In this document: one piece after another, positions 1 to 47,372 of the stretch
Layout of the letters: each line of letters opens with the position of its first letter
Numbering within the stretch: position 1 is the first letter of the stretch
DNA from: Halanaerobium sp. MA284_MarDTE_T2
Lineage (GTDB): Bacteria; Bacillota; Halanaerobiia; Halanaerobiales; Halanaerobiaceae
DNA: 47,372 nt
Reading direction: 5' to 3'
Assembly: GCF_003337245.1 (NCBI RefSeq)
Contig: NZ_QPJE01000010.1
Span: 25,872-73,243 of the forward strand
Translations under genes and position numbers: made by a program
Notes under the pieces: generated by a model
Database searches by the model: none
What the model was told of the DNA's origin: nothing
The model's input: the letters and a program-made list of their open reading frames with translations, nothing else

Positions 1-92
1 GCAGGCACTGGCGTAAAGCTTGCTTCAATATTTCTTGCTGCTATTATTGCAAGCTTTATGACAGAAGGAATGGCGCTAATCCCATGTTATCT
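1..92. repeat. attC-like repeat 1 (truncated by window edge)
   Basis: Right-hand part of a type I repeat, ending in the GTTATCT core at 86-92. Positions 2-99 are identical to 2650-2747, so this copy and repeat 3 share one very recent origin. The stem includes AAGCTTGC (17-24) with GCAAGCTT further right. The first arm of the toxin-antitoxin cassette (86-103) follows. Confidence 0.75.
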
Positions 93-203
93 GATCGTTG
101 AGCGATTATATTTTTATTTTAAAAAAGTCATTATAATAAAATTAAAGCTAAAGAAAATAATCCCTGCAAATTATTATTTTTTTAGCTATTTATCATTATA
201 TTA

Positions 204-256
204 TGTATTTATTATCATAATTATGATATAATATTGATATAAAAACAAGAAAGGGG
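204..256 (+). promoter_or_regulatory. Promoter, operator palindrome and RBS of the Phd/RelE cassette
   Basis: A perfect -10 TATAAT at 227-232 overlaps a perfect 16-bp palindrome, TATCATAATTATGATA (213-228). The -35 region (about 204-209) is poor. A strong AAGGGG Shine-Dalgarno sits at 251-256, 8 nt before the ATG at 265. An operator overlapping the -10 is what an autorepressing Phd/YefM antitoxin would bind. So the cassette carries its own promoter and does not depend on read-through. Confidence 0.6.
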
Positions 257-264
257 ATGATTTT

Positions 265-531
265 ATGCCAACTATTAGACCTGTTTCTGACTTAAGAAAT
301 AACTTTAAAGAAATATCCGAAGTTTGTCATGAAAATGGAGAACCTGTTTTTTTAACGAAAAATGGTCGTGGTGATATGGTTGTTATGAGTATTGCTCAAT
401 TTGAAAAGCAACAGGCACTTTTAGAACTTTATAAAAAATTAGGAGAAGCTGAAAAAGAAAGTGAAAATAATGCTCCTACTACTTCCCATGATGATTTAAT
501 GAAGCAAATGAGGAAGAAATTAAATGAGTAG
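265..531 (+). CDS. Phd/YefM-family antitoxin
   Basis: The 88-residue product has the Phd/YefM N-terminal pattern: a short strand and helix (IRPVSDLRNNFKEI), then EPVFLTKNGRGDMVVMS, the region that forms the DNA-binding dimer in this family. The charged tail (from about residue 50) is expected to wrap around the toxin. It overlaps the downstream toxin gene by 8 nt, the usual antitoxin-first order and coupling. It should neutralise the RelE/ParE-type toxin and repress its own promoter through the palindrome at 213-228. It is the only plus-strand pair in the array besides 2850-3466, as seen for TA cassettes in large integrons, where they stabilise the array. Family call is firm; the exact subfamily is not. 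Confidence 0.9.
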   Translation: MPTIRPVSDLRNNFKEISEVCHENGEPVFLTKNGRGDMVVMSIAQFEKQQALLELYKKLGEAEKESENNAPTTSHDDLMKQMRKKLNE

Positions 532-841
532 TTCACAAAAATATGAAGTTATCTATCTTCCAGCTGCCAAAAAGGATCTTAATGAAATTATTTCATATAT
601 ACAAATAGAAGTTCCTGAGGCAGCATTAAACTTTTTAGACAAGATTGATGAAAATATATCACAGTTAAAAGATTTTCCTTACAAAGGTAAAAAGCCAGAC
701 GATGAAAATTTAATTTATAAAGGCTACCAGATACTTGTTATAGGAAGTTATCTTGTGTTTTATGTAGTATTTGAAAAAGATAAAATTGTTGAAATCAGAA
801 GAATCATACATGGTAAACGAAAATATAAATTTTTATTATAG
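524..841 (+). CDS. RelE/ParE-superfamily toxin
   Basis: 105 residues with the ParE/RelE fold signature: YEVIYLPAAKKDLNEIISYI at the N-terminus, a central helix pair (AALNFLDKIDENISQLKDFP), and the C-terminal strands YLVFYVVFEKDKIVEIRRIIHGKRKY. Relatives either cut mRNA on the ribosome (RelE) or poison gyrase (ParE). The RRIIHGKRKY tail fits both, so the target is not decided. The start at 524 overlaps the antitoxin stop region, giving translational coupling. The gene ends about 18 nt before the cassette's right arm (859-875), so the cassette has almost no spare sequence. No terminator is visible between this gene and the repeat. Confidence 0.9.
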   Translation: MSSSQKYEVIYLPAAKKDLNEIISYIQIEVPEAALNFLDKIDENISQLKDFPYKGKKPDDENLIYKGYQILVIGSYLVFYVVFEKDKIVEIRRIIHGKRKYKFLL

Positions 842-868
842 ATAAGCATTATTGGTTAGCTCAATATC

Positions 869-1042
869 AGATAACGTCCCGAGTATTCCCGACGTGCCTG
901 TGCCTCGGGCCTGTTACGATGTTTGTCTGATATTTGCTACCGGTTAAATTCATCAGTAACTCTCGCAAATACCGTAACAGAAGGCATGTCCTAAACGGGT
1001 GTGGCCCGTTCTGTGGGCGTCCACGGGAACACTGTGTTATAC
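869..1042. repeat. attC-like repeat 2 (type II, long)
   Basis: 174-nt imperfect palindrome. Outer cores are AGATAAC (869-875) and GTTATAC (1036-1042). The inner stem is GAGTATTCCCG (881-891) with CGGGAACACTG near the right end. Nested within are CTGTTACGATGTTTG and its near-complement CAAATACCGTAACAG. The plus side has a 5-nt spacer (GTCCC) after AAC; the other side has 1 nt. It separates the TA cassette from the SatD/DUF3307 cassette. Confidence 0.8.
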
Positions 1043-1140
1043 GACGTTAAATCCGACTTCACCCTATATTAGGTGAAATAATGATTTTCACCCTTTTAAC
1101 GGTGAATTTTAATAATACACCTTATATACGGTGAAATAAT

Positions 1141-1887
1141 TTAATTAAATAAATTTTTTAAAAATAATCCTCCTATTAAAGCAATAAATATACTGGATAA
1201 AGTACCCAGAAGATAATATTCGACAAAATGTTTTTTATCATCAAACTTTTTAAATCGTGCAATAGATTTTGCAGTAAAAATTATTCCAATAGATGAAGTC
1301 GAACCAAATGTAACTAACGTTAATATTAATGCTCTTTCAATAATTCCAATATATTTACCCATACTTATTCCTTCTGACTGGTTATCAATCTGTATATCTA
1401 TTATATTTAATATTTTCTCTAACAAAACTGCGCCTGCAAATAAAACTATCAAATAAACGATTACTAATATTAATACTTCCTTTATGCTTGTATCAAAATT
1501 AAATAAATTCGAATCAAATGAATTTGACGCTGTGAAAACAGGTATCGTAAGATGATTTATAAAACGTTTCCAAACAAAAAATATGATAAGAAAATGTAAC
1601 AATTGATCAGTAATAAAAGTGGCTAATTCTATTTTTGGAGAACATATAGATATTTTCCCTTTTATGTAATCTAAAACAATATGTGAAATACTTATAATCA
1701 AAGCAAATCTAAAGGCAATATTAATACCATAAAATAGTGTCAAACAAAAAGTAAAGGTAAATACTATAAGACTATGAATAAAATATCCTTTTATATTTTT
1801 ATCTATCTTCAAGTTTACAACTTTATTTGACTGGAACATAAAATCGCTCATTAAATGAGAAATTATTCCTAATAAAAGTAAATTCAT
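1141..1887 (-). CDS. DUF3307-type multi-pass membrane protein
   Basis: A 248-residue integral membrane protein with at least five hydrophobic segments. The opening MNLLLLGIISHLMSDFMFQSNKVV contains the conserved H-x3-DF-x-Q feature of DUF3307 proteins; further in is SISHIVLDYIKGKI, a second His/Asp cluster in the membrane region. It starts 3 nt after the upstream SatD gene with an AAGGTGAT ribosome binding site inside the satD tail, so the two are one transcript and one cassette. Known: DUF3307 and SatD genes are often adjacent, but the joint function is not established. A 253-nt stretch between this stop and the preceding repeat core holds three tandem copies of a TTCACC/GGTGAA-type motif (1060-1135). 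Confidence 0.75.
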   Translation of the reverse strand: MNLLLLGIISHLMSDFMFQSNKVVNLKIDKNIKGYFIHSLIVFTFTFCLTLFYGINIAFRFALIISISHIVLDYIKGKISICSPKIELATFITDQLLHFLIIFFVWKRFINHLTIPVFTASNSFDSNLFNFDTSIKEVLILVIVYLIVLFAGAVLLEKILNIIDIQIDNQSEGISMGKYIGIIERALILTLVTFGSTSSIGIIFTAKSIARFKKFDDKKHFVEYYLLGTLSSIFIALIGGLFLKNLFN

Positions 1888-1890
1888 TTG

Positions 1891-2517
1891 TTAATCACCT
1901 TCTGACAGTATAAATTTTTTTATTATTTTATTAACACTTCTTTCAGCAAAATTAATTTCTTTCCATTTAGCAGCCCTACATCTTTTTTCTACATTTTGAA
2001 AAGCAATATTTAATTCCTGAGCAGCTTCTTTATATGTACCCTTTTCTTCATAATAATATATAGCTTCCCATTGGGAATCTGTCCAGTCTGATTGAAAAGT
2101 ATCAATCAAATATAGTATGGTATTTATTGCTTCATCAATTTGGTTATTACTTTTAAATCTTGTCTTATATATATTATCTTTTTCAATGCTCTCCAAAGCT
2201 TCTCTTGCATAATAAAATGCAGGTCCATTCATACTCCAGGAACTTATTTCATCACTTTTTTCATCAATATTTCCAAATCCTATTCCAAAACGTATATCTA
2301 AATTTAATAATTTATATCTTATTTGCCTTATAAATTTAGGAAATGACATATGTCCTTTAAAAACAGCCTGAATTTCATCTCCTCTTGAGATTTTTAATGG
2401 AACAAGCGTGTTCTCTGGATATTTAATATTTTTGAGTCTTTCGTTTAGTATTTTATTTATATTATTATAATTTCTTGATTTGATTACATCACCAGTAATA
2501 ACCGTATATTGGGACAT
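1891..2517 (-). CDS. SatD family protein
   Basis: 208 residues. The N-terminal part (YTVITGDVIKSRN, then PLKISRGDEIQAVFKG) matches the SatD family pattern: a TGD-x3-S motif followed by GDxxQ. The C-terminal third (WTDSQWEAIYYYEEKGTYKEAAQELNIAFQNVEKRCRAAKW) looks like a sigma-region-4 or HTH module, a common partner of the SatD domain. The sat name comes from a streptococcal secretion and acid tolerance locus; the biochemistry is unknown. The start is supported by CGGAGG 7-8 nt upstream of the ATG at 2517. It is the first gene of a two-gene cassette with the DUF3307 membrane protein and probably regulates or modulates it (inference). Confidence 0.8.
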   Translation of the reverse strand: MSQYTVITGDVIKSRNYNNINKILNERLKNIKYPENTLVPLKISRGDEIQAVFKGHMSFPKFIRQIRYKLLNLDIRFGIGFGNIDEKSDEISSWSMNGPAFYYAREALESIEKDNIYKTRFKSNNQIDEAINTILYLIDTFQSDWTDSQWEAIYYYEEKGTYKEAAQELNIAFQNVEKRCRAAKWKEINFAERSVNKIIKKFILSEGD

Positions 2518-2610
2518 TATTATAACCTCCGTTTTTTATATGATATTATAATAATAATAACACAAATTAAATTATGTTACCAAATAATATAAAACCAAGG
2601 ACTTAATGTC

Positions 2611-2740
2611 GTATAACGTTACTGTGATTTGCGTTCGTGCTTGGTTCCACAGGCACTGGCGTAAAGCTTGCTTCAATATTTCTTGCTGCTATTATTGCAA
2701 GCTTTATGACAGAAGGAATGGCGCTAATCCCATGTTATCT
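2611..2740. repeat. attC-like repeat 3 (type I)
   Basis: 130 nt between cores GTATAAC (2611-2617) and GTTATCT (2734-2740). Arms pair as TGTGATTTGCG with CGCTAATCCCA. The inner stem is AAGCTTGC with GCAAGCTT. The right 98 nt are identical to repeat 1. A short plus-strand reading frame beginning at 2606 runs through the palindrome and is not a gene. Confidence 0.8.
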
Positions 2741-2824
2741 GATCGTTTGCTTCTTTTGAACTTCTCTTTATATAATTATTTATTCTTTTTCTTTTACCTG
2801 CTTTCTTTTTAGTAATACAAATGT

Positions 2825-2844
2825 TATAATATAGTCGAGGTGAT
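2825..2844 (+). promoter_or_regulatory. Promoter and RBS of the AbrB/Doc cassette
   Basis: A -10 hexamer TATAAT lies at 2825-2830. The -35 region (2802-2807, TTTCTT) is weak. GAGGTGAT at 2837-2844 is an eight-base match to the 16S anti-SD and sits 5 nt before the ATG at 2850. The promoter lies inside the cassette, between its left arm (2734-2750) and the antitoxin. Confidence 0.5.
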
Positions 2845-2849
2845 AAACT

Positions 2850-3074
2850 ATGAAAACTATAAAATTAAGAAAAGTTGGTAACAGCTATGGCTTTACTATT
2901 CCTAAAGAGCTTAAAGAAAAATATAATCTTAAAGAAGGGGAAGAACTTCATATCATTGAAAATGAAGATGGTTTTACAGTAACCCCTTTTAATCCAGAAT
3001 TTGAAGAATGGGCTAAAGCTTTTGATAAGACTAACCAAAAATATAAAAATACTCTTAAGGAATTAGCTAAATGA
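2850..3074 (+). CDS. AbrB/MazE/SpoVT-type antitoxin
   Basis: 74 residues. The N-terminal swapped-hairpin domain is clear: KLRKVGNSYGFTIPKELKEKYNLKEGEELHI, with the KxGNSxGxxIPKE core of the AbrB/MazE DNA-binding fold (residues 5-45). The C-terminal tail (FEEWAKAFDKTNQKYKNTLKELAK) is the toxin-binding segment and resembles tails paired with Doc toxins. It overlaps the Doc gene by 4 nt. It should repress its own promoter and block the Doc kinase. Doc is classically paired with Phd; pairing with an AbrB-type antitoxin is the known alternative configuration. Confidence 0.88.
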   Translation: MKTIKLRKVGNSYGFTIPKELKEKYNLKEGEELHIIENEDGFTVTPFNPEFEEWAKAFDKTNQKYKNTLKELAK

Positions 3075-3466
3075 ATGACATTAAATTTATACCTAAAGAC
3101 ATAATTCTTTTTTTCCATGAACAACTTGTTAAAATTTATGGTGGTAGTTTTGGTATTAGAGATGAAAATTTATTAGATTCAGCTCTTGAACAACCTAAAG
3201 CAACTTACCAGGGTGAATATTTGCACGATTCATTGTTAAAAATGGCAGCAGCTTATGGCTATCATCTTTGTAATAACCATCCATTTATTGATGGAAATAA
3301 AAGAATAGCTTTTGTAGCTATGGATACTTTTTTACAAAAAAATGGTCTAGAAATTACAGCTTCTGAGAAAGAAGCCTATAAAATGATGATCCAGGTATCT
3401 TCTGGTCAGTTATCAAAAAAAGAACTAACTTTATGGCTTGAAAATAATACAAATTCAATAGAATGA
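3071..3466 (+). CDS. doc: Doc/Fic-family death-on-curing toxin
   Basis: 131 residues with the Doc motif NHPFIDGNKRIAF (about residues 71-83), matching HxFxxxNKR, in which His is catalytic and the Asn-Lys-Arg portion binds phosphate. Known Doc enzymes phosphorylate EF-Tu rather than AMPylating it. The opening (FIPKDIILFFHEQLVKIYGGSFGIRDENLLDSALEQP) is the typical Doc N-terminus with the IRDxxLLxSAL signature. Translation is coupled to the antitoxin (ATGA overlap). A good terminator follows at 3470-3501, so this module is transcriptionally self-contained and would block plus-strand read-through into the next repeat. Confidence 0.92.
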   Translation: MNDIKFIPKDIILFFHEQLVKIYGGSFGIRDENLLDSALEQPKATYQGEYLHDSLLKMAAAYGYHLCNNHPFIDGNKRIAFVAMDTFLQKNGLEITASEKEAYKMMIQVSSGQLSKKELTLWLENNTNSIE

Positions 3467-3469
3467 TAA

Positions 3470-3501
3470 ACCTTCTGAATTCATTAATCAGGAGGTTTTT
3501 T
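3470..3501 (+). terminator. Rho-independent terminator after doc
   Basis: Stem ACCTTCTGA (3470-3478) with TCAGGAGGT (3488-3496), nine pairs including one G.U, loop of nine, followed by a T run to 3501. It starts 3 nt after the doc stop. Confidence 0.7.
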
Positions 3502-3530
3502 GTTTCGCAATCTACTAATCGGCAAATGTC

Positions 3531-3689
3531 AGATAACGTCCCTGGGATTTCCGACGTGCCTGTGCCTTTAGGCCTGGCGGAAAGCTTGCCTTTAAATTTC
3601 TTGCTGCCTGAGATTGCAAGCTTTGTGACAGAAGGCATGTCTCGAAGGGTAGGCTTGTTCTTTAGCCTAACGGCAATCCCATGTTATGC
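3531..3689. repeat. attC-like repeat 4 (hybrid of types I and II)
   Basis: 159 nt between AGATAAC (3531-3537) and GTTATGC (3683-3689). The left outer stem is CTGGGATTTCC; the right end is GGCAATCCCATG (type I), while GACGTGCCTGTGCC and the GTCTCGAAGG stretch are type II. It looks like a recombinant between the two repeat families. Confidence 0.75.
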
Positions 3690-3727
3690 GCAGTTTCTAT
3701 CTTTTTTTACTTTTTTAAAGTTCCAAA

Positions 3728-4462
3728 TTACTCACGTTCTCTAATAATAAATTTAGTATCTTTTGTGTTCTCGTAATTACTTATATTACTTCTTCCGAAT
3801 ATATAAAATAGTAGTGTAATAATTATTAAAAGAATAATTTCTATAATAATAATGTCCCAAACTTTTGTTGTTAAAACAAATTTATGTTTTTTATAAATCT
3901 GATATGATGGTATAAATATTAGTACCAACCATGACAACGAAATAAAAAAACTTAATATCTGATTTATTTTTGATACAGACATTGGAAATTCACGTGTTGG
4001 TTTTAAAAAACTTATTTTATTTGAATAACGAACTGTTTTATACAATTTTCCTATAACTTCATCTTCTAAATAATCAACATGTCTTTCCCAATTATTTTGC
4101 CAAAATTTGCTTCCTTTGTTAACAAAATACCAACTATATGAGAAAACAAATCCCAGTATCCCCAAAATTAAAAGTGATGTATCTTTGCGCGTTATACTTT
4201 TACTAAGTATTGTAAAATATCCAGCAAAAGAGGCTGCAATAAATGCCCAAAAATATGTGGCTCTTTTCCAATATAATTCAATTTCAAATTTTCTTATATC
4301 AAGTGACTTTTCTAAGGCCTTCTTTTGTCTTTTTTTAAGATTTTTATTTTCGTCTTCATCCAAAAAAGTTTCATCTTTATTATTATCATTACTCTTTTCA
4401 CCCAATGTTTTTTCAAAATACTCTTTTCTATTTTTAATAATGTTCTTTTTATCTGCTTTCAT
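3728..4462 (-). CDS. Four-TM membrane protein of unknown function (possibly RipA-like)
   Basis: 244 residues from the ATG at 4462, preceded by a perfect AGGAGG (4469-4474). The longer frame back to 4603 runs through the repeat and is rejected. It has a charged, coiled N-terminus rich in Lys/Glu/Asp (residues 1-60). Two hydrophobic pairs follow: YFWAFIAASFAGYF with LLILGILGFVFSYSWYF, and ILSFFISLSWLVLIFIP with IIIIEIILLIIITLLFYIF. The KFEIELYWKRATYFWAFIAASFAGYF stretch resembles a widespread two-plus-two TM family that some annotations call RipA-like octameric membrane proteins; I am not certain of this. It is the sole gene of its cassette. A role in immunity or stress is possible but not shown. 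Confidence 0.7.
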   Translation of the reverse strand: MKADKKNIIKNRKEYFEKTLGEKSNDNNKDETFLDEDENKNLKKRQKKALEKSLDIRKFEIELYWKRATYFWAFIAASFAGYFTILSKSITRKDTSLLILGILGFVFSYSWYFVNKGSKFWQNNWERHVDYLEDEVIGKLYKTVRYSNKISFLKPTREFPMSVSKINQILSFFISLSWLVLIFIPSYQIYKKHKFVLTTKVWDIIIIEIILLIIITLLFYIFGRSNISNYENTKDTKFIIRERE

Positions 4463-4484
4463 AATTAACCTCCTAAGAAATTGC

Positions 4485-4621
4485 GCATAACGTCCCGAGT
4501 ATTCCCGACGTGCTCGTGCCCTAGGCCTGGCATGCCTTTTGCCACTCTTTGCAAAAGGCATGCCAGAGAGCATGTCCGAAGGATAGCCGGTCTTTGGCGT
4601 CACGGGAATACTCTGTTATCT
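4485..4621. repeat. attC-like repeat 5 (type II)
   Basis: 137 nt between GCATAAC (4485-4491) and GTTATCT (4615-4621). GAGTATTCCCGACGTG pairs with the right-hand CACGGGAATACTC, making this one of the most perfect outer stems. The centre is a second near-perfect hairpin, GGCATGCCTTTTGC with GCAAAAGGCATGCC (about 4527-4565). Confidence 0.8.
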
Positions 4622-4633
4622 GAAGTTGCACTT

Positions 4634-5668
4634 CTACCTTTCAGAAAACCAAACATTTACAAGTGTAGTTAAATATAAACCTAAAATAAACCATCCAAAA
4701 ATTCCTTCAGTTACATATAATATCTTATAATCTAGAAAGAAAGAGGCTGGATAATCTCCTGAAGTGAAAAAGGCACTAACACTTGTTAAGAATGACTGAC
4801 TTATACTGTTTAAATTAAAATAATAAACAAAAGAAAAAACAGTAATAATTAATATCCCAGCTCCAAATGCTCTAAAAGGTTTAATTCCATAACCAGTTAA
4901 TAATTCTATTAAAAATTTTTTATATAAATAATCTATTAATCCATTATTGTTATGATTTGTTCCTGCTTGTTTTGATTTAAAAAAATATTTTCTTTCTTTA
5001 TCGTAAACATTAGCTGCTTTAAATGCTTGCCGGATAGAATTATAAAAATCACTCAAAAATGAATAATTATACTCTGATTTCTTCGATCGTTTATGTGCAA
5101 CAAAATATGTAACAGGTTCCTCAATATTTACTGTAGAATTAAATTTACAATCTGAAAACAAATTTTCTTCTGTAAAAAAATGTTTAAATTTTGTATTAGA
5201 AAAACTGCAGTTTATTAATTTACAGCCTTCAATAAAATCACAATTAATAAATTTACATTTTTCAAATTTTGCCCCTAACCATACATTATTATGAAAAATA
5301 CAATTGTGAAAAGTAACTTTATGAAATTTGGCAAATTTAAAGGAACAACGAAAATATCCATTTTTAAATTCACTATGATAAAAATGTGAATAAGAAAAAT
5401 CCATATTTTCAAAATTATCTTTTTTGGGGAAATCAATTTCTTCTCCAGTAATCGTTATCCCTCTTAAATCATACATATCATCTAAAAAGTCCTTTAATAT
5501 CCCATATTCATATTCCTTTTGAAGAAAATCTTCGCCTGCACCATTTCTAATCTTTTCTAACACGAGTTTATAAGCTTCTTCGCCTCCATTTATTGGCTCC
5601 CATCTATCACTATATTTTATTCTTTCTTTAGTATTGTATAAATTTAATTGATGTATCGGAATAAACAT
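4634..5668 (-). CDS. Pentapeptide-repeat protein with C-terminal 2TM channel-like domain
   Basis: 344 residues from the ATG at 5668, chosen because GAGGTGAT (5674-5680) sits in front; the 5695 start lies in the cassette arm. Residues about 90-170 contain pentapeptide repeats with central Phe/Leu (for example NMDFSYSHF, KFEKCKFINCDF, LINCSFSNTKF), which should fold as a quadrilateral beta-helix. The C-terminus has TM1 (FRAFGAGILIITVFSFVYYF), a pore-loop-like segment (FLTSVSAFFTSGDYPASFF) and TM2 (GIFGWFILGLYLTTLVNVW), the Ion_trans_2 layout. The selectivity-filter position reads TSGDY rather than TVGYG, so potassium selectivity is doubtful. Single-gene cassette; function unknown. Confidence 0.75.
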   Translation of the reverse strand: MFIPIHQLNLYNTKERIKYSDRWEPINGGEEAYKLVLEKIRNGAGEDFLQKEYEYGILKDFLDDMYDLRGITITGEEIDFPKKDNFENMDFSYSHFYHSEFKNGYFRCSFKFAKFHKVTFHNCIFHNNVWLGAKFEKCKFINCDFIEGCKLINCSFSNTKFKHFFTEENLFSDCKFNSTVNIEEPVTYFVAHKRSKKSEYNYSFLSDFYNSIRQAFKAANVYDKERKYFFKSKQAGTNHNNNGLIDYLYKKFLIELLTGYGIKPFRAFGAGILIITVFSFVYYFNLNSISQSFLTSVSAFFTSGDYPASFFLDYKILYVTEGIFGWFILGLYLTTLVNVWFSER

Positions 5669-5699
5669 TACTATCACCTCAAATTTTAAGTGCAATTTC

Positions 5700-5831
5700 A
5701 GATAACGTTACTGGGATTTGCGCTCGTGCCTGGTTCCGCAGGAACTGGCGTAAAGCTTGCGTTTTCGTATCCGTGATTAGTTTAAATGCAAGCTTTATGA
5801 CAGAGGGCATGACGCCAATCACATGTTAGAC
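5700..5831. repeat. attC-like repeat 6 (type I)
   Basis: 132 nt between AGATAAC (5700-5706) and GTTAGAC (5825-5831). TTACTGGGATTTGCGCTCG pairs with GACGCCAATCACATG; the inner stem is AAGCTTGC with GCAAGCTT. Closely similar to repeats 8 and 10. Confidence 0.8.
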
Positions 5832-5862
5832 GATGGAGCCCCTTTTTTTAAAAGTTGATCTA

Positions 5863-7230
5863 TTATTCTAAATAACATTTTTTTGGATTCGCGGGAGTTG
5901 ACCAATCGATATATTCGCCACTATATCCTATTATTTTTAGTAAAATTTTATCTAGCATATTTATCATAAAAAAATACTCTTCCGTTGGATCCGAAAATGG
6001 TGTACCTCCAAAATTGACTTGGCTATAAAATTTTCCTTGATGAACTAAGTGATTTCTGCTTTTTTTGAACAAATTTATTTCTTTATAATCAAAATCTAAC
6101 TTTATATATTTAAATAGTTTTTTTATTAAGCTGATAAAAGATCTTCTATTTAATTGTTTCAATTTATTCTTACCGGTAAATGCTTGAATCTCATTAGAAT
6201 TTAAATTCAAATCTTCTAATTTATTTTTGAAACAGATTTTTAATTCTTCCGCAATAGAATTATACATATCTTCTGATATAATATTATCTATTCCTTTATT
6301 ATTATTTGAAAATGAATTAACTATCATTTCTAAAACAATAGCCACTTTTAAACCTCTTAACTCTAAAAAATCATGCATTGTTCTTGCGTCTAAATATGCA
6401 TCAATTGTTCCTTTATCTAAATTAAACTCTTCACCTCTAATTAAATAATTATTATAGGTTTTATCTATAAATTCGGAAATTAGCATTGTACTATTTACAT
6501 CAATAACTTCCAAAAATACATATGGTTTAGTAACATGATTAAAATGTTTAACTTTGCAAATATCCCCTTTTTTATTTATCTCTTTGCAATATACCCATTG
6601 GATTTTTGTACCACGAGCCAAAGATAATAAATAACATAAGTCATCTATTATTTTAGTAATATCATCAAAACCATTGTCATTGCTATTTTCTATCGCAATT
6701 TCAGCAGTAACATTAATTCCTTTAGATATTTTTAAATTATGAATAATATCACTGTAATTATTTTTCTTTTTAATATTTACATCTATTCCATCCTCAAGAG
6801 AAAATTTTTGTTCATGGTTAGATGTAATTCCAAATTTAAAATTAGTTATTCCAAATACATATTTATCTAATGTATATTTTTTTGTTTTAATTATTTCTAT
6901 TTTTCTACTATGAAATAAATCACAATTGCCGAAAAAATCAGAGGGTATTTCTGGATTAAAAAAAACTGCATCAAATGGTGCTATAGCTTTTATGTCCCAA
7001 TTCTCTTTAGTAGTTCCCAAAAATTTTTCAATTGATAGTTCTTTAGATGAATCATCAAAGTTTATATAATTATTTGAAAATGAAAAAGCTATAAGTGATT
7101 CTCCAGTTTCTAGTTGTGTAGCATAAAATTCAGCTTTGTGTTTTTTACCATCTTTAGTAAATAAGATTCCTTCACCTTCATATGAAAAATTTTTATTTCC
7201 ATATGGGTCTACTTTATGACTTAAATTCAT
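5863..7230 (-). CDS. ApeA-like HEPN-domain protein, putative abortive-infection effector
   Basis: 455 residues. The N-terminal two-thirds are beta-rich (FSYEGEGILFTKDGKKHKAEF opening) and include IIDDLCYLLSLARGTKIQWVYC at about residues 195-216. This layout resembles ApeA-type N-terminal domains. The C-terminal part is helical and contains KKSRNHLVHQGKF, an R-x4-H motif (R392, H397), the catalytic signature of HEPN ribonucleases. Known: ApeA-like HEPN proteins act in anti-phage abortive infection. Inferred: this cassette is a defence gene. It could instead be a HEPN protein outside the ApeA family, since the N-terminal match is by eye. It is the sole gene between repeats 6 and 7. Confidence 0.65.
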   Translation of the reverse strand: MNLSHKVDPYGNKNFSYEGEGILFTKDGKKHKAEFYATQLETGESLIAFSFSNNYINFDDSSKELSIEKFLGTTKENWDIKAIAPFDAVFFNPEIPSDFFGNCDLFHSRKIEIIKTKKYTLDKYVFGITNFKFGITSNHEQKFSLEDGIDVNIKKKNNYSDIIHNLKISKGINVTAEIAIENSNDNGFDDITKIIDDLCYLLSLARGTKIQWVYCKEINKKGDICKVKHFNHVTKPYVFLEVIDVNSTMLISEFIDKTYNNYLIRGEEFNLDKGTIDAYLDARTMHDFLELRGLKVAIVLEMIVNSFSNNNKGIDNIISEDMYNSIAEELKICFKNKLEDLNLNSNEIQAFTGKNKLKQLNRRSFISLIKKLFKYIKLDFDYKEINLFKKSRNHLVHQGKFYSQVNFGGTPFSDPTEEYFFMINMLDKILLKIIGYSGEYIDWSTPANPKKCYLE

Positions 7231-7273
7231 AATTCACCTCTAACTTATAAGATTTTATTGTTGGGGCTCTTTC

Positions 7274-7378
7274 GTCTAACGTTACTGGGATTTAAGAAGT
7301 TCATGAGGTTTAGGGCGACCGCCCTTACCAAATGAATTTGCAATGGAGCGTAGCGACATCTTTAATCCCATGTTATAC
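7274..7378. repeat. attC-like repeat 7 (shortest, divergent centre)
   Basis: 105 nt between GTCTAAC (7274-7280) and GTTATAC (7372-7378). The outer stem TTACTGGGATT pairs with AATCCCATG like type I, but the centre is different: GGTTTAGGGCG facing CGCCCTTACC, and TTCATGAGG partly facing CCAAATGAA. Only the outer ends and the 5-nt GTTAC spacer are kept. Confidence 0.75.
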
Positions 7379-7417
7379 GAAGTTGCTTTTTTTCAGCAAA
7401 GTATTAAAAATATAACT

Positions 7418-8659
7418 TTATTTTTTATATAACATATCAATCTTTTGTTCTATCGATTTATTTTTTTGGGTGCTAATTTTTTGAACTAACTTTTCTAATT
7501 CTAATAGTGGATTCATTTTATGATAAAAAATTTTTTTAGATCCTTTTTCCCATTTATGTTTATCAAATAATAACTTATCTTCATTTGCTAATGATTCTTT
7601 TGATAAAGTTTGTGCTGCTCTATTCATAAAACACTTATCCCAATTATTTCTATTGTATTTTTTATATTCAGAAATTCCCTCAGTATAATATTCCATTATA
7701 TTTTCAGGTTTGTCAAAATAATCTATTGGATATTTTTTATAAGGATCATATGTATATTGTATTAAAATTTCTCTACCAAGCCTTTCTTGAATCAACTTTT
7801 TATTAGATAGATTTAAGATAACTATTGAATAACATATTATTCTAAATTCTCTTACCAAAAATTTTTCTTTTTTAAATAAATTTTCATTTTTAAAAGAATA
7901 TTTTATGTCAATATTTATGAATTTTCCAAAAAGAAAACCTAAAAAAGAATTAATTTTAGTTTGTTTTCTTATTTTGGGTACTGTTTCGAATCCAAATTGT
8001 TTCCAAAGCCAATCAAAATATATATAAAAATCTGGTAAATATGATAACTGATTAAATCTATTAAAAAATTCATCTCTATTTCCGGATTTAGTATGAAATC
8101 GTCTCTCAAGAGCACTAGTAGAATTAAGTTCAAACTCCCTTATACTTAAATTTTCTAGAGATTCTTTTTCTTCTAAAGTGAATGTCTCCATTAATAATTT
8201 TTTATTTTTCTTAAATAAATCAGCTAAAATTTTTATTGATAGTATTTTAATATAATCAAACCAATAATTTTCAACATATTTTACCTTTTCCCAATCAAAT
8301 TTTTTCTTAAAATTTTTTGTACAAATGTTGAATTCCTTTTTTATCCTATCAATATTTATTTCTATATTATAGTCGTTTTTTAAATAATTAGTTAAATTAT
8401 GTTTAATACAATAATTAAGAATATTGAAAATTAAATATTGAATTGAATCAGACTGGTGCATTATTGCAAAAGAAGGTGGAACAAAACTTTTATATTGTTT
8501 AATATTAATCAAACAAGATCGATAAATATCATTGTAAAATCCCTTCAAAACAATGTTGCTTTTTACTGAACATTTAGGGCAATCAATATTTTCTTCATAA
8601 GGTATATAAAAAGACCCACAATTTTCACAAAAGTATTCTGTTTCTAGATGTAAAGTCAA
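7418..8659 (-). CDS. Unknown protein with N-terminal zinc ribbon
   Basis: 413 residues if translation begins at TTG 8659, which has a GGGAGGG Shine-Dalgarno 5-6 nt upstream (8665-8671); the ATG at 8686 has no such site. Residues 11-30 form a CxxC-x12-CxxC zinc ribbon (CENC and CPKC). The rest is helical, Lys/Phe/Tyr-rich and has no catalytic motif I recognise. No membrane segment is evident. It is a single-gene cassette next to HEPN and HD proteins, so a defence role is possible by association only. The length and the ribbon at the N-terminus could mean nucleic-acid binding. Confidence 0.6.
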   Translation of the reverse strand: MTLHLETEYFCENCGSFYIPYEENIDCPKCSVKSNIVLKGFYNDIYRSCLINIKQYKSFVPPSFAIMHQSDSIQYLIFNILNYCIKHNLTNYLKNDYNIEINIDRIKKEFNICTKNFKKKFDWEKVKYVENYWFDYIKILSIKILADLFKKNKKLLMETFTLEEKESLENLSIREFELNSTSALERRFHTKSGNRDEFFNRFNQLSYLPDFYIYFDWLWKQFGFETVPKIRKQTKINSFLGFLFGKFINIDIKYSFKNENLFKKEKFLVREFRIICYSIVILNLSNKKLIQERLGREILIQYTYDPYKKYPIDYFDKPENIMEYYTEGISEYKKYNRNNWDKCFMNRAAQTLSKESLANEDKLLFDKHKWEKGSKKIFYHKMNPLLELEKLVQKISTQKNKSIEQKIDMLYKK

Positions 8660-8738
8660 TTTTTTCCCTCCCATAAAAAAATACATTACGTCAAATCTAA
8701 TAGTTTTTTAAAAGTATTAATATATTAAAAGCTATTTC

Positions 8739-8870
8739 GTATAACGTCCCTGGGATTTGCGCTCGTGACTGGTTCCGCAGGAACTGGCGTAAAGCTTGCG
8801 TTTTCATATCTTTGATTGGTTAATCTGCAAGCTTTATGACAGAAGGCATGACGCCAATCCCATGTTAGCC
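8739..8870. repeat. attC-like repeat 8 (type I)
   Basis: 132 nt between GTATAAC (8739-8745) and GTTAGCC (8864-8870). It carries the GTCCC spacer of type II but the TGGGATTTGCGC stem of type I, with right arm ACGCCAATCCCATG. The inner stem is AAGCTTGC/GCAAGCTT. Confidence 0.8.
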
Positions 8871-8927
8871 GAAGTTGTCAAGATGCAGTAGAAATAACAT
8901 ACAAAAATTTTATAATATCAAAATCAT

Positions 8928-10541
8928 TTATAATTTGATATTATTATATTCTAATAATACATTTCCATAATCAATTATTGGCTTACTATTTTTATTTAAT
9001 AAAGTTTGCATTATAGAAAATGAATTTAAAATATATTCTTTACCTTCTTCTGCATTTTTTAAAAGAATATTAGCTTGTTTATTAGAGTAATCACCTTCAG
9101 GTAAAATGACTCCATTTGACTTATAATTAATTACTTTTTTATTGTTTTTATTCTTTTTATCAAGGATAATGATTTTTAATTCAATTTCTTCTGGCAAATC
9201 ATGATCAATATATGCACAAGTCACGAATTCTAATGTATTTAGTGAAGCTAATAATTCAATTTCATTATTATTTATCATTTTTTGTAATATTTTTGCTCTA
9301 TAATCACCGTGCTTTTTATCTAATATATATAATTCTTCTAAAGCTTCTGTTTTTTTGTTTAATTTAATATATCCCCAAGCTAATTTTATTCTTGTCGAAA
9401 TATCATCAGAATTATCTAAAAGATAAAGTTTTAAATCTGTTATTGTTTTATGGGTTAGTAATTTCTCTTGAGAAAAATTACTAATATATTCAAATTCACA
9501 ATTTATTGAATTAATGTCATTTTCATTTAAATCTAAACGATATAAATATGAAGGGTCATCACTTGGTGAATAAGCCGGATTTTGTACTTTATTTTTTAAA
9601 GTTGGTCCTTCAAATTTTTCACATTCTTTTTTAAACTTCTTTAGAACTTCTTTATCTGGAAAAGGAAGTAGTTCATTAAATTGAGTGCTTCTTTGTATTT
9701 CATTATCAAATTTCGGTAAATTTCTGTCTTCTAAAACAGAATTAAAACGTTTAAGTTCAATCTTGATTTTATCTTGAACTATTGTATAAAGATAAACCGC
9801 AAAAGAAGAAAATTTTTCTGGAAATTCATATACTATCTCAATTTTTGGTCCGTTAATTCCAATATACTTCACATATAAATGTTTGAAATGATGCATATAA
9901 GAATAAGAACTAGGATTAAAAGTTGAAAATTTTCGTTCATCAGTTCTAATCATTGATATATCTAATTCATCACATATCAATAATAGTCCTAACAATAAAT
10001 CACCTTTAATTTTTTTATTATTTACAATTAGTGGGTTTTGTTTTATTTTATTATAAACATCTTTGTAATTAGTAGAAGAATGACCAGAACATAAAGTCGA
10101 TATAGCTTGTATATATCCTCTGTTTAAAGAATCAAGTCCTAATGAATATGACATTGATTTATCATCTGGAACTGGAAATTTTCTTTTTAATATTAATTCT
10201 TCTGTTTTTAATGCATGTTTCTTTCTAATTTTTTCATATTCATTATCCGTAAGATCTTCTATGCTAATTTCATCTACATTTAAATATTGCATTCCAATAT
10301 CATGTAAATAAGCACTAGCTAAAAATATAAAAATTTCATCCTCATTTAAACTAAAATTATTATGCTTTGACAAATAAGAGATGATTTGATTTGCATTAGA
10401 TATGATTTGCTCAGAATGTGATAACCCATGGTCTGTAAACCAAGGCAATAATGGATTTGACCATATTTTTTTAACTTTTCTTTCTATCTCGTTAATTTCA
10501 TCTAAACAGCTATCATTTAATTGTTCTTTTAAGAATCCCAT
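8928..10541 (-). CDS. HD-domain phosphohydrolase-like protein (HD-CE type) with helical C-terminus
   Basis: 537 residues. The N-terminal HD domain shows ordered metal ligands: DHGLSHSEQ (H42), LASAYLHDIGMQ (H80-D81), CSGHSS (H154) and LLLICDELDISMIR (D191). The phrase DHGxxHxxx...LHDIGM...ADELDI resembles the HD domains joined to conflict-system proteins (HD-CE) rather than Cas3 or RelA. The C-terminal half is helical, perhaps TPR-like around residues 370-440 (ISTRIKLAWGYIKLNKKTEALEELYIL). Inferred: a nucleotide- or nucleic-acid-cleaving effector. Start supported by position and AAGGGAAGTG upstream. Single-gene cassette. Confidence 0.7.
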   Translation of the reverse strand: MGFLKEQLNDSCLDEINEIERKVKKIWSNPLLPWFTDHGLSHSEQIISNANQIISYLSKHNNFSLNEDEIFIFLASAYLHDIGMQYLNVDEISIEDLTDNEYEKIRKKHALKTEELILKRKFPVPDDKSMSYSLGLDSLNRGYIQAISTLCSGHSSTNYKDVYNKIKQNPLIVNNKKIKGDLLLGLLLICDELDISMIRTDERKFSTFNPSSYSYMHHFKHLYVKYIGINGPKIEIVYEFPEKFSSFAVYLYTIVQDKIKIELKRFNSVLEDRNLPKFDNEIQRSTQFNELLPFPDKEVLKKFKKECEKFEGPTLKNKVQNPAYSPSDDPSYLYRLDLNENDINSINCEFEYISNFSQEKLLTHKTITDLKLYLLDNSDDISTRIKLAWGYIKLNKKTEALEELYILDKKHGDYRAKILQKMINNNEIELLASLNTLEFVTCAYIDHDLPEEIELKIIILDKKNKNNKKVINYKSNGVILPEGDYSNKQANILLKNAEEGKEYILNSFSIMQTLLNKNSKPIIDYGNVLLEYNNIKL

Positions 10542-10606
10542 TTTTATAACACTTCCCTTATTCTAAGTTTAAAATATCCTTATAATTATTTTTACATGAC
10601 AATTTC

Positions 10607-10778
10607 GGCTAACGTCCCGAGTGTTCCCGACGTGCCTGTGCCCCTCGGCCTGTTACGATGTTTGCTTAAAATTTGCTTCCGGTTTGTTTCATCAGTAACT
10701 TTTGCAAACATCGTAACAGAAGGCATGTCCCGACAGGGCTGGCTGGTTTTTAGCCAAAGCTGGAACACTCTGTTATGT
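10607..10778. repeat. attC-like repeat 9 (type II, long)
   Basis: 172 nt between GGCTAAC (10607-10613) and GTTATGT (10772-10778). GAGTGTTCCCGACGTG faces the right-hand GGAACACTC. Nested CTGTTACGATGTTTGC faces GCAAACATCGTAACAG, a near-perfect long stem. Closest relative is repeat 2. Confidence 0.8.
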
Positions 10779-10791
10779 GACGTTGGGTCCT

Positions 10792-11772
10792 CTAATTATT
10801 ATCAATTAATTCTTTTACAAAATCTATATATTCATCACGGATTTTATAATTATCTTTCTCCCATGAATGATTTGGATAATCATAAGAGATAATTTGCCTT
10901 AGAAAATCATTTTTTTCCATTCCAATTTGATTTGAAATTAATGATACAAAATATCCTTTATTTTTTTCTGCATTTGGTTCATTATAATCTAAAAATGCTT
11001 GCTTTAATTCCTCTCTAGTAACCGTGCCTTTTTTTAGACATTCAGGTAAAAGGACATTTTTAATTCTTCGAGGTGTCTTTAGATCTTTTTTAAAATAATT
11101 TATTAATAATTCTTTTAATTCATCTTTATCGTAATTACCGGGTTCATCTGACATTGGAATAGTAAATTTTTTCTTTGTTCTTTGTTTCTCTACTTCTTCT
11201 GGTATAGTTGTGGTTTTACTTAATAATTCTGCTCCAGATTGAGTTTTTACATAGTGAAGAATTACCGCATTTATACTAACACTAAAATTATCTGAAAGCC
11301 ACTCAATCATTCTATTTAAAGAATCTTCTATTTTAAAGCCGACAAGAAGAATCCTTTGAGTTTGGTTTATATTTAAATTTTCTAAAGTGATCTCTTCAAA
11401 AGTATCAGATAAAAAATCTTCCAAGTTCTTACCTATTTCTTCACTGAGCTGGTCTATATCCCATTCAGCAACTGCAGCCGCATAATCTATTGCTTGCGCT
11501 AATGCCTCTCTAGGAAGTTTATCTCTTTTAATTTCTATTATAACTGTATTACCGTTTTTATCTATGCCAAGTAAATCAAGAGGTCCAGAACGAGTATTAA
11601 TTTGTCTTCCTATTATAGCAATTCCTTCACCAAGAATCTCGGAATTTGATAATATCCATTCTTCTAAGTCATATGACTCAGTACGCCCTTCGTCAGCTAA
11701 ATTAGTATTAATTTCTTCCAGTTTTCCATTTATTATTTCCCAAGATGTAATTTTAGTAGCGATATAAGTCAC
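10792..11772 (-). CDS. PD-(D/E)XK nuclease family protein (NucS/DUF91-like)
   Basis: About 326 residues from GTG 11772. The nuclease core is SGPLDLLGIDKNGNTVIIEIKRDKLPREALAQAIDYA: catalytic Asp (D66), E80-x-K82 and the downstream Q93/Y pair, a full PD-(D/E)XK signature of the DUF91/NucS-like group that cuts or binds branched or mismatched DNA. A C-terminal region of about 130 residues is unassigned. The start is problematic: the strongest SD, GGAGGTGA (11769-11776), points 8 nt downstream at an ATC codon (11763-11761), while GTG 11772 and TTG 11778 overlap it. The frame extending to 11871 runs into repeat 10 and is rejected. Sole gene of its cassette. Confidence 0.75.
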   Translation of the reverse strand: MTYIATKITSWEIINGKLEEINTNLADEGRTESYDLEEWILSNSEILGEGIAIIGRQINTRSGPLDLLGIDKNGNTVIIEIKRDKLPREALAQAIDYAAAVAEWDIDQLSEEIGKNLEDFLSDTFEEITLENLNINQTQRILLVGFKIEDSLNRMIEWLSDNFSVSINAVILHYVKTQSGAELLSKTTTIPEEVEKQRTKKKFTIPMSDEPGNYDKDELKELLINYFKKDLKTPRRIKNVLLPECLKKGTVTREELKQAFLDYNEPNAEKNKGYFVSLISNQIGMEKNDFLRQIISYDYPNHSWEKDNYKIRDEYIDFVKELIDNN

Positions 11773-11802
11773 CTCCAAGAATTTTATATTTGGCCCAATG
11801 TC

Positions 11803-11934
11803 ACATAACGTTACTGGGATTTGCGCTCGTGACTGTTTCCGCAGGAACTGGCGTAAAGCTTGCTTTTCCATATCCGTGATTGGTTAGCCTGCAAGCTTTA
11901 TGACAGAAGGCATGACGCCAATCCCATGTTATAT
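11803..11934. repeat. attC-like repeat 10 (type I), nearest the recombinase
   Basis: 132 nt between ACATAAC (11803-11809) and GTTATAT (11928-11934). TACTGGGATTTGCG pairs with CGCCAATCCCA; the inner stem is AAGCTTGC/GCAAGCTT. It is the last full repeat before the array end, and its right core matches the half-site at 12946-12952. Confidence 0.8.
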
Positions 11935-12035
11935 GATGGAGTAGGCTGTTTTATTAATTATTTGTTATTGAGCAAAGTAATTTTGGCATATTTTCCTATA
12001 TAATAAAAGTTTATCTTTTTTAAAATAAATTAAGA

Positions 12036-12869
12036 TTAAGTATATTTCTTATCAGTTATATGAATTGAAACACTATTATTTTTTTCTCTTATTCCTACAT
12101 CTAATCCGTTTTCTGTTTCACCTAAATACTTATAAGTATTTGATTTTAAACTTATTTTATCATTATCCCAATTAACAAATATTAAATTATCTATATAATG
12201 TTTTATTTTATTTATGGTATAATCATTGTCAAATAATTGAATCCTAACATTAGCTAAACTAAAATCTACAAAATCAATGTCCAATTCTCCAATTTGTGAT
12301 TTACTTTCATTGAATTTAAAATATTTATTAGAAAAATTATCATACTTTTTTTCAAATGATTTATTACTAATTTTATTTAACATTTTTATTTCATCAGTTT
12401 CGGTAATATCTTTAAAACTGTTTCTTGGTAAATATGAAAATAAATCGTTCATTGAATTAATATTTTTAAATTCATTTATGAAAACATCAAGTATTTTATT
12501 AATAGTAATATTGTCATTTTTATTTTTTCTTAATTCACTTTTAAAATTTTTTGTTAAAGCATCTATATCGGTTGAATCAAATTTATTAACACTTTTTGTT
12601 TTATTCGAACTATATCCTAGCTTTTTAAAAATGAAATATACTATAGCATTTGCAAGAAAATGCCAAATAAATAATAAAAAGAATACAAACAATAGTAAAA
12701 AAGTTATACTAATAAAGTTAATCAAAATACCTGTTAAAATAAATTCGATCCAGAAAAGAACTTTTAATATACCACTTTTTTTCAAACTGCCATGTCCAAT
12801 ATTAATAATTCTACGAACTAAATCTACTATTAAAACTAAAAAAATAATAATTTCTGGTACAAAATTCAT
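12036..12869 (-). CDS. Membrane-anchored protein of unknown function
   Basis: 277 residues, starting at the ATG after a GGGAGG site. The first about 95 residues hold three to four hydrophobic stretches (EIIIFLVLIVDLV; VLFWIEFILTGILINFISITFLLLFVFFLLFIWHFLANAIVYFIF), followed by a soluble Asn/Lys-rich domain with predicted alternating helices and strands. No family recognised. As the first cassette in the presumed reading direction (closest to the recombinase), it would receive any read-through transcript from the yjfB/recombinase side first. Codon use and AT content are like the other cassettes and lower in GC than the repeats. Confidence 0.6.
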   Translation of the reverse strand: MNFVPEIIIFLVLIVDLVRRIINIGHGSLKKSGILKVLFWIEFILTGILINFISITFLLLFVFFLLFIWHFLANAIVYFIFKKLGYSSNKTKSVNKFDSTDIDALTKNFKSELRKNKNDNITINKILDVFINEFKNINSMNDLFSYLPRNSFKDITETDEIKMLNKISNKSFEKKYDNFSNKYFKFNESKSQIGELDIDFVDFSLANVRIQLFDNDYTINKIKHYIDNLIFVNWDNDKISLKSNTYKYLGETENGLDVGIREKNNSVSIHITDKKYT

Positions 12870-12933
12870 TTTTACCTCCCTATAGATTTGTATTAATAAA
12901 ATATTTTATATTTTAAATAATAACCATAAATTA

Positions 12934-12952
12934 GCCTACTCTTTCATATAAC
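12934..12952. repeat. Terminal half-site of the array
   Basis: The sequence GCCTACTCTTTCATATAAC is the right arm of the last cassette and is complementary to its left arm at 11928-11946, except at positions 10 and 11. It ends in the ATATAAC core (12946-12952), but no palindromic repeat follows. On the minus strand it reads GTTATAT, so this is the expected attI x attC junction (G then TT) at the recombinase-proximal end. Confidence 0.7.
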
Positions 12953-13017
12953 TCTTTTCTTTACGTATAAAAATTCATAAATATATTTACTCTTTAAATC
13001 TTCACGACTGTTATTTC
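12946..13017. other. Candidate attI-like recombination region
   Basis: Between the half-site core ATATAAC and the recombinase stop lie 80 bp without a gene. A second core-like GTTAT occurs at 13010-13014 in the context ACTGTTAT, facing the first core 65 nt away. An integron attI has a recombinase-bound core at the insertion point, so this is the natural candidate. There is no palindrome like that of the repeats. Position is the only evidence. Confidence 0.35.
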
Positions 13018-13032
13018 ATTAAGATATCCATT

Positions 13033-13869
13033 CTATAAATTATCAAAAGGATTGGTGATTTCAATAAAATTCTTATTACTTACATGAGTATAAATTTCAG
13101 TTGTAGTAGAACTTTTATGACCCAGCAGGTTCTGTATATATCTCAAATCAACTCCCTGTTCCAGCAGATGGGTAGCAAAAGAATGTCTCAAAGAATGAAT
13201 ACCAACATCTTTATTTATTCCTGCTTTTTTACAGGCTCTCTTAAAAACTTTCTGTGCACTTCTTTTTGATAAATGCCTATCCTTATTCTGACCTGGGAAA
13301 AGCCATTTTTTATCATATTTATGTACCTGAAAAGCTTTTAGATAAAATTTCAACTTTACTAAAACGTTTTGAGATAATAATGTATACCTATCCTTATATC
13401 CCTTTGCAGAGCGGATATAAATCAGCATTCTATCTGTATCAATATCAGATATTTTTAATCTCACAACTTCACTTACTCTCAAACCCCCCGAATAGGTTAA
13501 AATTAAAATAAGCTGATGTTTTAAATTACCAACAGATGCAATAATCTCTTTAATCTCTTTTTTATTCAATACCTTGGGCAGCTTCTTTTTCTTTTTGGGT
13601 CGAAATAATTTTTTATTAATTCCATCCAGTTCTAAAATTAAATTATTGAACATTTTAAAAGCACTGATAAACTGGTTGGCAAAAGAATGAGTATTCTCTT
13701 TTTCTTCTATGAGGTATAAAATATAATCATTAAGATCATCCATTTTTATAGAAAATAAATTTTTCTGAATATAAATTATAAATCTTCTATTATGATTAAT
13801 ATAAGCTTTGATAGTACTTCTGGTATAACCTTTCAATTTTAGCTTTTTTTCAAATAAAAAAGGCAACAA
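13033..13869 (-). CDS. Tyrosine recombinase, IntI/Xer-like, adjacent to the cassette array
   Basis: 278 residues with the complete tyrosine-recombinase set: R131 (SGGLRVSEV), K156 (SAKGYKDR), H225-x2-R228 (IHSLRHSFATHLLEQG), H251 (LLGHKSSTTT) and nucleophile Y260 (EIYTHVS). The N-terminal SAM-like core-binding domain spans about residues 1-85. The C-terminus TNPFDNL resembles the SPLDxL end of integron integrases. The region between K156 and H225 is short and lacks the extra helix (I2 insertion) that defines IntI, so it is Xer-like in that respect. It is oriented toward the array, the reverse of the class 1 layout. The TTG start lies inside the yjfB terminator with no clear RBS, so the true start is uncertain; TTG 13836 is another option. 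Confidence 0.85.
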   Translation of the reverse strand: MLPFLFEKKLKLKGYTRSTIKAYINHNRRFIIYIQKNLFSIKMDDLNDYILYLIEEKENTHSFANQFISAFKMFNNLILELDGINKKLFRPKKKKKLPKVLNKKEIKEIIASVGNLKHQLILILTYSGGLRVSEVVRLKISDIDTDRMLIYIRSAKGYKDRYTLLSQNVLVKLKFYLKAFQVHKYDKKWLFPGQNKDRHLSKRSAQKVFKRACKKAGINKDVGIHSLRHSFATHLLEQGVDLRYIQNLLGHKSSTTTEIYTHVSNKNFIEITNPFDNL

Positions 13870-13892
13870 CTTAAATAAAAAAGTTATTGCCC
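13856..13892 (-). terminator. Terminator of the yjfB-like gene, overlapping the recombinase start
   Basis: Minus-strand stem GGCAATAACTT (13892-13882), eight-nt loop, AAGTTGTTGCC (13872-13862), then TTTTTTATTTG. One wobble pair in eleven. It lies 10 nt after the yjfB stop. The TTG codons proposed as the recombinase start are inside its descending arm. Confidence 0.7.
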
Positions 13893-13901
13893 ATAGTTCA
13901 A

Positions 13902-14096
13902 CTAAACGCGCACATTTATATATTGTCCGCGGTTAATACCAGCTGCCTGTTGAACAGCCTCTGTGTTTTCTTCCATTCCTTCTAACAGTTTGCTTACTAC
14001 TGCTGCATCCTGACCCATTGCTTTCTGCATTGACATCATGCTCAATGCCTGCTGTACACTTGCAATCTGATCCTGCATAGCAGAATTGACATTCAT
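13902..14096 (-). CDS. YjfB-like putative motility protein
   Basis: 64 residues, small and helical: MNVNSAMQDQIASVQQALSM, then KAMGQDAAVVSKLLEGME, matching the short YjfB family found in flagellated Firmicutes and often under sigma-D control. An AAGGAG site lies just upstream of the ATG. It is the last gene of the flagellar island and is followed by its own terminator, then the recombinase and the cassette array. The biochemical role is unknown. The 254-bp gap to the chemoreceptor (14097-14350) has a TATAAT-like element but no convincing -35. Confidence 0.75.
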   Translation of the reverse strand: MNVNSAMQDQIASVQQALSMMSMQKAMGQDAAVVSKLLEGMEENTEAVQQAAGINRGQYINVRV

Positions 14097-14350
14097 TTGC
14101 TCAACTCCTTTTTTTACAATTATAATTTATTATAGCGTGAACCTCTTCTCCTAAATCACATATTTAGATGGAGTTTTCTTGGCTGATTTAGATATAGAAA
14201 ACCACTGTTTAAAAAACCTTTACTGACAATTTCATCAGCTCTTATTATTATTGTCGTTTAAATAGCTATTTTATTAAACACCTTCAGCTTTGATTTAAGA
14301 CAATAAAATTAAGAATAATCAAACTTAAACCTATTTACAAGTTTATACAA

Positions 14351-16336
14351 CTATATTTCAAATTGATCTACAGCTATTTTAAGTTCTTCCGCATATTCTG
14401 CCAACTTTTCCGCAGAAAAAACAATCTCCTTTGTAGCTGCAATCTGTTCCTGACTGGCAGCGGCAACTTCCTCAGAGTTACTAGCTGAAGTTTCACTTAC
14501 TGCTGCAATATCATTAACACCTCTTTCTACATAATCACTATTTTCTTTCATTTTATTAGAATCATCTGCTACTTGATTAATTAGAGTCAATAAGTCTTCA
14601 GCAGATCTTTCAATTTTACTGAATACTTCTCCAGTTTCTTTAACCATCTCAACATTTTCTTCTATATTTTTTTGCCCTTCTTCATTATTTTCTATTACAT
14701 CAGCTACGCTATTTTGAATAGATTGAATCAGTTTGTTAATTTTTTCAGTTGCACCTGCTGATTCTTCTGCCAATTCTCTAATTTCATCTGCAACAACCGA
14801 AAATCCACGACCTGCTTCTCCTGCCCTAGCAGCTTCTATTGCAGCATTTAAGGCAAGTAAATTAGTTTGATCTGCAATTTGATTAATCAAATCAACAATT
14901 TCACCAATTTCTTTAGATTTTTCTCCCAATTCTCTAACATTAGCAGCTACCAGCTTGTTTGATTTTTCAACCTGATTGCTCTGCCTAATGGAAGAATTAA
15001 TATATTCATTACCCTGTTCAATATTCTCTTTAACACTTTCTGCTTCTTCTATCATCTTGTCTGATTTGACTGCATTAGCAGTTATAACCTGGTTAAGATT
15101 TGTGATATTGCTTGAAATTTCTTCAATCTGAGCTGATTGTTCTTCAGCACCAGAAGCAACATTTTCAATTGAGCGACCAACATCTTCAGCATTTTTCTCA
15201 ACCTGAGAACCATTGGCACTTAATTGCTCACTGGAAGTGGCAAGTTCCTGAGCAGTTGTTTTTACCTGATTAATTATCTGCTGTAAATTAATTACCATCG
15301 AATTAATAGACTTAAGCAGCTGGCCAAGTTCATCTTCTTTGTTAACCCTAAATTTTTCTAAATCAAGCCTTTGAGTTAAGTCTCCAGCAGCTACCTTATC
15401 AGCTACTTCAGCTGCACTCCTGATTGGATTAACAATTGAGCGAGTAATTAAATAGCTAACTAAAATACCAATTAAAATAGCTATTACTGCTGAAAAAATA
15501 CTGCTGTTACGAATAATATCTAATGGAGAAAACATCTCTGCCTCTTTTGCTGTTAAAGCAACTGTCCAGTTAACAGACTCAACGGTTGCGTAAGCAAGAT
15601 TCCACTTATTACCCGCTTCTATATAACTATTATAACCACTTTTATTTTTGAGAACAGTATTTATTGTTTGCCTAAATTCTTCTCCACTTTCTGCAATTAG
15701 ATCTTGATTTCCTAAGTATTTGTCGTCCGGATGAGCAAGGATGTTTCCTGACTGATCTAAAATCATTCCATAACCACTACCATTAATATCCATATCAGCT
15801 ATTAAATTTTGCAGGATATCAAGAGCTACAACAGCTCCTACAATTCCAACTAATTTCTGTTCTCTGAAAATTGGACTGGCAATAATAGTAATTGGTCTGC
15901 CGGTCTCAAAACTTTCTGTCGGTTCTGAAAAAACTTGCTCTCGATTTGCCATAACTTCTTGAAAATAACTCTGATGAGCTACACTAGTTTCAAACTGATT
16001 TGTGTCTTTCATTATTCCCTCAGGATCAACAATAAATAATGATTCAATCTGATGATCATCATCTGAAATAGGCTTTAAATCATTGTACTGCCGCTCCCAG
16101 TTCATACTTTTAATACTTTCTAAATAACTTAAGTTTTGAACTATCTTTCCTTTTTCCTCTGTCCAGAGACGGATAGTTTCTACTGATTTTTGAGCATTAT
16201 TCTCTGCCTCAGACTGCAGAGTATTACTTAAGATATTTTCTGACTGCTGAAAAGCATAATATGAGCTGCCAGCAATTAATAAAAATAGCATTAGACTGAT
16301 TAAAAAAATCATCTTTGTTTTAATACTTTTAAACAT
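14351..16336 (-). CDS. Methyl-accepting chemotaxis protein
   Basis: 661 residues from the ATG at 16336, preceded by GGAAAGGGGAAG. TM1 is [21 protein letters not shown] periplasmic dCache-type sensor follows (residues 35-280; [16 protein letters not shown] and [19 protein letters not shown] are typical Cache strands). TM2 is [19 protein letters not shown], then a HAMP domain. The signalling domain carries the hairpin tip [40 protein letters not shown]. It feeds the Che system represented here by cheB and cheR. The ligand is unknown; dCache receptors often bind amino acids or organic acids. Confidence 0.95.
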
Positions 16337-16380
16337 AGACTTCCCCTTTCCCAAAAAATCTAAAATTGTAATCTAAAAAA

Positions 16381-16409
16381 ATTATATTATAAAAATTTAA
16401 TAAAGGCAA
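16381..16409 (-). promoter_or_regulatory. Sigma-A-type promoter for the chemoreceptor gene
   Basis: On the minus strand -35 TTGCCT (16409-16404), 17-nt spacer, -10 TATAAT (16386-16381). Four of six and six of six matches. Transcription would begin about 40 nt before the start codon. Confidence 0.6.
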
Positions 16410-16421
16410 TTTAGTTCATAG

Positions 16422-16856
16422 CTAAATCTGCTCATCCAGAACATGCTCTTCTTTTTTATCTTCGGCATAAATAAAGCGATCACTACCTGAAGCTGTTATT
16501 TTAAGACTAACTTTACCTATTCCAAATTCTTCGTTAACCTGCTGCTGAATGGCAGACTGAATCTCTGTTAAATTATATTCTCCCGGATCAATTTTTACAG
16601 CTCTATTGCGGTCATTGTGGTTAATAAAGAAAATGTTATTGCTATCATTAATTCTTATTGGCCTTTTAACAGCATCCTGGACTGCAATATCTTCTAGGTT
16701 ATAGGTAACTTTTTCTGGCTGCTGTGACTTGGTAAATCTGTCACTTTTTAGATCCTGATTGTTTTGTTCGCTGCTCTGCTTAGACTGATTTAGTTGATTC
16801 TGAATTACATTTTTGATTTGGGTTAGGACAGAATTATTTTTTTCTACAGCAGACAT
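16422..16856 (-). CDS. Small unknown protein between pseG and the chemoreceptor
   Basis: 144 residues, charged, no membrane segment. Gln/Asn-rich N-terminus (NQLNQSKQSSEQNNQDLKS), then a beta-rich C-terminal half (SNNIFFINHNDRNRAVKIDPGEYNLTEIQSAIQQQVNEEFGIGKVSLKITASGSDRFIYAED). The latter part (GEYNLTEIQSAIQQQVNEEFG...VSLK) resembles the domain of flagellin-like or FlgL-like insertions that reads ExLaxAIN, so a flagellar accessory role is a guess. AGAGGTGA is placed correctly. It is last in the glycosylation operon (43 nt after pseG) and precedes the receptor promoter. Confidence 0.55.
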   Translation of the reverse strand: MSAVEKNNSVLTQIKNVIQNQLNQSKQSSEQNNQDLKSDRFTKSQQPEKVTYNLEDIAVQDAVKRPIRINDSNNIFFINHNDRNRAVKIDPGEYNLTEIQSAIQQQVNEEFGIGKVSLKITASGSDRFIYAEDKKEEHVLDEQI

Positions 16857-16899
16857 TTTTGGTCACCTCTTTTATTATTATTATTGAAATTTAACATAA

Positions 16900-17913
16900 C
16901 TAGATATTAAAATTCATTTTCTTACTGTTTATGAAATCATTTATATAATCATTTTTGTTTCTCATTAATCCAATAATACCTTCAGAAATATTTGTGATGT
17001 TCTCTTCATATCCTAAATTGACAACACTTTTACCATCCAATTTTTCAGCAACTCTAACTTGATTTTCTGCCTGCAGCATTACCAACGCTGGAGTCTTAGT
17101 TACTGCTAATTCATAAAGAGTACTCCCACCAGAAGAAATAGCAATATCACTTTTCAACATTAATTTACTCATCTTTTTGACATTAAAGTTTAATGAAATA
17201 TCCAAACTGCTTTTTTCAACTTCTGCTACTATCTGATCTACATTATCAAAAGAAGGACCTATTACAACATCAATATGCAAATTTTCATTATCAATATATT
17301 GATCATCTATTTCATCAAAATCAATAGAATTTAAAGCTTTAATAATCTTTGGTGTTAAATTCCTAGTATCATAACCACCAACAGTAACTAAAATATTTTG
17401 CACTTTATCTCTAACTTCTATTTCAGGCAAATTTCTGAACTCTTCTCTTAAAAGTAGGTAATCCGTTCCCAGTCGAAACTCAGTGTCTCCATATAAAGAT
17501 TCATAATCTAAATCTTCAGCATAAGCATTTCCATTGATAACAACATGAGAAGGAAAGGCAAAAGGGGCATAATCATGGATAGTAACTAACTTATCAACTA
17601 CTTTTCTCATTTCAATTAAATAGTTCTGATCTATTTTATAAGAATCAGTAATTAACTTATTAACTTTCTCTTTTTTTATGATTTCTTTAACTTTTTCTAT
17701 TTCATCATCATAGCTTAAATTTTTATCTAAAGTTATAACTTCAAAATCATTTTCTTTTAATTTATTAACTCCAGATGGATAATTTATAGTAATATAGAAA
17801 ACTCTTTCTACTTCTTTATCTTTTCTTAAGTCATTAGCTAAAGCCATTGAACGCATGATATGTCCCATGCCGATATCTTTACCACCATCTACTCTTAATG
17901 CTGCAACTGACAT
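16900..17913 (-). CDS. pseG: UDP-2,4-diacetamido-2,4,6-trideoxy-beta-L-altropyranose hydrolase
   Basis: 337 residues. The PseG hallmark is at the N-terminus: RVDGGKDIGMGHIMRSMALAND, matching the G-x-G-H-x2-R loop. A glycosyltransferase-like nucleotide-binding C-terminal domain includes SSGGSTLYELAVTKTPALV. PseG removes UDP from UDP-6-deoxy-AltdiNAc, the fourth step of pseudaminic acid synthesis, before PseI. It is coupled to the deacetylase gene (9 nt apart, RBS GGTGATAGG inside it). Length and motifs fit the family; the alternative (NeuC-type epimerase) is excluded by the motif. Confidence 0.9.
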   Translation of the reverse strand: MSVAALRVDGGKDIGMGHIMRSMALANDLRKDKEVERVFYITINYPSGVNKLKENDFEVITLDKNLSYDDEIEKVKEIIKKEKVNKLITDSYKIDQNYLIEMRKVVDKLVTIHDYAPFAFPSHVVINGNAYAEDLDYESLYGDTEFRLGTDYLLLREEFRNLPEIEVRDKVQNILVTVGGYDTRNLTPKIIKALNSIDFDEIDDQYIDNENLHIDVVIGPSFDNVDQIVAEVEKSSLDISLNFNVKKMSKLMLKSDIAISSGGSTLYELAVTKTPALVMLQAENQVRVAEKLDGKSVVNLGYEENITNISEGIIGLMRNKNDYINDFINSKKMNFNI

Positions 17914-17922
17914 CCTATCACC

Positions 17923-18612
17923 TTAATCTTCTACTTTTCTTATTAATTCAAAAGCTTCGACATATTCTTTTCCTACTACTGTACCCCAGCGAGCAGCAAT
18001 AGTCTTCAGAGCTTTTAATGATCTTGGATGAGGATAATCTCTTTTTTCAGAATCATAGCAATCCATTCCCTTTAATTTAGCCTCAATAGTTTCACTAATG
18101 TCTACAAATAAATTAGGCTTAAATGTATTATCTCCATACTGAAAGTTCCATTCAGTTGATGAAGGTGTCTCAAAAGCATATATTTCTTTTACTCCATACT
18201 CTCCTACCGGACGACAGGCAGTAATAACTGCTTCAAATGTTCTTTGATGATCAATATTTAGATCTCCATAATGATGAGTATAGATTATATCGGGTTGAAC
18301 TTTCTTTATAATCTTTTCTATCTCTTTTATAATATCCAGCAAATCAACTGAATCAAAACGGTTATCAGGTAATTTAGAAAAGTATAGATTATCATATCCA
18401 ATAAATTCAGCAGCCTGATAGGTATCAGAATATAATTCTTCTAAAGATTCTTTACTAACCTGTTCACGATCATTTCCACGTGAAGTTAATCCTTCGCCCA
18501 GGATTAAACAATCAGCTTTATCTCCATCATTTACTCTTTTGCGAATTGTTCCACCCAGACCTAATAATTCATCATCTGGATGAGCAGCAATTGTTAAAAT
18601 TTTATTAGCCAT
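17923..18612 (-). CDS. PIG-L family de-N-acetylase
   Basis: 229 residues with the LmbE/PIG-L zinc signature AAHPDDELLGLGGTI (residues 9-23) and the third ligand region THHYGDLNIDHQRTF. These enzymes remove N-acetyl groups from GlcNAc-type sugars. It overlaps the formyltransferase gene by 8 nt and precedes pseG, so the three are one unit. Its place beside a formyltransferase inside a pseudaminic acid cluster suggests an acetyl group is removed and replaced by formyl (inference). Substrate is not known from sequence. Confidence 0.88.
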   Translation of the reverse strand: MANKILTIAAHPDDELLGLGGTIRKRVNDGDKADCLILGEGLTSRGNDREQVSKESLEELYSDTYQAAEFIGYDNLYFSKLPDNRFDSVDLLDIIKEIEKIIKKVQPDIIYTHHYGDLNIDHQRTFEAVITACRPVGEYGVKEIYAFETPSSTEWNFQYGDNTFKPNLFVDISETIEAKLKGMDCYDSEKRDYPHPRSLKALKTIAARWGTVVGKEYVEAFELIRKVED

Positions 18613-19300
18613 CTAAATCATCCTCATTTAATCTCTTAATTTTAACATCAGCAACAATGCCATCAGCTGTTAACTTTGCTCTAGAAAACTCTAATTTTAT
18701 ATCTCCATATTCAATAAATGCATCTGGATAGCCTTCAGCATCAAGCATTCTTATATGATCATAAACTTTTGAAAGAGAAAAATCATTTTTTATTTCACTC
18801 TGATAGGGTTTCCTTCTTTTAAATTCAACTACTTCACCCTTTTGCTCTTTTGGTATAATTTCATTATTAATAATTTCCGGAATCATTTCATTAAAGATAA
18901 GACTAGAAGATCTTAAAAAAATTTCTTCTGCAGTTCCATTAAGATTTAAATCTTTTTTTAAATAAATAGGGCCGGTATCTAATCCTCCATCAACTTTTAA
19001 TGCTGAGATTTTAGTATTTTCAATACCTCTTACAATAAGGTTCTGTAAAGGACTACCTCCTCTTCCATAAGGAAGATCAGTCATATGGAACACAACACAG
19101 TTAAAATTATTATATATATTATCAGGTATTATCCAGGACCAGTGAGGAAAAAATATATATTCCGGATTGAAACTATTTAATTTCTCATAGTTTAATTCAT
19201 TTTTGTCAGTTATTAATTTAATCTGGTGTTTACTTTCTTTAATCATTTCTTCGGCTTTTTTTATATTCCATGATTTTATAGTAGCAATAACAAATTTCAT
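18605..19300 (-). CDS. Formyltransferase family protein
   Basis: 231 residues. Core features of the formyl-THF transferase fold: NYEKLNSFNPEYIFFPHWSWIIPDNIYNNFNCVVFHMTDLPYGRGGSPLQNLI, in which H and the PxGRGGSPLQ stretch replace the fmt HxSLLPxYRG, and KVDGGLDTGPIYLK, equivalent to fmt GxDxGPI. Too short for methionyl-tRNA formyltransferase, so a sugar N-formyltransferase is expected, as in dTDP-sugar formylation. Its ATG overlaps the pseH-pseI stop (TAATG) and its tail overlaps the deacetylase gene. Confidence 0.85.
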   Translation of the reverse strand: MKFVIATIKSWNIKKAEEMIKESKHQIKLITDKNELNYEKLNSFNPEYIFFPHWSWIIPDNIYNNFNCVVFHMTDLPYGRGGSPLQNLIVRGIENTKISALKVDGGLDTGPIYLKKDLNLNGTAEEIFLRSSSLIFNEMIPEIINNEIIPKEQKGEVVEFKRRKPYQSEIKNDFSLSKVYDHIRMLDAEGYPDAFIEYGDIKLEFSRAKLTADGIVADVKIKRLNEDDLDG

Positions 19301-20826
19301 TATTTAATCAAATCCCAGTTTAAAGGAGTTCCCTCTTCTATATCTTTTAAAGCTTTTTTATGCAGAACTTTCTCCCAGTTTTTTGGTTTAAGTCCATAGC
19401 CAGGACGTATAACTCTGATGTTCTCTTCAGTCAATTCTTCTCCTGCTTTGATATCTTCAACTGCAAAGATCGACCTTCTAAACAGTCTGCTATTTTTTTC
19501 CTTTTCAGAAATAGAATAGTCAATCTTACCGATTGCTTTTTCTGCAGCTCTTATATCATCAACCATTTTTTTAAATTCATCCGGTTCCATAGAAAAAGAT
19601 GCATCAGGATTTTCAATTTCTCTGCTCATACAGAAATGTTTTTCTATTATCTTAGCTCCCATTGCTACAGAAGTTACAGCTGCAACAGAACCTAAAGAAT
19701 GATCAGATAACCCAACAGGTACACCAAATGTTTCTTCTAAATTTTTTATGTTCTTCAAATTCATATCATCTGCAATAGATGGATAAGCACTGGAGCAATT
19801 TAAAAGTGCTAATTGATCATTTCCAGCTTCTCTGATAGTTCTAACAGCTTCATCGATTTCTGCTAGAGTCGCCATACCAGTTGACATGATTATGGGTTTG
19901 GCTTTTTGAGCGAGATACTTTAAAAAAGGAAGATTAGTTATACTAAAAGATGCAACCTTATAAAATTCAACTCCTAAATCTTCTAAAAAATCAACTGCTG
20001 TATTCTCATAAGGAGTAGAAAAGAAATCAATACCTATCTTTTCAGCTTCTTTTTTCAAATCTTCCTGCCATTCCCAGGGAGTATAAGCTTTCTGATAAAG
20101 ATTATGTAAATTCTCACCTTTCCAGGTTCCTTTATCTATTTGAAACCACTTTTTCTCTGAATAAATTGTCATAGTATCAGGAGTATATGTTTGAACCTTA
20201 ACACAATCAGCACCTGCTTTTTTAGCAGCATGAATGATTTCTAAAGCTCTATCTTTGCTGCCTGCATGATTAGCAGACATTTCAGCTATTATATAAGCTG
20301 GTTTGTTTTTCCCTATTGTTCTATCAGAAGTTAATTTAATTTGTTCATTCATATTATAACCCTCTTTTATTTTATAATAAAAAATATCATAATTTTTGTT
20401 TTCTTTTTTGATTTTATTAAAATCAGCTTTAATAAATACTTTTTTAGAAGCCATGTTTTTCTTTTTTACTTTTCCAATAAGCTTATATATATCAAAAGAA
20501 TTATTATTTATTTTGTCGATTAATAATTCTAATAATACGGTTCCAAAACCATTACCTCGTTCACTCTTAGCAATACTAAAGTCGATCTCACCAACTTTAT
20601 TATCAATATCTACTCTAATTTGACCTACATCCTTATTATTTTTAGTTAAAATATAAATTAAAGTGTTTTTATCTTCTAATCTACTTTTAAACCATTTTTT
20701 GTGTTCCTGATATTCTATTTTTTCTTGGTTAAAAGCATTATTCCTTACTGCAGAATCATTTGCCCATTTGAATATCAAATCCATATCTTCATAAGTTGCT
20801 TTTCTTAAAAAAATATTATTATACAT
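19300..20826 (-). CDS. pseI: Fused PseH acetyltransferase - PseI pseudaminic acid synthase
   Basis: 508 residues with two domains. Residues 1-158 are a GNAT N-acetyltransferase (IFLRKATYEDMDLIFKWAND; ERGNGFGTVLLELLID acetyl-CoA loop) corresponding to PseH. Residues 159-508 are a NeuB/PseI synthase: AEMSANHAGSKDRALEIIHAAKKAGADCVKVQTY, then STGMATLAEIDEA, GLSDHSLG and a SAF-like C-terminus (RSIFAVEDIKAGEELTEENI). PseI condenses 2,4-diacetamido-altrose with phosphoenolpyruvate. The internal ATG at 20352 has its own GAGGG site 7 nt upstream (20360-20364), so both a fusion and a separate PseI may be made. In most relatives pseH and pseI are separate genes. Confidence 0.9.
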   Translation of the reverse strand: MYNNIFLRKATYEDMDLIFKWANDSAVRNNAFNQEKIEYQEHKKWFKSRLEDKNTLIYILTKNNKDVGQIRVDIDNKVGEIDFSIAKSERGNGFGTVLLELLIDKINNNSFDIYKLIGKVKKKNMASKKVFIKADFNKIKKENKNYDIFYYKIKEGYNMNEQIKLTSDRTIGKNKPAYIIAEMSANHAGSKDRALEIIHAAKKAGADCVKVQTYTPDTMTIYSEKKWFQIDKGTWKGENLHNLYQKAYTPWEWQEDLKKEAEKIGIDFFSTPYENTAVDFLEDLGVEFYKVASFSITNLPFLKYLAQKAKPIIMSTGMATLAEIDEAVRTIREAGNDQLALLNCSSAYPSIADDMNLKNIKNLEETFGVPVGLSDHSLGSVAAVTSVAMGAKIIEKHFCMSREIENPDASFSMEPDEFKKMVDDIRAAEKAIGKIDYSISEKEKNSRLFRRSIFAVEDIKAGEELTEENIRVIRPGYGLKPKNWEKVLHKKALKDIEEGTPLNWDLIK

Positions 20827-20861
20827 TATTTAACCTCTTCCAGAAAATTATATATTTAATT

Positions 20862-21659
20862 TTATGATATTGTCCAACCGCCATCAATTTTAATGTTTTC
20901 ACCATTTATATAACTTGAAGCTTCAGAACACAGCAATGCAACTGTACCTTTCATTTCATGATTTTTACCAATTCTATTTAATGTATTCTTTTTAGAAAGA
21001 CTATTTATAAACTCAATATCATTAAGAACATCTCCATGCGGAAAAGGACCTGGACTTATTGCATTGGTTCTAATACCATATTGCGAAAGAAAACTCGCTA
21101 AATATTTTGTTAATTGAATAATACCAGCTTTGGCAGCACCGTAACTTGGAGGGTTGGTATAATCATTATTCTCATATAACTCAGGATCTGGAGCTATATG
21201 GCCATACATTGAAGCTACATTTAATATTACACCATGACTTTCTTTCAATAATGGCAAGCAATTTTTAATGACATTAAAAACTGAATTTAGACCAGTATCT
21301 AAATTATTATCCCAGTCTTCTTTTGATATGCTTTCTAAAGAATTTGTTTGACCAGAGTAAGCATTATTGACTAAAATATCTAAACCTCCATAATCTTTTT
21401 TTATATCTTCAACTAATTGAATTATAGATTCATCTTCTGAAATATCTAATCTATGAGAATATACTTCAACTTCATTATTAAAATCTTCAGTTATTTCACT
21501 GGCAACTAAATTACATTTTTTTAGATTTCTACTAGCTATTACTACTATTGCACCTAATTCAGCTAGAGCCTCAGTAATACTTCTTCCTAAGTAACCAGCT
21601 CCACCAGTAACTAATGCCACTTTACCATTTAAATCGAATAAGTCTTCTAATTTTTCCAA
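20862..21659 (-). CDS. Short-chain dehydrogenase/reductase (PtmA-like)
   Basis: 265 residues starting at TTG 21659 with AGGTG upstream. Rossmann motif TGGAGYLGRSI (residues 18-28), NNAYSG, and the catalytic S-Y-K set with YGAAKAG. The C-terminal NGENIKIDGGWT is typical. It resembles PtmA, an oxidoreductase in legionaminic/pseudaminic pathways of Campylobacter. It sits between the aldo/keto reductase and pseH-pseI. Not part of the six-step core pathway, so it probably tailors the sugar. Substrate unknown. Confidence 0.85.
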   Translation of the reverse strand: MEKLEDLFDLNGKVALVTGGAGYLGRSITEALAELGAIVVIASRNLKKCNLVASEITEDFNNEVEVYSHRLDISEDESIIQLVEDIKKDYGGLDILVNNAYSGQTNSLESISKEDWDNNLDTGLNSVFNVIKNCLPLLKESHGVILNVASMYGHIAPDPELYENNDYTNPPSYGAAKAGIIQLTKYLASFLSQYGIRTNAISPGPFPHGDVLNDIEFINSLSKKNTLNRIGKNHEMKGTVALLCSEASSYINGENIKIDGGWTIS

Positions 21660-21678
21660 TTAATACACCTACCTTAAA

Positions 21679-22551
21679 CTACCATTTTCGTGGATCAATT
21701 ATTGTTGAATCATCAGAGATATCTATGTTTTTTATTAAACCATCAAAATCATTTAAAATACTTTCATCTATCTCCTTTTTGAAATTTAAAATATTTTCCA
21801 GAAGTTGTTTTTTGTCATCAATTCCCATCAGAATATAATCTCCCAAATCATTATATTTAAACCAGGAAAATATTAAATTTGTTAGGCTAATATTATTCTC
21901 ATTAATAAATTTATTAATAATATCCAAATATTTTTTTGCTTCTAGAAGATTTAAAGGTAATTTATTTTCATCCATGAAAAATAAACCCTGCAAAAATATA
22001 GATCTTATGAAAATATCTATATTATTTCTTTTTAATAATTCTAATTTACCCTGTTTTATCATTCTTCTATCGAAAATACTTAAAGGTAGTTGTACTGCTT
22101 CAAAATAGTCTTTTTCTATAATTAAATCAATTTCATTGGGTTCATAAACTGAAACACCCAGCTTCCCAATCAATCCCTTTTTCTTTAACTCAATTAAATC
22201 TTTAATAACTTTATTATTATTTATGTCCTTTAAATCATGCAAAAAATAATAATCTATATAATTCGTATTCAACCTTTGTCTAGATTCATTAAAAATTTCA
22301 AAGATATTTTTATTTTTTCTCATATCTTCAGAAGGTAATTTGCTGCATATTTTAAATTCATCAAGATTATCATATTCGCCTAATATTTTTTCGCTTTCGC
22401 CATATGCATATGCTGTATCTAAAATATTAAGATCCTCTTTTAAACAAATATCTAATATTTCTTTTGCTTTTTTTGTTTTGAATTTCTCTTCTTTATTATT
22501 TATACCATATTTTAAACCAAATTGAGCTGTTCCTAACACAAGTTTAGTCAT
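21679..22551 (-). CDS. Aldo/keto reductase family protein
   Basis: 290 residues, (beta/alpha)8 aldo/keto reductase. Catalytic D45 and Y50 (NILDTAYAYGESE), Lys in KICSKLP, and His in YYFLHDL form the tetrad. Starts 4 nt after pseF. Enzymes of this type recur in flagellar glycosylation clusters next to the cytidylyltransferase, but their reaction is not defined. Shorter than many AKRs at the C-terminus, with a DDSTIIDPRKW end. Confidence 0.85.
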   Translation of the reverse strand: MTKLVLGTAQFGLKYGINNKEEKFKTKKAKEILDICLKEDLNILDTAYAYGESEKILGEYDNLDEFKICSKLPSEDMRKNKNIFEIFNESRQRLNTNYIDYYFLHDLKDINNNKVIKDLIELKKKGLIGKLGVSVYEPNEIDLIIEKDYFEAVQLPLSIFDRRMIKQGKLELLKRNNIDIFIRSIFLQGLFFMDENKLPLNLLEAKKYLDIINKFINENNISLTNLIFSWFKYNDLGDYILMGIDDKKQLLENILNFKKEIDESILNDFDGLIKNIDISDDSTIIDPRKW

Positions 22552-22554
22552 AAA

Positions 22555-23304
22555 TCAAACCCCATCTTTAACACTTTTTTGTTTTATATCTTCATTTATT
22601 TTTCTTATCTGAGGATTCTTTTTTAAAAAACTAATAATATCTTTAAAATAAAAGTTATGTTTTCCATTATATAAGTTATTATATATTTCTTTCATAAATT
22701 TATAATCTTCAATTGTATCTAATGTCCATCTGAAATCAGAATAATCATCAGCATTATGATATATATATATATCATTTCTAAAGTTTTCATAAATATAAGG
22801 GGTTACATGTTCTCTCTGATATTTCTCTGCTGCATTATTGTATGCTTCTTTTAAAACATTAAAACTAAAAATTTCTACATCTAATCCAATCGGAAAAGTT
22901 CTTTTTTCTTCACTGGAATTAGTAACTAAGGAATATTCCTTATCATTAAAACATCCAATTAAATTATCAACTATAAATGGATCAACTAAAGGATCGTCAG
23001 ATGTTATTCTAACAATTGTATCTGTCTCATAATTATTAGCAGCTTCATAATACCTTTCTAAAACATCTTCTTCACTGCCTCGATAGGCTTTAACTCCCCA
23101 TTCTTTAGCTTTTTCAAAGATTATTTTATCTCTCTCATGGGTTGTTGTAGCTATTATAATTTCATCAATATTCTCAGCCTGTTTTACTCTTTCAATTACA
23201 TGCCATAAGACAGGCTTAGCTTTTAAATTTTTCATTACTTTACCAGGTAAACGGGTTGAACCCATTCTAGCCTGGATAATAGCTGCTGTTTTTTTAGATT
23301 TCAT
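22555..23304 (-). CDS. pseF: CMP-pseudaminic acid synthetase-like cytidylyltransferase (PseF/SpsF)
   Basis: 249 residues from ATG 23304. Nucleotide-binding loop AAIIQARMGSTRLPGKVMKNL, then ITSDDPLVDP and DVEIFSF, giving the acylneuraminate cytidylyltransferase/SpsF family. It activates pseudaminic acid with CTP, the last step before glycosyl transfer. Context (pseC upstream, synthase downstream) favours PseF; the closest sequence type is SpsF. The upstream GTG at 23316 is less likely because AGGTGT precedes the ATG. Confidence 0.85.
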   Translation of the reverse strand: MKSKKTAAIIQARMGSTRLPGKVMKNLKAKPVLWHVIERVKQAENIDEIIIATTTHERDKIIFEKAKEWGVKAYRGSEEDVLERYYEAANNYETDTIVRITSDDPLVDPFIVDNLIGCFNDKEYSLVTNSSEEKRTFPIGLDVEIFSFNVLKEAYNNAAEKYQREHVTPYIYENFRNDIYIYHNADDYSDFRWTLDTIEDYKFMKEIYNNLYNGKHNFYFKDIISFLKKNPQIRKINEDIKQKSVKDGV

Positions 23305-23316
23305 ATCTATAAACAC

Positions 23317-24477
23317 CTATTTCTGATATTTATTTATTATGCTTTTAATTCTTTTAATTACTTCATCAACCTGCTGATCATTCATTTTAGGGTATAACGG
23401 AATAGTTATTATTCTTTCATATAACTTCTCTACCTTAGGACAGATTCCTTTTTGATAGCCTAAACTTTGATAATATGGATGGAAATAAACAGGTATATAA
23501 TGCACATTCACACCCAGATTCTTTTCTCTTAAAGCATTAAATATTTCTTTTCTATCTGCAGTTAGTTTTTCTAATTTCAGCTGTAAAACATAAATATGCC
23601 AGGCTGAATTAGTGTTTTCTAACTGTTCAGGAATTATTAGTCCTTCAATATCTTTAAATTCATTGTTATATCTATTAACTATCTCTATTCTTCTTGCTAA
23701 AAATTTATCTAATTTTTCAAGTTGAGTAATACCCAAAGCAGCCTGAATATCTGTGATACGATAATTATATCCCAGTTCCTGCTGTTCATGATACCAGGGT
23801 CCATCAGAGGAGTTTAGATATTCTGATTCATCTTTAGTTATTCCATGAGTTCTAAATTTCATTAATTTATTATATAGTTCTTTAGAATCAGTAGTTATCA
23901 TTCCACCTTCACCTGTAGTCATGTTTTTAACAGGATGAAAACTAAAAGTAGTCAGATCTCCAATGCTACCAATTTTTTGATCTTTATAGGTAGCTCCAAC
24001 TGCATGAGCTCCATCTTCAATGATAATTAAGTCATTTCTAGCTGCTATTTCTTTTATCTCGTCCATCTCACAAGGCTGACCTGTGTAGTGAACTGGTATA
24101 ATAGCTTTTGTTTTATTAGTTATTTTTTCTTTAATAGATTCTGGATCAATATTATATGTTTTAGGATTAATATCTGCAAAAACAGGCGTAGCATTTTGAT
24201 AAAGAACAGAATTAGCTGTAGCAGCAAAGGTAAGTGGTGTAGTTACTACTTCATCACCCTTTTTAATACCTGCCACATAAGCTGCGGCATGTAAAGCAGC
24301 TGTTCCATTTGCAACAGCAACAGCATATTTAGCATCAACATAATCTGCAAATTTATTTTCAAATTCTTTTATCTTAGGTCCTGTTGTCAGATAATCACTT
24401 TTTAGAGTTTCAACAACAGCCTCTATGTCATGTTTATCTATCCACTGACTCCCATAAGGTATAAATTCATTACTCAT
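23317..24477 (-). CDS. pseC: UDP-4-amino-4,6-dideoxy-N-acetyl-beta-L-altrosamine transaminase
   Basis: 386 residues, DegT/DnrJ/EryC1 PLP aminotransferase. Motifs: GTAALHAAAYVAG (PLP phosphate), DGAHAVGATYKDQKIGSIGDLTTFSFHPVKNMTTGEGGM with the Schiff-base Lys in HPVKNMT, and the RxxxHYIPVYxHPYY end typical of PseC. Converts the PseB 4-keto product. SD GAGAGGG 8 nt before the ATG. Separated from the methyltransferase by 26 nt. Confidence 0.92.
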   Translation of the reverse strand: MSNEFIPYGSQWIDKHDIEAVVETLKSDYLTTGPKIKEFENKFADYVDAKYAVAVANGTAALHAAAYVAGIKKGDEVVTTPLTFAATANSVLYQNATPVFADINPKTYNIDPESIKEKITNKTKAIIPVHYTGQPCEMDEIKEIAARNDLIIIEDGAHAVGATYKDQKIGSIGDLTTFSFHPVKNMTTGEGGMITTDSKELYNKLMKFRTHGITKDESEYLNSSDGPWYHEQQELGYNYRITDIQAALGITQLEKLDKFLARRIEIVNRYNNEFKDIEGLIIPEQLENTNSAWHIYVLQLKLEKLTADRKEIFNALREKNLGVNVHYIPVYFHPYYQSLGYQKGICPKVEKLYERIITIPLYPKMNDQQVDEVIKRIKSIINKYQK

Positions 24478-24503
24478 AAGTTTATCCCTCTCATTTTTAT
24501 TAC

Positions 24504-25415
24504 TTAAATACTATCAAAGTCATCCATAAATTTTGTAGCAATTATTGAATTTTCTTTTAATAAACATGGAACACCATCTATAATTGGATAAACTAATAAA
24601 CCATTTTCTGCATAATAAGTATTTTTTTTCTTTTTTAAAAGTTCACCTGTTACAGGACAACTAAAAGGACTTTGTAAATTTTTATTTTCATCACTATCTT
24701 TTTTGATAATTAAAAGTCCTGTGGGATTCAAAGGATTAGAGTATATATCAAACAACTTATGTTCAATTATATTAAAACCTAAAGATAATGCGGTAGAATA
24801 TAATTTTTTTATATAACCGTGTTTTTCCATCCTCTTTTTTGCCTCGCTACTTGCTAACTCATAATCTGGCTCTAATAAAATTAGATATTTTTTTGTTATT
24901 CTCATTAATTCCAATAAAGCTTCTTCTTCTCTACCTCCATTTGGCTCAATTGAATGCGATGTATAAACAATTTCAATTGAATCATCTGCTAAAGGTATAT
25001 TGAAAATATTGCCAACAAAAATTTCTGCATTTTTAATATGATTATTTTCACAGTAGGAACGAGCATACCTTGCCCTTGACCATGATAAATCAAATCCAAA
25101 AATTTTTTCAGGATAATCTTTTAATTTTGGAATAAGATTTGCTAATGTAGTGGCCTCCCCTACTCCAGCTTCAAGTATACTATTAAAATCAGTGTCCAAA
25201 CTATTAATAACTTTCGCAATTGCTTCAGTATATTTTTTATTAAATTTGGGATTTTCTTTAACAGACTGAATATAACTTCCACTTTGAAAATCGTAACTTA
25301 TCTTAACCATTTCATCTGTATTTTTCATTATATTTTTTCTTTTTTTTAACAATTCGATTATATTATATCCTTCATCATAATATTTTTTAATTTTTTTAAT
25401 TTCATTTTTTAACAT
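24504..25415 (-). CDS. SAM-dependent methyltransferase with C-terminal Trm112-like zinc domain
   Basis: 303 residues. The N-terminal half has class I methyltransferase motifs (ILEAGVGEATTLANLI, FGFDLSWSRARYAR, IVYTSHSIEPNG). Residues about 245-295 (SPFSCPVTGELLKKKKNTYYAENGLLVYPIIDGVPCLL) look like a Trm112-type domain with a CPxxG motif. Lies between pseB and pseC in a flagellar cluster, so methylation of the sugar or flagellin is likely (inference). SD GAGGTG is 5 nt from the ATG. Confidence 0.8.
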   Translation of the reverse strand: MLKNEIKKIKKYYDEGYNIIELLKKRKNIMKNTDEMVKISYDFQSGSYIQSVKENPKFNKKYTEAIAKVINSLDTDFNSILEAGVGEATTLANLIPKLKDYPEKIFGFDLSWSRARYARSYCENNHIKNAEIFVGNIFNIPLADDSIEIVYTSHSIEPNGGREEEALLELMRITKKYLILLEPDYELASSEAKKRMEKHGYIKKLYSTALSLGFNIIEHKLFDIYSNPLNPTGLLIIKKDSDENKNLQSPFSCPVTGELLKKKKNTYYAENGLLVYPIIDGVPCLLKENSIIATKFMDDFDSI

Positions 25416-25459
25416 AAATACACCTCTTATTAATCACTCTGAAACTATTACTATAATTA

Positions 25460-27033
<1,574 letters not shown>

Positions 27034-27054
27034 TATACATCCTCCCAACAAATA

Positions 27055-28962
27055 TTATTGATTATTTTCAATATAATCTTGATATGCTTTTTCAAAAAGT
27101 TTTTTGCTATTTTCTAATTCTCTTAAATACATAACCCGATAGCTGCGGTAATATTTCATCTTTTCTTTCAGTTTCTGTTTTTTATCTAAATAAAATTTAG
27201 AAGTAACTTCTTTATAGTGCATGGATTCCACTATTAAAATTCTTTCTATAAAGTAACTAATATAATCTAATTTATTCAATTCTTTTTCAAATGAAAGAAC
27301 TTCCTTTTCTAATCTTTTTGTCTCACTTTCATTAATTGAATTGATTTTAGATAGTTTTTTTTCAATAGAAGCTATTAAAGATAATTGTTCTCCAGCAATT
27401 GAGATGGCTTTTTCCAGCTCTTCTAGAGTTTTTTTAAATTGATTAATAACTCTATTATTTATACTTTCATCTCTGGTATCAAGCTTTCCTCCAAAGTTAT
27501 TCTCTAAAATTTTACGTACATTTATATTATTATTAACAAGATATGTATCAATAACTTCACTGAATTCCATCACCAAAGTATGATCAATTTTAGCGCCACC
27601 TTGAGTAGCATCAATATAAGTTCTACCCGGTCTTTTAGCAAAATAATTATTAAAATAACTGATCATGGATAAAAAAGACTTGTTAGTTAAAACTGTACCT
27701 CCATCAACAGCTTCAACTTCAACTAAATTTTCTTCACCTATTTTGTTATCTTCATAAGTAGTACCACTTGCATGAGTTCTATTTTTAGAAAATGCTAGAT
27801 CTTGACCCATTAATATAATAGGATCTGCTCCAAATTTATAAGCAAGATCAACCATACTGTGAGCAACAGTTCCACCAGTATTGATAGGAATATATTCCCC
27901 TTTTATATTTTCTATCCAGCCACTAAAGTTTCTTTTCATAGTAAAGAAAGTTATTTTTGAATTCCATTTATCCTGAATCTCAAAATAATTACCCAGTTCG
28001 GCAAAAAGATAAGCATCTGGAATGATTTCAATATCTTTAAAATGTTCAAAGTTTACTTTATTACCATCCATTGAAACTACAATATCGGGATTAATATTAT
28101 TTTTTAAAAGAGCTTTAAGAGCAGTCCCAACACACATTATTATTGCTTTACCTTCAGCATTTTTAATATCATTTATATTTTTATCTAATGAAGGTCCAGC
28201 AGATACACATATAGCTGGTATATCTTTAAATTCACCAAAAAAATCATCAGCTTTTGGACTTTTAAATATAAATGGTAAATTTGCAATAATATTATTTCTC
28301 CATTGTCTTGCTGATTTAATATTTGTAACAAGTTCAACTTGTTTATAATTAATTCCCTTTCTAATCTGCTGATAGATATCTTTATATTTATCTTCAAAAA
28401 GATTATGAGACGGATCATGCTCCAAAAATGCTAATTCTTTTTCCAGTGTTAAAGAAAAATATTTTCTTATTACATCAAATAAAGGGTCCATAGAACCAAT
28501 GATATAAATTATTTTTTGACTTTTAAGTACTTTTCTCAAATCCACAAAATTTAAAGCTGTATAAAAAATAGACATAAAAGGCTCAATGATAATTATTCTA
28601 TCATATTTGTTTCTATCAGCTAGTTCATTTAAATGATACCCTAATCCAAATCCTAAAGCAAAAACCTGTTTTTTATCTTTAGGCTTAAAATTTTTTATTT
28701 TACTTTTAGCCTCTCGGACTGGATCATATTTACTGTGAAAATAAATATCTTTATCATTATTTTCAACTCTAATAGTATAGTTATCGGTACGAGTTTTTTC
28801 TACATAAATTTTTATGTTATTTTTTTTATCTTTGATGATTTTTTCAACTTCACTACTATCTTCAATTAATAACTCATCAGAATTTTTATATTCTCTTATT
28901 TTTTTATATAAAGATTTATTATTAGATTTTAGTACTCTCATATTCTTTTCAAATAACTTCAT
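27055..28962 (-). CDS. Maf-type motility-associated glycosyltransferase (DUF115)
   Basis: 635 residues from ATG 28962. The central DUF115/MptE-like domain has PAICVSAGPSLDKNINDIKNAEGKAIIMCVGTALKALLKNNINPDIVVSMDG and GADPIILMGQDLAFSKNRTHASGT, the Maf signature. Maf proteins transfer pseudaminic or related acids to flagellin Ser/Thr in the cytoplasm. The N-terminal 220 residues fold around YHLNELADRNKYDRIIIIEPFM; the C-terminal 150 are coiled. It lies between the flagellar caps and the sugar synthesis genes, which fits the role. The GTG at 28971 is a less likely start. Confidence 0.9.
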   Translation of the reverse strand: MKLFEKNMRVLKSNNKSLYKKIREYKNSDELLIEDSSEVEKIIKDKKNNIKIYVEKTRTDNYTIRVENNDKDIYFHSKYDPVREAKSKIKNFKPKDKKQVFALGFGLGYHLNELADRNKYDRIIIIEPFMSIFYTALNFVDLRKVLKSQKIIYIIGSMDPLFDVIRKYFSLTLEKELAFLEHDPSHNLFEDKYKDIYQQIRKGINYKQVELVTNIKSARQWRNNIIANLPFIFKSPKADDFFGEFKDIPAICVSAGPSLDKNINDIKNAEGKAIIMCVGTALKALLKNNINPDIVVSMDGNKVNFEHFKDIEIIPDAYLFAELGNYFEIQDKWNSKITFFTMKRNFSGWIENIKGEYIPINTGGTVAHSMVDLAYKFGADPIILMGQDLAFSKNRTHASGTTYEDNKIGEENLVEVEAVDGGTVLTNKSFLSMISYFNNYFAKRPGRTYIDATQGGAKIDHTLVMEFSEVIDTYLVNNNINVRKILENNFGGKLDTRDESINNRVINQFKKTLEELEKAISIAGEQLSLIASIEKKLSKINSINESETKRLEKEVLSFEKELNKLDYISYFIERILIVESMHYKEVTSKFYLDKKQKLKEKMKYYRSYRVMYLRELENSKKLFEKAYQDYIENNQ

Positions 28963-29060
28963 TAAATACACATCCTATACATTCTCAGATAAATTAAATG
29001 CTGATAAAATTTATGCATTATATTAATAATTCTTATTAATTACTATTTTAAATATTAATA

Positions 29061-29096
29061 GAGGAGACCAGTATTATTTTATCCACCTATCTCCTC
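29061..29096 (-). terminator. Terminator downstream of fliD
   Basis: Stem GAGGAGA (29061-29067) with TCTCCTC (29090-29096), followed on the minus strand by TATTAATATTT. It separates fliD from maf (152 bp), so maf and the pse genes may have their own promoter; none is clear. Confidence 0.55.
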
Positions 29097-29122
29097 AACT
29101 ATAAATAATCCAGTATAATATT

Positions 29123-30547
29123 TTACACCATACTGTTTACATTAGATCCTCCCATATTCTGAAGCTGACTCATCATCCAGTTCTGCTGACTCTGCATTTC
29201 TGAGATAGCTTCTTCCATAGCAGCAAACTGCTCAACATAGCGCTGACGAGTCATTTCTACTCTTCTCTGTACATCTTCAATATCATCATTTAAACTATCT
29301 ATTCGATTATCATAGAAGTCAAGTCTTCTGGGAATTAAACCGGTATTGGACTGCATCAATTGATCAAGGTAACTGTCCATACGAACTGCCATACCATCAT
29401 ATCCTTCGGATTCACTTTCAGCTTTAAAAAGATTGGCAACTTCTTCTGAAGAATTTTCCAGAGCTTCAGTAAACTTAGAACTATCAAAACTCATTACTCC
29501 ATCCCTGTCGATTTCTATCCCAACCGAGGTTAAAGTTTTATAATCTCCACTATCTTTTACTTTAGAAGTTACAAGTTCTCTTAAACGCATCTGTAAGCGC
29601 ATAGCAGTACTATCACCCTGTAAAACAGCACTTTTTTCTGTTTCTGCATCATAATCTGTTTTACCATCCAAAAAGCTCATTGCACTATTATACTGATCTA
29701 CAAAAGCCTGAACTGCTTTAGCAGCTTTACCAGTATCTTTACTCACAGATACACTGGAAAAAGCAGTATCTGTTCCATCATTAGCAACAGCATCTGGATT
29801 AATATTGAATGTGACACCTTCTACAGCTTCAGAAAATGTATTGGTTGAACTTGTTATACCTGTAATACCATTAATATCTATTTCTGCATCAGAAGCGGAC
29901 TGCACCTCAATAGCATCTGTTATTTCTCCACTAGTGCTGTCTAACAGACCAAGAGTCTTAAGTACGTCATTGGAATCAACAAAACTTCCTGCTTTAGTTG
30001 TATCTAAAGCATTTTCTACTCCTGTTTCATTTGTTTCTAAAACAAGATGATTATCTACTATAGAAGCATTTACCCCTGCATCAGCATCATTAATTTTATT
30101 ACTAATATCTCTTAAGCTATCTGTATCACTAATTGTTATATCTGTATTATTAATGGTGATTGTACTTTCTGCTGTAATTCCAGCAATTGGAGCACTAGCA
30201 TCATCAAATCTTATTCCAGCAAGCCGCTGAGCTTTAGCTGTACTTTTAACTGTAACAGAATAAGTAGCTTCATCAGCACTATTACTTGCAGCTGCTGTAA
30301 CTACATCTTCATTGCTGCTATTAGCGGTTCTAGAATTATAGGTGGCAGAAAGTTTTAAATCTGTAATCTTATTCTCTAACTTATCAAGTCTGCTGTTTAC
30401 ATCTCTCCAGGCACCTTTAGTCTGTTCAAGCTCTGATATTTCCTGCTGATAATTTAATATTGGACGCTGCTCTATGGCAACTAATTGATCAATTATACCC
30501 TGCGTGTCCATACCGGTGGCCAAACCGCTTAAACTAAGATCAGCCAT
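29123..30547 (-). CDS. fliD: Flagellar hook-associated protein 2 (filament cap)
   Basis: 474 residues. N-terminal FliD domain: SLSGLATGMDTQGIIDQLVAIEQRP (helical D0/D1), middle region of Ala/Thr/Asp-rich beta repeats, and the C-terminal coiled FliD_C with KVEMTRQRYVEQFAAMEEAI-like MEEAISEMQSQQNWMMSQL. Caps the filament and folds secreted flagellin. SD AAGGTG; 15 nt after flaG. Acidic middle region suits a halophile (inference). Confidence 0.94.
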   Translation of the reverse strand: MADLSLSGLATGMDTQGIIDQLVAIEQRPILNYQQEISELEQTKGAWRDVNSRLDKLENKITDLKLSATYNSRTANSSNEDVVTAAASNSADEATYSVTVKSTAKAQRLAGIRFDDASAPIAGITAESTITINNTDITISDTDSLRDISNKINDADAGVNASIVDNHLVLETNETGVENALDTTKAGSFVDSNDVLKTLGLLDSTSGEITDAIEVQSASDAEIDINGITGITSSTNTFSEAVEGVTFNINPDAVANDGTDTAFSSVSVSKDTGKAAKAVQAFVDQYNSAMSFLDGKTDYDAETEKSAVLQGDSTAMRLQMRLRELVTSKVKDSGDYKTLTSVGIEIDRDGVMSFDSSKFTEALENSSEEVANLFKAESESEGYDGMAVRMDSYLDQLMQSNTGLIPRRLDFYDNRIDSLNDDIEDVQRRVEMTRQRYVEQFAAMEEAISEMQSQQNWMMSQLQNMGGSNVNSMV

Positions 30548-30562
30548 TTTAACACCTTCTTT

Positions 30563-30928
30563 CTAAACTTTCTCATCAATTAAAAGTCCTACCATCCTAT
30601 GAATTCTTGCCTGTAAATCAAGCATTTCTTCGGGCGGCATTTCTTTGATAACTTCTTTAGTTTTTAAATCAACTATCTGCACCATAAGTTTATCAGTTTC
30701 ATCATGTATTTTAAATGCTAAATCCTCTTTTACTTTTTTTACTATCTCATTGATATCACTTACTGATTCCTTGACATCTTCTTCAAGTTCCTTTTGATTA
30801 TATTTTCTTTTTTCCTGAAGAGAGTCGGGTTTATTATTACTGCTATTATTACTACTTTTATTTGTTTGATCTTTCTGCATGCTGTTTACTTGTTTACTGG
30901 GTAGAGAATCTATCTTATCTACTTTCAT
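30563..30928 (-). CDS. flaG: FlaG family protein
   Basis: 121 residues. Disordered Ser/Asn/Lys-rich N-terminus, then the FlaG domain from about residue 65: AFKIHDETDKLMVQIVDLKTKEVIKEMPPEEMLDLQARIHRMVGLLID. FlaG influences filament length in other bacteria. Follows flagellin, whose terminator-like palindrome (30953-30986) abuts the FlaG start; read-through is probably the main source of flaG mRNA. Confidence 0.9.
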   Translation of the reverse strand: MKVDKIDSLPSKQVNSMQKDQTNKSSNNSSNNKPDSLQEKRKYNQKELEEDVKESVSDINEIVKKVKEDLAFKIHDETDKLMVQIVDLKTKEVIKEMPPEEMLDLQARIHRMVGLLIDEKV

Positions 30929-30952
30929 AATAGCTTTTCACCCTTTCTTAAT

Positions 30953-30986
30953 AATTAAGCCAGCCGGAAAACCGGCCGGCTTAATT
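30953..30986 (-). terminator. Palindrome after the flagellin gene
   Basis: AATTAAGCCAGCCGG (30953-30967) faces CCGGCCGGCTTAATT (30972-30986), 15 pairs with one mismatch and a four-nt loop. Strong hairpin, but the downstream tail (ATTATTAAG) is not a good T run, so it may act as partial terminator or mRNA 3'-end stabiliser. Confidence 0.55.
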
Positions 30987-31014
30987 GTTATTGTATATTT
31001 ATCTCTTCAAGAAA

Positions 31015-32061
31015 TTAACCGAGTAACTGCAGTACGCCCTGTGGCAGCTGGTTAGCCTGAGCTAACATTGCTGTACCAGCCTGACTTAAGATCTGATTCT
31101 TGGTAAAGCTCATCATTTCCTTAGCCATATCTACATCAGAGATTCTGGATTCAGCAGCTGTTAGATTTTCTTCAGCTGTGTTCAAGTTATTGATTGTGTG
31201 ATCTAAACGGTTTTGAACTGCTCCTAGTTTCGAACGTTCAGCAGATACACTAGCAATAGCATCATCAAGAGCAGATATTGCATTATTAGCAGCTCCTTGG
31301 CTAGATACATTTATACCAGCTTTTTCTTCAAAACCAATAACTGTTCCACTACTATCGAGAATAGTAGTCAAAGCAGTAGCATCCGCTTTAGCAACTAAAG
31401 CAGTTCCGCCACTATCAGCCTCAACATCTCCTACTGAATACCAGCTACCGCCAACTTGAACAGCAATGTTATCTAAATTAGAGTCAGTTGCAACTGTTGT
31501 TCCAGATACTCCATCAATTGTTGCTGTACCTGATGTATTAATATCACCTAAATCAACTCCTAGAGCTTTAGATTGCATATTATTAATAGAGACTTCCATA
31601 TTTTGATCTTTATTAGCTCCAATTTGGAATTTAATATCCGTTAAACTTCCATCCAATAACTTTTGAGTATTAAATTCAGTCGTCTCACCAATTCTGTTGA
31701 TTTCTGTCGCTAACTGATCAACCTCTTTTTGAATTTCTGCTCTATCAGCATCTGTATTAGTATCATTAGCTGACTGAACAGCTAATTCTCTCATTCTCTG
31801 CAGGATTGAGTGAGTTTCTTTTAAAGCACCTTCAGCTGTTTGAATCATTGAAATACCGTCCTGGGCATTTCTCTGAGCCATAGCCAGACCTTTAGTCTGA
31901 GAATTCATCTTTTCACTGATTGCAAGACCGGCAGCATCATCAGCAGCACCATTAATTCTTTTACCTGAAGACAACCTCTGTAAAGACTTCTGTAAATTAT
32001 TCTGGGTGTTGTTTAGCTGGTTGTATGAATTCAACGCAGCAACATTCGTATTAATTCTCAT
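31015..32061 (-). CDS. Flagellin
   Basis: 348 residues. Conserved N-terminal D0/D1 ([17 protein letters not shown] ... [23 protein letters not shown]) and C-terminal D1/D0 ([35 protein letters not shown], ending QGVLQLLG). The central 90 residues (about 175-265) are Ser/Thr/Asp-rich and would be the glycosylated surface. Preceded by AAGGAGG. The likely acceptor for the Maf/pseudaminic acid pathway encoded downstream. Confidence 0.96.
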
Positions 32062-32147
32062 TATTTATTCCTCCTTGAAATTTTGTGTTTTTCCTGGCAT
32101 CCTTGCCAGTTATTTTAATTCATTTTGGTTATATTAGCACCCTCCAC

Positions 32148-32174
32148 AGCAGCACTTCGGCCGATAGTGCTGCC
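32148..32174 (-). promoter_or_regulatory. Near-perfect palindrome in the flagellin leader
   Basis: On the minus strand GCAGCACT-A-TCGGCCGA-AGTGCTGC, 27 nt with one bulge, between flgL and flagellin. Not followed by a T run. A further minus-strand stem, CTGGCA-AGGA-TGCCAG, lies nearer the flagellin RBS. These two hairpins suggest a structured leader or processing site; a terminator of flgL is the alternative. Confidence 0.4.
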
Positions 32175-32244
32175 AGCAGCGGTGTTTTAGTAACCATTAC
32201 AACTATGGGATTTTTAAACCATAGTTATAAAAGCCACTAAAAAC

Positions 32245-33483
32245 TTATTTAATAAAATCTATTAAAGACTGCTGCATAATTCTTGATCCAGAGGCTAAAG
32301 AAGCTCTGTAAACTGTTTCTTCCATCTTTAAATTTGTTATAACTTCTGCTATGTCAACATCTTCATTATTGGACTTCAATTTCTTTACATGAACTTCATT
32401 TGCTTCCAGTCGGCTTTCTATATTTGCAGTCCTGTTTAGTTTGGCTCCAATCTCTGCTCTTAATTCAGTAAATTTATTGATAGCTTTATCCATATCAGAC
32501 AGGTTTTTACCAATTGTTTCACCACTGTAGCCGTCATCACTTCCGTAAACTAAATCTTCTATACCTAAAATCCCATCAGGATCATTAGTTATTTCTATGC
32601 TGGAAGAAGCTCCAGCTTTATTGCTTTTTAAAACAATATTATTATTTTCGTTGAATTCTACTGTAACTCCATCTACTTCACCTTCTATAAAACTCTTGAA
32701 ATCTTCAAAGCTTTCAAATGCATCTGCACCTGTATAATTTCCATCAAAGGTAACAACTTCTTCGGTTCCACCATCAACTTTTATGGAAAATGTTTTGTTT
32801 GTAGCTGTTGTATCTCCAAGCTCTGTATTTAAATCATTGACAGTGGGATAACTTTTAGTGCTCTGCAGTTCTGCCCTTGCTGCAGAGAGATCATTATATA
32901 TTTTATTTAAAGCTTCAATCTCATCTTTAAATACTTTTTCTCCACTTAAATTAATTCCAAACTTAACATTATCATTCATTCTTCTGTTAATATCTTTATT
33001 ATCACCATTATATTTTACATAATCTCCAATACCATTCTTTTCAACAGTAAATGGTTCTTTATCTGTTTTCTGGCCTGAGAAAATATAGCTGTCACCAAGT
33101 TTAGATTTAGAAATATCTATCAGTTCATCTCTCAATTCCTTAACCTCACTGGCTATCTTTTTTCGGTCATCTGCGGTCATTGAATCACTTGATGCATAAA
33201 TGGTAAGTTCTCTTGCTCTCTGTATAACTTCAGTTCCACTTTTGAGAGCACTCTCAGTTGTATTAAGCCAGTTTTCTGCCTGACCTACATTTCTCTTAAA
33301 TTGTTCATTTCTATTCAAAATAGAGTTGAAGTTCATACTGTCAGAAACTCTTATTGGAGCATCTGAAGGCATCTGAAACAATTTGCCAGAACTGAGCTGT
33401 CCATTTAATGTATTTAAATCACTAAAATTTGTTTTTAAATTGTCCAACATATTTTTAACCATCATCGAGTTGGTAACTCTCAT
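32245..33483 (-). CDS. flgL: Flagellar hook-associated protein 3
   Basis: 412 residues from ATG 33483 (AGGAG 8 nt upstream); the frame from 33492 begins inside the flgK spacer. N-terminal MRVTNSMMVKNMLDNLKTNFSDLNTLNGQLSSGK, C-terminal DVDIAEVITNLKMEETVYRASLASGSRIMQQSLIDF. It forms the hook-filament junction with FlgK. An internal domain (about 215-290) of beta strands, FSIKVDGGTEEVVTF, is like the FlgL insertion seen in flagellin relatives. Confidence 0.93.
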   Translation of the reverse strand: MRVTNSMMVKNMLDNLKTNFSDLNTLNGQLSSGKLFQMPSDAPIRVSDSMNFNSILNRNEQFKRNVGQAENWLNTTESALKSGTEVIQRARELTIYASSDSMTADDRKKIASEVKELRDELIDISKSKLGDSYIFSGQKTDKEPFTVEKNGIGDYVKYNGDNKDINRRMNDNVKFGINLSGEKVFKDEIEALNKIYNDLSAARAELQSTKSYPTVNDLNTELGDTTATNKTFSIKVDGGTEEVVTFDGNYTGADAFESFEDFKSFIEGEVDGVTVEFNENNNIVLKSNKAGASSSIEITNDPDGILGIEDLVYGSDDGYSGETIGKNLSDMDKAINKFTELRAEIGAKLNRTANIESRLEANEVHVKKLKSNNEDVDIAEVITNLKMEETVYRASLASGSRIMQQSLIDFIK

Positions 33484-33494
33484 TTGCTCCACTC

Positions 33495-35198
33495 CTATCT
33501 AACAATACTCATCAAGCTGTCTATTATTTCTTCAACTTTTGTAATATATTTTGCAGAAGCATTATATGCCTGCTGGTATTTAATAAGATTGGTCATTTCT
33601 TCATCAAGAGAAACACCGGAAACACTGCGCTCTAAATTATTGAGCTGTTTTAAAAGGACCTCTTCATTACCCCGCATCTCGCTTGCTCTCTGGGCTTCAG
33701 CTCCGATTGAAGTTATAATAGTTCTGTAATAACCATCTACAGAGGTACCTTCAACAACATCACTTTTATCAAAAATATCTGACAGATAGTTTGCATTATC
33801 TCCACTGCCGGCATTATTTTCCATACCGATGTTAACATTACCTGTATCCTGTGCTGTTAAAGTAAAGTCTATATCTGTATCTGTAAGATCTGTAATAAAG
33901 CTTCCAGTTTCTATATCAAAACCAATCTCTGTATCTTCTCCTACAGTAGTACTTGTAATTGCTTCTGTTTCACCTTTATTAAATATTTTTATTTGATAGT
34001 CACTGCCATTTTCACTAATTTCTATCTGAAAATCTCCGACAGCATCAGCATTAACTTTGTTTACTTTAAGCACTGCAGGTTCTTCACTGTAACTTCCTGC
34101 TGCTATTTTCTCCAGTCCATCTTCAGCTTCAATTTCTGGTGCAAGCTTCATCAGTGCTGCTGCACTCTGTTTTCGATCTTCTGGATCAGGTTCAATTGGT
34201 TCAAAAAAGTTCTGACCTGGCTCTCCATTTTTGTCATATCCTTCTTTGTGGCGTGTATTGAATTCATTTACAAATGTAGCTGCCAGTGTATCTAATTTTC
34301 CTCTATAAAAATCGATTTTGTCATCTCTAACAGCGATTGTCCCTGCGAGCTTACCATTTGTAGGCTCAATTTCTGTATCAGTCCTGCTGTAAAATATTTT
34401 ATCCTTATATCTTTCACTTTCTTTTTCGCTCTCACGGGTTTCTAAATGATAACTGTCAGAGCCATTGACAAGCTGCATTCCACCTGTAGATACTATAAGA
34501 TTACCCTGTTCGTCTTCTCTGCTCTGTACATTGATAAATTGATTTAATTCTTTAAACAGTGAATCGCGCTGGTCCAGCAGATCATTGGGATTCTGCCCAC
34601 TTCCTTTAACAGACACAATCTGCTTATTTAAATTCGCTATTTTATCTGACAAAAGATTAATTCTATCAACATTTGTTGAAATATTTTCATTTAATGATGC
34701 CTTATAATCAACCAGCTGGCTGTCTATGCTTTTAAATGCATCCATCATTGTATAGGCTCTTTCTCTAACCATATTTCTTGCCGCTGTATCATTGGGATTG
34801 TTGCTTAGATCCTGAAGAGAGTTCCAGAAATCATTAAAAGCTGTGGCAAGACTTGATTCAGATGGTTCATTAAAAATATATTCGATCTTTTCTAATCCCC
34901 GGCTTACCTCTTCCCATAAAGCTGATGTCTGATTTTCTTTAAAAATCTGACCGGCTATAAACTGATCTTTCATTCTTTCTACAGTTTCTAACTCTACCCC
35001 TGTACCAAACTGCCCTGCCCCACCATGATTTGATAGTCCTGGAGGAGTATATGGGTAAGAAGCTTTATGTACTGCCCGCTGGCGGGAATAATCTTCATTA
35101 TTTGCATTTGCTATATTATGGCCTGTAACATCAAGAGATTTTCTCTGAGTTTCGAGGGATTTTAAACCCACATAAAGGCCGCTAAAAATATTATTCAT
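33495..35198 (-). CDS. flgK: Flagellar hook-associated protein 1
   Basis: 567 residues from ATG 35198 (AGGTGG 8 nt upstream); an alternative GTG lies at 35210. N-terminal MNNIFSGLYVGLKSLETQRKSLDVTGHNIANANNEDYSRQRAV contains the rod/hook ANxNTxGYSRQ-type signature, followed by GTGVELETVERMKDQF. C-terminus has LNNLERSVSGVSLDEEMTNLIKYQQAYNASAKYITKVEEI. Operon flgM-flgN-flgK-flgL, spacing of 3-14 nt. Confidence 0.95.
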   Translation of the reverse strand: MNNIFSGLYVGLKSLETQRKSLDVTGHNIANANNEDYSRQRAVHKASYPYTPPGLSNHGGAGQFGTGVELETVERMKDQFIAGQIFKENQTSALWEEVSRGLEKIEYIFNEPSESSLATAFNDFWNSLQDLSNNPNDTAARNMVRERAYTMMDAFKSIDSQLVDYKASLNENISTNVDRINLLSDKIANLNKQIVSVKGSGQNPNDLLDQRDSLFKELNQFINVQSREDEQGNLIVSTGGMQLVNGSDSYHLETRESEKESERYKDKIFYSRTDTEIEPTNGKLAGTIAVRDDKIDFYRGKLDTLAATFVNEFNTRHKEGYDKNGEPGQNFFEPIEPDPEDRKQSAAALMKLAPEIEAEDGLEKIAAGSYSEEPAVLKVNKVNADAVGDFQIEISENGSDYQIKIFNKGETEAITSTTVGEDTEIGFDIETGSFITDLTDTDIDFTLTAQDTGNVNIGMENNAGSGDNANYLSDIFDKSDVVEGTSVDGYYRTIITSIGAEAQRASEMRGNEEVLLKQLNNLERSVSGVSLDEEMTNLIKYQQAYNASAKYITKVEEIIDSLMSIVR

Positions 35199-35212
35199 TA
35201 GGTTTACCACCT

Positions 35213-35704
35213 TTACCCCTGTTTATCTAACAATTTAGGCTGTTTTATTTTATCTTTAGAATATGTTATATCTTCATCCTGAATGCTGTTAAGAATAGTA
35301 TCTATTGAAAGCTGATTAAATTCTAAAGCCTGTTTTAAAAGAGAATGATTTTCTAAGTTTATTTTCTGAAATTCATCTGTTATTTCAATTAATTCATCTC
35401 TTAATGGATCAAGATCTTTTCCCCAATCTTCAGGAAGATTTTTTATTAGTTCTGAATAGGATTTATTTTCATTATCGATATTGAACTGTTCAATTATTTC
35501 TGATACTATTTCATTTCTTTTTTCTTCTGCTGTTTCAATTTTATTGATTATATCTTTATCCTTTTCCACTGTCTGCATCAGCTTTTCTGTATTATTTTCA
35601 ACTAAAGTTTCATTCTTTTCTTCAGCTATCTTCAGCAGCTTAAGATAAAGTTCTTTTTCTTCATTTAATATATTTAATAAACTATCTTTCAGTTTTTGAT
35701 TCAT
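35213..35704 (-). CDS. flgN: Flagellar chaperone FlgN
   Basis: 163 residues, all helical with heptad-like Leu/Ile spacing (LNILNEEKELYLKLLKIAEEKNETLVENNTEKLMQTVEKDKDIINKIETAEEKRNEI), the FlgN coiled-coil fold. It escorts FlgK and FlgL to the export gate. Overlaps flgM by 23 nt and lies directly before flgK, the usual place. Confidence 0.88.
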   Translation of the reverse strand: MNQKLKDSLLNILNEEKELYLKLLKIAEEKNETLVENNTEKLMQTVEKDKDIINKIETAEEKRNEIVSEIIEQFNIDNENKSYSELIKNLPEDWGKDLDPLRDELIEITDEFQKINLENHSLLKQALEFNQLSIDTILNSIQDEDITYSKDKIKQPKLLDKQG

Positions 35705-35981
35705 TACTCTGCACCTGCTTAATCTGATTCAGCATCTTTTGAGCCAATTTTTTGCTGTCCACTTCATAGCTGCCGGCATTTATTTTTGCCTTTATCTCTG
35801 CAACTTTTTCTTCTCTAATTGCAGGCGATTTTTTTAGAGCCTTTTTGGCACTGGCAATTTCCTTTGCTCTATCAGAAATCTGCATTTTATCATTATCAGC
35901 TTTATCTTTATTTTCTGCCTGCTGTTGAACAATTTTGTAATATTGATTGATTCTCCCAGCTTTAAGGTCATTAATCTTCAT
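35682..35981 (-). CDS. flgM: Anti-sigma-28 factor FlgM
   Basis: 99 residues; the C-terminal half has the FlgM sequence: MQISDRAKEIASAKKALKKSPAIREEKVAEIKAKINAGSYEVDSKKLAQKML. FlgM holds the flagellar sigma factor inactive until exported. The AGGAGG site is strong. A sigma-28-like promoter lies at 36029-36055. First gene of the flgM-N-K-L unit. Confidence 0.93.
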   Translation of the reverse strand: MKINDLKAGRINQYYKIVQQQAENKDKADNDKMQISDRAKEIASAKKALKKSPAIREEKVAEIKAKINAGSYEVDSKKLAQKMLNQIKQVQSNESKTER

Positions 35982-36028
35982 AGCCTATACCTCCTGCATT
36001 ATTATATCACTTTGACCTTCTGCTTTTA

Positions 36029-36055
36029 ATATCGTCTATTATTATATAAATATTA
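36029..36055 (-). promoter_or_regulatory. Sigma-28 (SigD)-like promoter before flgM
   Basis: Minus strand: TAAT (36055-36052), 15-nt spacer, GACGATAT (36036-36029), against the flagellar-sigma pattern TAAA-N15-GCCGATAT (3 of 4 and 7 of 8). Start site would be about 40 nt before the flgM ATG. A second possible sigma-A promoter (TTAAAA-N17-TATAAT, 36029-36001) would begin inside the RBS and is less likely. Confidence 0.5.
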
Positions 36056-36192
36056 AACCACAAAAAAGCTCATTTTAGGCAGCTATAGTTTATTAAATCC
36101 ATTTATCTTGCTTAATCAAGCTTTTTTAACTTAATTTATCATTTTTTAAAATTTATTTTTTTATGCAAATCTCAAGAATTTTAAATATAAAT

Positions 36193-36230
36193 AAGCCGCT
36201 CAAAAACCATTACTGCTTTTAAGCGGCCTT
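36193..36230 (-). terminator. Terminator downstream of the alcohol dehydrogenase
   Basis: Minus strand GCCGCTTAAAAGC, short loop, GGTTTTTGAGCGGC, followed by TTATTTATATTT. It lies between the adh stop (36265) and flgM, which insulates the flagellar operon. Confidence 0.65.
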
Positions 36231-36264
36231 ATAAAAATACTTAATTAGGAGGTGTTATTGTTAT

Positions 36265-37407
36265 TTATACACCATAATAAGCTTTTTTGTAAATTTCTTT
36301 CATATCTTCAACATCAGGTTTTTTTGGATTGGTAAGAGTACATGGATCTTCAAGCGCATTTTGAGACATTCTTGCAAGTGCTTCTTCAAAATCTTCATCA
36401 CTGTAATCAAGCCAGTCAATATCCTGAAACTTAGGCTTAATATCAAGTTCATTACTGAGCTTTCTTACTTCATCAGCCAGACTGTCAATTCCCATATATT
36501 CTTCTACAGTTTTAAACTGTTCTTCAGCAGCTTCATAATTGTATTCAATAACATGAGGAAGCAAAATAGCATTTGCAAGTCCATGAGTTACATGGAACTC
36601 TCCCCCAATCTTATGAGCCAGACTGTGGACAATACCTAAAGAAGAATTAGAAAACGCCATCCCGGCTAAAGTAGAAGCATTGTGCATCTTTTCTCTTGCT
36701 TCCATATCATCACCATCAGCAAACGCTCTGGGGAGATAGTTAAATACCAGTTCTATTGCTTTAAGGGCTAGTGGTGCAGAATAATCACTGGAATTGGTAG
36801 ATGTAATTGATTCTACAGCATGTGCCATAACATCCATACCGGTATTGGCAGTGATATGTGGAGGCATAGTTGCCGGAATCTCCGGATCAACAACTGCAGC
36901 ATCCGGAATAATTTCAGGAGAAACAATTGGATATTTTATCTTTCTTTCAGTATCAGTAATTACAGAAAAAGCTGTAATTTCAGAAGCAGTTCCACTTGTT
37001 GAAGGTACAGCAATAAACTTAGCTTTATTTCTCAATTCAGGAATAGAAGCAACCTCTATAATATCCTCAAATTTTAATTCTGGATGCTCATAAAAAACCC
37101 ACATAATCTTGGCTGCATCTAATGCAGAACCACCACCAATAGCAATTACCCAGTCAGGCTTAAAATCAAGCATATCATCTCTACCTGCATAAACTGTTTT
37201 AACAGATGGGTTAGGCTCTACCCCATCGATGATCATAGTCTCCATACCAGCACCCTGCAGAAGTTCTTCTGCCCTATCAAGGAAACCAAACTTTTTCATA
37301 GAGCTGCCGCCGGTTACAAGAACAGCTTTTTCACCTTCAAGTGCAGATAAATATTCCAATGAATTTTCCCCAAACTGAATTTCTGGAGGTACTAAAAATG
37401 CATTCAT
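36265..37407 (-). CDS. Iron-containing alcohol dehydrogenase
   Basis: 380 residues from ATG 37407, since the AAGGAG site abuts the earlier ATG (37416). Type III Fe-ADH: GGSSMKKFGFLDRAEELL, GGGSALDAAKIMWVF (NAD binding), and metal ligands in GMDVMAHAVESITST and SSLGIVHSLAHKIGGEFHVTHGLANAILLPHVIEYN (H-x3-H-x13-H pattern). Reduces aldehydes to alcohols in fermentation. It is not flagellar by function; it lies between flgM and yvyF with its own promoter, Rex-like site and terminator. Confidence 0.93.
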   Translation of the reverse strand: MNAFLVPPEIQFGENSLEYLSALEGEKAVLVTGGSSMKKFGFLDRAEELLQGAGMETMIIDGVEPNPSVKTVYAGRDDMLDFKPDWVIAIGGGSALDAAKIMWVFYEHPELKFEDIIEVASIPELRNKAKFIAVPSTSGTASEITAFSVITDTERKIKYPIVSPEIIPDAAVVDPEIPATMPPHITANTGMDVMAHAVESITSTNSSDYSAPLALKAIELVFNYLPRAFADGDDMEAREKMHNASTLAGMAFSNSSLGIVHSLAHKIGGEFHVTHGLANAILLPHVIEYNYEAAEEQFKTVEEYMGIDSLADEVRKLSNELDIKPKFQDIDWLDYSDEDFEEALARMSQNALEDPCTLTNPKKPDVEDMKEIYKKAYYGV

Positions 37408-37450
37408 AACTTCCATCTCCTTTTTAATTTTATCTTAACTTATTGAGACT

Positions 37451-37468
37451 TTGTTAATTATTTCACAA
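37451..37468 (-). promoter_or_regulatory. Rex-type redox operator before the alcohol dehydrogenase
   Basis: Minus strand TTGTGAAATAATTAACAA against the Rex consensus TTGTGAANNNNTTCACAA, one mismatch. It begins 2 nt after the -10 box. Known: Rex senses NADH/NAD and represses fermentation genes such as alcohol dehydrogenases in Firmicutes. So the gene is likely induced at high NADH. Confidence 0.65.
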
Positions 37469-37470
37469 CC

Positions 37471-37499
37471 ATTATAACATGCAATTATTGTTTTGACAA
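37471..37499 (-). promoter_or_regulatory. Strong sigma-A promoter of the alcohol dehydrogenase
   Basis: Minus strand TTGTCA (37499-37494), 17-nt spacer, TATAAT (37476-37471). Five of six and six of six matches with optimal spacing. Confidence 0.75.
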
Positions 37500-37601
37500 C
37501 CCCCAGAAAATAAGTTCAAATTTTGTGCAATAACTTGTTTTTAATAATATTCTGAAATATTTAGATAAATTAACATTCCCAGCTGTACTAAACAGTGATC
37601 G

Positions 37602-38012
37602 TTATTTCTTTCTTCTTTCAATCCTATCTTTTAAAAACATCTTTCCAGATTCATAATCCTTTTCTACATCTTCTTCCTCTTCTTCAGCATTTAGATCACT
37701 GATAACTTTATTTCTGCAGCTTGCACAGTATTCACCAGAATCAATCTCCTTACCACAGCGGCGGCAGTGTAATTTAAAATCAATTGTAAGCCCATGAGAA
37801 GCAAGCCTGTCTTCTTTCATGAATTTGATGATGGTTTCCCGGTCCACAGCAGTGCCCTCTACTACTTCATCAATTGTTGAATTGGGATTATCCCAGAGAA
37901 ATTGTTTTACAAGTTGAAATTTCTTTTCCTCTTCTTCACTACAGGCTGGACAAACTTTTGAGCCGGAGGAAGCAAAAACTTTTCCGCATTTTTTACAGTT
38001 TATCAAATTCAT
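37602..38012 (-). CDS. yvyF: YvyF-like flagellar operon protein
   Basis: About 136 residues. Two zinc-ribbon pairs: CKKCGKVFASSGSKVCPAC at the N-terminus and CRRCGKEIDSGEYCASCRNK at about residue 85. Between them is a helix-turn-helix-like stretch (STIDEVVEGTAVDRETIIKFMKEDRL). Matches the YvyF/TIGR03826 family, which sits upstream of flgM in Firmicutes. Here the alcohol dehydrogenase lies between. Start chosen at the second ATG because GAGGTGAT is then 8 nt away. A regulatory role has been proposed for the family. Confidence 0.85.
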   Translation of the reverse strand: MNLINCKKCGKVFASSGSKVCPACSEEEEKKFQLVKQFLWDNPNSTIDEVVEGTAVDRETIIKFMKEDRLASHGLTIDFKLHCRRCGKEIDSGEYCASCRNKVISDLNAEEEEEDVEKDYESGKMFLKDRIERRKK

Positions 38013-38045
38013 CATTATCACCTCAGCAGTAGATTATTTGAATCA

Positions 38046-38073
38046 ATTATATCATGTTAAAACTTTTTTTCAA
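38046..38073 (-). promoter_or_regulatory. Sigma-A promoter of yvyF
   Basis: Minus strand TTGAAA (38073-38068), 16-nt spacer, TATAAT (38051-38046). The divergent cheB promoter must lie in the same 137-bp gap; none as clear is visible. Confidence 0.55.
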
Positions 38074-38158
38074 AATAATGAATTGTTTTAAAAGGATTTC
38101 ATCCTCTATCAGCGAATATTGAATATTGTACAAGAAAGAGAGATTGGAGGTAATGATT

Positions 38159-39172
38159 ATGATTAAAATACTAATTTGTGATGATTCTGCCTTTATGCGG
38201 AAAATTTTTTCCGATACAATAGAAGCTGATCCTAAACTGACAGTTATTGACACAGCCTACAATGGAAGTGATGCACTGCGTAAGCTGGCCCGCTATGATG
38301 TGGATGTTCTTATGTTAGATATTGAAATGCCCGAACTCAACGGTCTTGAAACTCTGGAAATAGTTGCAGAAAGATATCCAGATTTACCGGTAATTATGGT
38401 AAGTGCACTTGATAATAGAGAAACAGTTTTTAGAGCCCTGGAAATGGGAGCTTTCGACTTTATTCCCAAACCCTCTGGATCAATATCGCTCAATATTGAT
38501 TCTATTAAAGAAGAACTTGTTTTGAAGATCAAAGCTGCTGCAAAAGGCCAGAGCCCTACCCCAAAGATAAAAAAAGAAAAAAATAAAAAGTTTAAAGATG
38601 GCGGTAATTTTCCGGTCATTGCTGTTGGTGCATCTTCCGGTGGTCCCAAAGCCCTGAATAAGCTTTTTTCTGCCTTTCCAGAAAATTTTCCGGCTGCCTT
38701 TGTTATTGTACAGCACATGCCTGCCGGTTTTACAGAAACTTTGGCAGCAAGACTTGACAGTATTTCCGGCCTCAAAATAAGTGAAGCAAAACAAGGAGAT
38801 AAACTGCAGCCGGGAAGAGCTCTTTTAGCACCAGGAGATTTTCATCTGAGAATTGATAATAAAGGTAGGGTAGTCTTAAGTCAGGAAGAAAGATATATGG
38901 GAGTAAGACCCTGTGTTGATTATATGATGGAAAGTACTGCCAAAATATATGGTGAACGCTTGATAGGTGTTGTTCTGACCGGTATGGGTAGAGATGGTGC
39001 TCGCGGTATGAAGAAAATAGTTGATAATGGCGGTTATGGTATTATAGAATCAAAAGAAACTGCTCTAGTTTATGGTATGCCGGGAGCAGCTGCAAAAATT
39101 GGCGGCTATCATGAAATAAAACCTTTATATGAAATAGGACCGAGAATAATAAATATTGTGGAGGGGAAGTAA
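38159..39172 (+). CDS. cheB: Chemotaxis response regulator protein-glutamate methylesterase
   Basis: 337 residues from ATG 38159 (GGAGG 8 nt upstream); earlier in-frame starts are too close to the SD. Receiver domain: LICDDSAFMR (acidic pocket), phospho-acceptor D54 (LMLDIEMP), then a linker. The methylesterase has GASSGGPKALNKL (catalytic Ser), VQHMPAGFTE (His) and GMGRDGARGM (Asp). Removes methyl groups from chemoreceptors. Followed 3 nt later by cheR. Confidence 0.95.
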   Translation: MIKILICDDSAFMRKIFSDTIEADPKLTVIDTAYNGSDALRKLARYDVDVLMLDIEMPELNGLETLEIVAERYPDLPVIMVSALDNRETVFRALEMGAFDFIPKPSGSISLNIDSIKEELVLKIKAAAKGQSPTPKIKKEKNKKFKDGGNFPVIAVGASSGGPKALNKLFSAFPENFPAAFVIVQHMPAGFTETLAARLDSISGLKISEAKQGDKLQPGRALLAPGDFHLRIDNKGRVVLSQEERYMGVRPCVDYMMESTAKIYGERLIGVVLTGMGRDGARGMKKIVDNGGYGIIESKETALVYGMPGAAAKIGGYHEIKPLYEIGPRIINIVEGK

Positions 39173-39175
39173 TAA

Positions 39176-39964
39176 ATGGCAGTAAGTTTTGAAGAATTTA
39201 AAAACCAGGCAAAAAAAATTTTAGATATAGATTTAGACGGCTATAAGCTGGACAGAGTGGAAAGGCGGACAAAAAGCCTGATGCGCAGGCACAATGTAAA
39301 AGATTTTGATGAATGTCTCAATCTGCTCAAACATGATACTGAATTTAAAGATGCATATTTAAACCATTTTACTATCAATACCTCGGAATTTTTCCGCAAT
39401 CCCGAAAACTTTGATTTTTTAAAAAATAATATATTTCCAGAAATGTTTGCCGAAAAAAGAAAGATTAAGATATGGAGTGCTCCCTGTTCTAATGGGTCAG
39501 AACCATATACACTGGCCATAATTTTAAATGAGCTAAATATTGATCCATCCCGCTATGAAATTCTGGCATCTGACCTGGACAGGTCAATTCTAGAAAAGGC
39601 CAAAAAAGGAGAGTACAGAGAAAATTCTCTCAAAAATGTTTCTGACAGATATCTCAAAAAATACTTTACAGCAATTGATGGGGAAAACAGTGCTTACCGA
39701 CTAAATACAGATATAAAAAGTCAGGTCAAATTTGAACAAAAAGATCTCATAAATGCCCCCTACAGTGGCAGCTGGGATTTAATATTATGCCGCAACTTTT
39801 TTATCTATCTCACCAAAGATATGAAGAATTATCTGATAAACAAATTTACAAATGTGTTAAATACAGGTGGTTATTTATTTCTTGGAAATACTGAATATAT
39901 CTTTTCACCTGATAAATATGGTCTGGAAAAAATCTTTCAATCTTTTTACAAATTTAACGGTTAA
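39176..39964 (+). CDS. cheR: Chemotaxis protein methyltransferase
   Basis: 262 residues. N-terminal helical domain and the CheR core: FTINTSEFFRNPENFDFL, KIWSAPCSNGSEPYTLAIILNE (the usual GxSxGEEPYS appears as CSNGSEPYT), ASDLDRSILEKAKKGEY, LILCRNFFIYLTKD and GYLFLGNTEYI. Methylates Glu residues of chemoreceptors and balances CheB. Converges on uvrC with an 11-nt gap and no clear terminator. Confidence 0.94.
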   Translation: MAVSFEEFKNQAKKILDIDLDGYKLDRVERRTKSLMRRHNVKDFDECLNLLKHDTEFKDAYLNHFTINTSEFFRNPENFDFLKNNIFPEMFAEKRKIKIWSAPCSNGSEPYTLAIILNELNIDPSRYEILASDLDRSILEKAKKGEYRENSLKNVSDRYLKKYFTAIDGENSAYRLNTDIKSQVKFEQKDLINAPYSGSWDLILCRNFFIYLTKDMKNYLINKFTNVLNTGGYLFLGNTEYIFSPDKYGLEKIFQSFYKFNG

Positions 39965-39975
39965 GCAGCAGTAAA

Positions 39976-41817
39976 TTAATATGCTCTCATATTTTCTCTT
40001 AAAAAATCATATATCTTGCGGGCTGTTTTACCACTGATTCCATCCACCTTTTTAAGCTGCCATATCTCAGCTTCTCTAATTTTTGCTAGCGAACCAAAAT
40101 GCTGCAGAAGTGAATTTCTTCTGGTCGGCCCCACACCCGGTATTTCATCAAGCATAGAATGAGTAAGTCTGCGGGAGCGGAGTTTGCGGTGATAACTGAC
40201 AGCAAAACGGTGTGCCTCATCCCGCACACGCTGCAGAAGCTGCAGTGTTGGAGTATGATGGGGTAGTATAATCGGTTCACTCTCTCCAGGTTTAAAAATT
40301 TCTTCTTCTTTTTTAGCAAGTCCAATTATTGGCAGATTTTCTATCCCCAGAAGCTGCAGAATTTCATAAGCTGCCTTGAGCTGACCTTTTCCTCCATCAA
40401 TAAGGATTAGATTTGGCAGCTCCCTATCTTCCCTCAGCAGTCTGGCATATCGTCTTTCTACTACCTCTTTCATACTGGAAAAATCATCAGGGCCTTCAAC
40501 TGTTTTTATCTTAAATCTCCTGTAATCCTGTTTTGAAGGCCTTCCATTTTTAAATACAACCATTGAAGCGACAGAATCAGTTCCCTGAATATTTGATATA
40601 TCAAATCCTTCTATATAAAGAGGTGGCTTTTCCATCTCTAAAATTTCTCCCAGCTTTTCCACCGCACCTGAAGTTCTCTCTTTTTCATATTTACTGCGGA
40701 TCTCTTCTTTTTTTAAGTTCTGAAATGCATTTCTCTCTGCCATATCCAGCATCTTCTTTTTATCACCCTTCTGCGGATACTGAATACTAACCTTTTTACC
40801 TTTTATATCAGCCAGCCTTTCAGACAGCAGCTTTTCATAATTTATTTTAGTATTGAGAAGCAGTTCATCTGGAATTCCTGCAGCCTGTTCATAATACTGC
40901 TGCAGAAAAGACGCCATCATCTCTGCTTCTGCCTCATCATCTGTACCCTGAAGGATAAAATATTCCTGCCCGATAAGGCGGCCGTTTCTCACCAGTAAAA
41001 GCTGTGCACAGGCATTATCCTTTTCCCCCTGGACAAGTGCTACTACATCCTGATCAATATTTTTATCAGTCATAACTTTCTGGCTTTCACTCAGCTTTTT
41101 GAAAGCCTTAAGCGCATCACGGAAGTGGGCTGCTTTTTCGTAATTCCTCTCCTCAGCAGCATTTTTCATCATCTTTTCAACCTGAGTGCGGAGTTCTTCC
41201 TGACGGCCGGAAAGAAACAGGCAGACCTGATCGATCAGCTCATGATAATCCTCTTTACTGACCGCACCTATGCACGGCCCCAGACACTTATCAATATGAT
41301 AGTTTAAACAGGGCCTATCTTCTGGTTCATCTGCCTTCAGCTCTTTTTTGCAGCTTCTCAGCTTAAAAATATCTTTTATAATATCAAGAGTCTTGTAAAT
41401 AGCATCTACATCGGCAAATGGACCAAAATATTCTGCCCCATCATTTTTAACAATTCTAGTCTTAAATACCCTGGGAAAATCAACATTTTTAGTAACTTTT
41501 ATATATGGATAAGTTTTATCATCTTTGAGACGGATATTAAATTTTGGCTGATATTTTTTTATAAGGTTTGCTTCCAGAATATATGCTTCCACTTCAGTAT
41601 CTGTCATTATATAATCAAAATCATCTATATATTTAACCAGCATCCTGGTCTTATATGTTTGATCATTTTTACGAAAATATGACCTGACTCTGCTGTGCAG
41701 AGACTTAGCCTTTCCAACATAAATAATCATCCCAGTCTCATCTTTCATAAGATAAACCCCGGGCTGGCGGGGAAGCTCCTTCAGCTGTGCCTCAATATGT
41801 CCTTTTTTCTCTACCAT
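39976..41817 (-). CDS. uvrC: UvrABC excinuclease subunit C
   Basis: 613 residues. GIY-YIG nuclease domain (GVYLMKDETGMIIYVGKAKSLHSRVRSYF) for the 3' incision, Cys cluster CxxL..CLGPCIG (RPCLNYHIDKCLGPCIG), UVR motif around residue 210, the RNase H-like 5' incision domain (YIEGFDISNIQGTDSVASMVVF; LILIDGGKGQL), and C-terminal helix-hairpin-helix repeats (LDEIPGVGPTRRNSLLQHFG). Full length. AGAGGTGT lies before the ATG at 41817. Confidence 0.97.
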   Translation of the reverse strand: MVEKKGHIEAQLKELPRQPGVYLMKDETGMIIYVGKAKSLHSRVRSYFRKNDQTYKTRMLVKYIDDFDYIMTDTEVEAYILEANLIKKYQPKFNIRLKDDKTYPYIKVTKNVDFPRVFKTRIVKNDGAEYFGPFADVDAIYKTLDIIKDIFKLRSCKKELKADEPEDRPCLNYHIDKCLGPCIGAVSKEDYHELIDQVCLFLSGRQEELRTQVEKMMKNAAEERNYEKAAHFRDALKAFKKLSESQKVMTDKNIDQDVVALVQGEKDNACAQLLLVRNGRLIGQEYFILQGTDDEAEAEMMASFLQQYYEQAAGIPDELLLNTKINYEKLLSERLADIKGKKVSIQYPQKGDKKKMLDMAERNAFQNLKKEEIRSKYEKERTSGAVEKLGEILEMEKPPLYIEGFDISNIQGTDSVASMVVFKNGRPSKQDYRRFKIKTVEGPDDFSSMKEVVERRYARLLREDRELPNLILIDGGKGQLKAAYEILQLLGIENLPIIGLAKKEEEIFKPGESEPIILPHHTPTLQLLQRVRDEAHRFAVSYHRKLRSRRLTHSMLDEIPGVGPTRRNSLLQHFGSLAKIREAEIWQLKKVDGISGKTARKIYDFLRENMRAY

Positions 41818-41842
41818 GAATCATCAACACCTCTTTAGTCTT

Positions 41843-41960
41843 TAGTACCGAGTCTTTAGTACCGGGTACAAGCATACGTCATACGTACCGGGTACAAGTG
41901 AATATTTTAACTATTTCCATATGTACCGGGTACAAATGAGGGTTTTGGGTATCAGGTACT
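41843..41960. repeat. GTACC-GGTAC short palindromic repeat cluster between uvrA and uvrC
   Basis: GTACCGGGTAC occurs at 41859-41869, 41885-41895 and 41923-41933, with degenerate copies at 41845 (GTACCGAGTC) and 41947 (GGTATCAGGTACT). Several are followed by AAG or AAA. No gene. Similar copies flank uvrA on the other side. Confidence 0.7.
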
Positions 41961-44770
41961 CAAAGTACTTCCTGCAGGAATTTACCTGTATATGAGCCTG
42001 CAGTTTTTGCTACTTCTTCTGGTGTCCCTACTGCAACTACTTGGCCACCCTTTTCTCCACCTTCAGGTCCCAGGTCTATTAAATAATCTGCTGATTTTAT
42101 TACATCCAGGTTGTGTTCTATAACAATAACTGTATTTCCATTTTCGCGCAGTCGATGCAGTACTTTAAGCAGCTTTTTAATATCATCAAAGTGAAGGCCT
42201 GTTGTTGGTTCATCCAGAAGATAAAGTGTATCACCTGTGCTGATCTTTCCCAGCTCTTTAGCTATCTTTATCCGCTGAGCTTCGCCACCTGATAATGTTG
42301 TGGCAGGCTGGCCCAATCTTATATATCCAAGCCCTACATCATAAAGGGTCTGCAGTCGTCGTCTGATAGGTTCAATATTTTCGAAAAACTCCAGTGCTTC
42401 TTCTACATTCATATCAAGCACATCAGCAATTGTTTTACCTTTATATTTTATTTCCAATGTTTCACGATTATATCGCTTCCCTCCACATACTTCACAGGGG
42501 ACATAAACATCAGGCAGAAAGTGCATCTCTATCTCTTCTATACCCTGTCCTTTACAGGCTTCACATCGTCCACCTTTGACATTGAAACTGAAGCGACCAA
42601 TTTTGTAGCCCCTCTGCTTTGCCTCAGGTGTGCTTGCAAAGACATCACGAATATAATTGAACACTTTTGTATAAGTCACTGGGTTAGAACGAGGTGTTCT
42701 ACCAATAGGAGACTGGTCAATATCTATCACCTTATCAATTTTTTCCTTACCTTCGATAGAATCATGTTTACCAGGATGAAGAGTCGAATCATAAATTTCT
42801 TTCATCATCTGTCTTTTTAAAGTATTGTTTATTAAAGTACTTTTACCAGAACCTGAAACTCCTGTTACACATGTAAAAGTACCCAGAGGAATATCCACAT
42901 CTATATTTTTTAGATTGTGCTGCCTTGCTCCCTTTATTGTCAGCCATTCACCATTGGGACTGTAACGTTCCTCCGGTACAGGTATAACTTTTTTGCGGGA
43001 AAGATACTGACCTGTTAGAGAGCGCTCTTCTGCCAGGATATCATCCAGCGAACCTTCGGCTACAACTTCCCCCCCATGTTTACCTGCACCAGGGCCCATA
43101 TCTATAATATAATCGGCTGCTCTTATAGTTTCCTCATCATGCTCTACAACAATTACTGTATTACCCAGATCTCTAATATGTTCAAGAGTATTAATCAAAC
43201 GATTGTTATCCCGCTGATGAAGTCCTATACTCGGTTCATCCAGAATATATAATACCCCCATTAAACCAGAACCAATCTGTGTGGCCAGCCTGATCCGCTG
43301 TGCTTCTCCACCAGATAGAGTTCCCGCTGAACGATCAAGACTCAAATATTCGAGACCAACATCAAGCAGAAAACGTAACCTCTGTTTAATTTCTTTCAAA
43401 ATTTCTCCCGCTATTTTTTTGCTGCGTTCGTCCAGCTCAATTTCCTGTAGAAAATCATATGCTTCTTTTATTGTAAACGAACTAAAATCTGCAATAGAAA
43501 TACCTCCAACAGTTACTGCCAGCACTTCAGGCTTTAAACGCTGTCCGTGGCATACATGACATGGAATTTCATTCATATATCTTTCCATGCGTTTGTGAGT
43601 TCCTGGACTATCCGATTTTTCCATTCTCTCTTTTAAATATCCTGTTATTCCCTTAAAACGTGTTGTATGGTCTCTAGTTCGTCCATAGCGGTTTGTGTAG
43701 GGAAAAGTTATTTTTTTATCATCACCATAAATAAGTTTTTTCAGAATATCTTCATCCAGATTCTTAATTTTTGTTTTTAAGCTGAAATTATATTCATCTG
43801 CCATTGCCTTAAGCAGTGCAGGATAATAGCGGCTGGAAGAACTTTTCCAGGGAATAATCCCTCCTTCCTCAATCGACTTATCATATTCTAAAATGAGATC
43901 TGGATCAAATTCTTTTTTAATACCAAGACCACCACAATTTTCGCATGCACCATAGGGGGAATTAAAAGAAAACATGCGGGGTGACATTTCTTCTAAGCTA
44001 ATATTGTGTTCAGGACAGGCAAATTTTTCGCTGTAAGTTGTAGTTTCTCCACCTATTACCTCAATCATCACCCGACCATCTGCATAATTAAGTGCTGTTT
44101 CAAGAGAGTCAGCCAGCCTTTCTCTAATCCCATCTTTAATAACAAGTCTATCTACAATTACTTCTATATCATGTTTAAAATTTTTATCAAGTTTTTCCGC
44201 TTCTTCCAGGAGTACTGTTTCTCCATCAACTCTTGCTCTAACAAAACCATCTCTCTGTGCCTGCATAAAAGTTCTCTCATGTTCTCCTTTGCGCCCACGA
44301 ACGATAGGGGACAACACCTGAATTCTAGTCCTTTCTGGAAGTTCAAGCACCTGATCAACAATTTCATCAACTGTCTGTGATTTTATCTCTCTACCACAGA
44401 TCGGACAATGAGGAGTCCCAGCTCTTGCATAAAGCAATCGCAGATAATCATGTATTTCAGTTACAGTTCCCACTGTTGAGCGAGGATTTCTACTGGTTGT
44501 CTTCTGATCAATAGAAATTGCAGGGGAAAGTCCTTCAATATATTCCACTTTCGGTTTTTCCATCTGACCTAAAAACTGTCTTGCATAGGCAGAAAGCGAT
44601 TCGACATATCGTCTCTGTCCTTCAGCATATATTGTATCAAAAGCGAGTGATGATTTTCCCGAACCACTCAGCCCTGTTATAACTATCAATTTATCACGCG
44701 GTATATTCAGATCTATTTTTTTAAGATTATGCTCTTCAGCACCTTTTATAATTAAACGATCTAATCCCAT
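41960..44770 (-). CDS. uvrA: UvrABC excinuclease subunit A
   Basis: 936 residues from ATG 44770 ([22 protein letters not shown]). AGAGGTG precedes it at 44782-44788. A longer reading frame to 44881 is translated from the palindromic repeats and is rejected. Two ABC cassettes: Walker [15 protein letters not shown] and [14 protein letters not shown]; signatures [12 protein letters not shown] and [12 protein letters not shown]. Zinc modules [16 protein letters not shown] and CEACKGQG...[13 protein letters not shown] damage recognition with UvrB. Confidence 0.97.
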
Positions 44771-44813
44771 CTTAAAATTTACACCTCTTTTTATTTTATA
44801 TGTACCATTATAT

Positions 44814-44878
44814 GTACCAGGCACAAGTGAAATTTTGAACTTGTACCTGGTACTATTTGCGATTTTTGTACCCGGTAC
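44814..44878. repeat. GTACC-GGTAC short palindromic repeat cluster between uvrB and uvrA
   Basis: GTACCAGGCAC (44814-44824), GTACCTGGTAC (44843-44853) and GTACCCGGTAC (44868-44878). The last lies just before the uvrB stop. Same unit as the cluster at 41843-41960. Confidence 0.7.
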
Positions 44879-44880
44879 CA

Positions 44881-46896
44881 TTATAGTTTTGTTTCAATTT
44901 CTTCTATTTCATCTCGTATCTGAGCAGCTATTTCGAATTCCAGATTGTCTGCAGCTTCTTCCATCTCCATTTCCAGATCAAAGATAAGCTGCATCAGCTC
45001 TTTTCGGCTCATATTGTCAAAATCTAGCTTATTTTCTTCTTCATTATTATCATTGGTCTTATCATAATATTTTGCCTTATCCTCAGAAACAACCATTTCT
45101 ACCGGCCTCAAAACATCTCTTACCGGTTTAATAATTGTTTTAGGAGTGATATTATTTTCTTTATTATATTTTATCTGAATTTTTCTTCTTCTATTTGTTT
45201 CATCAATAGCATTTTTCATAGAATCGGTCATTTTATCTGCATACATGATAACCTTACCATCAACATTCCTGGCGGCACGTCCTATTGTCTGTATCAGTGC
45301 ACGCTCAGAACGCAAAAATCCTTCCTTATCTGCATCAAGTATCGCCACTCGGGAAACTTCTGGTAAATCAAGTCCCTCACGCAGAAGGTTAATTCCCACC
45401 AGCACATCAAATTCTCCCAGTCTGAGATCGCGAATAATTTCAGATCTTTCTATTGTATCAATATCAGAATGCAGGTATCTAACCTTAATACCAGCTTCCG
45501 CCATATATTCGGTCAAATCCTCTGCCATTCTTTTGGTAAGAGTGGTTACAAGCACCCTCTCATTATTTTTTACTACCCCCTGAATTTCTCCCAGCAGATC
45601 ATCAATCTGTCCTTTAGTCGGCCTTACATCTATTTCCGGATCAACAAGTCCGGTCGGACGAATTATCTGTTCCACCACCTGCTGGCTGTGTTTTTCTTCA
45701 TATGGCCCAGGAGTAGCAGAAACATAAACTGCCTGCGGAACAATCTTTTCAAATTCTTTAAAATTAAGCGGCCTATTGTCAAGTGCAGAAGGAAGGCGAA
45801 ACCCATATTCAACCAGTTTTTCCTTTCTGGATCTATCTCCTGCAAACATACCACCTATCTGTGGAATTGTCATATGAGATTCATCAATAATCACCATAAA
45901 ATCATCAGGAAAATAATCGATCAGAGTATTTGGCCTTGAACCTTTTTCTCTGCCGGCCAGATGACGGGCATAATTTTCTATCCCGGAACAAAAACCCATC
46001 TGTTCTAACATTTCCAGGTCATATCTTGTCCTCTGTTCAAGCCGCTGTGCCTCTACAAGGCGGTTTTCACTTCTCAGCTCTTCCACCCTTTCTTCCAGCT
46101 CATCTCGAATTTTCTGCACAGCACGCTGTACTTTATCTTCAGGTGTAACAAAGTGGCTGGCCGGGAATATTGTTATTTCATCCAGCTCGGCCTCAACTTC
46201 ACCTGTCACCGTATTAATTCTAACCAGTCTGTCTATCTCATCTCCAAAAAGCTCAACTCTAACAGCAATATCTCTGTAAGCGGGAAAAATATCGATTACA
46301 TCTCCCTTAACACGAAAATGCCCACGCGATGTATCCATATCATTGCGGCTGTACTGCATAAAAGTTAAACTCCTCGTTATCTCTTTTCTGTCCATTATCT
46401 TTCCCACTTCTAAATTGCAGGAAAGATCCAGGTAGTCCTCTGGTGAACCAAGACCATAAATACAGGAAACACTTGCTACAATCAAAACATCTCTTCTTTC
46501 AAAAAGAGAAGTAGTAGCTGAAAGTCTTAATTTTTCTACCTCTTCATTTATAGATGCATCTTTTTCAATATAGGTATCTGTTTGCGGAACATATGCTTCC
46601 GGCTGATAATAATCATAATAACTTACAAAATATTCAACTGCATTTTGCGGAAAAAATTCTTTAAACTCACTTGTAAGCTGTGCAGCCAGTGTTTTATTGT
46701 GGGCGATAACCAGTGTTGGCTTATTGACCTTTTCCACCAGTGCCGCCATTGTATATGTTTTTCCAGTACCGGTTGCACCAAGCAGTGTCTGATGGCGATA
46801 TCCTTTATTAATACCCTGAACTAATTTTTTAATTGCTTCAGGCTGATCTCCTTCTGGCTTAAAAGGGGCTTCAAGTATAAATTTTCCTTCTTTCAA
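44881..46896 (-). CDS. uvrB: UvrABC excinuclease subunit B
   Basis: 671 residues. Helicase motif [12 protein letters not shown], beta-hairpin [21 protein letters not shown], motif II-like [46 protein letters not shown], and C-terminal UVR domain [24 protein letters not shown] for UvrC docking. Opening [20 protein letters not shown] is canonical. GAGGGGGAG site upstream. An extended TTGACA-containing promoter region lies at about 46950. Start of uvrB-uvrA. Confidence 0.97.
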
Positions 46897-47226
46897 ATTA
46901 TCTCCCCCTCTGAATAATATAGTTTACATAGTTTTATTGAATAATAAACACATAGTTGTCAAATCCAATTTACCAATTTACAGCTCAAAGGTTCAAAAAA
47001 CTAACTGTTTTGAAAAATTGAGCCGCAATTTAAAAGTGAATGTATGTTTACCTCTAATGTCTAATCTATTATAACAATAATGATTACTAATTTAAAGTTA
47101 AAACAATACAATTTAATAAAAAATAAATTGTATAATTAAATGCACGATTTGAATTAAAAAAATAGACACATACCTGTACCTTTTGTATAATGTTAATAAT
47201 AACAAAAACATTAAGAGGTACAGAAT
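46897..47226. other. Intergenic region with three inverted repeats
   Basis: No gene. GCTCAA..TTGAGC with inner TCAAAA..TTTTGA (46983-47026). ATACAATTTA (47106-47115) facing TAAATTGTAT (47124-47133). A long pair, GACACATACCTGTACC (47165-47180) and GGTACAGAATATGTGTC (47217-47233). A TTGACA within the first 80 bp is a possible uvrB -35. No clear LexA-type box seen. Confidence 0.6.
47163..47219 (+). promoter_or_regulatory. Promoter and RBS of the small right-edge ORF
   Basis: -35 TAGACA (47163-47168), 17-nt spacer, -10 TATAAT (47186-47191), and AAGAGGT before the ATG at 47227. The -35 and the RBS/start region lie in the two arms of the long inverted repeat. Confidence 0.6.
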
Positions 47227-47361
47227 ATGTGTCAAGATAATTGTAACACAGAACGAAGCAAAGGTGAACACCTAAATTATCTGGACTTTCCCCATTTTTT
47301 ATATACTGCTGCAAAAAGGGGAGATGCAGGAATATTGAAATTTTTAGTCAATGAATCTTAA
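47227..47361 (+). CDS. Short unknown ORF at the right edge
   Basis: 44 residues: MCQDNCNTERSKGEHLNYLD, then FPHFLYTAAKRGDAGILKFL and VNES. Good promoter and RBS. Two Cys near the start and a hydrophilic body. I do not recognise it. It could be a small protein or the start of a broken gene (for example an IS), as the window ends 11 nt after the stop. Confidence 0.4.
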   Translation: MCQDNCNTERSKGEHLNYLDFPHFLYTAAKRGDAGILKFLVNES

Positions 47362-47372
47362 CGAAATGAAGG

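Follow-up and report, generated by a model that had tools for sequence, protein, structure and literature searches.

The I2 helix is regarded as essential for integrons. According to published work, it was the gain of I2 that took integron integrases from recombining duplex DNA to recombining single strands (PMC7790495, PMC4792948). The stretch of DNA analysed here (47,372 nt, hereafter the window) carries a tyrosine recombinase that has no such insertion and lies beside a long array of hairpin-like repeats. This raises the question whether such an enzyme can be the integrase of an integron, and, if so, whether it represents an older state of the family or a later loss.

A recombinase with an Xer-length core

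The recombinase gene (13033-13869, minus strand) encodes 278 amino acids from a TTG start and matches PF00589 with 146.8 bits. An earlier note, made from the letters of the window, had described a complete R-K-HxxR-H-Y catalytic set together with an IntI-like C-terminal TNPFDNL, and both are indeed present, the protein ending in EITNPFDNL. The same note had claimed that the I2 insertion is absent, which the measured distances bear out: between the K of the beta-turn and the H of HxxR there are 69 residues in the window recombinase, 64-69 in array-linked relatives and 66-74 in the XerC/XerA-type sequences measured, as against 105-106 in every canonical IntI in which the distance was measurable.

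Model scores give the same picture. The NCBIfam integron-integrase model (TIGR02249) reaches 195.2 bits, under its cut-off of 265, and its alignment is split in two pieces that flank the absent insertion; the alignment with IntI4 from the PDB (2a3v) is likewise in two pieces. The top-scoring model is the XerA-type NF040815, at 221.6 bits (cut-off 220), while the XerC and XerD models give 186 and 177 bits (cut-offs 330 and 335). The core is 64-85% identical to that of relatives. A separate Xer-like gene is present in the genome. A search of genome contigs returned only ordinary XerC/D-like genes. An AlphaFold2 model of the window protein alone had a pLDDT of 43 and was set aside.

The attI-like site and the cassette array

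The array next to the recombinase is genuine and exceeds chance by a wide margin. Its repeats span window positions 1-11941 and continue for about 7.6 kb on the same contig (about 20 kb in total), and a DNA similarity search found none elsewhere in the genome. In the reading direction of the recombinase gene, each site has the form R'' (NNNTAAC), a long stem, and (RGGAC or GTAAC) GTTANNN. The features of the locus are the following.

13033-13869, minus strand: tyrosine recombinase (integrase) core, I2-less, missing the HARP-like N-terminus of its relatives
12946-12960, minus strand: attI-like site GAGTTATATGA with its G|TTA crossover predicted at 12952; here the block that relatives conserve after the recombinase gene comes to an end
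11809-12951, minus strand: cassette 1, unknown ORF 12036-12869 (minus strand), attC 11803-11934
10613-11808, minus strand: cassette 2, NucS_C-domain protein (minus strand), attC 10607-10778
8745-10612, minus strand: cassette 3, ORF 8928-10541 (minus strand), attC 8739-8870
7280-8744, minus strand: cassette 4, ORF 7418-8686 (minus strand), attC 7274-7378
5706-7279, minus strand: cassette 5, ORF 5863-7230 (minus strand), attC 5700-5831
4491-5705, minus strand: cassette 6, ORF 4634-5695 (minus strand), attC 4485-4621
3537-4490, minus strand: cassette 7, ORF start near 4460 (minus strand), attC 3531-3689
2617-3536, minus strand: cassette 8, MazE-like/Fic-Doc toxin-antitoxin pair 2850-3466 (plus strand), attC 2611-2740
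875-2616, minus strand: cassette 9, SatD and DUF3307 at 1141-2517 (minus strand), attC 869-1042
1-874, minus strand: cassette 10, truncated at the edge of the window, with a Phd/ParE-type pair 265-841 (plus strand), attC from near 93

The attI-like site, where the chain of cassettes starts at GTTATATG, lies 83 nt past the stop codon of the recombinase (window 12952). From there to position 875 an unbroken chain rule holds for nine of nine cassettes: each R'' is exactly complementary to the bases with which its own cassette begins, and these form the R' of the preceding site. This is the known signature of integron cassettes, in which R' finds its perfect partner R'' only once the cassette has been excised as a circle, and in which the crossover is at G|TTA. 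The two toxin-antitoxin cassettes (265-841, Phd/ParE-type, and 2850-3466, MazE-like/Fic-Doc) point against the direction of the array.

Sites were located with a finder anchored on AC|GTTA, which recovered 13 of them in the window array, none in the remaining 2 x 33 kb of the window (both strands), and a single one in 245 kb of sequence lying upstream of recombinases. The antisense strand yielded few. A strict finder requiring end-pairing hairpins was dropped since it missed most sites, owing to an asymmetric loop near R'/R'', and a looser hairpin finder was dropped for its many false matches. A search of positions 1-14400 against Rfam at E<=0.1 gave no matches.

Chain rule, crossover and cassette mobility across genomes

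Over all loci, 63 of 84 neighbouring site pairs match at the three variable bases, whereas 10,000 shuffles gave a mean of 9.1 matches and a maximum of 21; within one and the same site, R'' and R' match in only 15 of 112. At least some of the misses in the chain are sites that the finder had skipped. These counts exclude three matches to the family profile (G018b, G037 and G161) that adjoin IS91-type transposases instead. In 18 of 23 loci the R'' of the first site is matched by a GTTA no more than 260 nt from the stop codon. The conserved block that follows the integrase gene of relatives stops at GTTA, beyond which the genomes mostly differ, except that three relatives (G007, G003 and G010; loci L034, L036 and L041) have a first segment in common, made up of the initial ~330 nt past attI. 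That segment has no evident ORF and ends in CTTCACGAACTTCGTGAAG, an inverted repeat resembling the motif CGTGAAGAT inside the attI region. Loci G048, G134 and G168 gave no sites with the anchored finder, and in Persicobacter and Rufibacter the arrays allowed no confident assignment of sites.

Several duplicated or common cassettes start and stop 0-4 nt from predicted crossovers, and others reach further back, past an attC of the same type that precedes them. Examples are a cassette duplicated in G018 (814 nt, 99.6%), a segment duplicated in G005 (2.4 kb, 99%) and a segment common to the window genome and G005 (1.5 kb, 92%). As far as sequence comparison can tell, cassettes travel as units between positions and between genomes. 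Comparison of sequences also shows where cassettes begin and end, that the crossover falls at G|TTA, that R' and R'' of a cassette are complementary, that cassette content turns over between species and that integrase and array are linked in many genomes.

Distribution of the recombinase

The recombinase is present in nine of 13 family relatives, with an array downstream in every case where the contig extends far enough. Four or five sites each are also present in two family genomes that gave no recombinase match; clusters without integrase also occur among canonical integrons. Among 398 sampled Bacillota genomes, the family profile has matches at E<=1e-70 in 24, related recombinases are found in about 20, most of them with arrays, and canonical IntI exceeds its cut-off in two. 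In this sample the new kind outnumbers canonical IntI about tenfold. Plasmids of Chryseobacterium carry a 42% identical recombinase with an N-terminal domain and with chained sites.

Some further genomic settings were seen. Relatives of the recombinase directly adjoin IS91-type transposase genes in L064, L066, L109 and L128 (8102-8881), and in G161 and G018 such IS91-adjacent relatives lie near or within attC-like arrays. HARP-less members of the clade on plasmids (L121 2453-3190, L126 2989-3768 and L116 3959-4810) adjoin tet(X3), blaVEB-3 and erm(F), an observation of adjacency only. In G005 the recombinase gene is interrupted (C1:1188391-1190469, L039/L040), its two pieces lying about 1.1 kb apart, although its array is large, and a second cluster of sites is found at 1516420-1539542.

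Phylogeny and the origin of the I2-less state

A tree was built on 278 columns, omitting the insertion, with a small outgroup sample that included two archaeal XerA sequences. Canonical IntI, with I2, form a single clade (100/99) that contains no I2-less member, and together with the I2-less recombinases they form a group at 98/94, apart from XerC/D and archaeal XerA; support for the I2-less recombinases as a monophyletic group is weak (92/16). Constraining the I2-less recombinases to group with XerA, with IntI outside, gave a tree 23.8 log units worse (AU p 0.075), and in neither the best nor the constrained tree was the I2-less group nested in IntI. The I2-less recombinases are likely the sister of IntI. 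Since they do not fall inside IntI in either tree, the simplest view is that the ancestor had no I2, and most likely I2 was gained later by canonical IntI. The suggestion of the earlier note that this may be a precursor-like branch agrees with the sister-like position, although the alternative with IntI outside is retained by the AU test.

One may also consider that the lineage descends from canonical IntI and shed I2 secondarily. The integron-like layout, the SPLDxL-type C-terminus and the attC-like sites are what one would expect of such a descendant; nevertheless, we regard this as improbable, both because all IntI with I2 form one clade without I2-less members and because the Xer and XerA outgroups likewise have no insertion. 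Far less credible still is that a housekeeping XerC/D recombinase or a phage integrase happens to lie near repeats. The size of the protein and its Xer-like gap would fit, but the window recombinase is excluded from the XerC/D clade at 99/92, its genome has the separate Xer-like gene, and linkage to arrays recurs in many genomes. By the criterion of the earlier note, a place within housekeeping Xer or phage integrases, with such arrays missing from other genomes, would have spoken against its reading; the comparison, made for Xer and for arrays, found neither the Xer placement nor a lack of arrays.

The N-terminal domain and the state of the window copy

Eight relatives have about 85 additional N-terminal residues that form a HARP-like domain, with the motif IPGSRWNPKRKYWTF. 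In most of the relatives tested, HARP (PF07443) is the Pfam model that matches the N-terminal domain best; it scores 35.2 bits in one of them (cut-off 25) and stays under the cut-off in the rest, at 15-20 bits in most. The window copy has no such domain, its homology to relatives beginning at about residue 5, and the domain is also absent from some other members of the I2-less clade. The earlier note had proposed that very long arms might help an enzyme without I2 to handle its sites. The link between I2-less recombinases and attC-like arrays stands, but long arms are not general (sites of relatives can be 63-87 nt long) and are thus not needed to explain the missing I2. What accompanies the lineage is a HARP-like domain at the N-terminus, lost in the window copy. 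HARP domains are known from annealing helicases of the SMARCAL1 type, which act on fork and branched DNA (PMC4035279), so it is a reasonable idea, and we propose it as nothing more, that the domain helps to handle folded attC sites.

Upstream of the recombinase (13870-20000) lie genes for a small motility-type protein and a chemoreceptor, followed by a sugar-biosynthesis-type cluster, and this region has no detectable similarity to the regions upstream of the relatives' recombinases, a sign that the N-terminal domain was lost through a rearrangement. With this domain lost, the window copy may be impaired, whether weakened or dead.

Proposed recombination of a folded strand without I2

We consider it rather probable that the recombinase serves as integrase in a chromosomal integron and belongs to a lineage without I2, most likely the ancestral state, the copy in the window being HARP-less. 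Cassettes with long-stem attC sites would integrate at the attI-like site just past the integrase stop codon, cassettes and integrase gene being read in one direction. The substrate would be the folded bottom strand of attC, and exchange would take place on one strand and be completed by replication, as in canonical integrons, proceeding without the I2 helix; in relatives, the HARP-like domain would perhaps assist. The proposed substrate is suggested by the chain rule, the stable stems and a strand bias, the bottom strand folding more stably in 105 of 116 sites; in canonical attC the bottom strand is likewise the more stable fold. Single-strand exchange is further suggested by the R'/R'' pairing, which is conserved per cassette and is relevant only in a folded strand. 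Directly after the crossover the two partners have different bases, and this argues against a two-strand exchange needing a common overlap. Arm-swap energies also favour own arms (-12.8 vs -6.9) and were not counted, because the sites had been pre-selected on arm energy.

An Xer-like cassette system that exchanges duplex sites, with the stems serving another use such as termination, would suit the Xer-sized core and the XerA-type model as top scorer. We think it unlikely, though somewhat less so than secondary loss of I2, given the free variation past the crossover, the complementarity kept within cassettes and the more stable bottom strand. A different matter is whether the integrase in the window is a decayed remnant and its array a static relic, a reading compatible with the I2-less integron lineage. 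The lost N-terminal domain, the weak TTG start and upstream neighbours that differ from those of all relatives speak for decay, whereas the catalytic core is intact and as similar to relatives as noted above, all nine chain joints in the window are preserved, and HARP is missing from other clade members too. We hold decay to be a serious possibility, somewhat less likely than not.

Relation to known systems

As judged from sequence, the locus works like an integron, and as a system it has all the integron features that could be tested: attC sites that form imperfect hairpins, all oriented alike and arrayed beside a tyrosine recombinase, an adjacent attI, the R'/R'' rule and mobile cassettes. 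Canonical integrons, such as class 1 integrons and the Vibrio superintegron, have attI by the integrase, attC hairpins in the same direction, R'/R'' complementarity proper to each cassette, a G|TT crossover and toxin-antitoxin cassettes, and in Treponema the integrase is read in the direction of the array. The window locus shares the attI-attC layout, the cassette-own complementarity, the G|TT crossover, the toxin-antitoxin cassettes and the stabler bottom strand. It differs in R', which is GTTRRRY in canonical integrons and GTTANNYG here, and in the recombinase, which has no I2 between K and HxxR, scores below the TIGR02249 cut-off, lies outside the IntI clade and has relatives with a HARP-like domain. 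With integron features in the system and the defining I2 of IntI missing from its recombinase, we report it as an I2-less integron lineage.

A second comparison is with rAID clusters (recombinase-associated acquired interbacterial defence) of Bacteroidales. A rAID-type cluster on the Bacteroides ovatus plasmid NZ_CP081918 (L127, 3810-6213) has a recombinase of the I2-less clade, co-oriented small genes and intergenic motifs for which the chain rule holds across 8-9 nt in four of four cases, as against 3 nt within the same site, in this one cluster. Its site core is C|ATTA and its cargo consists of immunity genes, whereas the cargo of the window comprises toxin-antitoxin pairs, SatD, NucS_C and unknowns and not orphan immunity genes. 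Such clusters may be integrons, and the intergenic motifs of L127 may behave as attC sites. A 2025 rAID preprint does not use the word integron (PMC12247911). An integron-like subgroup of tyrosine recombinases was reported by Smyshlyaev et al. (2021; PMC8138268), where, in the part covered, attI/attC arrays, HARP and cassettes are not described. In the literature covered, which is incomplete and leaves the original 2019 rAID paper outside, we found no description of arrays, attI or HARP for such recombinases. Archaeal XerA proteins (4a8e, 5hxy) are close structural relatives by sequence and have the same core length, but fall outside the group of IntI and I2-less recombinases in the tree. To our knowledge, no such arrays accompany archaeal XerA.

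Implications

A survey with IntegronFinder 2.0 found one complete integron in Firmicutes (PMC9024848), and integrons may look almost absent from this phylum because searches rely on canonical IntI profiles. It seems to us an evenly balanced proposition that Bacillota and Bacteroidota harbour a large superfamily of integrons, overlooked so far and with rAID included, that recombines folded single-stranded attC without I2, using another device such as the HARP-like domain; single-strand recombination of cassettes would then predate I2, which would be a later refinement of IntI. The lineage joins rAID clusters of gut Bacteroidales to integrons. Published work noted that the sequence of the inferred ancestor was not at hand (PMC7790495, PMC4792948); an I2-less, array-linked sister lineage makes the origin of single-strand recombination directly testable. 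Should folded single strands indeed be recombined without I2, the idea that integron recombination owes its existence to I2 would need revision.
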